A stretch of DNA of 64,000 nt. Origin: Geobacter sp. (lineage in GTDB: Bacteria; Desulfobacterota; Desulfuromonadia; Geobacterales; Geobacteraceae). The notes below the pieces were generated by a model. The model made no database searches. It saw only the letters and a program-made list of their open reading frames with translations, and was not told the origin of the DNA. This document shows, in pieces, positions 1 through 64,000 of this stretch (position 1 is the first letter of the stretch; each line of letters begins with the position of its first letter). The stretch spans positions 434,001 to 498,000 of the forward strand of contig PJFC01000002.1 of assembly GCA_003574885.1 (NCBI GenBank), in the 5' to 3' direction. Both the position numbers and the translations under genes were made by a program.

Positions 1-471
1 CGCCTCCCTTACCGTCAGCCGTTCCCACTCACCTCCGATATCGATGGTTCTTCCCCTGAAGCGGATGAAATTTCCGTGTCCAAGTTTATCCGCTACCGCA
101 CGTATCACCCCTTCGCAGTCGGTCATGATATCACGGTAGTCCGACCCGGTCCGGTACCACTCCAGCATGGTGAACTCAGTGAGATGGAGACGACCACGCT
201 CATCGGCACGCCAGCAGTGACATATCTGGAACAGTCGCTCATAACCGGCCGCCAGCATGCGCTTCATGCAGAGTTCGGGGGATGTCTGGAGAAACCAGCC
301 GTCAGTCACGACTGCATCGATTTGGGCTTCGGGGGCGGGGGCAGGAATGCGAAGGGGGGTCTCCACTTCGAGATACCCCCCCGTAACAAAAAAATGCCTG
401 ATTTCCTGGATTATGGTCGCTCTGGTCTGAAGAACCTGACGTTTTCTGCCCAGAGACCAGTTACCTGCCAT
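1..471 (-). CDS. epmA: EF-P--(R)-beta-lysine ligase EpmA (GenX/PoxA), 3' part outside window
   Basis: The first 157 codons of a class II lysyl-tRNA-synthetase-like protein are present and the reading frame runs off the window edge without a stop. Visible class II core motifs are FLQTSPELCMKRMLAAG and the motif 2 region FQICHCWRADERGRLHLTEF. The protein starts directly in the catalytic domain, with no N-terminal anticodon-binding domain, as in EpmA and unlike true LysRS. EpmA ligates beta-lysine to a conserved lysine of elongation factor P. The gene lies 24 bp downstream of efp on the same strand, so enzyme and substrate are co-transcribed. The start at 471 gives the expected short N-terminus. 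The EpmB aminomutase is not in view. Confidence 0.9.
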   Translation of the reverse strand, partial: MAGNWSLGRKRQVLQTRATIIQEIRHFFVTGGYLEVETPLRIPAPAPEAQIDAVVTDGWFLQTSPELCMKRMLAAGYERLFQICHCWRADERGRLHLTEFTMLEWYRTGSDYRDIMTDCEGVIRAVADKLGHGNFIRFRGRTIDIGGEWERLTVREA

Positions 472-495
472 GTTGATCCCCTGGAACCAAATCCG

Positions 496-1059
496 TTAAC
501 CTTTTACGCGCGTCGAATACTCGCCGGTGCGTGTGTCAATAGTAATCAATTCTCCCTCCTCGATGAAGGGGGGGACCCGGAGCACATAACCGGACTCGAC
601 CGTTGCCGGTTTGGAGTCGCTCCCCGAGGTGTCTCCCTTTGCCCATGGGTCGGTCTGGGTAACCCGCAGGTTGACAAAGTTAGGGATATCCACACCGATG
701 GCCTTTTCCTTGAACAGAAGGATACTGACCGGGAGATTGTCTATCAGGTAGTTCTTGGCGTCTCCCATGGCGGCTTCACTCACATGAACCTGCTCGTAGG
801 TCTGATTGTCCATGAAGCAGTAGTGGTCGTCTTCTTTGTAGAGGTACTGCATCTTCCGCTCTTCCAGGCTGGCCGGTTCGAAGGTCTCGCCCGAACGGTA
901 GGTGCGGTCGAGGATAACGCCGGAGATCATGTTGCGCAGCTTGGTGCGATAGAGGGCCTGTCCCTTGCCTGGCTTGGCGAAATCGAAGGCGATGACGATG
1001 TAGGGGTCGCCGTCCAGGGTGACTTTCAATCCTTTTCTCAGGTCTGCAACAGTATACAT
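496..1059 (-). CDS. efp: Elongation factor P
   Basis: A 187-residue protein with the three-domain EF-P layout. EF-P enters stalled ribosomes and helps form peptide bonds at polyproline stretches. The modification loop is AKPGKGQA, with the acceptor lysine at about residue 32, the type modified by EpmA. The frame is open further upstream to 1119, but the start at 1059 (MYTVADLRKG) matches the family N-terminus and has an AAAGGA Shine-Dalgarno 8 bases upstream. It heads an efp-epmA operon, divergent from the two-component genes at 1280. Confidence 0.95.
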   Translation of the reverse strand: MYTVADLRKGLKVTLDGDPYIVIAFDFAKPGKGQALYRTKLRNMISGVILDRTYRSGETFEPASLEERKMQYLYKEDDHYCFMDNQTYEQVHVSEAAMGDAKNYLIDNLPVSILLFKEKAIGVDIPNFVNLRVTQTDPWAKGDTSGSDSKPATVESGYVLRVPPFIEEGELITIDTRTGEYSTRVKG

Positions 1060-1217
1060 AGGTATTCGGTCCTTTGCCGTGAAATCAAAACCTGTAATAC
1101 TTACACTAAACCTACGCATTTGTTAAGAGAAAAAATACAGTCAGCCGCAAAGTAGGACCTGCCTCGTTTCTGCAATAAAGACTGTTGGTTTCCCCTTATT
1201 TTGCAGGGAAATAGCAG

Positions 1218-1247
1218 TTGACAACCCTGATTAAACACGGCTAGGAT
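1218..1247 (+). promoter_or_regulatory. Probable sigma70 promoter for the 1280 gene
   Basis: TTGACA at 1218-1223 and TAGGAT at 1242-1247 are 18 bases apart, placing a start about 25 bases before the ATG at 1280. The -35 is perfect and the -10 matches 4 of 6. Read by eye only. Confidence 0.45.
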
Positions 1248-1279
1248 TAACGAGTTTTTACAGGTTCTGGAGCGTTGCG

Positions 1280-1939
1280 ATGCCGCCTTTAGAAAAAATT
1301 CTCGTCATCGATGACAGCAAGGTAAGCCAGATGCTGGTACGGGATATCCTTGTGGGGAGCTATGAGCTCACCTTCAGGGACGATGCCCGGTCGGGGATCG
1401 TGGCGGTGAAGACGGTCGTGCCGGATCTGATTCTACTGGACGTTCGTTTGCCCGACAGGGACGGATTCGATGTTTGCCGGGAGTTGAAAAACGATGAAAC
1501 CACACGGGACATCCCCATCATATTCATCACTACCATGGATGCGGAGTCCGAGCGGGTCCGCGGATTCGACGCGGGTGCCGAAGATTACGTGGTGAAGCCG
1601 TTTTCGTTGCACGAACTGCTGGCACGGGTCAAGGTTCATCTCGCTTCCCGCAAGGCACGGCGTCAGGAGGTTGAACTCGAACGTCTGAACCTGTTCCGAG
1701 AGATGGCGGTTGCGCTCAGCCACGAGATCAATAACCCGCTGACAACTGTTTATGCCTACCTCCACCTTCTGCAAAAAGAGATCGGACACCCCTCTGAAGA
1801 GTTTAAGCAGGCACTGGACGGAATCCTGCAGGAGGTGGGACGCATACGGCTTATCACCGAGCGGATGGCCAAGGCCACCGAGGCGGTCACAACCAATTAT
1901 CGAACTGATATAAGGATGATCGATCTGCATAACATCTAA
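1280..1939 (+). CDS. Receiver-DHp protein lacking an ATPase domain
   Basis: A 219-residue protein in two parts. Residues 1-122 are an intact response-regulator receiver with DD at 11-12, phosphoacceptor D54 in LLDVRLPD, T84/T85 and K106 in VVKPF. Residues 135-200 are a histidine-kinase dimerisation segment with H148 in the H-box ALSHEINNPLTT. It then stops: there is no HATPase domain with N, G1 or G2 boxes. It cannot autophosphorylate by itself, so it may receive phosphate on D54, or serve as a DHp phosphotransfer partner for another kinase. The next gene, a full histidine kinase, starts 18 bases after its stop, which suggests a working relation. A GGAG Shine-Dalgarno precedes the ATG. Truncation of a longer hybrid kinase is the alternative, but the end looks clean. 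Confidence 0.8.
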   Translation: MPPLEKILVIDDSKVSQMLVRDILVGSYELTFRDDARSGIVAVKTVVPDLILLDVRLPDRDGFDVCRELKNDETTRDIPIIFITTMDAESERVRGFDAGAEDYVVKPFSLHELLARVKVHLASRKARRQEVELERLNLFREMAVALSHEINNPLTTVYAYLHLLQKEIGHPSEEFKQALDGILQEVGRIRLITERMAKATEAVTTNYRTDIRMIDLHNI

Positions 1940-1956
1940 ACGTGAAGGTTTTCCTG

Positions 1957-3279
1957 ATGACTGAACGGAAGGAACAACAAATCTCTGCGATTCCCAGGGA
2001 TGGCAGACATCCATCCCTGTGGAAGATATTCTTCTCGATCATCGTGATCGTCCTGCTCGCTGAATCTGCAATCATGGTGGTTCTCCACCTTTATTTTTCC
2101 TCGCTGCCACATGCAGAGCAAGCATTCGCCGACGTTTTTCTCCTCATGGTCATCCTCTTCCCCACGTTGTACTTTTTTGTCACAAAGCCCCTCCTCGGTG
2201 AAATACTGGAAAGCCTGCGTGCAGAACAGGAACTTTCTGCGGTCTGCCTGCAGTTGAATGAACGGAAGACTTTCGTCGAATCAGTCCTGACCAATATGCA
2301 GAGCGGTATTCTCGTTACCGACCACGATTGCAGGATCCAGCTGGCTAACCCCTACGTTCTCAACTTTTTCAAATTGGAATTAACTGATATACTTGGTCGA
2401 AACCTGACGGGCATCGCTCCGGGCTTGTGTGATACGATCCGTGCCGGTCAGGATGGGGGTGAGGCACAAGTACACCGTGACATCGATGATATCATCGTCG
2501 GGTTCAGAAGGTTCGATCTCAAATCTCCCGACGGGGCAGTCACGGGGAACATCATTTCATTTGTCGACCTTACCGAAATAATAGCGATCCGCCACAATCT
2601 GAGGATGAAGGAACGGCTTGCGACAATGGGTGAGGTCGTGGCGCGGGTCGCCCACGAAATCCGCAATCCTCTTTTCGGAATGACCGCCGCCGGACAGATA
2701 TTGTCCAATGAACTTGCGTTTTCACCATCCCAAAGGGAATTGATGGACTCTCTCCTCAAAGAGGCAGCCAGGCTCAACAGAATGGTGGATGATCTGCTCT
2801 TCTGTTCCCGTGAGCCAAAGCTGAACCGTAAGCTTTTCCCGCTACAACTGCTGATCGACGAGACTCTGCGGATAAATGCACCCATGGCCGCAGACCGGGG
2901 AGTAGTAATAAGTTCATGCCTTCCCGACAAGGAAGTCGTTATTGATGGTGACCAGGAAAAAATTGAGCAGGTACTCCTGAATGTTCTCAAAAATGCAATA
3001 GAGGCAACACCCTTGGGGGGAAATGTTAGCCTGACTCTGGTTGCCGGGCTGCAGGACGCACAGATCATCGTTTCCGATTCGGGAGCCGGTATTCCCGAAG
3101 ACGACCTGGAAAAGATATTTGATGTCTTTTTTTCCACCAAAAAGCGCGGCTCGGGACTGGGGCTCAGCATCAGCAAAATCATCATGGAGTCACACGGAGG
3201 GACCCTGACGGTCCGTAACAATCCCGAGGGGGGGGCACTATCCACTATTTCCATCCCCCTTCACGGAGAGAAGGAATGA
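1957..3279 (+). CDS. Membrane PAS sensor histidine kinase (NtrB/AtoS type)
   Basis: A 440-residue sensor kinase. Two membrane helices lie near residues 22-46 and 58-76 around a very short periplasmic loop. A PAS domain follows at about 105-215 (GILVTDHDCRIQLANP). The H-box ARVAHEIRNPLFGM carries H233, and the ATPase domain has the N-box NVLKNAIEA, G1 DSGAGIP and G2 GSGLGLSIS. All catalytic boxes look intact. The ATG at 1957 is preferred over the GTG at 1942 because GAAGG lies at the right distance. The stop overlaps the next gene, a sigma54 activator, by 4 bases, so the two are a cognate pair by position. The short sensory loop suggests membrane or cytoplasmic sensing by PAS. Confidence 0.9.
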   Translation: MTERKEQQISAIPRDGRHPSLWKIFFSIIVIVLLAESAIMVVLHLYFSSLPHAEQAFADVFLLMVILFPTLYFFVTKPLLGEILESLRAEQELSAVCLQLNERKTFVESVLTNMQSGILVTDHDCRIQLANPYVLNFFKLELTDILGRNLTGIAPGLCDTIRAGQDGGEAQVHRDIDDIIVGFRRFDLKSPDGAVTGNIISFVDLTEIIAIRHNLRMKERLATMGEVVARVAHEIRNPLFGMTAAGQILSNELAFSPSQRELMDSLLKEAARLNRMVDDLLFCSREPKLNRKLFPLQLLIDETLRINAPMAADRGVVISSCLPDKEVVIDGDQEKIEQVLLNVLKNAIEATPLGGNVSLTLVAGLQDAQIIVSDSGAGIPEDDLEKIFDVFFSTKKRGSGLGLSISKIIMESHGGTLTVRNNPEGGALSTISIPLHGEKE

Positions 3280-4625
3280 GAGCGCTGGTTATTGATAGTG
3301 CCGACCTGACCCGCAAGAGACTATGCACGTTCCTTCGGGATCGCGGATATGATGTAGATATCGCAGATACGGGCGAGGAAGGGGTGCTGCGTGCACAGGG
3401 TTTTGCCCCCGCCGTGGCCTTCGTTGCCCAGCAACTTCCCGACATCGATGGAGAACAGCTCATCCAGCCATTGACCAGCCTTGGAGTCGACACGCGGGTC
3501 ATGGTGATGGCGGATGCAGTCGAGCTGGACAGGGCGGTGCATGCCATGAAGCACGGCGCAGAGTACTATTTTGCCAAACCGCTCGATTTCGATCATGTGG
3601 CGATGATACTCGACGGCGTCGAGTCATTACAGCGATCCAGCCGCGAAGATGCGCACTCCCGGCGAATGGACCGGCGAAAATCATCCAGGACTCCTACCAT
3701 CGGAGAATCCCCACAGATAGTCAAGGTGCAGCGTCTCGTAAAACTCCTCGCCCAGAACCGTACCACACCAGTCCTTATCATGGGAGAATCAGGAAGCGGT
3801 AAAGAACTTGTCGCCAGATCGATTCATGAGCTGAGCGGTATTTCCGGTCCGCTGGTGGAAATCAATTGCGCATCTCTGTCGGAGGCCCTTCTGGAATCTG
3901 AACTTTTTGGCCATGAAAAGGGCGCTTTTACCGATGCAAAGGTGTTGAAGAAGGGGCTTTTCGAAATTGCAGCCGGTGGAACCATTTTTTTCGACGAACT
4001 TGGGGAGATGCCACTTGCCATCCAGGCCAAACTCCTCAAAGTGCTCGACACCAACCTCTTCCGCCGTGTTGGGGGCACGATCGATATCAGGAGCGATGCA
4101 CGATTCATGGCAGCCACGAACCGCGATCTTCCCCAGCTCGTTCGCGAAGGGAAATTCAGGGAAGACCTCTACTACCGGATAAATGTTCTCCCGATAAAGT
4201 TACCATCTCTTCGTGAGCGGGGAGGGGACATTCTGCTCCTGGCGGATTATTATGTCCGTCTCGTCGGTGAATCCATGGGCCGGAGCTATATGCGGCTCAA
4301 TTCCTCCGTGGAGGAACTGCTGTGCGCATATAGGTGGCCCGGCAATGTCCGCGAGCTTCGCAACGTCATCGAACGGGCACTTATCCTTGCAGGGAGCGGC
4401 CCAATCGCTCCCGACCATCTTCCCGCAGACATCAGGGAATTGCACCCCGTCGAAACAGGTTCTGCTGAGAACGGAAAGCTGCTCCCTCTTTGGCAGGTCG
4501 AAGAAGAGCACATCAGGCGGGTGCTCTGTTCCACTAACAACAACCATTCCCGAACTGCTTCCATTCTCGGCATGAGCCGCTCAACTCTGCTTGCCAGGCT
4601 CAAGAAACTATCCCCACTGTCCTGA
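3276..4625 (+). CDS. Sigma54-dependent activator with degenerate receiver domain
   Basis: A 449-residue NtrC-family protein: receiver (1-115), AAA+ sigma54-interaction domain (140-370) and a Fis-type helix-turn-helix at the end (TASILGMSRSTLLARLKK). The AAA+ part has Walker A GESGSGKE (170-177), the sigma54 loop as GAFTDA (216-221) instead of GAFTGA, and Walker B IFFDE. The receiver is unusual: the phosphoacceptor position in VAFVAQQLPDIDG is Ala51, the acidic pair is D7-S8 instead of DD, and the conserved Thr is Ala79. Only K101 remains. Phosphorylation at the usual site therefore looks impossible, although an apparently normal kinase sits 4 bases upstream. A sigma54-type promoter lies about 220 bases downstream, before the chemotaxis operon, its most likely target. 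Confidence 0.9.
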   Translation: MRALVIDSADLTRKRLCTFLRDRGYDVDIADTGEEGVLRAQGFAPAVAFVAQQLPDIDGEQLIQPLTSLGVDTRVMVMADAVELDRAVHAMKHGAEYYFAKPLDFDHVAMILDGVESLQRSSREDAHSRRMDRRKSSRTPTIGESPQIVKVQRLVKLLAQNRTTPVLIMGESGSGKELVARSIHELSGISGPLVEINCASLSEALLESELFGHEKGAFTDAKVLKKGLFEIAAGGTIFFDELGEMPLAIQAKLLKVLDTNLFRRVGGTIDIRSDARFMAATNRDLPQLVREGKFREDLYYRINVLPIKLPSLRERGGDILLLADYYVRLVGESMGRSYMRLNSSVEELLCAYRWPGNVRELRNVIERALILAGSGPIAPDHLPADIRELHPVETGSAENGKLLPLWQVEEEHIRRVLCSTNNNHSRTASILGMSRSTLLARLKKLSPLS

Positions 4626-4628
4626 ATT

Positions 4629-4640
4629 CGTACATGTACG
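4629..4640. promoter_or_regulatory. 12-bp palindrome, candidate activator site
   Basis: CGTACATGTACG is a perfect 12-bp palindrome just after the sigma54-activator stop codon. It lies about 210 bases upstream of the sigma54-type promoter at 4846, a normal distance for an enhancer site. A partial second copy of the half-site, ATTGTAC, follows at about 4644. Binding is inferred from position and symmetry only. Confidence 0.35.
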
Positions 4641-4845
4641 ATAATTGTACAGTCAAAGAAATCATCTTTCTTTCCCACCGTACCCCCCCACCAGTAACGC
4701 TTCGTTAACATAATCAAACTGATTTCTTCAGTTTTCTTCGCCATCAACTGAATGAAAACCGTACAGTATCTGCCCATGCATCAATTCTGATGAATTAACC
4801 AGCTGATTCAATGTGGTTTTGTATCGGGAGCAGTCCGGATCGACT

Positions 4846-4861
4846 TGGCATACTGTGTGCT
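4846..4861 (+). promoter_or_regulatory. Sigma54-type (-24/-12) promoter of the chemotaxis operon
   Basis: TGGCATACTGTGTGCT has GG and GC exactly at the -24/-12 spacing, with TGGCA and TGCT matching the consensus. Transcription would start near 4873, about 50 bases before the ATG at 4921. The 295-base gap 4626-4920 contains no gene; this site and the palindrome at 4629 are its only clear features. Confidence 0.6.
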
Positions 4862-4920
4862 GTCTCGTTAATATCCGTTATCAAATTCGTCATAAATGTC
4901 CAGGGGGGAAATCAGAAATC

Positions 4921-5307
4921 ATGAAAAAGATACTTATTGTCGACGACGAACAATCAATACTTCTCAGCCTTTCTTATGCCTTGAAGACCGAAGGTGTTGA
5001 AGTAATAACCTGCAATGAGATCGAACAGGCTGAAGAGGCACTGGCAAATACCCATTTCGACCTTGTCATAGCCGATCTCAGAATGTCAGGCGTGAACGGC
5101 ATCGAAGGGCTGGAACTTCTGAAGTTCATCAAGGAGCAGTATGTTACCGAAGTAATTATCATGACAGGCTACGGTACCCCTGAGATCGAAGCCCTCGCCT
5201 ACGAACGTGGAGCTCTGCACTTTTTCAAAAAGCCCCTGGAAATCCAGGAACTCCTGGCAACAGTCGCGGGAATCGGGATTCCGGTCAAAAGTTACCGGCA
5301 GGATTAA
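4921..5307 (+). CDS. Single-domain response regulator
   Basis: A 128-residue stand-alone receiver with DD at 8-9, D52 in VIADLRMSG, the Thr in IIMTGYG and the Lys in FFKKPL. It has no output domain, so it acts by protein contact or as a phosphate sink. The start at 4921 has the purine-rich AGGGGGGAAA upstream; an open frame reaches back to 4813 but lies across the promoter. It is the first gene of the chemotaxis operon, 31 bases before a CheY-like gene. The sequence is nearer to receivers of NtrC-type regulators than to classical CheY. Confidence 0.85.
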   Translation: MKKILIVDDEQSILLSLSYALKTEGVEVITCNEIEQAEEALANTHFDLVIADLRMSGVNGIEGLELLKFIKEQYVTEVIIMTGYGTPEIEALAYERGALHFFKKPLEIQELLATVAGIGIPVKSYRQD

Positions 5308-5338
5308 ACATTCTACTCAATAAACCAGAGAGGGATAT

Positions 5339-5722
5339 ATGATTAGCAAAGTTCTTGTGGTCGATGATTCGGCACTTATCCATCAAATGTACCGCCTCGT
5401 ACTGGCACGCTACAAATGCGAGATCGCCGATGCCATGAACGGTCTGGAGGCACTGGATGTGCTGGCACAGGATACAAACATCCAGCTGATCCTGCTTGAC
5501 ATCAATATGCCGGTGATGAACGGTGTCCAGTTCCTGGAGAAGGCTACCGCCCTGGGAATACAACGGAAATTCCCCATTATCGTCATCAGCACCGAAGGTA
5601 AGGAGGAGGATACCATCCGTGCCCTCAAGCTGGGGGCAAAAGGATATCTGAAAAAGCCCTTTGCTCCTCCGGACCTCTACGCCCTGATCGAGCAGATCAT
5701 ACCGGGTGCAACGCCTGTGTAG
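5339..5722 (+). CDS. cheY: CheY-like response regulator
   Basis: A 127-residue receiver with DD at 9-10, D54 in LILLDINMPVMNG, Ser in IVISTEG and Lys in YLKKPF, the CheY pattern. It should take phosphate from the CheA encoded 24 bases downstream and carry the signal to the motor or another output. A GAGAGGGA Shine-Dalgarno precedes the ATG. With the receiver at 4921 and that in CheB, the operon offers CheA three possible receivers. Confidence 0.88.
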   Translation: MISKVLVVDDSALIHQMYRLVLARYKCEIADAMNGLEALDVLAQDTNIQLILLDINMPVMNGVQFLEKATALGIQRKFPIIVISTEGKEEDTIRALKLGAKGYLKKPFAPPDLYALIEQIIPGATPV

Positions 5723-5746
5723 TCAACCAAAGTATGGGGAGGACCG

Positions 5747-7414
5747 TTGGATACCATCGACATCTCAATTCTGCTTGACGAATTCCTTGAAGACGCGGCG
5801 ACCCACCTTGAATCGGTGGAAGCCGGCCTTCTGGAGCTTGAACGACGGGAAGGGGAGCCCCCCGACCAGTCGATAACGACAATGCTTCTTGGCAATCTCC
5901 ATACCCTGAAGGGTAATTCAGGGATGATAGGCCTCGCACCGGTACAACAGTACGTGCATAAGCTGGAAAGCGTACTCAAGGAGGTGTCGGAGCGGACCTC
6001 GCCGCTTCCGGCCTCCTTCTATGAGATATTCTACGGTGCCATAAATCTGCTGCGGGAAACCCTGCGCCGACTTTCCGCCAATCCCAAGGAGCATCTGGAT
6101 TTCACCGATGAAATGATGGCGCTTGATTATGCCTTTACCGGCGACACGGCGGGAGCGAAGTCCGTCCCGCTGCCGGTCATGAAGAAGGACGATTTCTCTT
6201 ACATCACCCAGAAGTCCACCACCTTGCGGGTCAACTTCGAAAAACTCGATGAACTGTTGAATCTGGTGGGGGAGTTGGTCATTCACCGCACCTCGCTGCT
6301 GGCACTTGAAAAACGGGTGAGGGAAACGGTCCAGGACCGGCAGCTTCTGGAGGCGTTCGCCGAATCGAGCCAGCTTATCGGCAAGAGCGCAGGCGACCTG
6401 CGCGAATCGATCATGAAGGCACGTATGCTGCCGGTCAAGGTGGTTTTCCAGCGCTTCACCCGTCTGGTGCGTGACCTTTCCCGCGAGCATGGTAAAGAGA
6501 TCAACCTCGAATTCGCAGGTGAGGGGACTGAACTGGACAAAACCGTCATCGACGAAATCGGCGAACCACTCCTTCACCTGATCCGTAATGCGATTGATCA
6601 TGGCATCGAAAAGCCGGCTGCACGGCGCAAGCAGAAGAAACCCGCCGCCGGGACGATCCGCCTGTCGGCGCGGCACGAGAGCAGCCATATCATCATCGCC
6701 GTCCAGGACGATGGAGGCGGTATCGATGCGGACAATGTGCGGAAGAAGGCATTGAACAAGGGGCTGATCGACAGTGAACAGGCACATGCCATGGATGATT
6801 ACGACGCCATGCAACTGCTCTTTCTCCCCGGTTTTTCCACCAGCAAGGAAGTGACCGAAACCTCAGGCAGGGGAATCGGTCTCGACGTCGTGAAAAACAC
6901 GGTCAATTCTTTCAACGGGCTAATCGACATAGACAGCGTACCGGGAAAGGGAACCACATTCACCATCAAGCTCCCCCTGACTCTGGCGATCATCAATGCC
7001 CTCATGATAGAGGTGGCAGGGGAAACCTTTGCCATCCCCCTTTCCGGTGTTCTTGAAAGCATCAAGATCTCGACAGCCGACATACATACAGTGGCAGACG
7101 GCGAGATCATCCAATTGCGGGAGCGGCTTCTGCCGGTCATTCGACTCGATCGCTTCTTCGGTCTTGGCCGGTCCAAAAGCGAGGCCGAAGAGTATGTGGT
7201 TGTAGTCGGCAGCGGTGAGAAGCGGGGTGGACTCGTAGTGGACCATCTCATCGGCCAACAGGAAGTGGTCATCAAGGGGATGGACGATTATCTGGGAGAA
7301 GTACCCGGAATATCCGGGGCAACCGTTCTGGGAGACGGCAGGGTTGCCCTGATACTCGATATAGCATCACTCACACAGAAAACAAGAAGAGGAGGCGCAC
7401 ATGCCGGACAATAA
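5747..7414 (+). CDS. cheA: Chemotaxis histidine kinase CheA
   Basis: A 555-residue CheA starting at a TTG (5747) behind GGGGAGGA. Domains in order: Hpt with H52 in LHTLKGNSGM, a linker, a P3 dimerisation helix pair (about 150-220), an ATPase domain with N-box HLIRNAIDHGIE, G1 DDGGGID, F-box LFLPGFSTS and G2 SGRGIGLDVV, and a CheW-like P5 domain to the end. It is shorter than enteric CheA (654) because no recognisable P2 domain lies in the linker. It phosphorylates CheY and CheB in complex with CheW and the chemoreceptors. The cheW start overlaps its last 14 bases, indicating translational coupling. Confidence 0.95.
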   Translation: MDTIDISILLDEFLEDAATHLESVEAGLLELERREGEPPDQSITTMLLGNLHTLKGNSGMIGLAPVQQYVHKLESVLKEVSERTSPLPASFYEIFYGAINLLRETLRRLSANPKEHLDFTDEMMALDYAFTGDTAGAKSVPLPVMKKDDFSYITQKSTTLRVNFEKLDELLNLVGELVIHRTSLLALEKRVRETVQDRQLLEAFAESSQLIGKSAGDLRESIMKARMLPVKVVFQRFTRLVRDLSREHGKEINLEFAGEGTELDKTVIDEIGEPLLHLIRNAIDHGIEKPAARRKQKKPAAGTIRLSARHESSHIIIAVQDDGGGIDADNVRKKALNKGLIDSEQAHAMDDYDAMQLLFLPGFSTSKEVTETSGRGIGLDVVKNTVNSFNGLIDIDSVPGKGTTFTIKLPLTLAIINALMIEVAGETFAIPLSGVLESIKISTADIHTVADGEIIQLRERLLPVIRLDRFFGLGRSKSEAEEYVVVVGSGEKRGGLVVDHLIGQQEVVIKGMDDYLGEVPGISGATVLGDGRVALILDIASLTQKTRRGGAHAGQ

Positions 7415-7961
7415 TGAGATGGTACTCCCCCAATCGGGACTTGCGGAGGATATCCTGGCACAGTTCGTGGGGAAGGCACAGCAGGACCTGGATGCGACGT
7501 ACACGGCCGCAGCTGCTCAACAGGAGGAAAAGCTCCACCACCTGGTCACCTTCAGCCTGGGTCGTGAGGAGTACGGGGTCGAGATCAGCAGTGTCCAGGA
7601 GATCATCCGTGCGACGGACATAACCCCGGTCCCCGGTGCCCCAATTCATGTGCGGGGCGTGATCAACCTGCGGGGAAAAATCATCCCGGTTGTGGACCTT
7701 CGAAGTCGGTTCCGGATGCCTCCGGGAGAGGCGACAGACGCCCAGCGCATCATCGTCATCGAACTGAACGGTAAACGTCTCGGCATGCAGGTGGATGCCG
7801 TCTCCCAGGTCATCAAGCTGTCGTCGGCAATCATCGAGGAGATTCCCGAGGAGGCAATCACCCTGGACCAGAACTACATCAGTGGGGTCGCCAAGCTGGA
7901 GGGACGGCTGATTATCATCCTCGACCTGAACCGGGCACTTCTGCTGACTGACGGGAATTAA
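7401..7961 (+). CDS. cheW: CheW coupling protein
   Basis: A 186-residue protein whose CheW SH3-like fold starts near residue 48 (VTFSLGREEYGVEISSVQEI) and shows the typical VRGVINLRGKIIPVVDLR strand. It links CheA to chemoreceptor tips. About 45 extra N-terminal residues (QSGLAEDILAQFVGK onward) precede the fold, longer than in enteric CheW; their role is unknown. An alternative short start is not supported, since the GAAGAGGAG site fits the ATG at 7401. Confidence 0.93.
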   Translation: MPDNNEMVLPQSGLAEDILAQFVGKAQQDLDATYTAAAAQQEEKLHHLVTFSLGREEYGVEISSVQEIIRATDITPVPGAPIHVRGVINLRGKIIPVVDLRSRFRMPPGEATDAQRIIVIELNGKRLGMQVDAVSQVIKLSSAIIEEIPEEAITLDQNYISGVAKLEGRLIIILDLNRALLLTDGN

Positions 7962-8006
7962 CCTATTCGAGACAATGTTCCAGTTAAATAAAGGAGACAC
8001 AATACT

Positions 8007-10313
8007 ATGTTAAAGAACATGAAAATCGGGGGACGACTCACTTTCGGCTTTACCATAATGCTGCTTCTCATGCTTGTAGTTGGGGGGGCGGGGTTCTGGG
8101 GGGTCAGGACCAGCACCGACAAAACAATCGAAATAATCAGGGGGGACGCATCCATATCCGAACATGGCGCCCGGGCACGGGCCAATGTCGTCGGCCTCAG
8201 GCGCTACGAGAAGGATATGTATCTCAATGTCACCGATCCGGAGAAGGTGGCTGAGTACGAGAAAAAGTGGAACGAGCAACTGGAACACCTGAACGCCCGC
8301 ATAGCCGATCTGGAAAAAATAGTCATCCTGACTGAGGAAAAGGAGAAGCTGAAGACATTGAAAGCTGACCTTGAGACTTACACCAACGGATTCATCAAGG
8401 TACGCGGTAAAATAACAGCCGGTCTCATCAAGACTCCTGAAGATGGTAACAAAGCAATCAACGAGTACAAGGACGACATCCATAAACTTGAGGCAGGAGT
8501 ACAGAACCTGTCCGATGAAGCAAACAAGCGGATGGATGGGACTGAACCAGAGTTCAGGGCTCTGGCCAAGCGGACCTTCACCATCCTTGCCGTCTGCATC
8601 GTTTTTACCATCATTCTCTGTGTCATCCTCGGCATAGTCATCACCCGGAGTATTACAACACCGGTCAATAACGCTCTCGGAGTTGCCAACAAGATCGCCG
8701 AAGGCGACCTGACCGTCACCATAGAGTCTACTTCCCGCGACGAGGTGGGACAACTGTTGGCCGCCATGGACAAAATGGCGGAAAGTCTGCGGAACATGAT
8801 CGGGCGGATACGTTCCACGTCGGACCAGGTGGCGTCGGCAGCCAATGAGATATCCAGCGGCTCGGAGCAGATGAACCGGGCGGCCGCCAACCAGGCATCG
8901 GCTGCGGAGGAAACTTCGGCAACCATGGTTCAGATGGCTGCCTCCATCCAGACCGTGGCAGCCAATGCCGATTCCCTTGCCACTAACGTGGATGAGGTTT
9001 CCTCATCGGTGCAGGAGCTTGGCGCCTCCAGCGAGCAGATTTCCAGGAGTGCAGAGGTAATGTCAGCTTCGGTCATTGAGACCTCGGCCACCATCGAGCA
9101 GATGACCGTTTCCATCGACAGAGTTGCCCAGAGTGCCGAGGAACTGGCGTCGTCCGTATCCGAGACCTCCTCCACCATCGAGCAGATGACCGTCTCCATC
9201 GACCAGGTGGCGGGGAATACCCAGGAACTGCAGCAGGTAGCCACCGACACGGCGGCCACCGTCGAGCAGCTGGCCATCTCCATCAGGGAATCGGCCAAAA
9301 ACGTTGGGTCGGCTGACGACGTGGCCAAGGCTGCCGCCAGGGAAGGGGCTGCAGGTCAAGAGGCGGTACAGCAGGCACTGGCGGCCATGGAACGGGTGGG
9401 AAGCGTCATCGACAAGACCGCTCTCTCCATCGCCAACCTGGGCAAGCGATCTGAGGAGATCGGCAGCATCGTCAAGGTTATCAACGAGATTGCCGACCAG
9501 ACGAACCTGCTGGCACTGAATGCGGCCATCGAGGCGGCGCGGGCAGGGGACGCGGGCAGGGGATTCGCCGTTGTTGCGGAAGAAGTGCGCAAGCTGGCGG
9601 AGCGGAGCGTCAACGCCACCAAGGAGATCGGCGAGGTAATCAAGCAGGTCCAGGCCGATACCAACGACTCGGTAAAGTATGGGGAACTGGCGGCCCAGGA
9701 AGCCCGCTCCTCCATGGAACTGTCCGGTGCTGCGGGTAACGCGCTTTCTAACATCGTCAGGAGCATCGAGCAGACGAGCAATCTCATGTCCGAGATCGCC
9801 CTGATGACAGGCGAGCAGGCCAACGCCTCCGGGCAGGTCCTGAAGTCGGTGGAGCAGATGACCCAGGCGACTGCCCAGGTGGCCAATGCTGCACGGGAAC
9901 AGGCTCAGGGTGGAAAACAGATCCGGATTGCCGTTGAGCGGATGAACACCGTCACCCAGGAGGTTACGGGAGCGACCCGTGAGCAGGCCCAGGGGAGCAG
10001 GCAGATCCGGATCGCGGTGGATAACATGAACAACGTAACCCAGCAGGTGAGTATCGCCACCAAGGAGCAGGCGCTGTCGGCGCGACAGATCGTGGAAGCG
10101 ATCAACAGCATGAACAACATGACCATGTCGGTAGCCAATGCGACTGCAGAGCAGAAGAAGGGTGGGGAAATGGTGGTTCAGGCGGTAGAGACCATCAGCG
10201 ACAGCGCCCGGGACAACCTCTCGTCGGTTGAGCAGCTTTCCAGTTCAGCCCAGGGACTTTCCCGGCAGGCAGCCGATCTGGCCGAACTGATTGCACAATT
10301 CAAGGTTTACTGA
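8007..10313 (+). CDS. Methyl-accepting chemotaxis protein, copy 1
   Basis: A 768-residue chemoreceptor. Membrane helices lie at about 12-32 and 192-215. The periplasmic domain between them is all-helical and rich in charged residues, of the long four-helix-bundle type. A HAMP domain follows (about 216-268), then a long signalling coiled coil with the conserved hairpin tip [35 protein letters not shown]. The coil contains many near-repeats such as [10 protein letters not shown] and [12 protein letters not shown]. An AAAGGAGAC site precedes the ATG. From inside the signalling domain onward it is nearly identical in DNA to the second receptor at 11108, while the sensor domains differ, so both should couple to the same CheA/CheW but sense different signals. 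Confidence 0.95.
8859..9806 (+). repeat. Direct repeat, copy A (mcp signalling domain)
   Basis: I find no base difference from 11960-12907 at an offset of 3101, about 948 bases. The two genes diverge on both sides of this block. It encodes most of the receptor coiled coil, including the kinase-control tip. Confidence 0.85.
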
Positions 10314-10368
10314 TGTATCGGAAGTTTAATTGGAGTTTTCACAAATTTATACAGAGGAGGTAGCTATT

Positions 10369-10737
10369 ATGTCTGACCCCAGTGAACTCAACAAAGCAAT
10401 CAAGTCACATTCCGTATGGAAGATCCGGTTGAAAGATGCGGTAGATAGTGGCAAGAGCGAGTTTACTCCTGCGAAGGTGAAGGATAACCATATTTGTGAG
10501 TTCGGTATATGGTTAGCCAATCTTCCTCCTTCAGAAAAGGCGCAGGAAATCTACAAGCGCGTTCAACCGCTTCATGAAAAGTTTCACACAGAAGCAGCCG
10601 AGGTGCTGCAGATGGCCATCAGTGGCCAGAAAGAGAAGGCTCATCTTGCATTGACTGACATAAAAAGCGACTTTGTATATGTCTCATCGCAGCTTATCAA
10701 TACTTTGTCGGAGTGGAAGCAAAAAGTCTCCCGATGA
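10369..10737 (+). CDS. Stand-alone CZB (chemoreceptor zinc-binding) domain protein
   Basis: A 122-residue soluble protein consisting of one CZB domain. The expected zinc ligands are present: His in KSHSVWK, Cys in HICEFGIWL and two His in HEKFH. CZB domains normally form the C-terminus of chemoreceptors or regulate diguanylate cyclases, where they sense zinc or oxidants. Here the domain is a separate protein between two receptors that lack it, so it may act in trans on the array. The AGGAGG site 8 bases before 10369 fixes the start; an open frame further upstream is spurious. It follows the receptor by 55 bases and is in the same operon. Confidence 0.85.
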   Translation: MSDPSELNKAIKSHSVWKIRLKDAVDSGKSEFTPAKVKDNHICEFGIWLANLPPSEKAQEIYKRVQPLHEKFHTEAAEVLQMAISGQKEKAHLALTDIKSDFVYVSSQLINTLSEWKQKVSR

Positions 10738-10824
10738 AGGCAACTTGCTAATTATCTTGCGGCATTGATTAGAGAAATGTCTCATGGAGCTGTACTGGGA
10801 GCGTTTCTGCAGCGTTACACGGTG

Positions 10825-10860
10825 GCACCACTACCCCCGTCTTTACGGGGGTAGTGGTGC
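10825..10860. other. Perfect 16-bp inverted repeat with 4-base loop
   Basis: GCACCACTACCCCCGT is followed after CTTT by its exact reverse complement, giving a 16-bp GC-rich stem. There is no T run after it (AGTTAACG follows), so it is not a typical intrinsic terminator; it could stabilise or process the mRNA, or be a mobile palindromic element. It lies in the 370-base stretch without an intact gene between the CZB gene and the second receptor. Confidence 0.8.
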
Positions 10861-10899
10861 AGTTAACGCCGGAAGCAAAAGTCGAACCGCATTGATATT

Positions 10900-11067
10900 A
10901 AGCAGGCACTGTCTGCGCGGCAAATTGTGGAACAGGCGGTTGAGCCCATCAGCTATAGCGACCGGGACAACCTCTCTTCGGTGGAACAGCTTTCCCGCTC
11001 GCCCCAGAATCTCTCCCAGCAAGCAGTGGACCTAGCCACCATGGTTGCCAAGTTCAAGGTGGCATGA
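10900..11067 (+). pseudogene. Remnant of a third chemoreceptor gene (C-terminus)
   Basis: An open frame without a start encodes [11 protein letters not shown] joined directly to [19 protein letters not shown], then LSRSPQNLSQQAVDLATMVAKFKVA and a stop. This matches the last about 80 residues of the flanking receptors ([15 protein letters not shown]...[20 protein letters not shown]) with about 25 residues missing inside. It is diverged, so older than the near-identical blocks in the flanking genes. The rest of 10738-11107 holds the hairpin at 10825 and nothing else I recognise. Confidence 0.75.
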
Positions 11068-11107
11068 TAGCTGTCGATGAAAGAATATTAAATGAGGAGA
11101 TTTTGCG

Positions 11108-13411
11108 ATGTTCAAGAACATGCGAATCGGTAAGCGACTGGGAATGGCGTTCGGCGCGATCTTGCTTATCCTAATTGTGACGGGTGTCGAAAGCTATTTG
11201 AATATGGAGGAGATATACTCTGTCTCCATGGGAGTCATCAATACTGATGCATTTGTCGCTGAAAGGGCGGCACGAGTACGTGCCGGCATTAACTCTTCGA
11301 GGCGATTTGAAAAGGACGTCTTTCTGAATATCGATTCACCTGAAAAGGTCGCAGACTATATCAAGCAATGGGATGAAAAGCAATCAGCCGTTCTCGAGAG
11401 GTTACAAGACATCGATAAGGTCGTCAAGGGTGAAAAAGAGCAGGAGTTGCTTAAATCTATAAAGCAGCAGTTTAATATTTATGTTGGCGGGTTCAAGGGG
11501 ATATGCGAACAGATACGAGCGGGTAAATTGACGGACCCCTTAAAAGCGAATCAAGCCATGGCTACGTATAAGGACGCTTCGCACAAAGCAGACAAGGATT
11601 CATTCGAATTTGCCGAACTAACTAAAAAGAACATGGAACCGAAGATTAAAATGATGGGGGCTATGAAAAGCCACGCGACGATCTTGATGATCATCATTAT
11701 GGCAGGTGCCGTTCTTCTCAGTATGTTGATCAGTTTTCTTATAACCCGGAGCATCACGAGGCCGGTCGATGCAGCTCTGGGAGTTGCCAACAAGATCGCT
11801 GAAGGCGACCTGACCGTCACCATAGAGGCCACTTCCCACGACGAAATGGGACAGCTTCTGGACGCCATGGGCAAGATGGCGGCAAGTCTGCGGAGCATGA
11901 TCGGGCGGATACGTTCCACGTCGGACCAGGTGGCGTCGGCAGCCAATGAGATATCCAGAGGCTCGGAGCAGATGAACCGGGCGGCCGCCAACCAGGCATC
12001 GGCTGCGGAGGAAACTTCGGCAACCATGGTTCAGATGGCTGCCTCCATCCAGACCGTGGCAGCCAATGCCGATTCCCTTGCCACTAACGTGGATGAGGTT
12101 TCCTCATCGGTGCAGGAGCTTGGCGCCTCCAGCGAGCAGATTTCCAGGAGTGCAGAGGTAATGTCAGCTTCGGTCATTGAGACCTCGGCCACCATCGAGC
12201 AGATGACCGTTTCCATCGACAGAGTTGCCCAGAGTGCCGAGGAACTGGCGTCGTCCGTATCCGAGACCTCCTCCACCATCGAGCAGATGACCGTCTCCAT
12301 CGACCAGGTGGCGGGGAATACCCAGGAACTGCAGCAGGTAGCCACCGACACGGCGGCCACCGTCGAGCAGCTGGCCATCTCCATCAGGGAATCGGCCAAA
12401 AACGTTGGGTCGGCTGACGACGTGGCCAAGGCTGCCGCCAGGGAAGGGGCTGCAGGTCAAGAGGCGGTACAGCAGGCACTGGCGGCCATGGAACGGGTGG
12501 GAAGCGTCATCGACAAGACCGCTCTCTCCATCGCCAACCTGGGCAAGCGATCTGAGGAGATCGGCAGCATCGTCAAGGTTATCAACGAGATTGCCGACCA
12601 GACGAACCTGCTGGCACTGAATGCGGCCATCGAGGCGGCGCGGGCAGGGGACGCGGGCAGGGGATTCGCCGTTGTTGCGGAAGAAGTGCGCAAGCTGGCG
12701 GAGCGGAGCGTCAACGCCACCAAGGAGATCGGCGAGGTAATCAAGCAGGTCCAGGCCGATACCAACGACTCGGTAAAGTATGGGGAACTGGCGGCCCAGG
12801 AAGCCCGCTCCTCCATGGAACTGTCCGGTGCTGCGGGTAACGCGCTTTCTAACATCGTCAGGAGCATCGAGCAGACGAGCAATCTCATGTCCGAGATCGC
12901 CCTGATGTCGGGTGAACAGGCCAACACCTCCGGACAGGTCCTGAAGTCGGTGGAACGGATGACGCTGTCCACTGCCCAGGTGGCCAATGCGGCACGGGAA
13001 CAGGCTCAGGGTGGAAAACAGATCCGGGTTGCCGTAGAACGGATGAACACCGTCACCCAGGAGGTTACGGGAGCGACCCGTGAGCAGGCCCAGGGGAGCA
13101 GGCAGATCCGGATCGCGGTGGATAACATGAACAACGTAACCCAGCAGGTGAGTATCGCCACCAAGGAGCAGGCGCTGTCGGCGCGGCAGATCGTGGAAGC
13201 AATCAACAGCATGAACGGCATGACCCTGTCGGTAGCCAATGCGACGGCGGAACAGAAGAAGGGCGGGGAAATGGTGGTGCAGGCGGTGGAGACCATCAGC
13301 GACAGCGCCCGGGACAACCTCTCGTCGGTTGAGCAGCTTTCCCGGTCGGCCCAGAACATGTCTCAGCAGGCAATCGATCTGGCCGCCATGGTGGCGGAGT
13401 TCAAACTATAA
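11108..13411 (+). CDS. Methyl-accepting chemotaxis protein, copy 2
   Basis: A 767-residue receptor built like the one at 8007: membrane helices at about 12-30 and 190-212, a helical periplasmic domain, HAMP, and the same signalling coil and [21 protein letters not shown] tip. The sensor domain is only distantly similar to copy 1 (both share the pattern R..EKD.(M/F)LN(V/I)..PEKV.(E/D)Y), while the HAMP-to-tip region is nearly identical. It ends in EFKL, with no C-terminal CheR/CheB tether pentapeptide. An AATGAGGAGA site precedes the ATG. Confidence 0.95.
11960..12907 (+). repeat. Direct repeat, copy B (mcp signalling domain)
   Basis: Identical by eye to 8859-9806. Recombination between the two copies would delete the CZB gene and the mcp remnant and leave one hybrid receptor. 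Confidence 0.85.
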
Positions 13412-13464
13412 TCATCACCACACCGCCCAGACCTGTCATTGGGTGTTGTTGCAAAAGGGAATTC

Positions 13465-14367
13465 ATGGTTGATGCAGCATTTGATGATATTCGACAGTAC
13501 GTGCAGGACCGGACTCGACTTTATTTTACGGGTCATAAGCAGGGTTTCCTGCAAAATAAACTGCAACAGCGAGTGAAGGCACTCTCTTTGCCGGGCCTGC
13601 CGGAATATAAGGAAATTCTGCTGACTTCACCTTCAGAAGAATCTGTGCTGCTGGATAGCATCACCACTAACGAAACTTGTTTCTTTCGCAATCCGCGCCA
13701 GTTCAACTATCTGCGCGACCATATTCTGCCGGATATTGAAGCAGAAAAAGGGACCGCCAGCTTCCGTCGACTTGCCCAGGGCGATCACCCCGGACAGTTG
13801 AACGACATGCGGCTGCGAATACTCAGCGCGGGGTGCTCCACGGGTGAGGAACCTTATACTGTTGCAATGACAGTTCTCGAAGGCCTACGATATCCCCGTG
13901 CGTGGGACATCGACATAGTGGCCGGCGACCTGAGCGAAAGCTGCCTCGAGGTCGCCAGACGCGGCTTCTATGAGGCGGAGCGTCTGAATGGAATTCCGAA
14001 GAAATTACTGAACAAATATCTGAATAACTCTGCCGATGGGGCCACCTTTAATGAAGATGTCAGGCGGCTCGTAAAATTCATGCGGCTCAATCTCAACGAT
14101 GTCATGCAGGGTGGTTGGGGGGACAACATACTCCCCACAAACAGTTTTGATGTTGTCCTCTGTCGGAACGTCATGATATATTTTTCATCATCCTGCCAGC
14201 AACAACTGGTGAATTCTCTGTACAGGATCATCGCTCCCGGCGGATATCTGTTCACAGGAGACGCCGAGCCGCTCCACCTGTTCAGCCATGACTTCACGCC
14301 GGTTCGTGAAGCCGGCTGCCTAATCTATCGAAAAACGGGGTCCAATGCGCATGGCCAGACTGTCTGA
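13465..14367 (+). CDS. cheR: CheR-type chemoreceptor methyltransferase, copy 1
   Basis: A 300-residue S-adenosylmethionine-dependent glutamate methyltransferase that methylates receptors to adapt their signalling. The N-terminal helical CheR domain has SITTNETCFFRNPRQF; the SAM motif is ILSAGCSTGEEPYT and the later motif is FDVVLCRNVMIYFS. An insert of about 20 residues (GTASFRRLAQGDHPGQLNDM) before the SAM motif is absent from the second CheR of the operon. A GGGA site precedes the ATG. The next gene starts inside it, overlapping by 23 bases. Confidence 0.92.
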   Translation: MVDAAFDDIRQYVQDRTRLYFTGHKQGFLQNKLQQRVKALSLPGLPEYKEILLTSPSEESVLLDSITTNETCFFRNPRQFNYLRDHILPDIEAEKGTASFRRLAQGDHPGQLNDMRLRILSAGCSTGEEPYTVAMTVLEGLRYPRAWDIDIVAGDLSESCLEVARRGFYEAERLNGIPKKLLNKYLNNSADGATFNEDVRRLVKFMRLNLNDVMQGGWGDNILPTNSFDVVLCRNVMIYFSSSCQQQLVNSLYRIIAPGGYLFTGDAEPLHLFSHDFTPVREAGCLIYRKTGSNAHGQTV

Positions 14368-16177
14368 TCGGTTCCGTTCCGACGCTGCACGCCTGGAGGG
14401 TCGACCGGTTATCGAACTCCTCCTCTTGGTCGGCGACGAATCCAAGGGGTGCAGGCAGGAAGCCCTCGACCTGCTCCTTGACCGTGATTTTGATGCCATC
14501 TATCCCACGCTGGAACATGCCGTGCGAAATAATGCTCTTGCCGATCTGCGTAACGGCGCCATGGAAGTGCTGGTACATTTCGGCAGAAAATCCGTCCCTC
14601 ACCTCGTTGATCTGCTTCATGACGGAGACGAAGAGGTACGTAATTTCAGTACGGTCATGCTGGGTGACATTGCTGTCCGTGATGCGGTAGAACCACTCAT
14701 CGCCGCACTCAATGACCCCGATGCCAACGTTCGGCACGGTGCCGCCGAAGCCCTTGGGAGAATAGGCGACCGATCAGCGCTGCTGCCACTGTTGAAGCTC
14801 CTCGGGGAAGACTTCTGGCAACAGTACCCTGCCCTGGCAGCCATCCGCGAAATGCGCGACAACCGGGCCGTTCCCTATCTCCTGCCTCTGGTGAATGACG
14901 GGATGCTGGGGGAACCTGCCATCGAGGCGCTGGCTGCCATAGGGGACGGGCGGGCACTGCCGTCACTCGCAGCACTCCTTGTGACTCCCTCTTCACGTTC
15001 TGAAACGGCCGTACGGGCAATTTGCACCATCTGCATCGGTGAGGGAGGGGAGGGGAGGGAGTCTGCCCAGAAGTCACCACGGTTCAGAAGTTTGTTGGAG
15101 TCTGCCCCGGTCGAGGAGAATCTGCGTCGACTCGCCGACGGGCCTGAAGCCGACGCAACTGCAACCGCGGCCCGTACACTCCTGGAAATTCGTGATGGGG
15201 TATATAAACGGCCTTCCGGTAACACGAGCCATGAAGGTCCAATGGCCGGTCACCCCTCCGTGGGAAACGTTAGTAGTATCGAAGATGCTACTGTTAAGGC
15301 GGCACTTGCCGAAATAGAAGCGGGAATCCCTCTTGATGTGGTGCTGATGAATGCTCGGTCAGCTGGCGATGGGGTCGAACAGGCAATAATAGAAGCAGTG
15401 GGGCGACAGGGAAATGGTAACGCCGTCGAATCACTCCTCGCACTGCTGGAAAAGCCTGATAATCGGCGTCATGTTGATTTTGCCATTGTCCACGCACTGG
15501 CTGCGTCACATCCCGGCAGACCCGTCGCGGTGAACCGTTTGAAGCCCTTTACGGACCACCCCGACCCGGATCTGCGCCGTCTTGCCCTGCAGGCGTTAAC
15601 CGGGCTCAATACCACAGAGGCTCTTCCTGCCCTCATCATCGCGACAGCCGATCGTCACTGGAGCGTGAGGATGGAAGCATTGCGGCTGCTACCGCGAGTT
15701 GACGTCAAACGGGCTGAGGACTCCTTGCTGGCGGCGCTTTGCGATTCCGACGTTCTGGTACGCAAATCTGTCATCGCAGAGTTGGGGAAGCTGGGCAGCC
15801 TGAAAGCCGTTGTGCCGCTGGTTAACCTGCTGAGTGACAATGAAGTCGGTCGAGGAGCGTTTGACGCTCTGTTGACGATTGGTGAAGCTGCGTTGCCAGA
15901 GCTTCATGCACATGCGCGGAGCAGTTCACTTGAAGTTCGCGAGTGGGTGATCGACCTGATCGGCCGACTTGGCTCGAAAAAAAGCATCCCGCTTTTACGC
16001 GAACTGGCGGATTCACCCCAGTCAACCATAAGGATGGCTGTAATCCACGCATTCTGGAACTGTCACGATTCATCGGTTCCACCCATACTCTCCCGTCTTC
16101 ACGTCAACGACCCTGCCCCTGAAGTGCGTTATGCTGCGATGGTGGTCTCGACAGGACTCGACGGGGAGGTACAATAA
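14345..16177 (+). CDS. HEAT-repeat scaffold protein of the chemotaxis operon
   Basis: A 610-residue protein built almost wholly of HEAT/PBS-lyase repeats: units such as VEPLIAALNDPDANVRHGAA and VVPLVNLLSDN recur about every 31 residues from 30 to 600. There is no catalytic motif, signal peptide or membrane helix, so it should be a cytoplasmic binding scaffold. A less repetitive stretch near 225-300 divides two repeat blocks. Its start overlaps cheR by 23 bases (ATG at 14345, with a second in-frame ATG six bases on), implying coupled translation with CheR. A role in placing CheR or receptor clusters is inferred from this position only. Confidence 0.85.
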   Translation: MRMARLSDRFRSDAARLEGRPVIELLLLVGDESKGCRQEALDLLLDRDFDAIYPTLEHAVRNNALADLRNGAMEVLVHFGRKSVPHLVDLLHDGDEEVRNFSTVMLGDIAVRDAVEPLIAALNDPDANVRHGAAEALGRIGDRSALLPLLKLLGEDFWQQYPALAAIREMRDNRAVPYLLPLVNDGMLGEPAIEALAAIGDGRALPSLAALLVTPSSRSETAVRAICTICIGEGGEGRESAQKSPRFRSLLESAPVEENLRRLADGPEADATATAARTLLEIRDGVYKRPSGNTSHEGPMAGHPSVGNVSSIEDATVKAALAEIEAGIPLDVVLMNARSAGDGVEQAIIEAVGRQGNGNAVESLLALLEKPDNRRHVDFAIVHALAASHPGRPVAVNRLKPFTDHPDPDLRRLALQALTGLNTTEALPALIIATADRHWSVRMEALRLLPRVDVKRAEDSLLAALCDSDVLVRKSVIAELGKLGSLKAVVPLVNLLSDNEVGRGAFDALLTIGEAALPELHAHARSSSLEVREWVIDLIGRLGSKKSIPLLRELADSPQSTIRMAVIHAFWNCHDSSVPPILSRLHVNDPAPEVRYAAMVVSTGLDGEVQ

Positions 16178-16195
16178 TAATGACATTCCCCTGCC

Positions 16196-17032
16196 ATGGT
16201 TGAGATGAAACAGGAAGAGTTCAGGCTTATTCAGGAGTTTGTCAATGAGCAGTTCGGGCTTATCCTGAGTGAAGATAAGGCGGGGTCGCTGGCCAACAAA
16301 CTGACTCCACGTCTCGTTGATTTACGGCTTAGTTCCATCACCGATTATTACTACCATCTGAAATTTTCACAAGACAACAAGTCTGAGCACCACAATTTGA
16401 TATCCCTCCTGACGAACAATGAAACCTATTTTTTCAGAGAGGATGCACAACTCAAAGTTTTGGCCGAATCCGTACTACCCGCCATCAAAGAAAACAGGAT
16501 GCGTAAAAAAGATCGGCGCATCCGGATCGTTTCAGCAGGCTGTTCCAGCGGAGAGGAGGCCTATACACTGGCCATGATTCTTCTTGAATCGGGACAATTC
16601 CTCTGGGAGTGGGATGTACAGGTTATCGGGGTGGATATCGATCAGGCCGTCATTGCCAAAGCTGAAGAGGGAATCTACGGCGGAAGGTCTGTGTCCGTTA
16701 CCCCCCCTCAACTGCTGGAGCGGTATTTCAGAAAAGAGGGGGATGGTTATCGTGTCAAGGAGGTTCTGCGACGCATCACCAGTTTCCGGCAGGTAAATCT
16801 CCTCGAATTCACAGACCATTTTGCGGAGGATTCCCTGGACATCATTTTCTGCCGCAATGTCGTCATCTATTTTAACGACAATACCGTACGAGAAACAGTC
16901 GAGGGATTCGCCAAGGCTCTTCGCCCCGATGGATACCTCTTTCTCGGTCATTCCGAATCGCTGGCGAGAATAACGAAACTTTATGAACCACTTCGTTTCA
17001 CCGGCGCTGTTATCTACCAAACGAGGCAATAA
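16196..17032 (+). CDS. cheR: CheR-type chemoreceptor methyltransferase, copy 2
   Basis: A 278-residue CheR with ISLLTNNETYFFRE in the N-domain, SAM motif IVSAGCSSGEEAYTLAM, GVDID for the ribose-binding acid and LDIIFCRNVVIYF. It lies 18 bases after the HEAT gene, and its stop overlaps the cheB start (TAATG). It is clearly diverged from the other CheR, so the two may prefer different receptors or work at different cluster sites. The ATG at 16196 and one at 16205 are both possible; neither has a strong Shine-Dalgarno. Confidence 0.92.
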   Translation: MVEMKQEEFRLIQEFVNEQFGLILSEDKAGSLANKLTPRLVDLRLSSITDYYYHLKFSQDNKSEHHNLISLLTNNETYFFREDAQLKVLAESVLPAIKENRMRKKDRRIRIVSAGCSSGEEAYTLAMILLESGQFLWEWDVQVIGVDIDQAVIAKAEEGIYGGRSVSVTPPQLLERYFRKEGDGYRVKEVLRRITSFRQVNLLEFTDHFAEDSLDIIFCRNVVIYFNDNTVRETVEGFAKALRPDGYLFLGHSESLARITKLYEPLRFTGAVIYQTRQ

Positions 17033-18090
17033 TGAATACCTCCTCCGAACTACGAAAAATCAGGGTACTGGTTGTCGATGACTCGGCCTTTGTCAGGCGG
17101 GCGCTTATAAGGATGCTCGACAATAACCCTCTTATCCAGGTCGTTGACGTTGCATCGGACGGAGAAATGGCCATCAGCCTGGTGAAAAGTCTTCGTCCGG
17201 ATGTAGTAACTCTCGACGTGCGGATGCCGGTGCTTGACGGCTTGGCGGCGTTGGAACGGATCATGGCGGAATGCCCGACACCGGTCATCATGCTCAGCTC
17301 CCTGACGGAAAAGGGGGGGGAAAACACCCTGCGCGCCCTGGAACTGGGGGCGGTTGATTTTATTGACAAGTCCGCCGCGGGCGGCTCCATGGATATAACG
17401 GCGATCGCCAACGAGTTGATCGCGAAGATACTGGTAGCCGCCAAGGTTGAGTTGCGCAAGCTGCAAGCTCCGTCGCGTGAAGTTCGGACAGAACGTGCAA
17501 GTCATCCATATCCCACGTCAGTCGGTACGGAGGCTGTCCTTATAGGTACCTCTACCGGAGGCCCTCCCGCACTTCAACAGGTTCTCACCGCACTTCCCGC
17601 GGATTTCCCCTGTCCCATACTTATCGTCCAGCATATGCCGGTAGGATTCACCGCCTCCCTTGCGGAACGTCTCAACCGGCTCTGTGCCCTTCATGTGAAA
17701 GAGGCAGAGGACGGTGAGCGTCTTTCCCGCGGTACCGCCTACCTTGCACCAGCGGGCCGGCATCTCAAGTTGACCAGGGAGGGGGGCGAGTTACGGGCAA
17801 AGCTCGACCTCAAGCCGGAGAATGCCCTCCACCGGCCTTCTGTCGACACGTTGCTTGAATCAGCAGCTGCGGTCTGCGGCAGTAAATGTCTGGCAGCCGT
17901 GCTCACGGGGATGGGACGGGATGGGGCAGTGGGTGCAGCGGCGCTAGCCGGTTCCGGAAGCCGGATAATGATTGAGTCGGAGGAATCAGCCATTGTTTTC
18001 GGCATGCCAAAAGCTGTGCTTGAGACAGTAAAAACAGCTACAGTAGTGCCGCTGCACAAGGTGGCAAAGACGTTGCTTGAAATGGTTTGA
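17032..18090 (+). CDS. cheB: CheB receptor methylesterase/deamidase
   Basis: A 352-residue CheB: receiver (10-125) with D16-D17, phosphoacceptor D62 in VTLDVRMPVLDG and the KSA lysine region, a linker, then the methylesterase domain (about 165-350). The catalytic triad is visible as Ser in IGTSTGGPPAL, His in VQHMPVGFTASLA and Asp in LTGMGRDGAVG. Once phosphorylated by CheA it removes the methyl groups added by the two CheR proteins. It is the last gene of the operon; a possible terminator follows. No cheC or cheD is present here. Confidence 0.95.
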   Translation: MNTSSELRKIRVLVVDDSAFVRRALIRMLDNNPLIQVVDVASDGEMAISLVKSLRPDVVTLDVRMPVLDGLAALERIMAECPTPVIMLSSLTEKGGENTLRALELGAVDFIDKSAAGGSMDITAIANELIAKILVAAKVELRKLQAPSREVRTERASHPYPTSVGTEAVLIGTSTGGPPALQQVLTALPADFPCPILIVQHMPVGFTASLAERLNRLCALHVKEAEDGERLSRGTAYLAPAGRHLKLTREGGELRAKLDLKPENALHRPSVDTLLESAAAVCGSKCLAAVLTGMGRDGAVGAAALAGSGSRIMIESEESAIVFGMPKAVLETVKTATVVPLHKVAKTLLEMV

Positions 18091-18119
18091 TATAGATAGA
18101 ATGACGCTTGAACGAATGC

Positions 18120-18144
18120 GGGGGTATCCTTTGTGCGGACCCCC
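18120..18144. terminator. Weak hairpin between convergent cheB and infA
   Basis: GGGGGT (18120-18125) and ACCCCC (18139-18144) can pair around a 13-base loop in the 74-base gap between convergent genes. No strong T run follows on either strand. Confidence 0.4.
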
Positions 18145-18164
18145 CTTCGCTAGTGGAGGCGGGC

Positions 18165-18383
18165 TTATTTTGCGCGATAGGTGATACGGCCCCGTGACAG
18201 GTCATAGGGGGAAAGCTCCACAGTCACCTTGTCACCGGGAAGGATCTTGATGAAGTATTTGCGCATCTTGCCGGAGATGTGTGCCAGCACGATGTGGTCG
18301 TTCTCAAGTTTCACCCGGAACATGGCATTGGGAAGCGGCTCTACGACCGTTCCTTCAACTTCAATGGCTTCTTCTTTACTCAT
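18165..18383 (-). CDS. infA: Translation initiation factor IF-1
   Basis: A 72-residue single OB-fold S1-like protein ([48 protein letters not shown]), the full IF-1 length and sequence pattern. It binds the ribosomal A site during initiation. A GAGGAG site lies at the right distance before the ATG. It stands alone here, convergent with cheB and divergent from 18583, and is not next to ribosomal protein genes in view. Confidence 0.97.
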
Positions 18384-18436
18384 TATCTATGCTCCTCACA
18401 TGGTATCCTGCCCATAAAGTCTTCTCAAACCCCGCT

Positions 18437-18465
18437 ACTCTACAAGTTTTCTGCTGAAATTGCAA
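18437..18465 (-). promoter_or_regulatory. Possible sigma70 promoter of infA
   Basis: On the minus strand TTGCAA (18465-18460) and TAGAGT (18442-18437) are 17 bases apart. Each matches its consensus at 4 of 6. The start would lie about 50 bases before the infA ATG. Confidence 0.35.
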
Positions 18466-18582
18466 GCCGCAATTCTTTTGCAACGACGGCTGCACCGCTT
18501 GCCTTCCGTTGGGAAAATCCCTTTACAAGAACCGGTCAACCGTATTATTTTCACGGGGATTCTGTCGAAAGGACATACCACC

Positions 18583-18981
18583 ATGGCTGACCTCCTTCGG
18601 GATATCCCCCTTGCCAACGGCCTTACCGTAAGCATTTCCGATCATACCCATCGTTATTACGGCGATTTTTACCGGGTAAGGGTGGAGTTTTCCTGTAGTG
18701 CACCTCTTCGTGAAGCATATTTCACAGACGGGCAGACATTCGGAGAAGCACGCCGCCTTCTGGGAGACATGGTTACCTATCGCCGCATCGTCGAACAGAT
18801 GGGGGTACCATCCACCGAAATAGAACGGGTCCGGGAAAAACTCGTTCAGAATTTTATCGACCATTCCCTCCCGTATTTTACCGCCGATGATTTCCCGGAG
18901 AAACTCGTGCATGGAGAACTGCGTAAAATCTCCCGGAAGGGGGGACGGACCGCACTTCCTCCGTCGAAAAACGATGCGTGA
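18583..18981 (+). CDS. Conserved-looking protein of unknown function
   Basis: A 132-residue cytoplasmic protein I cannot assign. It starts MADLLRDIPLANGLTVSISD and contains an alternating beta pattern (YRVRVEFSC), then helices (GEARRLLGDMVTYRRIVEQMG) and ends in a basic tail. There is no signal peptide or metal motif. The ATG at 18583 has GAAAGGA upstream. Its last 8 bases overlap the start of the RlmD-like gene, so the two are co-translated and it may help that enzyme; this is inference from position. Confidence 0.7.
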   Translation: MADLLRDIPLANGLTVSISDHTHRYYGDFYRVRVEFSCSAPLREAYFTDGQTFGEARRLLGDMVTYRRIVEQMGVPSTEIERVREKLVQNFIDHSLPYFTADDFPEKLVHGELRKISRKGGRTALPPSKNDA

Positions 18982-20299
18982 GGCGTCCCTTGTCATTGAG
19001 AAACTGACCTTCGGCGGAGCCGGATTGGGGCACCTGGATGGCCGTGCCTGCTTTGTCCCGCTCACGGCTCCCGGCGACGAAGTACGCGTCAAAATTGTCC
19101 GGGAGAAGCGCTCCTATGTCGAAGCTGAGCTGCTTGAGATTCTCCGGCCGTCCCCACTCAGGACATCCCCTCCCTGCCCGGTTTTCGGCTCATGTGGCGG
19201 TTGTAACTGGCAGCACCTTGACTACCCCGCCCAGATTTCCGCCAAAGAGGAGATTTTTTCCGAACTGCTCTGGAGGGGGGGGAGGGTGCCGCGCGAACTG
19301 ATTCTGCCGGCGCTCGAAGCACGAACCCCTTATGGCTATCGATCCCGGGTGCAGCTCAAACTGCGACTGGCGGCCGGTACGTTGCACATGGGCTTCTACC
19401 GAAGCGGCACTCATTTCGTCATTGCTGTTCCCGGTACCTGTGCCATAGCCGATCCCGTCATCAACAGCCTCATCGGCGAACTGCTCCCTGTTTTGACGGA
19501 ATTCCAGCATGCAGGCAAACTTCCCCAGATCGATATCGCAGTTGGAGACGATGGCGCAGCAATCCTGATCTTTCACTTCATAGGCGAACGACCTGACGAT
19601 CTCAATGATTTCCTGGCGCAACGACTGAACGTGCTTCCGTCTGCTACCGGCATCTTTGTGAGCTGTGGCAGAAAATCGCCCCTGACCCGTGTGGCGGGTA
19701 TCGAGTCCCTGTCCTATAAAATTCCCAGCGGATTTCTCCCGGCCCTTCCTGAAATGACTCTCTCCTTCAGCAGGGGAGGGTTCTCCCAGGTACATTACCG
19801 TCAGAACCTGGCACTCCTTGCGACCGTTGCCGATTGGGCAGCACCGGTAAACTCGGATCGGTTGCTGGATATTTACTGCGGCAACGGAAACTTTTCCCTC
19901 CCCCTGGCCCGCTATGTGGCCAGGGTTGTCGGCGTAGAGGAATATGAACCATCAATTGAAGACGCGCGGCGGAATGCCTCAGTAAACTTGATTGATAACG
20001 CCACCTTTCGGTGCCAGGGCGCCAGGGACGGTGTCCAGGAACTGGTTGCCACCGGCGAATCCTTTGATCTCATACTGCTTGACCCCCCCCGGTCCGGTGC
20101 GGCAGACATAATTGCTCAACTTCCTGCGCTGTCTCCCCGTGCCATCATCTACGTGTCATGTGACCCGGCGACCCTCGCCAGAGATATTGGCCTCCTGCGT
20201 ACACACGGCTATGCCGTCACCAAGAGCCGCCCCATTGACATGTTTCCCCAGACGTATCATATAGAAAGCATAACATTGCTTGAGCCATTCAGCGGATAG
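18974..20299 (+). CDS. rlmD: 23S rRNA (uracil-5-)-methyltransferase, RlmD/RumA family
   Basis: A 441-residue class I methyltransferase of the TrmA/RlmD family. It has an N-terminal TRAM domain (about 1-60), an iron-sulfur cysteine set CPVFGSCGGCNWQHL with a further Cys in VPGTCAIAD, the SAM motif LLDIYCGNGNFSLPLA and the catalytic SCDPATLARDI with the nucleophilic Cys. These enzymes make 5-methyluridine in rRNA or tRNA; which site is modified cannot be told from the sequence. The start at 18974 overlaps the upstream stop (ATGCGTGA). Confidence 0.88.
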   Translation: MREASLVIEKLTFGGAGLGHLDGRACFVPLTAPGDEVRVKIVREKRSYVEAELLEILRPSPLRTSPPCPVFGSCGGCNWQHLDYPAQISAKEEIFSELLWRGGRVPRELILPALEARTPYGYRSRVQLKLRLAAGTLHMGFYRSGTHFVIAVPGTCAIADPVINSLIGELLPVLTEFQHAGKLPQIDIAVGDDGAAILIFHFIGERPDDLNDFLAQRLNVLPSATGIFVSCGRKSPLTRVAGIESLSYKIPSGFLPALPEMTLSFSRGGFSQVHYRQNLALLATVADWAAPVNSDRLLDIYCGNGNFSLPLARYVARVVGVEEYEPSIEDARRNASVNLIDNATFRCQGARDGVQELVATGESFDLILLDPPRSGAADIIAQLPALSPRAIIYVSCDPATLARDIGLLRTHGYAVTKSRPIDMFPQTYHIESITLLEPFSG

Positions 20300-20337
20300 C
20301 ATTACTGCAGCGAGGTATTTCAGAAAGGCGGTGTGAA

Positions 20338-21357
20338 GTGTTCGGCAAATTTTTCAGCAGGGATTACCGTTATTATGTGAGCCAGGGGGATAAGTATTTG
20401 GCAGCAGAGCGTTACGCGGATGCGCGAACAGCTTTTAACGATGCCTTGGAGAAGATGCATAATGACAAGATTGATGATGCCGCACTGGAAGCGGACATCA
20501 AAGGAAAAATGGTTCTTGCGGGCGACAGGTTGGGATTTGTCAATCTTGAGGAAGCGGAACACGCCTTCCAGTCAGGGATTGCGTCCAAGGCGCGTGAACA
20601 TATCCATCTGGTCATGCAACTGGCAGAAGACGTAATCACTAGGGAAAAGGCTGAGATATTACTACGGCGTATTACGGAGGTGGAAGCGGGGGAACCTGCC
20701 GCAGCTCCCGTACATGGGTGTGCAAGTTGCAAAGGTGTTTCCCCTGAAGCAGTTGAAAATAGCGGCATTAGCGATGAAGATCTTTCATCGGATGACCGGT
20801 TTTACCTGGCAATACAGACTCTTCCCCATGAGTTGTCACTTCGGTATGCGGGTTTGGGAGAGGAATTTGCATGCGCTTATCTGACTGCTCATGGAGGTCG
20901 TGCTGATAGCGCGTTAAGCCTTTTTCATGAACTCAACGAAACGGCTGAATGCGACATTTATCACTATGAGATTTCACTCATTTACTATGAACAGGGAGAT
21001 TTATCGCGTTGCGAACATCACCTGCAAAGAGCCATTGAACTGAACAGGGCAAACCCGCTCTGCTGGCTTGCCCTGGCTCAACTTACTGCGGATACCGGAC
21101 GCTTCCAGGAAGCCCTGCAGTTGCTCGACCATATGGTTGTTCATCAATTTTTGCCCGACCAGGCGAGAAGCATGCAAGGGGATATTTACCAAAGCATAGG
21201 TGCAGTAGATAAAGCCATTGACTGTTATACCGAACTCCTGGCGTTTCCGGGGACGGCACGAATTGCCGCGGAAAGGCTGGTTCCACTGCTGGAAAACCAG
21301 GGACGTAACGACGAGGCTGAATTCCTCTTCAAGAAATACCTTAAGGGGTGCTGTTAA
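20338..21357 (+). CDS. TPR-like repeat protein
   Basis: A 339-residue protein starting at a GTG (20338) behind GAAAGGCGG. The N-terminus (YVSQGDKYLAAERYADARTAFNDALEKM) and the second half (YEQGDLSRCEHHLQRAIELNRANPLCWLALAQL; DKAIDCYTELL) are tetratricopeptide-like helix pairs, so it probably binds protein. Between them is a CxxC, HGCASCKGVS near residue 125-132, which might bind metal but has no His following, so it is not a haem site. No signal peptide. Function not recognised; the neighbours (rlmD, hup) give no clue. Confidence 0.7.
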   Translation: MFGKFFSRDYRYYVSQGDKYLAAERYADARTAFNDALEKMHNDKIDDAALEADIKGKMVLAGDRLGFVNLEEAEHAFQSGIASKAREHIHLVMQLAEDVITREKAEILLRRITEVEAGEPAAAPVHGCASCKGVSPEAVENSGISDEDLSSDDRFYLAIQTLPHELSLRYAGLGEEFACAYLTAHGGRADSALSLFHELNETAECDIYHYEISLIYYEQGDLSRCEHHLQRAIELNRANPLCWLALAQLTADTGRFQEALQLLDHMVVHQFLPDQARSMQGDIYQSIGAVDKAIDCYTELLAFPGTARIAAERLVPLLENQGRNDEAEFLFKKYLKGCC

Positions 21358-21453
21358 TTTTGGACCGATCCGCGCGACGGTCCTGACTCAATTTAGGGAC
21401 CGGCTACGCAGGAAACTTCCTGGTGCCGGCAGAGATACTACCAGGAGGGTTAT

Positions 21454-21729
21454 ATGAACAAATCCGAACTCATCGATGCGCTGGCGGTAAAAAAGAATAT
21501 TTCTTTCAAAAAAGCGGAAGAGATAATCAACACGATATTCGATTCGATGTCGACAGCAATGCTGGCTGACGAGCGGATTGAAATCCGTGGATTTGGCAGC
21601 TTCGTCGTCAAGGAATACAAAGCTTATACAGGGAGAAACCCTAAAACAGGCGAAGCTATCGCCGTAAGCCCTAAAAAACTTCCCTTTTTCAAGGTGGGTA
21701 AGGAACTGAAGGAAAGGGTGGCTGAGTAG
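21454..21729 (+). CDS. hup: HU/IHF-family DNA-binding protein
   Basis: A 91-residue nucleoid protein: MNKSELIDALAVKKNISFKKAEEII, then the beta-arm IEIRGFGSFVVKEYKAYTGRNPKTGEAI and SPKKLPFFKVGKELKE. The GRNPKTGE arm tip with the intercalating Pro is intact. It bends and packs DNA as a dimer. A CCAGGAGGG site precedes the ATG. The 96-base leader has a small perfect hairpin, CAGGAA-AC-TTCCTG at about 21410, flanked by CCGG on both sides. Confidence 0.93.
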   Translation: MNKSELIDALAVKKNISFKKAEEIINTIFDSMSTAMLADERIEIRGFGSFVVKEYKAYTGRNPKTGEAIAVSPKKLPFFKVGKELKERVAE

Positions 21730-21878
21730 TCGCTGACAAACAAGGGCATCGCTTATTGCGTTCACTGCTGTTGTGCCACTGCGCACCATTTTAACGTGAA
21801 CTAATTAATCCATGTCCACTGAAACTCCTTGAACTCTCCTTCGCAATCTGCTAACACTGAAAAGAAAATCCAGGCACC

Positions 21879-21884
21879 TATAAT
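21879..21884 (+). promoter_or_regulatory. -10 element placing transcription start at the next ATG
   Basis: A perfect TATAAT ends 6 bases before the ATG at 21891. If used, transcription would begin at or beside the A of that ATG. No clear -35 lies upstream (best ACTGAA, 17 bases away) and there is no Shine-Dalgarno. Confidence 0.4.
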
Positions 21885-21890
21885 TATTTA

Positions 21891-23669
21891 ATGAAAAAAA
21901 TATTTTTTTCCATACTGGCAATTTTTATCGCTACTCCGTGTGCATTTGCAAATCCCACGCAAAGCGGAGTGTCAGGTCTACTGGCCGTACCTTCAGCTGA
22001 TACGCTCGATTCCGGCAACTTGTGTATCGGGTTATGGGGAGATCTGAGCAAGAACAAGGATTCCGGCAAACACGCGGTAGTCCTTCCCGCCACCTTGACT
22101 CTCGGCATCGGCTCATTCTGGGAAATTTACGGCTCATACCCCAACCTGTTGTTCAACAATCAGCAGGAACTGTCAGGGAAGGGAACGGCCAACCTTGGCA
22201 CCAAACTCCGCTTGTACGGAAAGAGAAACTCAAACGTCAAGATAGCAGTCGATGCCTTCGCCAATCGTCATGTAGCAGATGATCCCGACGTCAACGGCGT
22301 TACCGATGTCGGGGGGAGGCTTATCGCCTCGTTCATCACCCAACGTTTTGCCATCCACGGTTATGGCGGTTATCTCTCTAAAGGCAAGCAACCGAACATG
22401 GCCAACTCCGACCAGATGCTCTACGGCGGAGGTATCGAACTGTCCCCCACTTCAAGGACAAAGGTGACCTTGGAACTGACCGGAAGTCAAAACAGTAAGT
22501 CGGGCAATTCCCTGAAAGATGCTCCCATCGAGAGCCTGGTAGGTTTTCAGTACTACATTTCCCCCCATCTCACCTTCAATGCCGGAGCGGGCACACGTGT
22601 CAATTCGTCGGGCCAGGACTGGCGTGCAATTGTTGGATTTACTACATGCCAGGGTATCGGCACCTATATCAAGCCGGTGCCCCGCCTGGTACTCGAACCG
22701 GATGAAAAACCCCGCGAGGTCGTCAAGCCTGCTAAAATCACTCCTATCTCATCTCTGCTTCTTAAGTCCACGGCAGTAGCTCCGGTAAGTAAGCTCGAAG
22801 TCCCTGTCGACCCCGACCGTGAAGAGATTGTCATAAAGCCGTATGGCCAGGTTGTGATCCCGCCCCAACCGCAACGGGCACAGACATCGTTACCAGTTAT
22901 GCCCGTACTACAGCCGGTACAGCCAGTTTCATCCATTCAGCCGGTACAGCCAGTTTCATCCATTCAGCCGGTACAGCCAGTTTCATCCATTCAGCCGGTA
23001 CAGCCAGTTTCATCCATTCAGCCGGTACAGCCAGTTTCATCCATTCAGCCGGTACAGCCAGTTTCATCCATTCAGCCGGTACAAGTTCCGATACAGCCGA
23101 TCCCCACTGTACCGCCAGTAGCCGCAGCTGCTCAACCGATTCCGGCAGTTCAACCCACGGAGGAGGTACACGTCTCTCCGGGCGAGCTTGTCACGCCTGA
23201 CGATATTCAGGTCGAAGGGCAAACCCCCCTCTATTCCGTCGATGTAAGGGGAGACAAGGTGGAGGTTCTTTCCGGCAGTTCACAACTGCTCTCGAAAACC
23301 GTCACAGTTTACCGTAAATTCCGGTTCCCCGATGTCATGTTCGAATTCGGCCAGATGGACCTGTCCGATGAGGTAAAAAGATCTCTCTCCGAAGTTGCGG
23401 AGCATATCCGCTCCGACAAGAAGACTGCGTATATCAGGATCGACGGACATACCGACAGCATCGGCTCTGAAAAGTACAACATGGACCTTTCCCTGAAGCG
23501 CGCCATTGCCGTTGCGCACTACATGGTCACCCGGGAAGGGATAGATCCTAAAATGCTTTTCGTCAAGGGCATGGGTAAGACGAAACTCCTCTCCGGCAAC
23601 GAGACCACTGAAGGACGCCGGATCAATCGTCGCTTTGAGATTCTCTTCCTGGTTCCCAAGGGGACATAA
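21891..23669 (+). CDS. Outer-membrane protein with Pro/Gln repeat linker and OmpA-like domain
   Basis: A 592-residue envelope protein. A signal peptide (1-21, ending CAFA) leads into a beta-strand-rich region to about 260 with alternating polar and non-polar residues, likely an outer-membrane barrel. A proline-rich linker follows, including six perfect copies of the 9-residue unit PVQPVSSIQ (about 341-394). The C-terminal 120 residues are an OmpA-like peptidoglycan-binding domain (IRIDGHTDSIGSEKYNMDLSLKRAIAVAHYM, GRRINRRFEI). It should tie outer membrane to cell wall. It lacks a Shine-Dalgarno; see the -10 at 21879. The next gene starts in its stop codon. Confidence 0.85.
   Translation: MKKIFFSILAIFIATPCAFANPTQSGVSGLLAVPSADTLDSGNLCIGLWGDLSKNKDSGKHAVVLPATLTLGIGSFWEIYGSYPNLLFNNQQELSGKGTANLGTKLRLYGKRNSNVKIAVDAFANRHVADDPDVNGVTDVGGRLIASFITQRFAIHGYGGYLSKGKQPNMANSDQMLYGGGIELSPTSRTKVTLELTGSQNSKSGNSLKDAPIESLVGFQYYISPHLTFNAGAGTRVNSSGQDWRAIVGFTTCQGIGTYIKPVPRLVLEPDEKPREVVKPAKITPISSLLLKSTAVAPVSKLEVPVDPDREEIVIKPYGQVVIPPQPQRAQTSLPVMPVLQPVQPVSSIQPVQPVSSIQPVQPVSSIQPVQPVSSIQPVQPVSSIQPVQPVSSIQPVQVPIQPIPTVPPVAAAAQPIPAVQPTEEVHVSPGELVTPDDIQVEGQTPLYSVDVRGDKVEVLSGSSQLLSKTVTVYRKFRFPDVMFEFGQMDLSDEVKRSLSEVAEHIRSDKKTAYIRIDGHTDSIGSEKYNMDLSLKRAIAVAHYMVTREGIDPKMLFVKGMGKTKLLSGNETTEGRRINRRFEILFLVPKGT
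22911..23083 (+). repeat. 27-bp tandem repeat, six perfect copies plus a partial
   Basis: The unit CAGCCGGTACAGCCAGTTTC + ATCCATT repeats six times without change (22911-23072), followed by 11 bases of a seventh. It is a multiple of three, so copy-number change alters linker length without frameshift. Confidence 0.95.
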
Positions 23670-24130
23670 TGCAACGGGCACATATTCCTGTCATTCTACT
23701 CCTGATGTCCTGTGCCATGCCGACCATGGCTGAGGAAAAATTCACCCCGCCTGAATGCACGCAGTTAGGAACAGTTCACGTAGCAAAACCCCCTACGGGT
23801 CTCGACGAGCATGCCAGGAACTCACTGGATACCCTGATGCCGAAATTAAAAAAAGTGGGCAGAGACAAACTGATTTGGATAGAAGGGAACGACTCCACGG
23901 GAACACTCTCTGAAAACAGGCTCACAGACTCTTTCAACCTGGCCAGGAATGTACAGATATACCTTGCATCCCGGCACAACGTTAACCACGACATCTACCT
24001 CAGTGCTGCACCTGATGATCCCTATTCTCCAGGCATTGCAGGGACTGTACGTATTTTTGTCTGTCCTAAACAGTTCAATGAGGATACTATTGAACTGTCG
24101 CGTAATCTCACCGATAGTACACGTGATTAA
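23669..24130 (+). CDS. Small periplasmic protein with degenerate OmpA-like fold
   Basis: A 153-residue protein with a signal peptide (1-21, ending TMA). The middle (LIWIEGNDSTGTLSENRLTDSFNLARNVQIYLASRHNV) follows the spacing of the OmpA C-terminal domain (VEGHTDSxGS..N..LS..RA..V..YL) but lacks the usual peptidoglycan-contacting Asp and Arg. The start overlaps the upstream stop (TAATG), so it is translated with the large OmpA-like protein and may be its partner. The assignment is by pattern only. Confidence 0.7.
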   Translation: MQRAHIPVILLLMSCAMPTMAEEKFTPPECTQLGTVHVAKPPTGLDEHARNSLDTLMPKLKKVGRDKLIWIEGNDSTGTLSENRLTDSFNLARNVQIYLASRHNVNHDIYLSAAPDDPYSPGIAGTVRIFVCPKQFNEDTIELSRNLTDSTRD

Positions 24131-24183
24131 TGCCCCGTCAGTCTCTGACAGGCGGCAAGGTCATACCTCCGGAGGTCACGACA

Positions 24184-24825
24184 ATGAAAATTTCTGTTTT
24201 TTCCATGGGAATGCTGTTGGCAGTGGTTCTGGCGGGTTGCTCGTTGAAGGTAGTTCCTGAACAGACAGAATCAGGGGTCATAAATACCGCCGATAACTCC
24301 CAGACGATTGCCAGGAAAGGGCTTTCCGTTACGGTTAAACCGGCCGACATGGATCTCCGCAATTACAATCTGGAAGGGACGGTGTCGGCATTCTCGGTAC
24401 TCATAGACAACCGTACCGGCAGCGAGGTGAGTTTCAGCAACGACTCGTTCGTTCTCCTTGACAATGAAAACCGGCAGTATCTGCCCCTCACCCCCGAGAA
24501 AGTCAAGGAGATCCTCTCCAAGGATTCCTACTACCTGATACCCTATCCCTATGTAGGCTTCTACTACATGGAAGACTATGCAAAATCCTCGTCCTACAAC
24601 GAATTCAATTCCCAGGCTCCCTATTTCTACGACCTCTATCCGCAGGACATCTATACCAAAGCGTTGGGCGGCGAATCAATCATTCCGAATGCGAAAGTAG
24701 CCGGTCTCGTCTATTTCAAGATTGATCTTTCCACTGTTAAGGGTGCAAAACTTCTCATATTCCTGAAAGGGACCCCGCACTCGGCCACGCCCGATTTTGC
24801 CTTTCCGTTCAAAATTGACAAATAG
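24184..24825 (+). CDS. Predicted lipoprotein, unknown function
   Basis: A 213-residue lipoprotein: the signal MKISVFSMGMLLAVVLAGC has lipobox LAGC with Cys19. The mature part has an Ig-like beta pattern (FSVLIDNRTGSEVSFSNDSFVLLDNENRQY) reminiscent of families found in lipoproteins that extend from a membrane, and a Tyr-rich stretch (YLIPYPYVGFYYMEDY). The ATG at 24184 is chosen because GGAGG lies 8 bases upstream and the signal fits; the frame is open from 24130. Third gene of the envelope operon starting at 21891. Confidence 0.75.
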   Translation: MKISVFSMGMLLAVVLAGCSLKVVPEQTESGVINTADNSQTIARKGLSVTVKPADMDLRNYNLEGTVSAFSVLIDNRTGSEVSFSNDSFVLLDNENRQYLPLTPEKVKEILSKDSYYLIPYPYVGFYYMEDYAKSSSYNEFNSQAPYFYDLYPQDIYTKALGGESIIPNAKVAGLVYFKIDLSTVKGAKLLIFLKGTPHSATPDFAFPFKIDK

Positions 24826-24843
24826 TTCAGGAGACTCAATCCG

Positions 24844-26544
24844 ATGCCTCTGACGTTACTCTGGCAAGCTCTGGGGGGGCTCGGTCTTTTTATCCTCGGC
24901 ATGAAGTCGATGTCCGAGGGTTTGCAAAGGATTGCCGGCGAACGACTGCGCCAGACACTTGAAAAAGTCACCGGCAATAGACTGGCCGCGGCTCTCATGG
25001 GGAGTTGCCTCTCCTCCCTGCTCCAGTCCAGCAGCGCTGCCTCCATTATCATCGTCGGTCTTCTCAACGCCGGCCTGCTCTCCCTGTACCAGGCACTCGG
25101 CGTGCTGATGGGGACCGGCATAGGTACTACCCTCGCCATCCAGTTCATTGCCTTCAAGATCTCCCAGATCGCCCTGCCGGCAATTACCATCGGCGTATTT
25201 CTGAAATATTTCAGCAAGCGGAGGAGGGTCGTCTACGTCGGGGAGCTTCTGCTCGGGGCGGGACTGATATTTTTCGGCCTCCAGTTGATGGAGTCAGGCT
25301 TCGCTCCCGTTAAACAGACTGCGCTGTTCCAGACCATCCAGCACCCGTTGTTCAACTGGCGCATCAGTTACGTTCTTCTTGGTGCACTGCTGACTTTTCT
25401 CATTCAATCCGGCAGTGCTGTAATCGGCATTGTCATTGCCCTTGCAGGTAGTGGCCTCATAGGCTTCCCCAGTGGCGTTGCCATGGTCATTGGCGAGGTA
25501 CTCGGCACGTCCCTCATCGCCCTGGTCGCTACTATCGGCGGTACAATAGCCGCCAAGCGAACCGCTATCATCTACTGTATTATCAACGTCGTTGCCGTTA
25601 TCCTCGTCCTCCTCAGTTTCCCCCTGTTCCTCCAGACGATTCAGTTCTTTTCACCCGGTGAGGCAGAATTCACTGTCACCACCATCGGCAGCACCGACTC
25701 TCACCTTGGCCTCAGTCGCCCTAACATTGCGCGCCACCTTGCTAACGCCCATACCATCTTCAGTATATTCAGCATCCTGGTTTTCCTGCCGCTCCTGGGA
25801 TTTTTTGTGCGCTCCGCCGCACGAATCCTCCCCGGCATCGAAGGGAATCTCGATTACGAACCCCGCCCCAAATTCATCGACAATCGCATCCTCAATACCC
25901 CGTCTATCGCGCTCCTCCAGGCAAAGAACGAAACCAGACGCATGGCGTCCATAGCGGAATCCATGTTCGAGGATGTAGTCAAGCAGTTTTACAAGTACGA
26001 TGCCAGACGGACAATGCGTATCAAGCAGAAGGAAGAGGCGCTGGATGCTCTGCAGCGTGACATATCAAATTTCCTCGTCTCCCTGTCCAAGCAATCGGTT
26101 GGCCAGGACAGTTTTCTCGACATTCCGCTCATGCTCCAGGTAATCAGCGGTCTTGAGCACATCGGAGATCAGAACGAAGCGGTACTCGATTATCTTCGAC
26201 GAAAAAAAGAAGACAAGATCATCTTCTCGGCGGCTGCCATGACGGAATTGCGCAATTTTGCAGCTACCGTCGGCGACCTGGTTAGTGTTGCTGTTGCATC
26301 AGTACAGGAGCCAGGCCACGACAGGCTGTCTGCCGGGACAGAACTTCGCGAGACGGTGACGCAGCTTCAGGAGAACATGCTCGACAACCATATCAAACGT
26401 CTCACCGATGGAGAATGTACGGTAACGGCAGGGCTGAATTACAGCGATATCGTAGGGGGATTCTCCAAGATAGCCGACGCGTCCATGCAGATTATCAAGA
26501 GCGAACGGGAGTTTTTTGATGCATCGTCTTCTGGCGGCCATTGA
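24844..26544 (+). CDS. Na+/phosphate cotransporter with PhoU-like tail
   Basis: A 566-residue membrane protein of the Na/Pi-II (NptA/YjbB) family. Two inverted Na/Pi repeats carry the signature glutamine-serine motifs LLQSSSAASIII (about 57-68) and FLIQSGSAVIGIV (about 184-196). Eight or so membrane helices run to about 320, then a soluble helical PhoU-like domain (about 350-560). It moves phosphate with sodium; bacterial members often export or balance phosphate. A CAGGAGA site precedes the ATG. The ppx gene begins inside its last 26 bases, which fits a joint role in phosphate and polyphosphate balance. Confidence 0.9.
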   Translation: MPLTLLWQALGGLGLFILGMKSMSEGLQRIAGERLRQTLEKVTGNRLAAALMGSCLSSLLQSSSAASIIIVGLLNAGLLSLYQALGVLMGTGIGTTLAIQFIAFKISQIALPAITIGVFLKYFSKRRRVVYVGELLLGAGLIFFGLQLMESGFAPVKQTALFQTIQHPLFNWRISYVLLGALLTFLIQSGSAVIGIVIALAGSGLIGFPSGVAMVIGEVLGTSLIALVATIGGTIAAKRTAIIYCIINVVAVILVLLSFPLFLQTIQFFSPGEAEFTVTTIGSTDSHLGLSRPNIARHLANAHTIFSIFSILVFLPLLGFFVRSAARILPGIEGNLDYEPRPKFIDNRILNTPSIALLQAKNETRRMASIAESMFEDVVKQFYKYDARRTMRIKQKEEALDALQRDISNFLVSLSKQSVGQDSFLDIPLMLQVISGLEHIGDQNEAVLDYLRRKKEDKIIFSAAAMTELRNFAATVGDLVSVAVASVQEPGHDRLSAGTELRETVTQLQENMLDNHIKRLTDGECTVTAGLNYSDIVGGFSKIADASMQIIKSEREFFDASSSGGH

Positions 26545-27436
26545 TCTGGGAACGAACACCGCCCGCCTCCTCATTGGCAGACACCTTACCGATGGCACCG
26601 TGCAACCGGTCACCGTCAGTCGTCGCATAACCCGTCTCGGCGGTGGATTTACCCGTGAATCCGGCATATCACCGGAAGCCCGGGAGCGCACACTTGCAGC
26701 ACTGCACGAATTTGCCGCGGAAATGAAGCGTCACGATGTTGAGCACTTACGGGCCGTGGCAACCAGTGCGGTCCGTGATGCTGCCAATGGGAAGGATTTC
26801 TGCCGCGAGGTCCTTGAAGCCACCGGAATCAGACTCGAAGTGATTGATGGAGAAGAAGAGGGGCTACTTACCCTCAGGGGGGTACTGGCCGTAATCGACA
26901 ACCGTCCGGATTCCCTTTTCGTATTCGACGTAGGAGGGGGGAGCACTGAATACACCCTGTCCCATGGTGAGACACCGCTCTTTACCCGCAGTCTTCCCCT
27001 CGGTGTGGTCAGGCTTACCGAAGGGAAGGGTGAGTGCGGGGCGATGATCGAAAAGATCGACCGGGAGCTGAACGCCTTACGGGATGAGATGGAAAAAGAG
27101 CGGCTGCTGGTAAAGCTTGACAACGCCATGCTCGTGGGAACCGCCGGCACAGCCACAACGCTGGCTGCCATCAGTATGTCCATGATTGACTATGATTACC
27201 GCCGGGTTAACAATCACACCCTCTCCCGTGAAGAAATCAGCGCCATCTTCAAGAGACTCCTCCCCCTGTCACCCGCGGAGCGACTCCTGGTTCCCGGCAT
27301 GGAAAAGGGGAGGGAGGACCTGATACTTGCCGGTTGCCTTCTCACTCTACGGACCATGGAATTGTTCGGGTTCGAGCGGATGAAAGTAAGCGATTTCGGA
27401 CTGTTGGAGGGAATTCTGCTGTCGGTACAAGAGTAA
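26519..27436 (+). CDS. ppx: Exopolyphosphatase / guanosine pentaphosphatase (Ppx/GppA)
   Basis: A 305-residue ASKHA-fold phosphatase with the phosphate-1 motif AAIDLGTNTARLLIG, the glutamate region GEEEGLLTLRG and phosphate-2 VFDVGGGSTEYTL. At about 300 residues it has only the catalytic core and lacks the C-terminal HD domain of long Ppx/GppA. It would cleave polyphosphate or pppGpp. The ATG at 26519 (after GGGAG) is preferred to the TTG one codon earlier. It overlaps the phosphate transporter by 26 bases. Confidence 0.9.
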   Translation: MHRLLAAIDLGTNTARLLIGRHLTDGTVQPVTVSRRITRLGGGFTRESGISPEARERTLAALHEFAAEMKRHDVEHLRAVATSAVRDAANGKDFCREVLEATGIRLEVIDGEEEGLLTLRGVLAVIDNRPDSLFVFDVGGGSTEYTLSHGETPLFTRSLPLGVVRLTEGKGECGAMIEKIDRELNALRDEMEKERLLVKLDNAMLVGTAGTATTLAAISMSMIDYDYRRVNNHTLSREEISAIFKRLLPLSPAERLLVPGMEKGREDLILAGCLLTLRTMELFGFERMKVSDFGLLEGILLSVQE

Positions 27437-27438
27437 CG

Positions 27439-27461
27439 AAAGGGGAGCCCAGCTCCCCTTT
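27439..27461. terminator. Bidirectional terminator
   Basis: AAAGGGGAGC and GCTCCCCTTT form a perfect 10-bp stem around CCA, right after the ppx stop and before the convergent cytochrome gene. A-rich and T-rich ends suit termination on both strands. Confidence 0.8.
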
Positions 27462-27479
27462 CTGTCTGTCTGCACAAGG

Positions 27480-27797
27480 CTATTTCCCTGGTCCGGCAAA
27501 GGTTTTCATATACATGATAAGGGACTGCATATCGTTTCCGGCGGGATCGAGGGGGTTCCCCTTGAGCGCCTTTTCGATGCACTTGTTGACAATGCCGGTC
27601 AGTTTCCCCACGTCATAGGTAGCAGCCCACTCCAGCTTCCTTCCGCCCGGGTGGCAGCTTGCGCAGCTTTTACCAGTGGTTCCCAGTTTTGTGCTTTCGA
27701 AGAGTTCCTTCCCCCGTTCCAGTGTCGGGCCATCGGCAGCCTGTGCGGCAACGGCGATGGAGACAAGGACTGCAGCCAGCCAAAATCGTTTTACCAT
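27480..27797 (-). CDS. Periplasmic monohaem c-type cytochrome
   Basis: A 105-residue protein with a signal peptide (1-20, ending AQA) and one haem site CASCH at 45-49. A Met near residue 81-86 (NDMQSLIMYMKTF) is the likely second axial ligand. The mature size, near 9 kDa, fits a small class I cytochrome c carrying electrons in the periplasm. A strong AAAGGAGGA site precedes the ATG. It stands alone, convergent with ppx and divergent from iorA. Confidence 0.9.
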   Translation of the reverse strand: MVKRFWLAAVLVSIAVAAQAADGPTLERGKELFESTKLGTTGKSCASCHPGGRKLEWAATYDVGKLTGIVNKCIEKALKGNPLDPAGNDMQSLIMYMKTFAGPGK

Positions 27798-27827
27798 GTG
27801 ATCCTCCTTTATTGGTCTCTGGAATGA

Positions 27828-27855
27828 AGAGTAGCTGAAAAACCGCTACTGTCAA
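27828..27855 (-). promoter_or_regulatory. Possible promoter of the cytochrome gene
   Basis: On the minus strand TTGACA (27855-27850) is followed after 16 bases by TACTCT (27833-27828). The -35 is perfect and the -10 weak. A 6-bp inverted repeat AGTAGC...GCTACT lies across the spacer and could bind a regulator. Confidence 0.35.
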
Positions 27856-27899
27856 CCCTTTGACCCTTTCCTGATCTAGAAACCCGTTCTATAAACCAG

Positions 27900-27928
27900 T
27901 TGACATAAAAGCCCGTTTTTTGTATAGT
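27900..27928 (+). promoter_or_regulatory. Sigma70 promoter of the ior-paaK operon
   Basis: TTGACA (27900-27905) and TATAGT (27923-27928) are exactly 17 bases apart, matching 6/6 and 5/6. Transcription would start near 27935, leaving a leader of about 116 bases before iorA. Confidence 0.7.
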
Positions 27929-27940
27929 TTCGGCACCGTT

Positions 27941-27957
27941 ACGGGGTCCTGCCCCGT
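27941..27957 (+). promoter_or_regulatory. Hairpin at the 5' end of the ior leader
   Basis: ACGGGG and CCCCGT pair around TCCTG only a few bases after the expected transcription start, followed by GTTTCTTT. It resembles a short terminator and could be an attenuator, or a 5' stabilising stem. Confidence 0.45.
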
Positions 27958-28050
27958 GTTTCTTTGCTGTGCAGTTGCTGTTTCCGAACCATATCGCTCC
28001 GCCTTCTGCCGGTAACCACACAGTATTCTCTCTACCAAGGACCGTATCCA

Positions 28051-29805
28051 ATGCATGAAATTCTTTCCGGCAACGAGGCCATAGCCCGCGGTGCCTACGA
28101 AGCTGGCGTCAGAGTTGCCTGTGCCTATCCCGGCACGCCTTCAACCGAAATCCTCGAAACCATCATCCAGTACAAGGGCATCGACTCCTCCTGGGCACCC
28201 AATGAAAAGGTTGCCCTCGAGGTTGCTATCGGTGCATCTTTTGGCGGCGGCAGGGCGCTGGTGGCAATGAAACACGTCGGGGTCAATGTGGCTGCCGACC
28301 CTCTCTTCACCCTTTCCTATACCGGAGTAAACGGTGGTCTCCTGTTGGTCGTAGCCGATGACCCGGAGATGCACTCCTCGCAGAACGAGCAGGACAGCCG
28401 CAATTACGCGAAGTTTGCCAAGATCCCCATGCTGGAACCGGCCGACTCCCGTGAGTGCAAGGAATTTACCCGTCTCGCCTTCGAGCTCTCAGAACAGTAC
28501 GATACCCCGGTCATGCTGCGAAGCACCACCCGTATCTCCCACGGCAAATCCATTGTCGACCTGGCCGAACCGGTCACCGGCCTGGCCGAACCGAAATTGT
28601 CGAGAAACCCCTCCAAGCTGGTCATGCTTCCCGGCAATGCCAAGGTCCGTCACCCAATGGTTGAAGAACGCTTGGTAAAGCTGGCAGCCGCAGGGTGCAC
28701 CATGCCGGTCAACCGCCAGGAGCTGCGCGACACTAAAATAGGAATCATCACCTCAGGCGTCTGCTACCAATACGTGCGCGAAGTACTCCCCGACGCCTCT
28801 ACCCTCAAGCTGGGGATGGTCCACCCTCTGCCCCGCGACCTCATCAGGGAATTCGCCGCAAAGGTCGACCGGCTTTACGTGGTTGAAGAACTCGATCCGT
28901 TCATCGAAGAACAGGTCAAGGCCATGGGGATTGCCGTAACCGGCAAGGAAATCTTCTCCCTCTGCGGCGAGCTGACGCCTGGTCGTATCAGGAAGGCTTA
29001 CGGTCTGCCGGGAGATGACACCTCCGCTGGAGAAAAACTCCCGGGGCGACCTCCCAACATGTGCCCCGGCTGCCCACACCGCGGTGTGTTCTTTGCCCTT
29101 AACCAGCTCAAGGCATACGTCACCGGCGACATAGGTTGTTACACCCTCGGGTTCATGCCACCCCTTTCGGCCATGGACACCTGCATCTGCATGGGGGCAT
29201 CCATCGGGACCGCCACCGGCGTGGTGAAGGTGGTGGGGGAGGAAGAGCGGAAAAAGGTGGTTGCCGTCATCGGCGACTCGACCTTCCTCCATACCGGCAT
29301 CAACGGTCTCATGGACATGGTGTACAACAACGCACCTGCCACGGTGGTCATCCTTGACAACCGGATCACCGCCATGACCGGACGCCAGGACAACCCGGCA
29401 TCGGGCTTCACCCTCATGAACGAACCGACCAGCAGCATCGACTTTCCCCTCCTCTGCAAGGCGCTCGGGGTGAATCATATCAGGGTCATCAACCCCCTCG
29501 ACCTTGAGGAGACCAAACGGGTACTCCAGGAGGAGATGGCGCGCCCCGAACCGTCGGTCATCATAACCGACAAACCGTGCGTCCTGATCAAGCGGGAAGA
29601 TGTCTTCACGAAGGGACCGGTGTACCAGGTGGATGCGGATCAGTGCACCGGATGCCGCGCCTGCCTCAAGATCGGCTGTCCGGCCATCGAATGGAAGCCC
29701 GGGGAAGGGAAAAAAGGGAAAGCGTTCATCGACCCCCTTCTCTGTACCGGCTGCGATGTCTGTCGTCAGCTTTGCAAATTCGGCGCCATCGGGAGGTCCA
29801 AATGA
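28051..29805 (+). CDS. iorA: Indolepyruvate:ferredoxin oxidoreductase, alpha subunit
   Basis: A 584-residue subunit of the thiamine-diphosphate enzyme that converts aryl 2-oxo acids from Trp, Phe and Tyr plus CoA into aryl-acetyl-CoA and reduced ferredoxin. Visible parts: the pyrimidine-binding region (SGNEAIARGAYEAGVRVACAYPGTPSTEI), the C-terminal thiamine domain (GDIGCYTLGF, GASIGTATG, GDSTFLHTGINGLMDMVYN) and two [4Fe-4S] sets CTGCRACLKIGCP and CTGCDVCRQLC. Translation starts at 28051 behind AAGGA. iorB overlaps by 4 bases. Confidence 0.94.
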   Translation: MHEILSGNEAIARGAYEAGVRVACAYPGTPSTEILETIIQYKGIDSSWAPNEKVALEVAIGASFGGGRALVAMKHVGVNVAADPLFTLSYTGVNGGLLLVVADDPEMHSSQNEQDSRNYAKFAKIPMLEPADSRECKEFTRLAFELSEQYDTPVMLRSTTRISHGKSIVDLAEPVTGLAEPKLSRNPSKLVMLPGNAKVRHPMVEERLVKLAAAGCTMPVNRQELRDTKIGIITSGVCYQYVREVLPDASTLKLGMVHPLPRDLIREFAAKVDRLYVVEELDPFIEEQVKAMGIAVTGKEIFSLCGELTPGRIRKAYGLPGDDTSAGEKLPGRPPNMCPGCPHRGVFFALNQLKAYVTGDIGCYTLGFMPPLSAMDTCICMGASIGTATGVVKVVGEEERKKVVAVIGDSTFLHTGINGLMDMVYNNAPATVVILDNRITAMTGRQDNPASGFTLMNEPTSSIDFPLLCKALGVNHIRVINPLDLEETKRVLQEEMARPEPSVIITDKPCVLIKREDVFTKGPVYQVDADQCTGCRACLKIGCPAIEWKPGEGKKGKAFIDPLLCTGCDVCRQLCKFGAIGRSK

Positions 29806-30380
29806 GCGGACAGATCACCAACATCCTCCTCGTCGGCGTGGGAGGGCAGGGGATCCTGCTCGCCTCGGAGATCCTCTCCGAAACCTTCATGCTTGCGGGA
29901 TTCGACGTTAAAAAGAGTGAAATTCACGGCATGTCCCAACGGGGAGGGAGCGTCGTCTCCCACGTCCGCTACGGCAAAGAAGTATTTTCTCCCATTGTCC
30001 CCGAAGGGGAGGGGGACATCCTCTTCGGCTTCGAACTGATGGAGACCTGCCGTGCCCTTCCCCTGCTGAGACAGGGGGGAAAGGTGGTCGTGAATGATCT
30101 CCGCATCCAGCCACCGTCGGTACTGATGGGGCAGGAGTCCTATCCCGAAGGACTGGTGGAACGGATTAAATCCCGATTCCCCGATTTTCTCCTGGTTGAT
30201 GGCCAGAAACTGGCTGTGGAGGCGGGAAATCCCCGAGTTGCCAACACGGTGCTCCTTGGTGCAGTTTCCAGGCGGCTCGACATCGATGAGAAATTCTGGC
30301 TCACCGCTCTGGAGAAACTGGTGCCGAAGAAGGCTCTGGAAATCAACCGGAAGGCGTTCATTCTCGGCAGGAACCTGTAA
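29802..30380 (+). CDS. iorB: Indolepyruvate:ferredoxin oxidoreductase, beta subunit
   Basis: A 192-residue gamma-domain type oxidoreductase subunit: ILLVGVGGQGILLASEILSE, then KKSEIHGMSQRGGSVVSHVRYG, both typical of the family. It pairs with IorA to form the complete enzyme. The ATG at 29802 lies in the iorA stop (ATGA), with GGGAGG ahead; an open frame to 29577 lies inside iorA and is not used. Confidence 0.93.
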   Translation: MSGQITNILLVGVGGQGILLASEILSETFMLAGFDVKKSEIHGMSQRGGSVVSHVRYGKEVFSPIVPEGEGDILFGFELMETCRALPLLRQGGKVVVNDLRIQPPSVLMGQESYPEGLVERIKSRFPDFLLVDGQKLAVEAGNPRVANTVLLGAVSRRLDIDEKFWLTALEKLVPKKALEINRKAFILGRNL

Positions 30381-30409
30381 ATCGGTGGTTATAGAGTAAG
30401 GAGCTACCC

Positions 30410-31714
30410 ATGATGTTCAACGAAGAATTCGAAACACTTCCCCGACAGGCACTGGAGGCACTCCAGCTGAAACGGCTCCAATTGATGCTGGAGCGGGTCT
30501 ATGCCAATGTCCCCTTCTATCGGACCGCCTTTGAGGGGGCTGGTGTTCGCCCGTCCGATATCGGATCCCTTCAGGATTTGCAGCGCCTCCCCTTCACAAC
30601 GAAGCAGAACATGCGCGACAGCTATCCCTACGCCCTCTTTGCCGCTCCGCTGGAAGACATCGTCCGTATACATGCTTCCTCGGGGACTACCGGCAAACCA
30701 ACGGTCGTGGGATATACACAGAGGGACATCGAGATGTGGAGCGAGCTCATGGCGCGTTCCCTGGCTGCCGCCAGCGCCAACAAGGGTGACATTATCCATA
30801 ACGCCTACGGTTACGGGCTCTTCACGGGGGGGCTCGGAGCCCATTATGGTGCCGAGCGACTGGGGGCCTCCGTCATCCCCATTTCCGGCGGCAATACCAA
30901 GCGCCAGATCATGATAATGCAGGACTTCGGCTCCACGATCCTCACCTGCACCCCTTCCTATGCACTTTTTATGGCTGAGGAGGCAAGAACCGAGGGGATC
31001 GATTTCCGGAACCTGAAGCTCAGGGTCGGCATTTTCGGCGCAGAACCCTGGTCCGAGGCAATGCGGGATGAGCTCGAAGATAAACTCAATATCACGGCGC
31101 TGGATATTTACGGCCTCTCCGAAATCATGGGGCCCGGCGTCGCCCAGGAATGTTTCCAGGGGAAATCGGGTCTTCATATCTGGGAAGACCATTTCATCCC
31201 CGAAATCATCAACCCCGAAACCTGCGAGGTGGTGCCGGAAGGGACGAAGGGTGAACTGGTCATTACCACAATTACCAAGCAGGGAATCCCTCTTGTCCGC
31301 TACAGGACCCGTGACATAACGAGCATTACCTACGAACCGTGCATCTGCGGGCGCACCCATGCCCGCATTGCCCGGTTGAGCGGCCGAAGCGACGACATGA
31401 TCATCATCCGCGGCGTAAACGTCTTCCCGTCCCAGATAGAGTCTATCCTTGTCGGCATCGAAGGGGTCGAGCCCCATTACCTACTCATTATCGACCGGCA
31501 GGACAATCTTGATACCCTGGAAGTTCAGGTCGAGGTGGATGAACATCTCTTTTCCGATGAGGTCAAGGTCCTTCAGACTCTTTCCCTCAAAATAGAAAAA
31601 ACAATCAAGGAAGTATTGGGGGTCACCAGCAAGGTCAAACTTGTGGAACCCAGGACCATCCAGCGGAGTGAAGGTAAGGCTACGCGGGTTATAGACAAAC
31701 GCAAGCTGCTGTAA
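30410..31714 (+). CDS. paaK: Phenylacetate-CoA ligase, copy 1
   Basis: A 434-residue adenylate-forming enzyme making aryl-acetyl-CoA from the acid, ATP and CoA, or the reverse with ATP gain. Motifs: the AMP loop [17 protein letters not shown] (about 85-100), [19 protein letters not shown] and the C-terminal [20 protein letters not shown]. It lies 29 bases after iorB, so the Ior product is its likely partner metabolite. A second copy closes the operon at 38160. The start is ATG 30410 or the ATG next to it (30413); AAGGAG fits both. Confidence 0.94.
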
Positions 31715-31795
31715 TGATTTTTTGATTGGGCGCAAACCGGTGCGCTCCCCATCAAACAGGTCAGACACAGGGGACTGCCCCTGCCAGGAGGCTCT

Positions 31796-32227
31796 ATGCA
31801 CGTAGAACAGATTTCCATCTTCATCGAAAACAAATCGGGGCGACTTGCAGAGGTAACCAGAATCCTTGGCGAGGCAGGGGTGAACATACGGGCACTTTCC
31901 CTGGCTGACACCTCCGACTTCGGCATCCTGCGACTCATCGTCAATGACCGTGAGAAGGCTAAAACCTTCCTCAAAGAGAAGGGGTTCACCGTCAGCAAGA
32001 CCGACGTGGTTGCCGTTGAGGTCCCCGACCGACCGGGCGGTCTTTCGTCCATACTTCAGACTCTGGACAATGAAAAGATCAACGTCGAGTACATGTATGC
32101 CTTTGTGGAACGCTGCGGCGAGAACGCTGTGATAATCTTCCGTTTCGACGAAACCGACAAGGCTATAAAGGCCCTTCTGGCCAATGGCTTTAACGTCCTC
32201 GAAGGGGAACGGCTCTACTCTATGTAA
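31796..32227 (+). CDS. Tandem ACT-domain amino-acid-binding protein
   Basis: A 143-residue protein of two ACT domains: one at about 4-65 ([28 protein letters not shown]) and one at about 70-140 ([33 protein letters not shown]). ACT pairs bind amino acids at their interface. Such genes often sit beside paaK and ior genes and probably sense the amino acid or control enzyme activity. The 81-base gap before it holds an imperfect hairpin (31722-31755). Confidence 0.9.
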
Positions 32228-32236
32228 GTTATGTGC

Positions 32237-32285
32237 GTGAGGGGTTAGAGGTGATGTGGAAGCCTTGAACCTTGAACGTTGAACT
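32237..32285. repeat. 7-bp-unit array 1
   Basis: Seven units in register: GTGAGGG, GTTAGAG, GTGATGT, GGAAGCC, TTGAACC, TTGAACG, TTGAACT. It lies between the ACT gene and the first livK. Confidence 0.7.
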
Positions 32286-32308
32286 GTTTCCTAACAAGGG
32301 GGGATATG

Positions 32309-33448
32309 ATGAAACGTCTGATTGCGGTACTGATTGGCTGCGTGGCTGTGTTGCATACCGGTATGGCGCTGGCTGCCAGTTCGGTCAGGATCGGAGCACT
32401 GTTCTCGGTGACCGGTCCCGCCTCGTTCCTCGGCGAACCAGAGAGGAATACCCTGGAGATGCTCGTCAAGAACATCAACGACAAGGGTGGCATCAAGGGG
32501 ACGAAGATCGAGCTGATTATCTACGACACCCAGGGAGACAGCACCAAGGCCAAACAGCTGGTAAACAAGCTGATCAAGAATGACAAGGTCGTTGCCATCA
32601 TCGGTCCCAGCACGACCGGTGATACCATGGCCATCATCGAGGACGTGGAAAAGGCTGGTATCCCCCTCATTTCCTGCGCTGCAGGGATCAAGATCACCGA
32701 GCCGGTCAAGAAATGGGTATTCAAAACCCCCGCCAACGACCATTTGGCTGCGGATAAAATCTTTAACTACATGGCCTCGAAAAAGCAGAAAACCGTTGCA
32801 CTGCTGACCGTATCCGATGCCTTTGGTTCTTCAGGCCGCGAGCAGTTGAAGGCACTGGCAAAACAGAAGGGGTTAACGGTTGTTGCTGACGAAGTCTACG
32901 GTCCGAAGGATACGGACATGACTCCCCAGCTGACCAAGATAAAAGGGGCGAAGCCCGACGCCATCATCTGCTGGGGGACCAACCCCGGCCCGGCGGTGGT
33001 AACCCGCAATGTAAGACAGCTCGGCATCAAAATTCCTCTGTACCAGAGCCATGGCGTCGCCTCCAAGAAATACATCGCATTGGCCGGTGCTGAAAATGCG
33101 GAGGGGGTCCTGCTCCCTGCCGGTAAGCTGGCCGTCTATGACAAGCTGAAACCTTCCGACCCTCAGCAGAAAGTGCTCAGAGAGTATGACCAGGCATACC
33201 GCAAGGCATACAACATGGAGGCATCCACCTTCGGCGGTTATGCTTATGACGCTTTTCTGATGATCTCTGAAGCGATAAAGAAGGGGGCAACCACCCCCGC
33301 CCAGATCCGCACAAGTATAGAGCAGAGCAAAAAACTGGTCGGCATCTCCGGCATCTTCACCATGTCACCCGCAAACCATAATGGCCTCGACCTCTCCGCC
33401 TTCGAGATGGTTCGCATCGTCAAGGGTGACTGGGAGCTGGCCAGATAA
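32309..33448 (+). CDS. livK: Branched-chain/aromatic amino-acid ABC binding protein, copy 1
   Basis: A 379-residue periplasmic-binding protein of the LivK family with a signal peptide (about 1-22, ending ALA). Typical segments are VRIGALFSVTGPASFLGEPE, the GPSTTGDTMA serine region and SDAFGSSGREQ. It delivers substrate to the LivHMGF transporter downstream. ATG at 32309 is favoured over the one at 32306 because AGGGGGG is better spaced. A second, similar gene follows at once; the pair is a tandem duplication with about 60-65 per cent identity by eye. Confidence 0.92.
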   Translation: MKRLIAVLIGCVAVLHTGMALAASSVRIGALFSVTGPASFLGEPERNTLEMLVKNINDKGGIKGTKIELIIYDTQGDSTKAKQLVNKLIKNDKVVAIIGPSTTGDTMAIIEDVEKAGIPLISCAAGIKITEPVKKWVFKTPANDHLAADKIFNYMASKKQKTVALLTVSDAFGSSGREQLKALAKQKGLTVVADEVYGPKDTDMTPQLTKIKGAKPDAIICWGTNPGPAVVTRNVRQLGIKIPLYQSHGVASKKYIALAGAENAEGVLLPAGKLAVYDKLKPSDPQQKVLREYDQAYRKAYNMEASTFGGYAYDAFLMISEAIKKGATTPAQIRTSIEQSKKLVGISGIFTMSPANHNGLDLSAFEMVRIVKGDWELAR

Positions 33449-33477
33449 TGTTATTCCACTTTGTACAGGAGCTAACC

Positions 33478-34626
33478 ATGCGCACGAGATTAATCACGGG
33501 AATCCTTTCTGCCGTTCTCTTGTCGGTCTTTTTGGGAAGTTCGTTGGCCCTTGCCGCTGAACCGATCAAGATCGGGGGTCTGTTCTCGGTGACCGGCCCC
33601 GCCTCCTTTCTCGGCGAGCCGGAACGGAATACGGCCCAGATGGTTGTCGATGAGATCAACGCTGCCGGCGGGATCAAGGGGCGCAAGCTCCAACTCATCG
33701 CCTACGACACCCAGGGTGACAGCACCAAAGCCAAGCAGCTGGTGAACAAGCTGATAAAGAATGACAAAGTCGTGGCCATCGTCGGCCCCAGCACGACCGG
33801 GGACAGCATGGCGATCATAGGTGATGTGGAGCGGGCAGGCATACCCCTCGTTTCCTGCGCCGCCGGCAGCAAGATCACCGACCCGGTCAAGAAATGGGTC
33901 TTCAAGACGGCCCAGAATGACGGCCTGGCAGTTGAGAAGATTTTCGATTATCTGAAAAAAATGAAGATTTCTCACGTCGCCATCCTGACCGTCTCCGACG
34001 GTTTCGGCTCGTCAGGGCGTGAGCAGCTCAAGGCCAAGGCGGCAAAATACGGCATCAAGCTCGTGGTCGATGACACCTACGGTCCCAAGGATACGGACAT
34101 GACCCCCCAGTTGACCAAGATCCGTTCCAGCCAGGCCCAGGCGATCATCTGCTGGGGGACCAACCCCGGACCGGCAGTCATTGCCCGCAATGTCAAACAA
34201 TTGGGAATAAAACTGCCGCTCTTCATGAGTCATGGGGTCTCCTCCAAAAAGTTCATCGAACTCGCCGGTGACGCCGCCGAAGGTATCATACTGCCGTCGG
34301 GACGGGTCATTGTTTCCGACGTCCTTCCCCAACAGGACAAACAGAAAAAATCCCTCATCTCCTTCGTCAAGGATTACCAGAAGCATTACAAGGCCGAGGG
34401 GGATCATTTCGGCGGTCACGCCTGGGATGCCATCATGCTGCTGAAAGGGGCCATTGAACGTGGGGGGGTTACACCTGCCGGGATTCGCGATGCCCTGGAA
34501 AAAACGGTTAATTTTGCCGGAATCGGCGGTGTCTTCACCTTTTCCCGTACTGATCATGCCGGTCTGACCAAGGACGCCTTTGTCCTCGTTCAGGTGAAGA
34601 ATCGTGACTGGGCCCTGGTCAAGTAG
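33478..34626 (+). CDS. livK: Branched-chain/aromatic amino-acid ABC binding protein, copy 2
   Basis: A 382-residue paralog of the preceding protein, sharing LFSVTGPASFLGEPERNT, GDSTKAKQLVNKLIKNDKVVAI and KDTDMTPQLTKI almost unchanged. The signal peptide ends near LALAA. The frame is open from 33448, but CAGGAG before 33478 and the signal peptide fix the start. Differences cluster in the second half, around the substrate cleft, so the two may hand different amino or aryl acids to one transporter. Confidence 0.92.
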   Translation: MRTRLITGILSAVLLSVFLGSSLALAAEPIKIGGLFSVTGPASFLGEPERNTAQMVVDEINAAGGIKGRKLQLIAYDTQGDSTKAKQLVNKLIKNDKVVAIVGPSTTGDSMAIIGDVERAGIPLVSCAAGSKITDPVKKWVFKTAQNDGLAVEKIFDYLKKMKISHVAILTVSDGFGSSGREQLKAKAAKYGIKLVVDDTYGPKDTDMTPQLTKIRSSQAQAIICWGTNPGPAVIARNVKQLGIKLPLFMSHGVSSKKFIELAGDAAEGIILPSGRVIVSDVLPQQDKQKKSLISFVKDYQKHYKAEGDHFGGHAWDAIMLLKGAIERGGVTPAGIRDALEKTVNFAGIGGVFTFSRTDHAGLTKDAFVLVQVKNRDWALVK

Positions 34627-34644
34627 CGACGGGAGCCAAGACCA

Positions 34645-35529
34645 ATGCAGATTTCAGATCAATTGACCCAGTACCTTTTCTCCGGCTTAGCCACCGGTGC
34701 AATCTATGCCCTTATAGGCCTGGGTTTTGCGATCATCTACAATGCCACCGGGATCATCAATTTTGCCCAGGGGGAGTTTGTCATGCTGGGGGGGATGTTC
34801 ACCGTCACCCTCATAAACACGACCGGACTTCATCCAGGGGTGGCCGTTCCCTGTGCCATCATCCTTACCACTGTTGTCGGCATACTATTCGAGCGCCTGG
34901 CCATCAGACCTCTCAAATCGGCTACCCCTCTGAGCCTGGTAATTATAACCATAGGCGGCAGTATTCTGATTCGCGGCATTGCCATGCTTTTCTGGGACAA
35001 AGATACCCATGCACTGCCCGGTTTCAGTGGGGATGAACCTATCACTATTTACGGCGCATCGCTCATGCCGCAGCACCTCTGGATATTTGCCGTCACCATT
35101 GTCGTCATCGGGATGAGCAAGATTTTCTTCAGCTACACCATCAGCGGGAAAGCAATGCGGGCCTGTTCGTACAACATCCGTGCCGCCAGTCTTATCGGTA
35201 TCGACGTGCGGCGTATGGTCCTTTTTGCATTTATCATCAGTTCCGCCATGGGGTCCCTGGCCGGCATCATCATCGCGCCACTTACTATGACTTCCTACGA
35301 TGTCGGAATCATGATCGGCATCAAGGGGTTCTGCGCCGCCATAATCGGGGGCATGAGCAGCGGATTCGGCACCGTTCTCGGAGGGCTTCTCCTGGGAGTA
35401 CTGGAGTCACTGGGTGCCGGGTTGGTCTCCTCGGGATACAAGGATGCCATTGCCTTCGTCATTCTTCTCCTGATCCTTTTCATCAGGCCCCAGGGTCTTT
35501 TCAAGAAGGCAGAAACGGAAAGGGTTTGA
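34645..35529 (+). CDS. livH: ABC transporter permease LivH
   Basis: A 294-residue inner-membrane permease with about eight helices. Family segments: LATGAIYALIGLGFAIIYNATGIINFAQGEFVMLGG at the N-terminus and the cytoplasmic loop KAMRACSYNIRAASLIGIDVRRM that contacts the ATPases. It works with LivM. It starts 18 bases after livK copy 2. Confidence 0.94.
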   Translation: MQISDQLTQYLFSGLATGAIYALIGLGFAIIYNATGIINFAQGEFVMLGGMFTVTLINTTGLHPGVAVPCAIILTTVVGILFERLAIRPLKSATPLSLVIITIGGSILIRGIAMLFWDKDTHALPGFSGDEPITIYGASLMPQHLWIFAVTIVVIGMSKIFFSYTISGKAMRACSYNIRAASLIGIDVRRMVLFAFIISSAMGSLAGIIIAPLTMTSYDVGIMIGIKGFCAAIIGGMSSGFGTVLGGLLLGVLESLGAGLVSSGYKDAIAFVILLLILFIRPQGLFKKAETERV

Positions 35530-35534
35530 CCCGG

Positions 35535-35569
35535 TACTAGTAAAAAGTTACTGGTGAAAAGTAAAAAGA
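35535..35569. repeat. 7-bp-unit array 2
   Basis: Five units: TACTAGT, AAAAAGT, TACTGGT, GAAAAGT, AAAAAGA. It begins 5 bases after the livH stop. Confidence 0.65.
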
Positions 35570-35596
35570 TGTCCATAGCTGATTCCCCGAGGTATC

Positions 35597-36553
35597 GTGA
35601 AGCGCGAACTGCTAAAATTCCTGATTCTTGCAATACTGGTAGCCATTCTGCCCACGCTTCTTTCCGGCAGCTACCTGGTAAACGTTCTCATATTCGTCGG
35701 AATCCATACCATGCTGGCCGTCGCCTTGAACCTTCTCCTCGGTTTTGCCGGCCAGATATCCCTGGGCCATGCCGGGTTCTTCGGCCTTGGGGCTTACGCA
35801 TCAGCAATCCTTACGACCACCTACGGAATAAACCCCTGGATTGCCATGGTTGCGGCAGCTGTAGCCGTCTCCCTCCTCGCTTTCGCGATCGGGTTTCCGA
35901 TCCTGAAACTGAAGGGGCATTATCTGGCCATGGCCACCCTCGGTCTCGGCATCATCTTCTTCATCGTCTTTAACGAAGCAGTAGAGCTGACGGGAGGACC
36001 TTCAGGCTTTTCCGGCATACCCAACCTGAAGATCGGCTCCATTACCTTCGACAACGATCTCAAGAACTACGGCTTGATCTGGCTCTTTACCCTTGTAACG
36101 GTCCTCCTCTCGGTGAACCTGGCAAACTCCCGTATCGGTCGCGCACTGCGGGCAATCCACGATTCGGAAGTGGCAGCACGGGTGATGGGAGTCAACGCCC
36201 GGCTCCTCAAGGTCCAGATATTTGCTCTCTCCGCCGGCATCTCCGCTATTGCGGGAAGCCTCTACGCCCACACCATGGGGTTCATTTCTCCCACATCTTT
36301 TGGCTTCAATTTCTCGATAGAACTGATCACCATGGTCATTATCGGTGGACTGGGAAGCATCTACGGCTCACTCATCGGCGCCTTCATCCTGACGATCCTT
36401 CCTGAAGCGTTGCGCACCTTCCAGGATTACGACATCATCATCTACGGCATCATCCTGATCCTCATGACCATGTTTCTTCCGGGTGGCCTCGTACGAGGCA
36501 TTCCGGGACTTCTGGCCAGGCTTCGCCCTGCCGACAAGCAGGAAGAAGGGTAG
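35597..36553 (+). CDS. livM: ABC transporter permease LivM
   Basis: A 318-residue permease starting at GTG 35597 behind CCGAGG. It has the LivM segments LLGFAGQISLGHAGFFGLGAYASAIL and RIGRALRAIHDSEVAARVMGVN, the ATPase-contact loop, and GGLGSIYGSLIGA. About nine or ten helices. It completes the channel with LivH. Confidence 0.93.
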   Translation: MKRELLKFLILAILVAILPTLLSGSYLVNVLIFVGIHTMLAVALNLLLGFAGQISLGHAGFFGLGAYASAILTTTYGINPWIAMVAAAVAVSLLAFAIGFPILKLKGHYLAMATLGLGIIFFIVFNEAVELTGGPSGFSGIPNLKIGSITFDNDLKNYGLIWLFTLVTVLLSVNLANSRIGRALRAIHDSEVAARVMGVNARLLKVQIFALSAGISAIAGSLYAHTMGFISPTSFGFNFSIELITMVIIGGLGSIYGSLIGAFILTILPEALRTFQDYDIIIYGIILILMTMFLPGGLVRGIPGLLARLRPADKQEEG

Positions 36554-36558
36554 GTAAG

Positions 36559-37311
36559 ATGCTGGAAATACAAGCCATAACCCAGCTTTTCGGCGGCCTG
36601 ACCGCCCTGTGCGACGTCTCCTTCACTATCAGGCAGGGGGACATAACCGGTGTCATCGGTCCCAACGGGGCGGGGAAAACCACCCTGTTCAACATCATCA
36701 GCGGTATCTACCGTCAGACTTCCGGGCGCATCCTTCTACAGGGGAAGGATATAACGGGTTTACCACCGGAACGCCTCGCGCGGCTCGGCATCGTACGGAC
36801 GTTTCAGAACATAGAACTCTTCGGCCAGATGTCCGTGCTGGACAATGTCAAAGTTGGGCTCCACACGAAAAGCCACAGCGGACTGTTTTCCTGCTCGTTC
36901 AAGCTGCCGTGGCACCTTGTCGAGGAGCGGCGGATAGCTGAATCGGCACGGCGCTGGCTTGATTTCTGTGGCATTCCCGATCTCGCCGACCAGCGGGCCG
37001 ACAGTCTCCCCTTCGGTAAAGGCCGCCTCCTTGAGATCGCACGGGCTCTCGCGTCGGAACCCGGGATTATCTTCATGGATGAACCGGCCGCGGGACTCAA
37101 CAGCCGCGAAACCCAGGACCTCGCGTCCCTCATCCGGAAAATCAGGGACGCGGGTATCACCGTCGTACTGGTAGAGCATGACATGGAGCTGGTCATGGAC
37201 GTGTGCGATCGCATCCTGGTGCTCAGCCTCGGCGAGAAACTGGCTGAGGGGACTCCACGTGAGATTCAGGAGAATACGTCAGTCATCGCGGCATACCTGG
37301 GAGAAGGGTGA
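36559..37311 (+). CDS. livG: ABC transporter ATPase LivG
   Basis: A 250-residue ATPase with Walker A GPNGAGKTT, Q-loop RTFQNIELF, Walker B IIFMDEPAAGL and the H-loop VEHDM. The signature motif is unusual: where LSGGQ-type sequence is expected, this reads SLPFGKGRLLEIARAL. LivG proteins commonly have (L/S)(P/S)YG..R.LEIARAL here, so it is a family trait and not a defect. Six bases from livM. Confidence 0.94.
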   Translation: MLEIQAITQLFGGLTALCDVSFTIRQGDITGVIGPNGAGKTTLFNIISGIYRQTSGRILLQGKDITGLPPERLARLGIVRTFQNIELFGQMSVLDNVKVGLHTKSHSGLFSCSFKLPWHLVEERRIAESARRWLDFCGIPDLADQRADSLPFGKGRLLEIARALASEPGIIFMDEPAAGLNSRETQDLASLIRKIRDAGITVVLVEHDMELVMDVCDRILVLSLGEKLAEGTPREIQENTSVIAAYLGEG

Positions 37312-37356
37312 AAACCGGGAACAGGGAAAGCTGAACGCAGTACGCAAACATTGAAC
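37308..37356. repeat. 7-bp-unit array 3
   Basis: Seven units: GTGAAAA, CCGGGAA, CAGGGAA, AGCTGAA, CGCAGTA, CGCAAAC, ATTGAAC. The livG stop TGA lies in the first unit, and livF starts 8 bases after the array. Confidence 0.6.
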
Positions 37357-37363
37357 GGACCTT

Positions 37364-38107
37364 ATGCTCAAAATTGTCAATATAAACACCTACTACGGCC
37401 AAATCCACGCCCTGAAGAACATTACCCTGCACCTGGGTGAAGGTGAGATCGTTACCCTCATCGGGGCCAACGGGGCGGGGAAGACCACCATCCTCAACTC
37501 CATCTCTGCCCTGACGCCGGTAAAAAAGGGAGAAATTCTCCTGGACGGTACTCCTATCCAGGATTTGCCACCCTCCCATATAGTGAGCCTCGGCATTTCA
37601 CAGGTACCGGAAGGGCGACAGGTCTTTAAACCCCTTTCGGTGGAGGACAACCTTGAACTGGGGGCCTATCTCCGCTACAGGGGCCGGGAGGGGAGGGGGG
37701 CGATCCGCCAGGACCTGGAGGAGATTTTCACGCTTTTCCCCCGTCTCAAGGAGCGCCGCCGTCAGATGGCCGGAACCCTTTCCGGCGGCGAACAGCAAAT
37801 GCTGGCGATCGGCCGGGCGCTTATGGCCAGGCCTAGGCTGCTGCTCCTCGATGAGCCGTCCATGGGCCTGGCACCGCTGGTGGTTCAGGAAATATTCGGC
37901 GTCATCGAGAATCTGCGCCGCGAAAAAGGGACCACCGTCCTCCTGGTGGAACAGAACGCCAAGGCGGCCCTGAAGATGGCAGACCGTGGGTACGTGCTTG
38001 AAACAGGTAAAGTAATACTTGAAGGAAGCGCTGCCGAGTTACTGGAAAATAAAGATGTTCAGCGAGCCTATCTTGGCAGGGACAAAAAAGAGGTGTGGGA
38101 ACGGTAG
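37364..38107 (+). CDS. livF: ABC transporter ATPase LivF
   Basis: A 247-residue ATPase with Walker A GANGAGKTT, signature LSGGEQQMLAIGRALM, Walker B LLLLDEPSMGLAP and VEQNA as H-loop region, the usual LivF form. It pairs with LivG on the LivHM permease. It uses an ATG at 37364 without a strong Shine-Dalgarno, possibly because the 7-bp array occupies the leader. Confidence 0.94.
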   Translation: MLKIVNINTYYGQIHALKNITLHLGEGEIVTLIGANGAGKTTILNSISALTPVKKGEILLDGTPIQDLPPSHIVSLGISQVPEGRQVFKPLSVEDNLELGAYLRYRGREGRGAIRQDLEEIFTLFPRLKERRRQMAGTLSGGEQQMLAIGRALMARPRLLLLDEPSMGLAPLVVQEIFGVIENLRREKGTTVLLVEQNAKAALKMADRGYVLETGKVILEGSAAELLENKDVQRAYLGRDKKEVWER

Positions 38108-38159
38108 GAACTCGGGACTGGTAACATAGGTAGTTAAATTTCTGTCGTGAGGGACACAT

Positions 38160-39467
38160 ATGCAGCAACTGATCTGGGACGCCGAATACGAATGCATGCC
38201 ACGGGAAGACCTGGCGCAGCTCCAACTGGAGCGGCTGCAGGCCACGCTCAACCGGGTATATAAAAATGTCACCTGCTACCGGAACAAGTTCAACGAACTG
38301 GGTATCGTTCCCGAGGATGTTCAATCCCTGGAGGACCTCCAGAAACTGCCGTTCACCACAAAGGAAGACCTGCGCCTCAACTACCCCTACGGCATGTTCG
38401 CCGTCCCGCTGCGCGAAGTTGTCCGTATTCATTCGTCATCCGGAACGACGGGAAAACCGACGGTGGTCGGCTACACCCGCAATGACATCAAGGTCTGGTC
38501 CAACCTGGTGGCCCGGTTCGTAACTTCCGCCGGGGTAACCCACGACGACGTGGTACAGATTGCCTTCGGCTACGGCCTCTTCACCGGTGCCTTCGGGCTT
38601 CATTACGCTGCCGAGACCATCGGCGCTTCGGTCATCCCCATGAGTTCCGGCAACACCGAAAAACAGATCATGATCATGCAGGACTATAAATCTACCGTAC
38701 TTGTCAGCACCCCTAGCTATGCCATTACCCTGGCGGACAGGATCGAAAAGATGGGAATCGATCCGAAAACGCTCTCCCTCAGGATCGGCCTGTTCGGCGG
38801 AGAACCGTGGTCGGATGGCATGCGCCGCGAGATCGAGGAACGCCTCTACATCAGTGCCACCGATAACTACGGGCTGTCCGAAGTCATCGGTCCGGGGGTC
38901 GCGGGAGAATGCCAGTACAAATCCGGCATGCATCTCTTCGAGGATTCCTTTATCCCCGAGATCATCGATCCGGACACCGGCCAGGTCCTTCCGCCGGGAA
39001 GCGTAGGCGAACTGGTGCTGACCACCCTGAACAAGGAAGCGTTCCCCATGATCCGGTACCGGACGCGGGACATCACCAGCCTCGACTACACCCCCTGTGC
39101 CTGCGGTCGTACCCTGGTCCGGATGAGAAAGACCATGGGGCGTTCCGACGACATGCTCATCATCAAGGGAGTAAATGTCTTTCCGTCACAGATCGAAGAA
39201 GTTCTCTTCGCCATCGAAGGATGCGAACCCCACTATCAGCTGGTGGTCGATCGTCAGGGAGCAATGGATGTCCTGGAAGTACAGATAGAAGTCACGGAGA
39301 ATATCTTTTTCGACGAAATGAAGAAACAGAAGTCATTCCTCGAAGGAGTAGAGAAAAGATTGCAATCGACCTTGGGGGTCGGTGCCACGGTCAAGCTCGT
39401 TGAGCCGAACAGTATACCCCGTCATATAGGGAAGGCGGACCGGGTGATAGACAAACGGAAACTTTAA
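38160..39467 (+). CDS. paaK: Phenylacetate-CoA ligase, copy 2
   Basis: A 435-residue paralog of the ligase at 30410: [42 protein letters not shown] and [21 protein letters not shown] are intact. N-terminus and substrate-side residues differ (for example the segment after [16 protein letters not shown]), so the two may prefer different aryl or acyl acids. It is the last gene of the transport operon; a terminator follows about 100 bases on. Confidence 0.94.
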
Positions 39468-39563
39468 GAGGATTGATACTCGTGAAATCGCTCTGGAATG
39501 GGCTTTGCGCTGGTGGCCTCCAAATTTCCATTCTGAGCGGTTTTTGCGAGTCGGGCAAGGCCA

Positions 39564-39594
39564 ACACCAGGGGAGAATTAGGCCCCTGTGTTTT
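39564..39594 (+). terminator. Terminator of the ior-liv-paaK operon
   Basis: ACACCAGGGG and CCCCTGTGT pair with one bulged C, followed by TTTT. It lies in the 341-base stretch 39468-39808, which has no gene; the only other feature there is the hairpin at 39762. Confidence 0.65.
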
Positions 39595-39761
39595 CTGAAG
39601 GCAAAATATCCCCCGCAGGAAAGGATAAACCACTCGAATAGCATACACCGATAAAAGGGGATCAGGTGATGCCGATCTCCATAACGGAAACCAGGACCTT
39701 CTCATCAGATTCACACTTAACGTACTTTACATAATATATCTTATGGGACGTAACTAGTGTG

Positions 39762-39793
39762 GCCCAATCCAGCATTGAGTTTCTGGATTGGGC
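39762..39793. terminator. Hairpin before the end of the 39809 gene
   Basis: GCCCAATCCAG and CTGGATTGGGC form a perfect 11-bp stem with a 10-base loop, 16 bases beyond the stop of the minus-strand gene. It is probably its terminator. Confidence 0.6.
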
Positions 39794-39808
39794 ATTTCCG
39801 TCAAGGGA

Positions 39809-40306
39809 TTAATGTTCCATCATCCCCCCATGCCTTCCGCCTTCCCATCGAGTTTGCCTATCCCGGTCCCCATGCCTTTCGGGACGAAAATGACCGTAGT
39901 TTGCATAAGAAACTTCGCCGCGATGTCTGTCCCAGCCATCCCTGAAGCTGCGTAATCTTGCAATCGGGTATCTGCGAAGCTTCCACGGTAGCGCCCGGTA
40001 GCCAACGCTTACCCACGGCCCGTTATAATAGGGCGCTGCATACCACGAGTCGCCTCGGCAACGATAGTAACGATTGTCTGCATAAAAAAGGTCATCGGGG
40101 GTGCCAACCGCTACATAGAAGCCTAATCCGGGCCGCGCCACGAATTCGGGCGGCTCGACGACTTCCACGGGTTGAGCAGCGATAACGGATACCGGGAGAT
40201 TGCCGAGGTTGATGCCGATGTTGAGCCCGACATTGGATGCATGGGCCAGAGATACTGATGTTGCAGTTGCGAAAACGCTCAGAAGGGCAACAAGATACTT
40301 TCTCAC
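39809..40306 (-). CDS. Secreted small protein with YYNGPW motif, unknown
   Basis: A 165-residue exported protein with a signal peptide (1-23, ending AHA). It starts at a GTG with GGAAGGAGA ahead. Mature features: FYVAVGTPDDLFYADNRYYRCRGDSWYAAPYYNGPW, a pattern seen in small secreted proteins of delta-proteobacteria, and a strongly basic, His/Arg-rich tail (HRGEVSYANYGHFRPERHG). No catalytic motif is recognised. It stands alone between the transport operon and a second secreted-protein gene on the same strand. Confidence 0.75.
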   Translation of the reverse strand: MRKYLVALLSVFATATSVSLAHASNVGLNIGINLGNLPVSVIAAQPVEVVEPPEFVARPGLGFYVAVGTPDDLFYADNRYYRCRGDSWYAAPYYNGPWVSVGYRALPWKLRRYPIARLRSFRDGWDRHRGEVSYANYGHFRPERHGDRDRQTRWEGGRHGGMMEH

Positions 40307-40509
40307 GATAATCTCCTTCCCGAGATGCCAGTTGCGATGTTCACTTCACAACCACTGTTTAAGTCGAGACCGCTTTTCCCCGTATCATTGGCAAAGCCGA
40401 ACCGGCACAGGCTACGCCCCCAGAGCAGGCAATAAGCGCAACTGCCACGGTTATGATCGAGGAAAAGCAGCCTCTTCACGTTTCTACCGTACTTGGTGAG
40501 CTACTAGAA

Positions 40510-41004
40510 CTAGATCTTCTTCCCGGAAGCATTAACGTTCTTGTGTTCCGGACTTGTGGTACCCTTCCCATTACCGGTTCCCTGCCCTCTCCCGGCACCA
40601 TTTCCCGCAGCATGTTGCGTACCTGTGCCATTAAGTAAACCCTGCTGCGAAGGACCACGCTGCGAACCTTTACCATTTCCCGCAGCATGTTGCGTTCCCG
40701 TACCATTAAGCAAACCCTGCTGCGAAGGTCCGCGCTGTGAACCATTACCGGATTTCGACCCCCCTTTTCCTCCGGAACCCTGCCTGGATCCGTTTTGCAC
40801 GTTTCCGCCCTGCATATTGCCGCCACTTCCATGGGACAGGGATGACTCCATACCGCTTCCTCCACTGGGGCCGCCGAAACTGTGTCCCATGGAACCGCTC
40901 CCAAAGCCACCGCCACCCATGCCTCCGCCTCTGGCAAATGCCTGGCCGCCAAGAGATAGTGCGGCGATAACCGTTACAACCAAAGTTGTTCTGTTTGTTT
41001 TCAT
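40510..41004 (-). CDS. Secreted Gly-rich low-complexity protein with a 25-residue duplication
   Basis: A 164-residue exported protein: signal peptide 1-24 (ending AFA), then Gly/Ser-rich sequence (RGGGMGGGGFGSGSMG). A 25-residue unit starting GSQRGPSQQGLLNGTGTQHA occurs twice in a row without change; the matching DNA copies (about 40600-40740) differ at a few third positions, so the protein repeat is under selection. An AAGGAGGA site precedes the ATG. The opposite strand is open over the same length but lacks a ribosome site, so this strand is preferred. The function is unknown; such proteins are often surface or matrix components. Confidence 0.7.
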   Translation of the reverse strand: MKTNRTTLVVTVIAALSLGGQAFARGGGMGGGGFGSGSMGHSFGGPSGGSGMESSLSHGSGGNMQGGNVQNGSRQGSGGKGGSKSGNGSQRGPSQQGLLNGTGTQHAAGNGKGSQRGPSQQGLLNGTGTQHAAGNGAGRGQGTGNGKGTTSPEHKNVNASGKKI

Positions 41005-41523
41005 CTGTTTTATCCTCCTTGAAAGTTTGCTTCTTGTATGAGGAGGTATTTCACAGCACGTGCCAAGGTCATTGGATATTGTAACTGACCAAATTTATTC
41101 GGTTTTGTCGTTAATGACCAGGGATATCGCATCCTTTCTGGTGCAAGGGGTTGCGCGTGCGGTGAAAAGAATTGCACCGTATTCGCCGCGCCCTCACTGT
41201 TCCCAAAAGAATTAACGGCATATAACAGTCTCTTCTTCTGAAGTGTAGCACGCCCGGCACCTTGGCCATCTCTCCCCGACTGCGTTCGAACGTCCCTAAT
41301 TGGGGGAAAAGCGACCTTGACTTCAACACTTACTGTAATATCATTTCAAAAGTACCGTTACGGGTCGAGTTGTCTCTTCGTCTTAGATCGATGGAAAGTG
41401 CACGTTTTCGTGGGGAGCCAGCAATGCCACCTTTTGTCTGATCGAGTACCTTGTAGTAATTTCCTCACCGTCACTCACGTATTCCAACCTTCACCTGCAG
41501 AAGCGATTATAGGGGGTGGTATC
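41005..41523. other. 519-base stretch without a gene
   Basis: No coding region is supported here. A weak sigma70-like pair, TTGACT (41317) and TATCAT (41339), spaced by 16, could serve the lipoprotein gene at 41524. I see no RNA gene or repeat. Confidence 0.5.
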
Positions 41524-42438
41524 ATGTTGAGAAAAGTTATGGCTGCAGCAGCGGTAATAACAGTCGGTATACTGGCAGGGTGCGGTGGCGGTGGCGGCTC
41601 GTCAGCCCCCACCGTATCAGGGGTCGCAGCAACGGGCGCTCCGATGAGCGGCACTGCCTTCCTGAAGGACTCCACCGGTACCCAGATGAGCACAACGATC
41701 AACCCGCAGGCTGGCTCGTTTTCCTTTGATGTCAGTGGTAAAACGCCACCATTCATGATCAGGGCCGGTTCGCTCTATTCAATGAGCGGTGGGCCGGGAA
41801 CAGCCAATATCAACCCACTGTCACACCTCATGGTCGGCGACATGGCAGGTTTCAGCAACATGTCAACCATGAACTCCTTCTACAACAATCCGAACGGAAC
41901 CACGATGCGGAACATGTTCAGCAACATGAGTACATCAAGGCTACATGTACGGGAAAAGATGGGCCCTCTGCTTTCTGCCTACGGGGTTCCCAATGTTGAT
42001 CCGATCATGTCTCCTTACACCATTGGCAAGGGACTGGACCTGATGTTTGACAATGTTCATATGTCGATAGATAGATACGGCACTGTGACCATGATGAACA
42101 GCAGCGGAGGAACAATCTATTCCGGACCGATGGGAAACATGATGGGCGGTACGATGACGTCCGGAAGTATCATGCAGCCGGGCACAGGAACAAGCGGTAT
42201 CACCATTTCTCCTGTCTCCGGAACGTTGCAGATTAACGGCACCCTGCAGTTCAGCGCCAACATTTCGGTCACCTGGAGTGTTGTTGGGCTCAACAGCGGC
42301 AGCATTACTTCTGGCGGCCTCTATACTGCTCCGCCGTACCAGGGGATGTTCCTTGTCAAGGCCACCAGCACCGCTGACTCTACCAAATATGCGACTGCAA
42401 CCGTTTTTGTAGGCAGTATGGGCATGAGTATGATGTAG
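41524..42438 (+). CDS. Met-rich lipoprotein with C-terminal Ig-like domain
   Basis: A 304-residue lipoprotein with signal MLRKVMAAAAVITVGILAGC, lipobox LAGC at Cys20, then a Gly linker. The first domain (about 25-190) resembles carboxypeptidase-regulatory folds (VSGVAATGAPMSGTAFLKDSTG). Methionine is abundant in the middle (FSNMSTMNSFYN, GNMMGGTMTSGSIMQ). The C-terminal 70 residues are an Ig-like bacterial repeat (ISPVSGTLQINGTLQFSANISVTWSV). The ATG at 41524 follows AGGGGGTGG. The frame is open from 41317, but only this start gives a signal peptide. Surface adhesion or metal binding are possible; neither is shown. Confidence 0.75.
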   Translation: MLRKVMAAAAVITVGILAGCGGGGGSSAPTVSGVAATGAPMSGTAFLKDSTGTQMSTTINPQAGSFSFDVSGKTPPFMIRAGSLYSMSGGPGTANINPLSHLMVGDMAGFSNMSTMNSFYNNPNGTTMRNMFSNMSTSRLHVREKMGPLLSAYGVPNVDPIMSPYTIGKGLDLMFDNVHMSIDRYGTVTMMNSSGGTIYSGPMGNMMGGTMTSGSIMQPGTGTSGITISPVSGTLQINGTLQFSANISVTWSVVGLNSGSITSGGLYTAPPYQGMFLVKATSTADSTKYATATVFVGSMGMSMM

Positions 42439-42472
42439 CCATCTCACTTCGGTAAATCCTCTCCAAACAAAA

Positions 42473-42504
42473 AGCCCTCACTCGACTCTTGTCGGGTGAG
42501 GGCT
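42473..42504. terminator. Bidirectional terminator
   Basis: AGCCCTCACTCGAC and GTCGGGTGAGGGCT pair over 14 positions with one mismatch around TCTT, with AAAA before and TACTTT after, between convergent genes at 42438 and 42537. Confidence 0.8.
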
Positions 42505-42536
42505 ACTTTATGGTAATTGTAATTAAAGCAACTGGC

Positions 42537-43259
42537 TTACCAGTCATGCGCCTCAAGTTCACGCACGAGTTCAACCACCTTGCTCACCACGATCTCCTCG
42601 ATCCTGCGCCCCTTGTCAGCAGTTGCCCTGGTCGGGTCACCCCAGACTCCGCCGGCCCAGTACTTTCGCTTGTCCCGCACCAGTATCCCTCCCTGAGGGA
42701 AATTCGGGAATTCCCGTATGCCTGTCCCCTTGACCAGGTGCGGATGGGTGTAAAGAATGCGGGAGGTCTCGATCTCGCCGGCATGGGAATCCCCCTCGGT
42801 CTCCACAATACCGGCGCCTTCACGGCTCGCCAGTTCGTACTCCGTCACCACCGCCATCCGGATATCGGCGTATTCGGCAATCAGCGCCTCACCGGCATCC
42901 TGAAGCGCCATCCGATGCGCTCCGCCCGCATGACCGGTAAGTACAATGAAATTATTTAGCCCGTGACTATGAAGAGATACAACTATATCTTTCAATAAAC
43001 ACTTTAAGGTTTCAGTGCTGATTGAAATGGTGCCGGGATGACGGGCAGTCGATCGGCAGTTGCCGTAGTGGACCGGTGGCGCCACGAAAAGCGGTATACG
43101 GAGCGACGCCTTCTTCCCCACTTCATACGCCTGGATGGTGTCGGTGGAAAGAGGGAGGTGGCTGCCATGCTCCTCAACCGAGCCGAAGGGAATCAGGACC
43201 GACCGGGTCCGTTCCAGCCCGGCCGCAAACTCCGTCATCGTCATTTCTTCGATAATCAT
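42537..43259 (-). CDS. Creatininase-family amidohydrolase
   Basis: A 240-residue enzyme of the creatininase fold. Metal ligands are visible in LIPFGSVEEHGSHLPLSTD, in VLTGHAGGAH and in the Glu of DSHAGEIETS. The family includes creatininase, the MftE peptidase and the archaeal ArfB deformylase acting on GTP-derived pyrimidines. It follows queD and queE on the same strand, about 150 bases behind queE, so a substrate related to 7-deazapurine or pterin metabolism is more likely than creatinine. This is inference from position. Confidence 0.85.
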   Translation of the reverse strand: MIIEEMTMTEFAAGLERTRSVLIPFGSVEEHGSHLPLSTDTIQAYEVGKKASLRIPLFVAPPVHYGNCRSTARHPGTISISTETLKCLLKDIVVSLHSHGLNNFIVLTGHAGGAHRMALQDAGEALIAEYADIRMAVVTEYELASREGAGIVETEGDSHAGEIETSRILYTHPHLVKGTGIREFPNFPQGGILVRDKRKYWAGGVWGDPTRATADKGRRIEEIVVSKVVELVRELEAHDW

Positions 43260-43280
43260 CTCTAGTTCCAGTTAAATCCA

Positions 43281-43315
43281 GGGATCGGCAATCGGGGAAC
43301 AGTAAAAATCAAAAA
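43281..43315. repeat. 7-bp-unit array 4
   Basis: Five units: GGGATCG, GCAATCG, GGGAACA, GTAAAAA, TCAAAAA. It lies just upstream of the creatininase-family gene. Confidence 0.6.
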
Positions 43316-43377
43316 CTGAGCCTATTGTAAGCATGTCGAATTCAGGGACTATTAGAGCGCCTCAAGTTTAACTAAAA

Positions 43378-43405
43378 ATTCAAAACTCATAATTCAAAAT
43401 TGCAT
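43378..43405. repeat. 7-bp-unit array 5
   Basis: Four units: ATTCAAA, ACTCATA, ATTCAAA, ATTGCAT. It abuts the queE stop codon. Confidence 0.75.
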
Positions 43406-44158
43406 TTACAATTGTCCCATAAATCGATGTGTCTGGGGTATGACCCGCACTTCCGCCAGGTTCCTGTACGCAAGCTCCTGTAGTTCCAGCACCAGTTGCG
43501 GTGGTATTGTCACCTGCCCTTCCCTGTCCGTTACCGGTTGGAGGATGAGGGGGATGGTCCGGTCGACGGCGGCGATGATCTCGCAGGTACGGGAGATTTC
43601 CCACTCCTCGGTTGAAGAGCCTATCACCGTCTTGACGAAAAGGTTTTTCTTCCGGGCAATCCGGAGAAAGTCGAGGTGATGGCTCCACTGGTCGCCGCAG
43701 TTAGAGGTCGAGGGGAGCTTTATGTCCATGCTGATATGGTCAATGTGGTGTATCAAGCTTTCCAGTGCGTTAGGGAGGACGCCGTTGGTCTCCAGGTAGA
43801 TGGGAAGGTAGTTACGGAGCACAGGCAGCCACTCCTGCAGGGTCGCATGGTTGAGGAGCGGTTCGCCCCCCGTGAGACTCAAGGAATGGTGGAGACCCGG
43901 CCAGCCTCGTTGCCACCCTTCCAGGACGGCAACGATCCGGTCGAGGGTGACGGGGTTATGGGCGGGATGGAAATCACGTCTCCCCGGTGTTCCCTCCAAC
44001 TGGCAGGTCGCTGGGGGAGCAGGAGTTACGGTGTCGCAGTAGTCGCAGGAGAGGTTGCAGCCGTGGAAACGGAGAAAAATCTGCCTGAGCCCCACCAGCA
44101 TCCCCTCCCCCTGAATTGAGGAAAAGAGTTCGATACAGTCGGCGGTACGGTAGCTCAT
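43406..44158 (-). CDS. queE: 7-carboxy-7-deazaguanine synthase QueE
   Basis: A 250-residue radical-SAM enzyme making the 7-deazapurine core of queuosine from the QueD product. The N-terminus reads FSSIQGEGMLVGLRQIFLRFHGCNLSCDYCDT: the substrate loop QGEG and the cluster motif CxxxCxxC. SLTGGEPLL is the SAM GGE motif. A longer insert lies between the cluster motif and GGE than in compact QueE. The start at 44158 has GAGG upstream; an open frame extends to 44221 over a repeat array. It forms an operon with queD. Confidence 0.93.
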   Translation of the reverse strand: MSYRTADCIELFSSIQGEGMLVGLRQIFLRFHGCNLSCDYCDTVTPAPPATCQLEGTPGRRDFHPAHNPVTLDRIVAVLEGWQRGWPGLHHSLSLTGGEPLLNHATLQEWLPVLRNYLPIYLETNGVLPNALESLIHHIDHISMDIKLPSTSNCGDQWSHHLDFLRIARKKNLFVKTVIGSSTEEWEISRTCEIIAAVDRTIPLILQPVTDREGQVTIPPQLVLELQELAYRNLAEVRVIPQTHRFMGQL

Positions 44159-44178
44159 GAAAAAACCTCGGGGAAACA

Positions 44179-44243
44179 GTGAAAGGTGAAAAGTTAAAAG
44201 GGGTTTTAATTCAAAATTCAAAACTCATAATTCATAATTGCTT
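44179..44243. repeat. 7-bp-unit array 6 (two unit families)
   Basis: GTGAAAG, GTGAAAA, GTTAAAA, then GGGGTTTTA (9 bases), then ATTCAAA, ATTCAAA, ACTCATA, ATTCATA, ATTGCTT. It fills nearly all of the gap between queD and queE. Confidence 0.8.
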
Positions 44244-44244
44244 T

Positions 44245-44616
44245 TCACTCTTCATAGTACGTTGCGCACGCCATATCCGATTCCCACACCGTAACGAAGT
44301 CCACCCGCACGTTATCATTGTTGAGGCGGCGGGACAGTTCCCCGTGCAGGTAGCGGGAGATGTTTTCCGACGAGGGGGAGAGTCCGGCGAAGGGGGCAAG
44401 CTCGTTCAGGTACTTGTGGTCCAGGGTCTTGAGCAGGGCGTTGGTCTCAGCCTTGAGGACCTTGAAGTCGATCCCGAGCCCCGCCTTGTCCAGTTCCCGG
44501 GCGGTAACCGTCACTTCCACCTTCCAGTTGTGGCCGTGGAGGTTCTCGCAATCCCCCTGGTAGTGGACCAGATTGTGGGCGGCTGCAAATGATGTGAGAA
44601 TTTTCAGTTTATACAT
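44245..44616 (-). CDS. queD: 6-carboxy-tetrahydropterin synthase QueD
   Basis: A 123-residue PTPS-family enzyme converting dihydroneopterin triphosphate to carboxytetrahydropterin. Zinc ligands are His in FAAAHNL and the pair in NLHGHNW; the catalytic Cys is C23 in GDCENLHGH; the Asp/His dyad is in LDHKYLNE and Glu in VWESD. It precedes queE, the next enzyme of the pathway. GGACACC ahead of the ATG is a weak ribosome site. Confidence 0.94.
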   Translation of the reverse strand: MYKLKILTSFAAAHNLVHYQGDCENLHGHNWKVEVTVTARELDKAGLGIDFKVLKAETNALLKTLDHKYLNELAPFAGLSPSSENISRYLHGELSRRLNNDNVRVDFVTVWESDMACATYYEE

Positions 44617-45027
44617 TATGGTGTCCTATCGTTGGTGAAGTGTTAAGGAGAAATAGTAGTGCTCACGGAGTACAGTTTATCAAGCTACAACATTCTTAGC
44701 CCACTCATGCCCTGATTGTAAAGGTAAAAAACCAGGCGAAAAAGTATCATCTTGCTTATGGGCTTCCAGGTCATATATCTGTGACTTACGGCTCTTTTAT
44801 CCTTGCATAACAGGTGCCGGTCAGTGTATGTAAACAGGGAGAAAATAAGGCAAGTGCATTTTTGAGGGGGCAGTGTTGTCCGATTGGAATATCGAGAAAC
44901 GAGCAATGGCCGTTTGTGCCGGGTACCGACCGGTGCTGCGGCTTTTTTGCCACCAGTGGGGAAACAATGCGGATTGGCGGGTTCCCGCCAGCAAACAGCT
45001 CGACGACCATGCGCAGAGGGGTGTTAT
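44617..45027. other. 411-base stretch between divergent queD and the 45028 operon
   Basis: No gene is supported. It must hold promoters for both directions. AGCCCA (about 44697) and TGGGCT (about 44758) could close a long stem. A short Cys-rich open stretch without a start codon is described under rejected items. Confidence 0.5.
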
Positions 45028-45585
45028 ATGAACAAACGGATGATTATGTCGGTAAGGGGACACGTATCGCTTTTTCTCGCGGTGCTCACCCTGCTCTCTT
45101 CCTGCGGATTTGCCTATGGGGGGTCCAGCCGGGAGGGTAACCAGGCCTTGCTTCTGCCGCCGTCGCAAGAAGACCAGACCGTGCTCACGCGCCGCCTCCA
45201 GACTGCCAAGCGTGATATCGAGGCTTTCCGGATCTTCGCGGAAAATTTTCGCAGCAATGGCGATTCCAAGGCCCTCGCCCAACTCCAGTACCCCGTGGAC
45301 GATTTCCTGAAAAAGCATGTGGACAATCTCCTGTCCCAGAGCCTGCAGCATGCAACCCTCGAAACCATCCGGCTGTCGGCAGAAATAATGTTCATCAAGG
45401 CGCGCGTCTTCCTTGACCTGAACCGGGGTGATGCCGCCAGAAGCGTCGTTGCCGAGATGAAGAACCAGTTCGGCTCCTACCAGAAGATGTCGGTTGAGCT
45501 TCCCGGCAAGACCACCACGCTGGACGAAGGGATTAGGCTGCTCGACGAGGAACTGGCGAAGTCCGCCACTAACGACCGAAAATAA
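45028..45585 (+). CDS. Exported protein, first gene of the Tol/Ton-like operon
   Basis: A 185-residue exported protein. The signal MNKRMIMSVRGHVSLFLAVLTLL ends in SSCG: LSSC fits a lipobox with Cys26, while cleavage after AYG is the other choice. The mature part is helical (TRRLQTAKRDIEAFRIFAENF, LETIRLSAEIMFIKARVFLDLNRGDAARSVVAEM). No known family is recognised. AGAGGGG precedes the ATG at 45028; the longer open frame from 44884 lacks a signal. It lies 14 bases before the proton-channel gene, so it is probably a periplasmic or lipid-anchored part of that system. Confidence 0.8.
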   Translation: MNKRMIMSVRGHVSLFLAVLTLLSSCGFAYGGSSREGNQALLLPPSQEDQTVLTRRLQTAKRDIEAFRIFAENFRSNGDSKALAQLQYPVDDFLKKHVDNLLSQSLQHATLETIRLSAEIMFIKARVFLDLNRGDAARSVVAEMKNQFGSYQKMSVELPGKTTTLDEGIRLLDEELAKSATNDRK

Positions 45586-45599
45586 GGAGTCTGCTGATC

Positions 45600-46175
45600 A
45601 TGGAGTTTTTCGGCATCATCACGATAAATCCTGAAACCTTCAACGTCTGGTCTCTGCGGATATCCATGTCGCTGACTACGACCATCTTCCTTCTCGGCTG
45701 CTTCATGGCCGTACGTGCCTTCCTCTATGCACGGGGAGGCGATCCTGCCCATCTCAACAAGATAAAGAACCAGGAGATGTCGCCGGCCGACGGACTGGCC
45801 GAGAGCGTCGCCAAGATGCTCTGGTCCACGGCACGTGACGAGGAGCAGAGAGGGCACGGTGCGCCGCAGGCGTTTCTTCTCGATGCCACGCGCCAGGTTG
45901 CGGAAAACGGCTACGACGGCCGCTACGTCAACAAGATTTACATGTGCGCCAACCTCCTTCCCCCCATCGGCCTGTGGGGAACCGTCGCCGGCATGATCGT
46001 GATCTTCCTCTATACCGGCGATCCCACCAATGCCCTCAACAAGGGAGCCATCGGCACCAAACTCTGGTCGACGTTCCTGGCCCTGATGTACTACGTTACC
46101 CTCGAATCGATCTGCCTCTTCCTGACCATGCATTCGAGAAAATCCATCGACCGCGGTCTGAGCGTGAAACTCTGA
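45600..46175 (+). CDS. MotA/TolQ/ExbB-family proton-channel protein
   Basis: A 191-residue inner-membrane protein with three helices (about 18-42, 115-137, 150-172). The core LLPPIGLWGTVAGMIVIF...ALNKGAIGTKLWSTFLALMYYVTLESI has the layout of TolQ/ExbB (LLGLLGTVxGLI...ALxxTAxGLxxAI), including the small-residue helix lining the channel. It is shorter than TolQ and ExbB in the cytoplasmic loop. With the next gene product it should let protons through and move a periplasmic partner. The GAG-rich ribosome site fits the ATG. Confidence 0.85.
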   Translation: MEFFGIITINPETFNVWSLRISMSLTTTIFLLGCFMAVRAFLYARGGDPAHLNKIKNQEMSPADGLAESVAKMLWSTARDEEQRGHGAPQAFLLDATRQVAENGYDGRYVNKIYMCANLLPPIGLWGTVAGMIVIFLYTGDPTNALNKGAIGTKLWSTFLALMYYVTLESICLFLTMHSRKSIDRGLSVKL

Positions 46176-46188
46176 GGAGCGACGACCC

Positions 46189-46659
46189 ATGGCCATGAAA
46201 CGCATCGCACGTCATACCTGGCTTTTTTCCTTCACGGATGTCGCCTTCCTGCTCCTGCTGGTGTGGACCCAGATCGCACGGCTGAACACGTCTGCAACCC
46301 CTGTGGCGGAAATGCAGCTCCCGGCGCCGGTCGTGGCGAAGAACCCCGAGCTGACGGCACTGAAAACCTCCAAAGAGTACCGGCAGGTGCTCATCGAGAA
46401 GCATTCCGACCGGCCATACCGGTTGACCAGCATCGTCAGCGGGAACGAGGTGTCACGCAGCGCCCCCATGACATTTGCGGAACTGGCCACCTCCCTGAAT
46501 GCGGTTTACAGCGAGCGACGTGGCACGCCGCGCCCGGTGGTTGTGCCGCTCCCCGAGTCCTTCAGCAGTGACCTTCTCCAGGCGGCAGCGCTCGTCAGTA
46601 AGCTCTGGAACGTAAAGGAGAGCGCAGTGGTCCACCTGGAGAGCGAAGGGAAACAATGA
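46189..46659 (+). CDS. ExbD/TolR-like proton-channel subunit
   Basis: A 156-residue protein with a short cytoplasmic start, one membrane helix (about 10-27, WLFSFTDVAFLLLLVWTQIA) and a periplasmic domain. D17 in the helix matches the essential Asp of ExbD, TolR and MotB. The C-terminal domain (TFAELATSLNAVYSERR...LLQAAALVSKLWNVKESAVV) follows the ExbD beta-alpha pattern (A.LV..L...G...V.L). Sequence similarity is low, so the assignment leans on the helix motif and on the neighbouring ExbB-like gene. It overlaps the next gene by 4 bases. Confidence 0.78.
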   Translation: MAMKRIARHTWLFSFTDVAFLLLLVWTQIARLNTSATPVAEMQLPAPVVAKNPELTALKTSKEYRQVLIEKHSDRPYRLTSIVSGNEVSRSAPMTFAELATSLNAVYSERRGTPRPVVVPLPESFSSDLLQAAALVSKLWNVKESAVVHLESEGKQ

Positions 46660-47642
46660 GCCGGCTGATTCGCATGGCCTATGGCCACGGCGGGACCAGA
46701 CTGGAGCGGATCCTCGTCACGGCTTCACCCGCAAAATCAAAGGCCATGCCACTCTGGCTGCAGTTTTTGCTGCTCTTTTCGTGGATCGTTGTACTGCTCC
46801 TGTTCAGCCGCTACGCGGTCACAACCGCCCCGAAACAGACAACAGCCATCGATACGAGCCGGCTGGAACTGATGCCCCCCCCCGCCATTCCTGAACCACC
46901 GCTGGTCAAACCGGTCGAACCGCCGCCTCTGCCGCCACGGCAAAGCGCGCAGGAACATCAAGAACAGCAGCAAGAAGATGTGGCCGCACCCACCATCACC
47001 CGCCCTGTCCAGCGCGCACCAGTAGAACCGGAATATCAGCCGCGCATTGTCCGGCAAAGAGCACAGACGGCTGTGGACGACGTAACGCCTGCAGCGCCCC
47101 AGGTACGACGGTCTGCCGCCATGGCCGAATCGGCTGCAGAACGAACGACCATCACGCGGAGCCGGGGTGCCGCGACTACAGACACGCCAGCTGCAATGGA
47201 GCGGGTTGCCCCTCTGCGTAGGGCGCGGGGATCAGAGGGAACGGCGACAGTAGCAGGACCGGAACTTCGACCGATAACCCGCAAAGAACGGCCAGGCGGG
47301 ACTATTTCCGGGGGGACACCGCAGATGGTTGCCACGCGGGAACGGCCGGGCGGGATGGCTGCCGAGGAGAAGGGAAGCTCGCACCTCTCCATCTCCCGGG
47401 GAGTTTCGTTCTCAAGTCTGGACACGTGTACCAGCACCCGGGAAGAAGAGGAAAAAATCACGGCCGTGCTGGGGATCGTCGGCGGACGGCAGAGCTGCCG
47501 GGACGGTTCGGGCGAATACCGGTTCAGGGGTACGCAGCGAATCTCGTCGTTCAACCTCATCATTTATCCCGCCAAGGGACATAAACCAACCAACAGATGC
47601 GAGGAACTGGAAAATGCGTACAGGTGCCTTAAAGGCCGTTGA
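46656..47642 (+). CDS. TonB-like linker protein with Cys-containing C-terminal domain
   Basis: A 328-residue protein: about 32 cytoplasmic residues, one membrane helix (33-52), a proline-rich segment (PPPAIPEPPLVKPVEPPPLPPRQ, 73-98 region), a long disordered, Thr/Arg-rich stretch, and a small folded C-terminal domain (about 245-328). That domain has four cysteines (DTCTS, QSCRDG, NRCEELE, YRCLKG), enough for two disulfides. Layout is that of TonB or TolA, but the TonB C-terminal fold signature is absent. It should carry force from the ExbB/ExbD-like pair into the periplasm. The start overlaps the ExbD-like stop; the next gene starts 29 bases inside its end. Confidence 0.75.
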   Translation: MSRLIRMAYGHGGTRLERILVTASPAKSKAMPLWLQFLLLFSWIVVLLLFSRYAVTTAPKQTTAIDTSRLELMPPPAIPEPPLVKPVEPPPLPPRQSAQEHQEQQQEDVAAPTITRPVQRAPVEPEYQPRIVRQRAQTAVDDVTPAAPQVRRSAAMAESAAERTTITRSRGAATTDTPAAMERVAPLRRARGSEGTATVAGPELRPITRKERPGGTISGGTPQMVATRERPGGMAAEEKGSSHLSISRGVSFSSLDTCTSTREEEEKITAVLGIVGGRQSCRDGSGEYRFRGTQRISSFNLIIYPAKGHKPTNRCEELENAYRCLKGR

Positions 47643-49605
47643 CCTACGGTTCGTTCCCCTGCTTGCTGTCATGCTCTGTCTGCTGGCGGGAGCGACGGCG
47701 GCGCACGCGGCCGGACCGAAAAAGAAGAAGGCAGGGACCGCGGTAAAGTCCTCCACGACAATGAAGACCGATCGACCCCAGGCTGCAGCCGTGACGATCA
47801 GGGAGTGGGGGCCGTATCTGGACGTGGCCTACGAACTCACCTACTGGGACAGGGCCGAGATCAAAGAATGGCGTGAAAAGAGCGAACGGCAGCTCGGAGA
47901 GACGCTCGCAGCCTATATAGCGGAGTGGAACGACAAGCTAGCGGTTTCAGCCGGCAGCACCGTCAGCGCCGGCGGGGACAACCGGCTGCCGATCTACCGG
48001 GAGCGGGACTATCTGCGGTTGGCCATCGCCCAGACTATCGATTACCTCCAGAGCGAGAACCTGGAAAGTCTTAACAGCGCCGAACAGATCCTCGATAAAC
48101 TGAAGGAGAAGGCGACAATGCCGGAGGTGGCCTTCTGGACCGGGTTCGTCAAGGCGCTGCAGGCGATGGAGGTAAACGACTCCCCACAGTTCGTCGCCCG
48201 GGTCTTCGATATCTGGAACAACGCCGTCATGTACATCGAACAGGGGACCGCCGCTGCGGCGAATGCGCCCAGCGGCAAGAGTGCCCCCTACCTCTACCGT
48301 AATATTGTCAATCTTGTGGTCAATCAGGCAATCATCGACCGGAAGATGAAAGATCTCAACGCCCTGGGACCACTCTTCCTCATGCTACGCGACCGGGACC
48401 TGGCAGAAAAACCGGACGAAGGACACTACCTGACATCTCTGGTCCGGCATATCGCGGACGGTTTCGAGGCCCCCGATGCGGATCGTTACCGGCTCAACTT
48501 TACCGTGGCAGTCATCGAGGCACAACGACTGCAGAAGATAGCCGCCGCCAAACTCGATTCCCAGGGGATGACCGACGACGCGCAACGGGTTTTCGAGCAG
48601 TCGCGGCTCTTTGACGATTATGCACTCAAATGGGCCTCATCCCGTCGGAGCAGCGGGGCAGCCCTGGCGATTGCCGACTACCTGGACATCACCAGCTTCG
48701 CCATCCAGCGCCTGGCAGACAACGGTAAAGCACCTGCCTACCCCTTCTTTGCCATGCTACCTGCCCACGATGGCTCGTCAACCATCCTCAAGGCGATGGA
48801 TATCTTCAATGACCTGGCAGCTTATAACAACGGCGGCTGGGAAAAAGCCGGCTACGCCAACCGCGAACTCTACCTGAAGGCGACTCACCGGCTATGGCGG
48901 ACCATCATGGAACTCGCCCTCTGGACAGGCGACTTCTACCAGATGAGGCTCGACTCCGCCAACGACCCGCAGGCCATTTTCACCGTCGCTGCGCCGATGC
49001 AGGCGGTTCTCAACTCCTATCTGGACTTCTTTGCTGCCCAGACGAGGTACGGTTATCCGGAGGTAGTACCCGACTCAGCCTGCTTCGGAGCCGCCGAGGC
49101 AGCAGAAAAACTTGCCCATGCCTACCTGCGCACCTACACCTACAGCACTGACAGCGCCAGTTACAACCTCTGGTTCGTCCGCCGCCTGCAGGCAGCAGAA
49201 CTCTTTCCCCTGGCGCCGGGAGAGATTGCCCGGTCCGCAGCAGTGCTCCAGCGCGACGGTCGCTACAACCTCTTCCTCGATTACTTCCTCCCCCTTGCAG
49301 ACCGTTTCAAACAGTCAGCCGCGGTGCAGAAGTGGCTGGAAGGCCAGAAGAGCGACACTGCGGCGGCTGTTCGTGCCTATGCTGGCACCATCGATCGTCA
49401 GTTTGCCGCCGATCCCGGCGGCAGAAAAAGTAGCGCTCCGGCTGCCACCACCGCACCGCTCCAACAGTTGCGGGAGGAGTTGCAACGCAAGCCTGACCAT
49501 CCGGTGCACCAGTTCCTGAAAGAGTTTTACGTGGAAGAAATGGGTAAGGACACCCCCTATAGCCGGCTTCTGAAAGACGCGAACCGGCTCGGAGGAAAGC
49601 TGTAG
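47614..49605 (+). CDS. Large secreted helical protein A, unknown family
   Basis: A 663-residue exported protein with a signal peptide (1-33, ending AHAA) and a Lys-rich start (GPKKKKAG). The rest is almost all helical and has no motif I recognise. It is a paralog of the next gene product: compare YLDVAYELTYWDRAEIKEW with VLDEISAHTWHSRDEL, NNGGWEKAGYANRELYLKA with NEGWEQLRFVSRKAYIDSA, and YPEVVPDSACFGAAEAAEKL with HREIMPDSAYFADAECLKML. The ATG at 47614 with GAGGAACT ahead gives the signal peptide; the frame is open from 47329. Its start lies inside the TonB-like gene, so it is made with that protein and is a likely partner or cargo. Confidence 0.8.
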   Translation: MRTGALKAVDLRFVPLLAVMLCLLAGATAAHAAGPKKKKAGTAVKSSTTMKTDRPQAAAVTIREWGPYLDVAYELTYWDRAEIKEWREKSERQLGETLAAYIAEWNDKLAVSAGSTVSAGGDNRLPIYRERDYLRLAIAQTIDYLQSENLESLNSAEQILDKLKEKATMPEVAFWTGFVKALQAMEVNDSPQFVARVFDIWNNAVMYIEQGTAAAANAPSGKSAPYLYRNIVNLVVNQAIIDRKMKDLNALGPLFLMLRDRDLAEKPDEGHYLTSLVRHIADGFEAPDADRYRLNFTVAVIEAQRLQKIAAAKLDSQGMTDDAQRVFEQSRLFDDYALKWASSRRSSGAALAIADYLDITSFAIQRLADNGKAPAYPFFAMLPAHDGSSTILKAMDIFNDLAAYNNGGWEKAGYANRELYLKATHRLWRTIMELALWTGDFYQMRLDSANDPQAIFTVAAPMQAVLNSYLDFFAAQTRYGYPEVVPDSACFGAAEAAEKLAHAYLRTYTYSTDSASYNLWFVRRLQAAELFPLAPGEIARSAAVLQRDGRYNLFLDYFLPLADRFKQSAAVQKWLEGQKSDTAAAVRAYAGTIDRQFAADPGGRKSSAPAATTAPLQQLREELQRKPDHPVHQFLKEFYVEEMGKDTPYSRLLKDANRLGGKL

Positions 49606-49669
49606 TTCCCCATTGTTTTAAAGCGGACACCGCTCCGCACGACCAGATATAATGACGTGAGGACCTTTT

Positions 49670-52255
49670 ATGCGATATATCCGAACTCTGCTCCTCGGGG
49701 CGCTTCTTTCATGCGCCCTTCCCTTTGCCGCCTCCGCGGGTGAAGCACCTCCTGCTCACGAATGGGATACGGTTCTCGACGAAATCAGCGCCCATACCTG
49801 GCACAGCCGGGACGAACTGAACACCGAACTGCAACAGCACGAAGCCCGCATCAAGCAGGACCTCCCCGGCTACATATCCGCGTGGGAACAGCGCATGGCA
49901 TTGCCGATTGCCTATACCGCCAAGAACAGAACGGGCGACTCCTGCGGACCGCTTACTTACTGCGCTGCCGACTTCCTCGACATCCGGAAGCTCATCAATC
50001 AACTGCGGGAGCGTAACGAGCCGGTAGCACGCCTGATCTTCGACAAGCTCACACCGGAAGCGCAGCAGGTCATTGCTGCATCCGCCCCACCCGTACCCCA
50101 GCCTGGGAAGAGCGGCGCGACGAGTGCAACTGCCGGTGCAGCAGGGACCGCTCTGGCAAAAGCAGTACAAATCCTCCCCGGGGAGCTGTCAAAGATCGTA
50201 CGGGAGGAAACCATCTACACTCCGGAGCGATTCAAGGAAGTCCGGCTCTCCTTTGCGACAAGAAACCTCGTCTCCGAGCACTACGATGCGCAAAACCGCG
50301 TCTGCGTCAACAAAAGCCTTCTCACCGAGGCGTTCCCGGAGGGGTTGGCACGCAACTTCAAGTGCGTCATTCAGAAGGACGAAACCTACCGGCGGGTGGT
50401 AGCAGCCAGGACAGTCCAGTACCTGCGCACGGGGGATACCAGTACCCTTGCAACAGCAATTGCCATCAGCAATAAATTCGAAGACAAACTCATGTACACC
50501 GACTTTGCGTTCTGGTACTACTACCCGCGGATGCTTGATGACGTGCATTCCGGGAATGCCGTCAGCTTGAAGCACGATTCCTATGCGCTGCTGAACGATG
50601 CCGTCCTGGGTGGCGAGCCGACCTCCCCGGCAAAGGCAGGTCCTGCCGAACAGGAGCGACGCAACTACGGCTGGAACCTCGCTGATGTAGTCCTGATCAG
50701 GGGAATCATGGAAGGACGCATGAGTGGTCTTGAAGCACTCGGCTCGGCCATCTGGCTGCTCGGTAATCGAAATGAAGCACCGGCCGGCAGCGGCCAGGAG
50801 AAAGAGCTGGGACTGCTCCTGACCGATCTGCGCAAGTACCTGGACGGACCCGAGTCCGACAATTTCCGTTTGAACTATGCGGTTGCAATGCGCGAGGGGA
50901 TGAGACGCTACGCCCTCCTCGTACGTGCACTCGATGCACATGGAGACAGTGCAGCCACCGAAATTCATTTCAAAGAGTCCCGGAAATATCTGCGACTCGC
51001 CTATGAATGGGCAGAAACCGGGCAGGGAAAGGCAACAGCTGTCACGAACTATCTGGAGCTCATCAACCTGGCACTGGCACGGATGAAAGACACTCTTCCC
51101 CCAACTGCATACGCGGCTTTGGCTACAAACCCGGGCAAAGCCAGTGCCGATACGGCGGTCTCCCTGTACCACGAGATGGCGGCCAGGGAAAACGAAGGAT
51201 GGGAACAGCTGCGCTTCGTAAGCCGCAAAGCCTACATCGACAGCGCCCAGAAACTCTGGAGCGCCCTGCGGCGGAATACAGTCCTCGTCGGCGATTATTA
51301 TCTGCAACGGATGGACAAGGATGATTTCCAGAGCGTCATGGATAACGCTGAACCCGCGGAACGGGCACTCCTCCGCTACGTCAAGCTTTTTGATGAGATC
51401 ACTGCCAACGGCCACCGGGAGATCATGCCTGATTCGGCTTACTTCGCCGATGCGGAATGTTTGAAAATGCTGGCGCAGCTGAAGCGCATCGTTTACGCCT
51501 ACAACAACAAAATCGAGCTGCACAACCAATCCATTACCTACCTGCTGAAGGCAATCGAAGTTTATCCGTACGACGACAGCATCAACGTCTATGCGGTCAT
51601 GAGCAGGAACATCAACACCCCCCTCGTCAACCGGTCGCTGGATAATGTCCTGAGCAGGATGGCCGCCAACCCGGTCACCGCCAAATGCCTCGACAGTTCC
51701 AGAAATTTCTGTGACCGGAGCCTCAGCCAGACGATGGAATGGAATCGGTACAAGGCAAAGAACAACCTGTCCGGGAGAACCGACGTTGACCGTCTGGAGG
51801 AACTCAAGGCACTGGTCGGCACCGGGCAGCCGGGAACCACCCTGCCCGGCCAGGACATGTATCGGCTCGCGGGGAGCTACATCGCCGTGGCCGAACAACT
51901 TGCATCCCTCACGGCGGAATCACGGGAACAACTCACCAAATGCATGGCCTCAGGGGTCGAGTGTGCGGCGAGTCCCGAAGCCGACAAACGTCTGGTAACG
52001 AAGAAAGATGAAGCGGAGAAGATGAATGCTGCACTGCTCGGCTCGTGCGCCGCTTACCGGCAGGCGCAGGGGAATGCGGGGGATGGCAATGGTCTGGCCG
52101 ACGCGTCAAAACTGGCTACCCTCGCCACCGACGTTTCCTTGTACCAGACCGACCAGGTGATGGACATTACCATGCGGAAGAAACTATACGAACTGCGCCT
52201 CATGGACAACCACCCCATGCACAAGGTGATCAAGGCCTCTTTTTACGCGAACTGA
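49670..52255 (+). CDS. Large secreted helical protein B, paralog of A
   Basis: An 861-residue exported protein with a signal peptide (1-23, ending ASAG). It is mostly helical, with an Ala/Gly-rich linker near 145-160 (GKSGATSATAGAAGTALAKA). It shares the order of conserved blocks with protein A but has a longer C-terminal third with eight or so Cys in pairs (AKCLDSSRNFCDRS; TKCMASGVECAA). No enzyme motif is recognised. GTGAGGACC precedes the ATG, 64 bases after protein A. A strong terminator follows, so this ends the operon. Confidence 0.8.
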   Translation: MRYIRTLLLGALLSCALPFAASAGEAPPAHEWDTVLDEISAHTWHSRDELNTELQQHEARIKQDLPGYISAWEQRMALPIAYTAKNRTGDSCGPLTYCAADFLDIRKLINQLRERNEPVARLIFDKLTPEAQQVIAASAPPVPQPGKSGATSATAGAAGTALAKAVQILPGELSKIVREETIYTPERFKEVRLSFATRNLVSEHYDAQNRVCVNKSLLTEAFPEGLARNFKCVIQKDETYRRVVAARTVQYLRTGDTSTLATAIAISNKFEDKLMYTDFAFWYYYPRMLDDVHSGNAVSLKHDSYALLNDAVLGGEPTSPAKAGPAEQERRNYGWNLADVVLIRGIMEGRMSGLEALGSAIWLLGNRNEAPAGSGQEKELGLLLTDLRKYLDGPESDNFRLNYAVAMREGMRRYALLVRALDAHGDSAATEIHFKESRKYLRLAYEWAETGQGKATAVTNYLELINLALARMKDTLPPTAYAALATNPGKASADTAVSLYHEMAARENEGWEQLRFVSRKAYIDSAQKLWSALRRNTVLVGDYYLQRMDKDDFQSVMDNAEPAERALLRYVKLFDEITANGHREIMPDSAYFADAECLKMLAQLKRIVYAYNNKIELHNQSITYLLKAIEVYPYDDSINVYAVMSRNINTPLVNRSLDNVLSRMAANPVTAKCLDSSRNFCDRSLSQTMEWNRYKAKNNLSGRTDVDRLEELKALVGTGQPGTTLPGQDMYRLAGSYIAVAEQLASLTAESREQLTKCMASGVECAASPEADKRLVTKKDEAEKMNAALLGSCAAYRQAQGNAGDGNGLADASKLATLATDVSLYQTDQVMDITMRKKLYELRLMDNHPMHKVIKASFYAN

Positions 52256-52282
52256 TACTGACCCGCATCACGTTTCACCCAT

Positions 52283-52318
52283 AAAAAAAACCGGAGCAGA
52301 GATGCCCCGGTTTTTTTT
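52283..52318. terminator. Bidirectional terminator after the Tol/Ton-like operon
   Basis: An A8 run and ACCGG, then a loop region AGCAGAGATGCC, CCGGT and a T8 run. It sits between convergent genes ending at 52255 and 52350. Confidence 0.85.
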
Positions 52319-52349
52319 GTGCCTTATAGTGAGTTCAGAAAAGGTTGGT

Positions 52350-53441
52350 CTAAGGACCCGTCATGTTAATCTTCAGCCCGTTGTCGGTTTCGGTGATCCG
52401 GTACGGGAGGAGTTTACCCTGGGCAGAATCGAGAACGATTCTGAGGAAGTTGGGGTGATTCCCGAAACGGACGGCGAGGATGCCGAATTTGTGGACCGGT
52501 ACCCTGACCGCCCCCAGGCCGTTAATCCCGTCGCTGATATCGATGACAAGTCGGGCAGGTTGGGACAGAGTAAAAGTCCGGTACCTGGTGATACGCCCTG
52601 TGGCGATTATATCAATGGCATCCTGGTCGATAGATATCCCGGTCACCGTGATTTGTCCAGCCGGTATGTACCCTGTAGTTCCGGCAGTGAAAGTGACCGG
52701 TGCTCCATCTGCCCCTGCCGGGGCGGTACCCGAAACCGGTGCCGCCTGCTCAGTCTCGGCTGACGGCATCTGCTTTGCCGCATCCAGCTTCGATGGTTCG
52801 GTATAGGTCCATTCGGCTGCGCGGGGAGCCGCACCCTTTTCTTCCACTGGTGCCGAAGGGGCAACCGCCTGCTTCACCCCGCCCAGCTGGAACGTGAGGC
52901 CGGCGGTGTAGGCGATGTTATTATACACTTCACGCCTCCGGTTCACGTCCCTTACATTGAAGTCGAGGATATGGCGGACATCACCACGCAGAGCAAGATA
53001 GTCGGTAAGGAATATCTTGATGCCGGCACCGTAATCAACCAGGGTATCATGGTCAACCTGACCTTGCCGGGAATCGAAAAAAATTATCCCGCCACCCGCG
53101 GCCACATAAGGTACGAAGCGATTCTGCGGGATGAAATGGTAGAGGATGTCACCCCGCACTTCGTACAGGTTCACTTTCTGCTGCGGGGGAACGGCTGTTG
53201 AAGTGAGATCAGGGCTGTAGGTGCCGGTAAGTTCCAGCGCCCAGTTTTGGGTCACATTGTAACCGACTGCAAGGCCATAGACCTCGCTGTTCTTAAGCTG
53301 CTGGTTACCTTCGAAGACATACCCACCCGCAAATGGTGTAATAGAGAGCGAATAGGGAAGGTTTTCGCCCCGTGCCACAACAGGCTGAAGACAGCCCATC
53401 ATCAGTAACGCCGCAACAATAGCTGCCTGGCATCGTTTCAT
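52350..53441 (-). CDS. Outer-membrane beta-barrel protein with C-terminal AMIN domain
   Basis: A 363-residue exported protein. After the signal peptide (about 1-24) comes an eight-strand barrel of the OmpA/OmpW kind (LSITPFAGGYVFEGNQQLKNSEVYGLAVGYNVTQNWALELTGTY... to FQLGG near 190). A Pro/Ala linker follows, then a C-terminal domain (about 255-363) with AMIN features: FTLSQPARLVIDISDGING, VPVHKFGILAVRFGNHPNFLRIVLDS. AMIN domains bind peptidoglycan in AmiC and PilQ. It thus anchors the outer membrane to the wall with AMIN where OmpA uses its own domain. It is convergent with the operon ending at 52255. Confidence 0.82.
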   Translation of the reverse strand: MKRCQAAIVAALLMMGCLQPVVARGENLPYSLSITPFAGGYVFEGNQQLKNSEVYGLAVGYNVTQNWALELTGTYSPDLTSTAVPPQQKVNLYEVRGDILYHFIPQNRFVPYVAAGGGIIFFDSRQGQVDHDTLVDYGAGIKIFLTDYLALRGDVRHILDFNVRDVNRRREVYNNIAYTAGLTFQLGGVKQAVAPSAPVEEKGAAPRAAEWTYTEPSKLDAAKQMPSAETEQAAPVSGTAPAGADGAPVTFTAGTTGYIPAGQITVTGISIDQDAIDIIATGRITRYRTFTLSQPARLVIDISDGINGLGAVRVPVHKFGILAVRFGNHPNFLRIVLDSAQGKLLPYRITETDNGLKINMTGP

Positions 53442-53501
53442 TTCAGCTTCCTCCTTGAAGTAAATCCGGGACCCGATCCAAAAGGCTATCCTTAAGGGCT
53501 G

Positions 53502-53543
53502 GGTTTCAACTCAAAATTCAAAACTCAAAATTCAAAACTGCCT
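53502..53543. repeat. 7-bp-unit array 7
   Basis: GGTTTCA, ACTCAAA, ATTCAAA, ACTCAAA, ATTCAAA, ACTGCCT, followed by TTCGTCG. A related GGGACCC-GATCCAA pair lies 15 bases before it. Confidence 0.85.
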
Positions 53544-53643
53544 TTCGTCGCGTCTTCACGGCAGGCGATTATACCTGAAATTCAGCGACAGGGAAAGAAA
53601 CAATTTCTGAAAAATAAATGTATTTCTAAAAGCTAAACGGCCG

Positions 53644-53685
53644 GGATATCGGGACTGGGTTTCAATTCAAAATTCAAAACTGCCT
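53644..53685. repeat. 7-bp-unit array 8, overlapping the galE 3' end
   Basis: GGATATC, GGGACTG, GGTTTCA, ATTCAAA, ATTCAAA, ACTGCCT in perfect register. The galE stop codon and its last three residue codons lie inside the array. Confidence 0.85.
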
Positions 53686-54645
53686 CATCATCCATCTCCA
53701 CGCCGTTTCCACAATCGACTCCAGGTCGGCGTACTGCGGCTTCCAGCCGAACTCAGTCACCAGCTTCCCTGCCGAGGCGACGAGACGGGCCGGGTCGCCC
53801 GGGCGGCGCGGGCCGGTCGCTACCGGAATGGTGCGTCCGGTCACCTTGCGGCAGACCTCGATCACCTCGCGGATGGAATACCCCGTGCCGTTCCCCAGGT
53901 TGCAGGTGAGCGAGCCCTTGCCGTCCAGGAGAGCCTGAAGAGCCAGGGTGTGGGCCGAGGCCAAGTCGCAGACGTGGATGTAGTCCCGGATACAGGTTCC
54001 GTCCGGGGTATCGTAATCTTCGCCGTTGATGGTGATAACATCGCGTCGCCCCAGGGCTGCCTGGAGGATGATCGGGATCAGGTGCGATTCCGGATCGTGG
54101 GCTTCGCCGATCTCACCCGAAGGATGAGCGCCGGCGGCGTTGAAATAGCGCAGACAGGCCGATTGCAGTCCCCAGGCGTGCCCGCAGTCGGCAAGGACCT
54201 GCTCGATCATCAGCTTCGAATGGCCGTAGGGGTTTTCGGGACGCAGGGGAGCGGTCTCGACGACGGGTACCGTCTCCGGGGTGCCGTAGACGGCCGCAGT
54301 GGAGGAGAAAACGAAGCGTTTCACCCCTCCCCTTTCCATGGCGGAAAGGAGGTTAAGGGTATTGGCCACGTTGTTCTGGTAGTACTTCAGTGGCGCGGTG
54401 ACGGACTCCCCTACCTGGATGAACGAAGCGAAGTGCATCACTGCCCCGAAGTCGTGGCCGGCGAACAGACGGTCGAGCCCATCCCGGTCAGCCAGATCCC
54501 CCTCGATCAGCCGCCCTTCCGGCACGGCCCAGGCGTGGCCGGTGGAGAGGTTGTCGAGAACCAGCGGATCAAAGCCCTTGTCGAGCAGCTCGCGGACCAT
54601 ATGGGAACCGATGTAGCCGGCACCGCCGACAACCAGTATTTTCAT
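53674..54645 (-). CDS. galE: UDP-glucose 4-epimerase
   Basis: A 323-residue extended short-chain dehydrogenase interconverting UDP-glucose and UDP-galactose (or the N-acetyl forms). It has VVGGAGYIGSHMVRELLD for NAD, the Ser/Thr motif FSSTAAVYG and the catalytic YGHSK, then YFNAAGAHPSGEIGE, all GalE features. GGAGG precedes the ATG. It is the first gene read of the glycan locus and supplies nucleotide sugar for the transferases that follow. Its C-terminus (WRWMMRQF) is encoded partly by a 7-bp repeat array. Confidence 0.94.
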   Translation of the reverse strand: MKILVVGGAGYIGSHMVRELLDKGFDPLVLDNLSTGHAWAVPEGRLIEGDLADRDGLDRLFAGHDFGAVMHFASFIQVGESVTAPLKYYQNNVANTLNLLSAMERGGVKRFVFSSTAAVYGTPETVPVVETAPLRPENPYGHSKLMIEQVLADCGHAWGLQSACLRYFNAAGAHPSGEIGEAHDPESHLIPIILQAALGRRDVITINGEDYDTPDGTCIRDYIHVCDLASAHTLALQALLDGKGSLTCNLGNGTGYSIREVIEVCRKVTGRTIPVATGPRRPGDPARLVASAGKLVTEFGWKPQYADLESIVETAWRWMMRQF

Positions 54646-54670
54646 GGTGAAACCTCCGTGTGTTAGAAAC

Positions 54671-54749
54671 GGGGACTAGGAACTGGGACCCAAAAATCGG
54701 GCCTAAAGGACCAGGGTTTTAATTCAAAATTCAGAATTCAGAATTGCCT
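54671..54749. repeat. 7-bp-unit array 9
   Basis: GGGGACT, AGGAACT, GGGACCC, AAAAATC, GGGCCTA, AAGGACC, then AGGGTTTTA (9 bases), ATTCAAA, ATTCAGA, ATTCAGA, ATTGCCT. It lies 25 bases upstream of galE. Confidence 0.8.
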
Positions 54750-54820
54750 TTTGTCGTTATCCTGTTTATCCAATGTATCCCTGTTAAACAGCCTTTGACT
54801 TTCAGAGGTTATGAACTTTA

Positions 54821-54848
54821 ACTGAAAACTGAAAACTCAGAATTCAAT
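54821..54848. repeat. 7-bp-unit array 10, overlapping a 3' end
   Basis: ACTGAAA, ACTGAAA, ACTCAGA, ATTCAAT. It contains the stop codon of the dehydratase gene at 54844. Confidence 0.75.
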
Positions 54849-56799
54849 CCTGCTTATAATGCTGCACATGCCGCATCAGCAGTTCCTTCACCACCTGCCG
54901 GTTGTCCAGCCCCGGCGCCACGTCGGGGAGGGCGGCGAATTCCGCCAGCATCCGGTCGATCTCCTCGGTGGTATGGGCGGCGCTGTTGCGCGCCACGAAG
55001 ACCTTCTGGTGGCGGGTCGCTTCCGTCCCCTCCTCGGCGGTCAGGATCTCCTCGAACAGCTTTTCCCCCGGCCGCAGTCCCACGAATTCGATGGGGATGT
55101 CCTCGTACGGCTTCAGGCCGTGCAGGCGGATCAGCTCCTCCGCCAGCTCCACCACCTTCACCGGTTCACCCATGTCCAGCACCAGCACTTCGCCGTTGTT
55201 GCCGAGCACCGCAGCCTGGAGCACCAGCGACACCGCCTCGGGAATGGTCATGAAGTAGCGCTTCATCTCCCGGTCGGTTACCGTCAGTGGGCCGCCCCGC
55301 TTCAGCTGCTCCATGAACAGCGGCAGCACGCTCCCCCTGCTCCCGAGCACGTTACCGAACCTGACCGAAGTGTACTCCGTCCCCCCCTCGCGGCTGTAGG
55401 CGGTGCAGACGTACTCCGCCACCCGCTTGGTCGCCCCCATGATGCTCGTCGGCATTACCGCCTTGTCGGTGGAGATCATGACGAACCGTTCCACCCCATG
55501 CAGCTGGCAGGCCCGGGCCAGGTTGCGGGTGCCGAAGATGTTCACCTTCACCGCCTCCGACGAGTTGTCCTCCATCATCGGCACATGCTTGTAGGCGGCG
55601 GCGTGGAACACCAGCTGGGGGCGATGGGTCCCGATCACCCCCCCTACCCGCACGGCGTCCCGCACATCCCCCACCACGTAGTGGAGCCGGTCGGCCATTT
55701 CCGGAAAGGCCCGGTTGAGCTGCAGGCGCATGTTGTGCAGTTCCGTTTCGTCGATCTCGAACAGGATCAGGCTGGCCGGTTTGAAACCGCAGACCTGGCG
55801 GACGATCTCCGAGCCGATGGAGCCGCAGGCACCGGTCACCATGATCGCCTTGTCGGTCAGAAGCTCCTCGATCCGGTCGTACTCCACCTCCACCGCCTGC
55901 CTGCCGATCAGGTCCTCGATGCTGATTTCGCTCAGCTCCTTCAGGCTCACCTCGAAGCGGGCGTGATGCTTGTACATCTGAGGGACCATCTTGATCCGGG
56001 TTATCCCCGCCTCCCGGGCGGCATGGTGGATCTTGCGCAGCGACTTGAAGTGGGTCGAGGGGATGGCGATGATCACCACCTCCACGTCACGCTTCCGCAC
56101 CGCCTCCGCCAGCCGGTCCGTCACGCCGAGCACCCGCACCCCGTGGATGAATGACCCCACCTTCATCGGGTTGTCGTCCAGGAAGCCGACCGGGTAGTAC
56201 TCGGCAAAGTCCCGCCGCGCCATGTCCCGCAGCACCAGTTCCCCCGTTATCCCGGCCCCCACGATCAGGGTCCGCTTCCCCTGGGCGAAGCTCCGTTTGT
56301 TCCGGATCACCTCCAGGTAGCCCCGGCGGGAGATACGCAGGGCACAGACGAAAAGGAACGAAATGAGGCCGTCGAGGATGAAGAGGCTCCGGGGAAAGTG
56401 CACGCCATAGTGGTCCAGATGGAGATACGGGAGGGGGGTAATGACCAGCAGCACCATGAGGAATGCTTCCGCGACCAGGGTGGCAAGCCCGATGTTGTAC
56501 AGTTCGATCAGGCCGACGAAGCGCCAGGTCATCTTGTAGACCTTGAAAACGGCGAACAGGGCGAGCTTGACCACGAGAAAGAACGGGAGTGCTTCGGTGA
56601 TAAGCGGGATATAGCCCGGTTTGATCCGCAAGTCGAACCGGAGGTAGAGGGCAAGATAGAGGGAGAGGGTGACAATCAGCGCATCTCCCAGAAAAAAGAA
56701 GATGAAACGCTTGAGTGCCGAGGGGCGGATCAGCTTGTCGATCAACTGCTCAGGGGCAATGAAGGTATATTTATCGGGGTTATGAGATATCGGGGGCAT
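54844..56799 (-). CDS. UDP-sugar 4,6-dehydratase, membrane type (PglF/WbpM/CapD family)
   Basis: A 651-residue membrane enzyme. Four helices (about 30-135) are followed by a first Rossmann-like region (LIVGAGITGELVLRDMA) and the catalytic SDR domain from about 295 (IMVTGACGSIGSEIVRQV). The active-site segment reads ISTDKAVMPTSIMGATKR, with Asp-Lys replacing the usual Tyr-Lys pair, as in PglF and WbpM. The family converts UDP-GlcNAc to a 4-keto-6-deoxy sugar, the first step to bacillosamine- or quinovosamine-type sugars. The gene is long with a weak ribosome site. It fits the sugar transferase downstream. Confidence 0.92.
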   Translation of the reverse strand: MPPISHNPDKYTFIAPEQLIDKLIRPSALKRFIFFFLGDALIVTLSLYLALYLRFDLRIKPGYIPLITEALPFFLVVKLALFAVFKVYKMTWRFVGLIELYNIGLATLVAEAFLMVLLVITPLPYLHLDHYGVHFPRSLFILDGLISFLFVCALRISRRGYLEVIRNKRSFAQGKRTLIVGAGITGELVLRDMARRDFAEYYPVGFLDDNPMKVGSFIHGVRVLGVTDRLAEAVRKRDVEVVIIAIPSTHFKSLRKIHHAAREAGITRIKMVPQMYKHHARFEVSLKELSEISIEDLIGRQAVEVEYDRIEELLTDKAIMVTGACGSIGSEIVRQVCGFKPASLILFEIDETELHNMRLQLNRAFPEMADRLHYVVGDVRDAVRVGGVIGTHRPQLVFHAAAYKHVPMMEDNSSEAVKVNIFGTRNLARACQLHGVERFVMISTDKAVMPTSIMGATKRVAEYVCTAYSREGGTEYTSVRFGNVLGSRGSVLPLFMEQLKRGGPLTVTDREMKRYFMTIPEAVSLVLQAAVLGNNGEVLVLDMGEPVKVVELAEELIRLHGLKPYEDIPIEFVGLRPGEKLFEEILTAEEGTEATRHQKVFVARNSAAHTTEEIDRMLAEFAALPDVAPGLDNRQVVKELLMRHVQHYKQD

Positions 56800-56968
56800 G
56801 GGTTACCGTTCGTCAAGCATATATTTCTTTGAAATTAAATCATCACTAGTGCAAAGCAATAGTTACACCCAAAAGAGCAAAAAAACAAATGATTATAGTG
56901 GGTCGATGTACAACGGGAATTATTTCTGTGGAGTGTAAACCGGATACTCACTAGCAAAACCGTGATCC

Positions 56969-57024
56969 GGACCCAAAATGCGGGCCTGGTTCTAAGTTTT
57001 TCGTCGCGTCGTTGCGTCGTCGCG
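56969..57024. repeat. 7-bp-unit array 11 (GGACCCA/CGTCGCG type)
   Basis: The segment from GGACCCAAAATGCGGGCCT matches GGACCCAAAAATCGGGCCT of array 9, then TTTTTCG and short CGTCGCG/TCGTTGC units follow. It lies in the 243-base gap before the dehydratase (56800-57042), which otherwise holds only a likely promoter region. Confidence 0.55.
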
Positions 57025-57042
57025 TGAGATCAGATTTAGACA

Positions 57043-57606
57043 TCAATGTTTGACGCCTTCACTCTTCACCACTTTTACAAACGTAAGAAAAATAATCCGG
57101 AGGTCCAGGGCAAAGGTGCGGTTGTTCAGGTAGTACTCGTCAAATTCCACCTTGACCGGAATAGGTAGCTCGTCCCGGCCGTTGATCTGCGCCCAGCCGG
57201 TCAGGCCGGGGGGCAAAGCATGCACTCCCTTCCGGGTGCGGAGTTCGATCAGGTCTTCCTGGTTGAACAGGGCCGGGCGGGGACCGACGATGCTCATGTC
57301 ACCTTTCAGGATGCTGAACAGTTGGGGGAGTTCGTCGAGGCTGGATTTGCGAAGGAACTTGCCAACGGGGGTGAGCCAGCGGTCGGGATCTCCCAGAAGA
57401 TGGGTGGCAACAGCGGGGGTGTCGATGCGCATGGTGCGGAATTTGGGCATCTTGAAGATGACGTTGTTGCGCCCTACCCGGTCGGACCAGTAGAGGATCG
57501 GACCGGGGGATGTGAGCCGGACCAGTGCCGCCACGAGGAGCATGGGGAGGATCAGGAAAAGGATGGCGGTCAGTGCCATAGTAAAATCAAAGGTGCGCTT
57601 CAGCAT
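57043..57606 (-). CDS. Initiating sugar-phosphate transferase (PglC/WcaJ type)
   Basis: A 187-residue polyprenol-phosphate sugar-1-phosphate transferase. One N-terminal membrane segment (FTMALTAILFLILPMLLVAALVRL) is followed by the catalytic core: FKMPKFRTMRIDTP, FLRKSSLDELPQLFSILKGDMSIVGPRP and LPPGLTGWAQINGRDELP. The short single-domain form is that of PglC. It places the first sugar on undecaprenyl phosphate, with the deoxy sugar from the neighbouring dehydratase as probable donor. Confidence 0.93.
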   Translation of the reverse strand: MLKRTFDFTMALTAILFLILPMLLVAALVRLTSPGPILYWSDRVGRNNVIFKMPKFRTMRIDTPAVATHLLGDPDRWLTPVGKFLRKSSLDELPQLFSILKGDMSIVGPRPALFNQEDLIELRTRKGVHALPPGLTGWAQINGRDELPIPVKVEFDEYYLNNRTFALDLRIIFLTFVKVVKSEGVKH

Positions 57607-57649
57607 AACATTTCATCCATTATCGTTCTTGTTTGGCTAACCCGAAATA

Positions 57650-57684
57650 ACTCAAAACTGATAATTCAAAATCCAAAACTCAAA
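57650..57684. repeat. 7-bp-unit array 12, overlapping a 3' end
   Basis: ACTCAAA, ACTGATA, ATTCAAA, ATCCAAA, ACTCAAA, then ATTTGTCGCGG. The epimerase stop (57680) lies in the last unit. Confidence 0.8.
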
Positions 57685-58633
57685 ATTTGTCGCGGAACCA
57701 GGTGACGGTTTGCAAAAGCCCCTGCTCCATCGTGAAGGGTGGCTGCCAGCCAAGCTCTCGTCTGATTTTAGAGCTGTCCACCGTCAGGGAACCGGCAAGA
57801 CGGTCAACAGCAGCTTTCTTACCGGTCAATGTTCCAGCCAGGCTCATGAGCGACAGCGGAACCGGGAAAAACCGTGCCGGGCGGCCGAAGGCGGCGGCAA
57901 TCCTGCGCACCAGCTCAAGCGTTGAAACATCCTCGCCGTCGCTCACGAGATATGTCTGTCCTGTCGCACGGGGGTGGGTTGCGCAGAGAGTAACGGCATC
58001 CACAAGGTTCCCCAGCCCGATAAGGCTGCGTTTATTGCTGATGCAGGCGAGTGGCAGGGGAACGCCGCGCCGTACCGTCTCCAGCAGACGTCGGAAATTC
58101 GCTTTCACGCCGGGGCCGTAGACCAGGGGCGGCCGGATGATCACCACTTCAAGACCGGTATCTGCGGCAACCTTGCGGAGAACATTTTCTGCTTCCAACT
58201 TGCTGACACCGTAGGGATCTTCCGGCGCCGGTGGATCGTCTTCCGTGTACGGCACCACCCTACCTTCACCGTTCACCTTTACAGAACTGAGAAAGACCAG
58301 GCGTCGCACCCCGGCAGCGGCGGCCTGACGTGTCAGGTTTTCTGTGCCCGCCACGTTAACCCGACGAAACTCCGCCAAGGGGTCTGCAGCATCCTCGTTC
58401 ATCACATGGACCCGCGCCGCCAGGTGTACCACCACATCGACACCGCGCAGGGCATCGGCATACACTGTCGTGTCCGACAGCGATTGCACCACGACCTTCT
58501 CCACCGTTTCAGGCAGATGATCGGTCCGTTCCCCGGCCAGCACCGCCGCGCGTACCTGACACGTTTCACGTCCCAACCGTTCGAGGAGTGCCGTTCCCAC
58601 AAAACCGGTGGCTCCGGTGATAAGCAAGTTCAT
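57680..58633 (-). CDS. NAD-dependent nucleotide-sugar epimerase/reductase
   Basis: A 317-residue extended SDR: LLITGATGFVGTALLERLG for NAD(P), HLAARVHVMNE, FLSSVKVNGEG and the catalytic YGVSK. The sequence is closest in pattern to WbpV/TviC-like proteins found between a membrane dehydratase and a sugar transferase, which reduce the 4-keto sugar, rather than to GalE. That order (dehydratase, transferase, reductase) is kept here. Its substrate is inferred. AGGGA precedes the ATG. Confidence 0.85.
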   Translation of the reverse strand: MNLLITGATGFVGTALLERLGRETCQVRAAVLAGERTDHLPETVEKVVVQSLSDTTVYADALRGVDVVVHLAARVHVMNEDAADPLAEFRRVNVAGTENLTRQAAAAGVRRLVFLSSVKVNGEGRVVPYTEDDPPAPEDPYGVSKLEAENVLRKVAADTGLEVVIIRPPLVYGPGVKANFRRLLETVRRGVPLPLACISNKRSLIGLGNLVDAVTLCATHPRATGQTYLVSDGEDVSTLELVRRIAAAFGRPARFFPVPLSLMSLAGTLTGKKAAVDRLAGSLTVDSSKIRRELGWQPPFTMEQGLLQTVTWFRDKF

Positions 58634-58708
58634 GTAGTCCCTACTATTTAGTATCTTACGGTCACAATATTGGTAACTGTAAGTAAAAAATTGAGTTTAA
58701 AAAAAGCA

Positions 58709-59806
58709 CTATTTGGATTCTAAAAACAAATTTTGATATTTATCAGTTACTACGCTCCATAAATATCGTCTTTTTGCTATTTCTTTCATTCTTAACTTGT
58801 AAGGACTTTTATCAATTTTGTTTTCAAGATAGTTGTTTACTATAGCCTCTAACTCTTCCTTAGATCTGAAGTAGATTGCAGAATTTTCTGTTGTTTCTAT
58901 ATTATAAGGAACATTGAATACAACACAACATAAACCGAGATTCATAGCTTCAACTAACGAGGGATTTGTTCCGCCAACGCTATGCCCATGAATATATAAA
59001 CAACAGTTTCCGCGAAGTTCGTCGAGTTCGGCTTGTTCGTATATAGGGTCTAATAAAATCAGGTTTGAACTGTTATTGTATTTCTTTCTCAGCTCAATTC
59101 CATAGCTACTAAAATTCCAATTCCCAATAACAACAAGTTTCAATGTGGTATTCTTGAAAGCAGCAAGTATCATATCAAGATTGTTCTCGGGCTCAATGCG
59201 ACATACTTTGAAAGCATAATTGTCAGGTAGTATTGAATACTTATGCTGAGTCGTAATTTTCATAGGAACATATTTTGCGTTATCACCTCCGTATTCAATT
59301 AATTCTGAGTTGATCTTATATTTCTCTAAAACATATTCCTGGATTTTTATATTGTCTGAAATAACAATATCAGAATAATTAACACCGAATTTTTCGGATT
59401 GAAGTAGAAAAGCTTTTGCAAACCTTCCCCATTTTCCTCTTTTCCATTCAGCACCATCAATATTCAATATAATTTTTTTACTGAGCAGCCTGGCGATAGG
59501 CAAAAAAATACAGCCAGATGTTCCAAGAACTAAAAGAATATCGTACCTTTTATAAATAGCGTGAATCATAGATACTATATCGTAGGGTATGCTCTGAATT
59601 CCATTTGCTTTTAAAGGTATTATTTTTAACTCTGCATCGTTAAACTTTTTCAAACCTTTTTGTGCATTGAAAAAACTTGTGTACACAATAAATGAAAAAT
59701 TTTCTTTCAAGTTGTCTGTTAAATGATTGAGTAATTGATCCCATCCACCATATCGGCCGGGAAGTCCGTTGGTTCCAATAATGGCAATTGTTTTTTTCTT
59801 AACCAT
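58709..59806 (-). CDS. Glycosyltransferase with DUF1972-type N-terminus
   Basis: A 365-residue GT-B glycosyltransferase. The start IAIIGTNGLPGRYGGWDQLLNHL and the segment SGCIFLPIARLLSKKIILNIDGAEWKRGKWG mark the rhamnosyltransferase-like DUF1972 group. The C-terminal half has the acidic donor site GTNPSLVEAMNLG. Codon use is AT-rich, unlike the genes upstream to 57680, marking the start of a region of different composition. GAGGA precedes the ATG. It overlaps the next gene by 8 bases. Confidence 0.85.
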   Translation of the reverse strand: MVKKKTIAIIGTNGLPGRYGGWDQLLNHLTDNLKENFSFIVYTSFFNAQKGLKKFNDAELKIIPLKANGIQSIPYDIVSMIHAIYKRYDILLVLGTSGCIFLPIARLLSKKIILNIDGAEWKRGKWGRFAKAFLLQSEKFGVNYSDIVISDNIKIQEYVLEKYKINSELIEYGGDNAKYVPMKITTQHKYSILPDNYAFKVCRIEPENNLDMILAAFKNTTLKLVVIGNWNFSSYGIELRKKYNNSSNLILLDPIYEQAELDELRGNCCLYIHGHSVGGTNPSLVEAMNLGLCCVVFNVPYNIETTENSAIYFRSKEELEAIVNNYLENKIDKSPYKLRMKEIAKRRYLWSVVTDKYQNLFLESK

Positions 59807-60923
59807 TTTTCCTCGTCTCCAAGCGTGATTCTGAAATTAGCCGACAGATGTTTTCTGCAAACCGTCTTGATGAGAACTCGGCGGCTCGTTTCCGGCACTC
59901 AACTGACATGTGCGCGACTAAGTTCTTATTTCTGTAAAGATGCAGCACCTTCTCACTAAGTGAATCTATACCTCGTGAATCGACCATGAACCCCTGCACG
60001 CCATCCTCGACCAATTCGATTGGCCCCCCCACCGGCGGGACGATCACCGGAATGCCGAAGGCCATCGACTCCAGTATCGTCATGCCGAAGGTCTCCACCC
60101 ACTGATCAACCCGCGAGAGGTTAAGGACCAGGCTTGCCCTGCCATAGTATGCCGTCGTGTCTGTCGTCCGCGGATGTACAGCGATATTAGACGGAAGGGT
60201 CCGGCAGGCGAAGTAGCGTTCAATCGTCTTTTGGTCATCATTCACCACCAGATCGAAGCGGATATCTGTCTGGTCATTCAGCGCATCTGCCAAGCTCAGG
60301 AGCTCTGGAACCCCCTTGTAATCGCGCAACGAAGCAATCATCAAAATATTGAAGTATCCGTCATGATTGTGCGCATATGCTGACGTTCCTGCCTTGGCGA
60401 AGAAACCGACATCGAGCGCATTGTACACACGTCGTGCGGGTATATCCGGAATGGGCAATGCCTTCATATGGGCATCGGAGACATAAATATTGAGTGATGA
60501 GGTCATTCGGGCGATGGTGGTAAGCAGGTATTTGAGCGGTGCCGGGTTAATGGAGATTTCGTGGACATGATAGATAACTCTTCTGCCGGTCAGCCTGCCA
60601 TAGAGGGCCGCGCCGAAAGGGAGCAGAGTATTGACATAGATCACGGCGTTCTTGTCGATAGTGCGGTCAGCCAACAGTTTACAGAATAAAACAGCCTGGC
60701 TGAAGAAGTAGGTAAAGAGCGTCAGGATTCGGTGCTCCATCCTTCTGTACCAGTAGCGGGAGATGGGGATATCACAATGTGAAAGGACACCATCACCGCA
60801 ACTGCCCAAGTAGAGTTTAGAACGAATCTTTTGCGAATGAACAGCTCCGATAGTCTCTTTCAAAACTCTGGGACTGCCGGAAGAGTCGTTAAGGAGGTGC
60901 ACGAAGACCAGCTCAAATGACAT
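59799..60923 (-). CDS. GT-B (group 1) glycosyltransferase
   Basis: A 374-residue transferase with MSFELVFVHLLNDSSGSPRVLKETI at the N-terminus, a middle AHNHDGYFNILMIASLRDYKGVPELL start of the donor domain, and the ETFGMTILESMAFGIPVIVPPVGGP donor motif (EX7E type). The ATG at 60923 is chosen since it starts the fold directly; the frame is open to 61031 inside the neighbour. It overlaps the acetyltransferase gene by 11 bases. GC content is nearer that of the core genome than its neighbours on either side. Confidence 0.88.
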   Translation of the reverse strand: MSFELVFVHLLNDSSGSPRVLKETIGAVHSQKIRSKLYLGSCGDGVLSHCDIPISRYWYRRMEHRILTLFTYFFSQAVLFCKLLADRTIDKNAVIYVNTLLPFGAALYGRLTGRRVIYHVHEISINPAPLKYLLTTIARMTSSLNIYVSDAHMKALPIPDIPARRVYNALDVGFFAKAGTSAYAHNHDGYFNILMIASLRDYKGVPELLSLADALNDQTDIRFDLVVNDDQKTIERYFACRTLPSNIAVHPRTTDTTAYYGRASLVLNLSRVDQWVETFGMTILESMAFGIPVIVPPVGGPIELVEDGVQGFMVDSRGIDSLSEKVLHLYRNKNLVAHMSVECRKRAAEFSSRRFAENICRLISESRLETRKNG

Positions 60924-61620
60924 GTGAATCAACCCTGGACTTGATGACCTTTGCCGGGACGCCTGCGATAATAGAGTTTTCTGGCATATCTTTTGTGACA
61001 ACAGATCCGGCAGCAATAACACATCCATCACCGATTGTTACAGCATCTAAAACGGTAACTTTCGATCCGATCCAACAATTTCTCCCGATCTTAATACCCT
61101 TGCGAGTCGTTCCCTGGAATCTGATTTCTACATCAGGGTCGTCATAGATATGGTTTTCTGGGTGGCAACTCAGGTATTGACCAATGATACACCCATCACC
61201 TATTTCCAGACCGCCACCACCGCCGAGATAAGCAAATTCTCCAAGACCGACATTATTCCCAATTCTGATGTATTTCCCTGGATTATTGTAGGATGTGGAA
61301 ATAATAAGCCTGCTGAACGCCCCTATGGAAACATTATTGCCAATAGCGAGATTTTCTTGCCCCATGGCACTTAGATAAACATAATCGTGGAGTTGCACCC
61401 ATTTCCCAAATGTCATATTTCCAACAACATCTAACTTAACCCCCTTACCGAGAAACAAAAGTTTAGGGACTTTTAGAAAAATAAGCAGACGCAATGACCT
61501 GCAAAAACAAATCGCACGTCCGGCAAGCAAGGAAATGAGTGTAGAAACTGCAATTCTTTTATCTAACTCAAAACTGGGGTTCTTTTTTCTAATAATATAA
61601 GTAACGAACTTATGTATCAT
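60913..61620 (-). CDS. Hexapeptide-repeat acyltransferase
   Basis: A 235-residue left-handed beta-helix acetyltransferase. Hexad repeats run from about 60 to 220 (LAIGNNVSIGAF, IRIGNNVGLGEFAYLGG, LEIGDGCIIGQY, IKIGRNCWIGSKVTVLDAVTIGDGCVIAAGSVVTKDMP), with the catalytic His near SCHPENHIYD. It resembles WbbJ/Maa-type enzymes that O-acetylate surface sugars. It overlaps both neighbours by about 11 bases. Confidence 0.9.
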   Translation of the reverse strand: MIHKFVTYIIRKKNPSFELDKRIAVSTLISLLAGRAICFCRSLRLLIFLKVPKLLFLGKGVKLDVVGNMTFGKWVQLHDYVYLSAMGQENLAIGNNVSIGAFSRLIISTSYNNPGKYIRIGNNVGLGEFAYLGGGGGLEIGDGCIIGQYLSCHPENHIYDDPDVEIRFQGTTRKGIKIGRNCWIGSKVTVLDAVTIGDGCVIAAGSVVTKDMPENSIIAGVPAKVIKSRVDSHVI

Positions 61621-63007
61621 ATTGACCCTCTGCGGGGATATTTACTCTGCCCAGAGCAAGATCCCATGTTGCTAGTAGCCAGTGCGCTTGTTGGTGGAGA
61701 GGTATTTGTTTCGTATAAAGACTTAAATAGTAACTGACTGTGTGACAAAGATACAAGGCATGTACAAGGTCATAATTTATATTAAGACTTGCGACTAGAT
61801 CAGCCATTTCATGGCACTTGGATGTTTCAAGCAGAGTCTGTGTTATGGTATCAATGTTATTGTTTCCTGATAGGATATTGGACTGATAAACGAAATGGAA
61901 ATAATCAAAAAGTATGGGCACGTCTTCTCTGGCTAATTCCCAGTCATAAATATGCAGCTTTTCCAACCCAACAAACATGTTCCATGGAGTAAAGTCGCCA
62001 TGTGAAATAGAAGTTGTCAGGTGCAAATCAGGTTTTATTGACGCGATAATGTCTTCAATTCTTGAAACAGATCTCATAACTGTTTTATTATCAAGACCAT
62101 TATCACTGAATTCAGCTTTTTTAAGTGTTTCAATATAAGTTATTATTTCCTTGTATATTGTGAGGTTACCAATAAGCTGTTTTCTTGAGTATGATTTTGC
62201 AAGTTCAGATATAACTCTTGTGTGCTTTACACCGTATGATGATTCTTTGATAATTTTGTCAGGCTTTATATTTGAAATGATTATTGTATTGGCTTGAATA
62301 GAATCTGATATTTCAGGGTGTTCAAAAGTTTTAAACTCTCTCAAAGAAAGTGATTTCAATATATTCTTTTCGTTTTGGACATTTTTACCAGATGACTGAT
62401 TGACTGCAATTTTTACGAAATGCACAGGTTTTTTATTTTGAATCAGACATAATATTATTTTTCTATTTTCACCGGCTGTACCTGTAAATAATGTAATTGA
62501 ATCATATGATAATGATTCTGGAACATATTTTTTAAGAGTATTGCCACATATAACTGTCACTCTATCAAAAAACAATCGTTGTAGTTTTGTCAGATAAATT
62601 ATCTCAAAAACAATCTTATAAACTTTCGATAATAATGTGGGGGAATTATAAAAATTCAGAAAAAATGGATGAATTACCTCTGTCGGTATCATCCACCGAA
62701 TAGAATGGTCTTTGTTTGTAATTATGTAAAAGGATTGATCGTTTTTGTTTTTATCCTTAGTTTTGTTAAAACAGATTACCGGTATTTGACCTGTTGGATA
62801 GATTTCTTTAGCGTCTGTAGAAACAATCAGTGTGTGATTCTCTGTTAAAGTTATTTTGTTTAACTCTTTGCTGGAAGTCACTTCATAATTTGGAATTTTT
62901 GCTTGGCTAATAAAAAGACAATCCGGATCAATTACTATAGTATTACTAGTATCAAGATCCCATAATCTGGCAATTGTGTTAATATCGTTAAGGTTGAATT
63001 TACTCAT
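61610..63007 (-). CDS. Kinase-fold (aminoglycoside phosphotransferase-like) protein in glycan locus
   Basis: A 465-residue protein whose C-terminal half carries the APH/choline-kinase active site: SISHGDFTPWNMFVG (catalytic HxDxxxxN form) and IYDWELAREDVP (metal-binding Asp). The N-terminal 130 residues match nothing I know. A sugar or glycan-lipid kinase role is plausible from the position between a glycosyltransferase and an acetyltransferase, and similar genes occur in other surface-polysaccharide loci. Strongly AT-rich. It overlaps the next gene by 4 bases (ATGA). Confidence 0.75.
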   Translation of the reverse strand: MSKFNLNDINTIARLWDLDTSNTIVIDPDCLFISQAKIPNYEVTSSKELNKITLTENHTLIVSTDAKEIYPTGQIPVICFNKTKDKNKNDQSFYIITNKDHSIRWMIPTEVIHPFFLNFYNSPTLLSKVYKIVFEIIYLTKLQRLFFDRVTVICGNTLKKYVPESLSYDSITLFTGTAGENRKIILCLIQNKKPVHFVKIAVNQSSGKNVQNEKNILKSLSLREFKTFEHPEISDSIQANTIIISNIKPDKIIKESSYGVKHTRVISELAKSYSRKQLIGNLTIYKEIITYIETLKKAEFSDNGLDNKTVMRSVSRIEDIIASIKPDLHLTTSISHGDFTPWNMFVGLEKLHIYDWELAREDVPILFDYFHFVYQSNILSGNNNIDTITQTLLETSKCHEMADLVASLNINYDLVHALYLCHTVSYYLSLYTKQIPLHQQAHWLLATWDLALGRVNIPAEGQYDT

Positions 63008-64000
63008 ATACTTTCATAAACCTCTGTCATGGCTTTGCCTTTTGACGCCCAGGTCTGCGTTTTAGACAATTCAAGTGCTCCTAGAGACAATGATTTAAGA
63101 TATTCCCTATCCATATAAAGCTTTTTAAGTGCTTCGCACAATTCAGTTACGCTTGTATCATAATCTTTATAATTTATTTTTACTGCTGAAGAATTTGTCA
63201 CTGTCTCACCAGGGCCATAATTATTAAAACAGACCACAGGAACACCGTAGGATTGTGCCTCAGCTACAACCATTCCTGCGCCCTCGTGTGAGGTAAAGAG
63301 AAACACATCCGCTTTGCTATAATATTTCGGCATCAGTCCTTTATCAATCCATCCTGCAAAATCAATATTGTTCTCAACGCCGAGCGACCTTGAGAGATTT
63401 TTCAAATCCTGGATCAGTTCGCCCTGGCCTAAAATCAATAGTTTAATTTTCTGAGAATTAACCCCGGTTGACGTGAGGAATTTTGCAAAGGCTCTTATCG
63501 CCAAATCGAACGATTTAATATCTATCATTCTCCCGGCAGTCATTACGGTAAATAAACTGGTATCTTTCGTGTCGTCAAATAAACTCGGTGGATCAACACC
63601 AACCTGTGAAAATATGACTGCTTTTGCATCTTTTATTCGAAGCCGTTTTGCAACGCTAATATTTCCGCACAAAATCACTTTAGCTCTGTTTTTGCAGATA
63701 AAAAGAAAAGGATCAACGTTCCAAAACAATATTTTTATCACTAATTTCAGGCGATCCTTTGTATATGCGAAAAATCCAAAGCTTTTTTTTATGTAATCTA
63801 CAGGAATCGGTTCGTTATGATTTATTGGACCCCATACGAATGGCCGCCCTAGCACCCATAAAAACGAAGGTGTCCAATCGCTGTGAAAATTCAAGCTGTG
63901 AACTATGTCGTATTTGACTCTGTCTGACCAAACAACATGTGGTATTGCCATTTGCCAGAGATAGAAATATAGAAGCGACCCTCTGCCCCCCTTTTTCCAA
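63004..64000 (-). CDS. Group 1 glycosyltransferase, 5' end outside window
   Basis: At least 332 residues of a GT-B transferase. The frame stays open to the window edge (…GRGSLLYFYLWQMAIPHVVWS), so the internal Met at 63951 is not the start. Motifs: VKYDIVHSLNFHSDWTPSFLW, the donor domain LFTVMTAGRMIDIKSFDLAIRAF and SHEGAGMVVAEAQSYGVPVVCFNN. AT-rich like its neighbour. It probably extends a surface glycan. Confidence 0.88.
   Translation of the reverse strand, partial: WKKGGRGSLLYFYLWQMAIPHVVWSDRVKYDIVHSLNFHSDWTPSFLWVLGRPFVWGPINHNEPIPVDYIKKSFGFFAYTKDRLKLVIKILFWNVDPFLFICKNRAKVILCGNISVAKRLRIKDAKAVIFSQVGVDPPSLFDDTKDTSLFTVMTAGRMIDIKSFDLAIRAFAKFLTSTGVNSQKIKLLILGQGELIQDLKNLSRSLGVENNIDFAGWIDKGLMPKYYSKADVFLFTSHEGAGMVVAEAQSYGVPVVCFNNYGPGETVTNSSAVKINYKDYDTSVTELCEALKKLYMDREYLKSLSLGALELSKTQTWASKGKAMTEVYESI

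Follow-up and report, generated by a model that had tools for sequence, protein, structure and literature searches.

The window analyzed here, a 64,000-nucleotide stretch of contig PJFC01000002.1 from Geobacter sp., carries at positions 45028–52255 a cluster of six co-directional forward-strand genes (p1–p6), encoding proteins of 185, 191, 156, 328, 663, and 861 aa and separated, in order from p1 to p6, by 14, 13, −4, −29, and 64 bases, as a preliminary description of the locus had recorded. Beyond p6, after a 94-base gap, lies an opposing gene, omp. The features are as follows:

45028–45585, forward strand: p1, 185 aa, predicted small exported alpha-helical protein, conserved as the first gene of the cluster
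45600–46175, forward strand: p2, 191 aa, ExbB/TolQ-like channel protein with three hydrophobic stretches
46189–46659, forward strand: p3, 156 aa, ExbD/TolR-like protein with one predicted transmembrane segment containing Asp17
46656–47642, forward strand: p4, 328 aa, force-transducer-like protein with an N-terminal tail, a predicted transmembrane segment at residues 33–51, a Pro-rich linker, and a four-Cys C-terminal domain
47614–49605, forward strand: p5, 663 aa, predicted exported alpha-solenoid protein A, whose start lies inside the end of p4
49670–52255, forward strand: p6, 861 aa, predicted exported paralogue B of p5
52283–52318, no strand assigned: putative bidirectional terminator separating p6 from the oppositely oriented barrel gene (A-tract, GC-rich inverted repeat, T-tract)
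52350–53441, reverse strand: omp, 363 aa, predicted outer-membrane beta-barrel with an AMIN domain, a conserved neighbor of the cluster

The element at 52283–52318 was found by reading the sequence and is absent from the pattern-scan output; it looks like a bidirectional terminator. Transmembrane and signal calls were made with a simple hydrophobicity scan, in which p1, p5, and p6 each have an N-terminal signal-like stretch as their only hydrophobic stretch, in keeping with the one small and two large exported helical proteins originally described. Values of dN/dS against Geobacter sp. AOG1 range from 0.14 to 0.27, and purifying selection acts on all six genes. Scans of Pfam, NCBIfam, and PADLOC assigned no family to p1, p3, p5, or p6 and no convincing one to p4, so that the two large proteins still match no known family in these scans; the 12 p1 relatives likewise gave no convincing match. 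A lipoprotein reading of p1 was rejected, since Cys26 is not conserved. No PADLOC match to Zorya or other defense motors was obtained for any of the seven proteins at E ≤ 0.1.

Among 141 genomes of the host's order, p5 was found in 20 and p2 in 19, these being the same genomes with the exception of G071, whose truncated contig starts inside p3. The 20 loci (19 named loci and the window) represent 19 organisms, since L067 and L069 are identical copies from one organism. The order p1-p2-p3-p4-p5 is kept across genera in all close loci that are long enough, and the p4–p5 overlap measures 29 bases, without exception, in the 15 close loci checked; distant loci depart from this value, with an overlap of 44 bases in L075 and a gap of 133 in L076. 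When ORFs of at least 100 aa were compared over 16 loci from 15 genomes, those common to at least three groups were only p1–p6, a barrel/AMIN gene, and their shadow ORFs. The cluster is patchy among Geobacter relatives, being carried by named Geomonas strains and missing from close relatives, and when the order and class to which the distant MAGs belong were searched, those MAGs were the only genomes obtained (2/2 and 1/1 genomes). Alignments contained 12 rows for p1, 14 for p2, 13 for p3, 14 for p4 (the rows of L064 and L074 stop one residue short), and 19 for the p4 head, with L069 left out; the p5 alignment had 18 rows (L069 and L073 left out) plus five of p6.

The preliminary description had asked whether the six genes stay together and had pointed to channel-like genes occurring widely without the two large proteins as a sign against the proposed system. 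Protein A (p5) withstands this check, and protein B (p6) does not. The core p1–p5 does stay together in close loci, and p2 without p5 was found in none of the 141 genomes. In contrast, p6 is present in only five of the 20 p5-bearing genomes, confined to three genera, and the other 15 lack it; p6 is a clade-specific extra, and the pair of giant paralogues, correctly seen in the window, is a clade-specific state and not a general one. The blocks shared by the two large proteins reflect true paralogy: p5 and p6 align by BLASTP at E = 2e-46 with 27% identity over 411 aa, and the p6 rows form one group (support 100/100) on a long branch of a tree with a provisional root.

Assignment of p2 as a MotA/TolQ/ExbB-family channel protein is supported by several lines of sequence comparison. 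Its Pfam match to this family has an E value of 7.6e-4, under the curated cut-off, and in a 19-genome set a weak PF01618 match stands at the p2 place in 11/11 p5-bearing genomes, with no weak match of this kind in the eight genomes that lack p5. A p2 profile with distant relatives finds solved ExbB/TolQ structures in the PDB at 3.5e-7; the profiles that reach them include two distant rows, L077 and L076, the latter being a clear member of the family in its own right. Residues Thr128 and Thr158, which presumably correspond to ExbB Thr148 and Thr181, are invariant in 14/14 sequences. For p3, which itself has no Pfam match and whose profile reaches ExbD in the PDB at E = 1 only, the membrane Asp is present in 13/13 sequences, that of L076 having been identified by visual inspection, as it is displaced in the alignment; the p3 counterpart in the distant locus L056 matches Pfam ExbD at 2.9e-15. 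The three-helix ExbB/TolQ-like protein and the one-helix protein with Asp17 in the ExbD position, as first described, are upheld. A second ExbB-type gene is present in loci L056 and L057, and none in the window cluster.

The TonB likeness originally ascribed to p4 extends to its layout, with one predicted transmembrane helix and a linker containing 14.8% Pro, but not to its diagnostic markers. The SHLS motif, scanned with a set residue spacing, is found in the transmembrane segment of 0/14 p4 proteins; a His occurs within the scanned 27-residue stretch in 2/14, outside the motif. This motif, a marker of TonB/TolA transducers, is named in PMC12204202. TonB_C, TonB_2, and TolA families (Pfam at E ≤ 1; NCBIfam) have matches in 0/14 p4 proteins, whereas the TolA of the host genome, used as a control, matches TonB_2 (8.2e-17) and TonB_C. 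By these tested markers, SHLS and TonB_C, p4 is no TonB, and a vWA domain is matched in 0/14 as well. The only NCBIfam model touched by the window p4 is GltJ (E = 0.18, scoring 10.8 bits where the cut-off is 450). The C-terminal head contains Cys residues 258, 281, 315, and 324, all invariant in 19/19 sequences, and is probably held by disulfides; its predicted model comprises 90 residues in an alpha-beta-beta-beta-alpha arrangement (pLDDT 85.7). Foldseek gave a best E of 0.38 among the best 50 of 285 matches, nothing above noise, and VIA gave a best Z of 2.4, with no TonB or TolA among the 16 matches listed; the head thus far has no detected relative. The alignment behind the PDB profile search of the head included one full-length row.

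The p5 model is all-helical (pLDDT 79.4, pTM 0.76), and its neighbors in the PDB comprise TPR proteins, importin-type proteins, and designed repeat proteins with VIA Z up to 13.3, although high Z values among helical repeats may reflect a common arrangement only. Foldseek likewise returned general solenoids only, and p5 is predicted to be a TPR-like alpha-solenoid of stacked helical hairpins. At E ≤ 1, no TPR model is among the matches of 15 p5 members, whereas Glt-like proteins of the host genome, as a control, do match TPR models. Absence from Foldseek lists, for p5 as for the p4 head, does not prove a new fold. Profile matches of p5 to designed PPR proteins in the PDB (spanning some 32 positions, with a lowest E of 9.6e-6) were judged to be helical-repeat resemblance, and kinship was rejected.

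The preliminary description gave 45028–52255 and missed omp, which lies outside these coordinates. This protein matches OMP_b-brl at 2e-14 and AMIN, a domain of the cell-wall-binding type, at 4e-10 (40.1 bits against a cut-off of 20.5) in Pfam. A barrel/AMIN match adjoins the cluster in 16/20 loci, with the gene downstream and opposing, downstream and co-directional, upstream and co-directional, or, in one genome (L041/L066), with AMIN fused to p5. The AMIN match exceeds the Pfam cut-off also in L061, L062, L064, and the L041 fusion; in the Geomonas loci L038, L065, and L068, the AMIN region was detected by BLAST to the window protein and not by Pfam, and the Geomonas barrel protein has an added OmpA domain. 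The gene was not seen in four of the 20 loci, namely two contigs of about 5 kb and L076 and L077, which have other neighbors; in the Geobacter group, it stands next to the cluster wherever the contig extends far enough. This conserved adjacency, along with the domain content, suggests that the AMIN/barrel protein is a likely outer-membrane/cell-wall partner of the cluster.

Only a handful of machine types, Tol, Ton, and Agl-Glt among them, are known to transfer proton-motive energy across the periplasm. The locus probably encodes an accessory proton-driven trans-envelope machine that would connect the inner membrane, by way of a new transducer and a periplasmic solenoid, with both cell wall and outer membrane. 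Homology points to p2 and p3 as an inner-membrane proton-channel motor of the ExbB/ExbD type. The topology of p4, with its single helix, long Pro-rich linker, and small head, suggests a force transducer, and the conserved p4–p5 gene overlap, together with gene co-occurrence, suggests that the p4 head acts on the periplasmic alpha-solenoid p5; p1 would serve as a helical adaptor and p6, in genomes that have it, as a second solenoid. Adjacency, domains, and the single fusion point to the AMIN/barrel protein as the tie between the solenoid and the cell wall plus outer membrane. Motor strokes would then pull on or reposition this wall–outer-membrane link, by analogy with Tol-Pal and its Pal or with the Agl-Glt core. 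The contacts along p4, p5, and AMIN are all inferred, as is movement of p5 and p6 by the motor. In such a machine, the motor would be as in known systems, but the transducer head would be different, and so would the very large clients.

An extended Ton system, in which p2–p4 energize TonB-dependent receptors elsewhere while p1 and p5 are accessory proteins comparable to TtpB2 and TtpD2 in the TonB2 operon of Vibrio, is an unlikely alternative on the evidence that follows. The inner order of that operon is ttpC2-exbB2-exbD2-tonB2. The cluster resembles ttpB2-ttpC2-exbB2-exbD2-tonB2-ttpD2 and the TonB2/TonB3 systems generally in beginning with an exported protein, continuing with ExbB, ExbD, and a Pro-rich transducer, and ending with a helical-repeat protein; ttpB2 as the first gene and ttpD2 as the last are given in PMC6957404. 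The host genome encodes two Plug-domain receptors, its MotA_ExbB genes at E ≤ 0.1 are only TolQ, AglR, and p2, and the second ExbB-type gene of the distant L056 recalls the presence of TtpC in TonB2. However, unlike the Vibrio systems, the cluster lacks TtpC, DUF3450 is found in 0/12 p1 proteins, SHLS and TonB_C are missing from 14/14 p4 proteins while the host TolA matches TonB_2 and TonB_C, and the adjacent gene is a barrel/AMIN gene, not a receptor gene. No receptor gene is among the shared neighbors, and the two host Plug genes are on other contigs (C11 and C1); the cluster itself does lack a TonB-dependent receptor, TolB, and Pal, just as first noted. A receptor elsewhere could be served by the cluster, but its role as sole Ton system is weakened by the cluster-less congeners G024 and G026, which, having a single MotA_ExbB gene apiece, still carry one and two Plug genes, respectively. 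In Geomonas, Plug genes number 3–4 in six genomes with the cluster versus 3–9 in six without.

Descent from the Agl-Glt core complex, the ancestor of the myxobacterial gliding and sporulation machines, would also account for the kinds of parts present (a motor, a Pro-rich transducer, exported proteins with helical repeats, and a barrel protein) and for GltJ being the one NCBIfam model touched by p4, yet the locus is very unlikely to be a diverged copy of it. A search with NF033768, the AgmX/PglI tail model, located a separate core at L160 in the same genome, and BLAST of p1–p6 against its proteins gave nothing better than E = 0.26. Such a core complex is reported in Geobacter by Luciano 2011 (PMC3169522). 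Profile comparison of p5/p6 with GltD- and GltC-like proteins gave probabilities of 0.3% and 2%, and of the p4 head with a GltG-like protein 0.2%, a test weakened by the shallow Glt alignments (4–7 close rows). GltC- and GltD-like proteins match TPR models, and p5 matches none. Among the profile comparisons (p2, p4 head, p5/p6), only p2 and AglR matched (96%), as expected since both belong to one motor family; no sequence or profile similarity was detected beyond the motor. A chance assembly of a motor trio with unrelated helical proteins, p5 and p6 having an independent periplasmic role, is extremely improbable given the co-occurrence, the gene order, the constant 29-base overlap, and the lack of other shared neighbors.

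The proposed accessory machine also resembles Tol-Pal (TolQRA, TolB, Pal, CpoB), in which a motor and transducer are likewise directed toward a wall/outer-membrane anchor and the operon includes a TPR protein, CpoB. It differs from Tol-Pal in having no TolB or Pal in the cluster, the proposed anchor being the AMIN/barrel protein, and the host genome has its own Tol-Pal at L165, with matches to TolQ, TolR, TolA, TolB_N, and OmpA/Pal. No description of the cluster was found in search listings of the open-licence PMC literature. In PMC12204202, vWA force transducers, proposed in 2025, lie beside tolQR-like and TPR genes, and further transducers are expected by its authors to be discovered; p4 shares with them the transducer topology, a non-TonB head, and a TPR-type gene neighbor, but its 90-residue four-Cys head has no vWA match and it lacks SHLS. 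We put forward, tentatively and as a possibility short of even, that the four-Cys head marks a distinct transducer class, which would pull a new solenoid family linking wall and outer membrane via the AMIN/OmpA barrel protein; this accessory machine would have been acquired and lost within the relatives of Geobacter and would operate alongside Tol, Ton, and Agl-Glt without depending on them. Since named Geomonas strains carry the cluster and close relatives do not, it should be feasible to remove genes and to make comparisons.

The six genes p1-p6 span 45028-52255 and are all co-directional, with intergenic spacings of 14, 13, -4, -29 and 64 bases, which confirms the arrangement reported in the preliminary description. 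Hydrophobicity analysis gave three membrane-like stretches in p2 (ExbB/TolQ-like), one in p3 (ExbD-like), and a single one at 33-51 followed by a Pro-rich stretch in p4, a TonB-like topology; in p1 (small), p5 and p6 (large), the sole hydrophobic stretch is N-terminal and signal-like. The sharing noticed earlier between the two large proteins reflects paralogy (27% over 411 aa, E=2e-46). Comparison with Geobacter sp. AOG1 shows purifying selection on every one of the six genes (dN 0.05-0.16, dS 0.33-0.57).

The motor homology of p2 emerged from several comparisons. The protein matches MotA_ExbB at 7.6e-4, under the curated cut-off, and in a set of 19 genomes its place matches this family at 2.6e-4 to 5.2e-3 in 11 of 11 p5-bearing genomes, with no comparable weak match in the eight lacking p5. 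A p2 profile matches solved ExbB and TolQ at 3.5e-7, a result to be read with caution, as the profile includes distant rows, among them L076 (a distant MAG locus and itself a clear family member). Two Thr in TM2 and TM3 of p2 are invariant (14/14), as is the p3 Asp (13/13). By Pfam, L056 (the same DNA as L076) carries two ExbB-type genes, of which one is an ExbB-ExbD fusion, together with an additional ExbD gene; a fusion is also seen in L057. The fusion proteins, which neighbour other motor genes in these distant p5 clusters, lie at:

L056, 1607-2911
L057, 4784-6103

Among 141 genomes of the order, the p6 query and the p5 profile each matched in 20, while p2 was detected in 19, all with p5; the contig of the one p5 genome without p2 (G071) begins inside p3. 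Thus no genome of the order was found to carry p2 but lack p5. The preliminary description had tied the channel genes to both large proteins: the association held for p5 and failed for p6, present in only five of the 20 genomes. Carried by the window and four of 19 named loci, and forming one group in the tree, p6 is a lineage-specific addition rather than a defining part of the cluster. These 19 loci, from a p5-profile scan of named genomes, belong to Geomonas species, Geobacter sp. AOG1, Geobacteraceae, Desulfuromonadales and other MAGs, including three distant MAG loci (L075-L077). Occurrence is patchy: of the four genomes in the window's genus, two lack the cluster. In a phylum sample, p5 alone as query matched five of 395 genomes (two of this genus and three distant MAGs).

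The p5 start lies within the last 29 bases of p4 in all 15 close loci checked (the window and 14 named loci, with L066, L069 and L077 outside the count); the distant loci differ, with an overlap of 44 in L075 and a gap of 133 in L076. In Geomonas oryzae S43, the whole cluster occurs twice near contig ends (L067, contig 11; L069, contig 7), identical across all 13,857 shared bases, which points either to recent duplication of a large segment or to an effect of assembly.

Beyond p6, outside the range first described, lies a further gene:

52350-53441, opposite strand to p6: outer-membrane beta-barrel (OMP_b-brl, 2e-14) with AMIN (4e-10)

AMIN is known from amidases and secretins, where it binds peptidoglycan. 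In the window and 15 of 19 named loci, a barrel/AMIN match adjoins the cluster at a distance of no more than about 1 kb. It lies downstream, either opposing (window, L059, L060) or co-directional (L061, L062), whereas in L064, L074 and Geomonas it is placed upstream of p1; no match appeared in L076 or L077, nor on the roughly 5 kb contigs of L063 and L075. The Geomonas counterpart is a single protein of ~800 aa, split over two genes in G. diazotrophica (L065); those scanned carry an OmpA domain (2e-21 to 5e-21), their AMIN part being detected by BLAST only. One genome (L041/L066) has AMIN (4.9e-7) fused to the p5 end, giving 847 aa. An all-against-all ORF comparison (E<=1e-8; 16 loci, 15 genomes, eight groups) found only p1-p6, the barrel/AMIN gene and their antisense or shadow ORFs common to at least three groups; a few other genes were common to two. 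The galE-like and polysaccharide-biosynthesis (Polysacc_synt_2) genes at 53674-56799, past the barrel gene, were not among the families common to at least three groups.

No sequence family matched the large proteins. The predicted p5 model is an all-helical solenoid (pLDDT 79.4, pTM 0.76). In the PDB it most resembles TPR, importin-type and designed repeat proteins (VIA Z up to 13.3), a likeness that, given such folds, may reflect a common arrangement only. For p4, 14 scanned sequences gave no TonB_C match and no other convincing Pfam/NCBIfam family, whereas TolA of the same genome matches TonB_2 at 8.2e-17. All 14 p4 sequences lack, at the motif spacing scanned, the SHLS motif that PMC12204202 describes in TonB, TolA and vWA transducers. 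Four Cys in the last 80 residues, invariant in 19/19 sequences down to 22% identity, may form disulfides. The predicted p4 head (alpha-beta-beta-beta-alpha, pLDDT 85.7) had no convincing structural match among the hits listed (Foldseek best E 0.38, best 50 of 285; VIA best Z 2.4), an absence of match in model comparisons rather than proof of a new fold; a transducer class of its own is a tentative proposal, somewhat short of an even chance.

Three places in the window's own genome match MotA_ExbB: TolQ in a Tol-Pal operon (TolQ, TolR, TolA, TolB and Pal by Pfam; CpoB named by eye), AglR and p2. AglR belongs to a separate Agl-Glt-like core, a complex reported in Geobacter by Luciano 2011 (PMC3169522):

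L160 (own genome, C9:120000-139999), 2794-12511: NF033768, MotA_ExbB, ExbD and TPR matches; genes named by layout as GltC-, GltD-, GltE-like, small protein, AglR, AglQ, AglS, GltG-like

By profile comparison p2 resembles AglR (96% probability); p4 and p5 showed no resemblance to Glt-like proteins by BLAST or by profile, the Glt alignments being shallow. A Ton role would agree with the layout, whose nearest counterpart is the Vibrio TonB2 operon (PMC6957404), except that p1 is not DUF3450. However, congeners without the cluster have one and two Plug receptors and a single MotA_ExbB gene each, so within the genus receptors occur independently of the cluster, and a Ton role is thereby weakened; both Plug receptors of the window's genome lie on other contigs than the cluster. 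Across this genome and congeners G024, G025 and G026, all with Plug-domain TonB-dependent receptors, the ExbB-type genes are TolQ, joined in some genomes by AglR or p2; the MotA_ExbB scan found no dedicated ExbB gene in these four.

The cluster is genuine and conserved, and represents a variation on machines of the Tol/Ton/Agl kind. The analysis established its conservation, the homology of its motor, the co-occurrence of its genes, the unchanging overlap of p4 with p5, the AMIN/barrel gene beside it and one fusion; it probably forms a proton-driven trans-envelope machine of the following layout. Force from the motor would be transmitted by p4 to p5, whose solenoid would be anchored via AMIN/OmpA/barrel to the wall and outer membrane, such that motor strokes could pull or reposition the wall/outer-membrane link, with p1 and p6 as putative adaptors. 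No published description of such a cluster was found in the literature searched.

Elsewhere in the window, two methyl-accepting chemotaxis proteins (8007-10313 and 11108-13411) are 78% identical overall, with residues about 260 to 600 nearly letter-identical and sensor ends diverged, apparently the product of a recent duplication or gene conversion.
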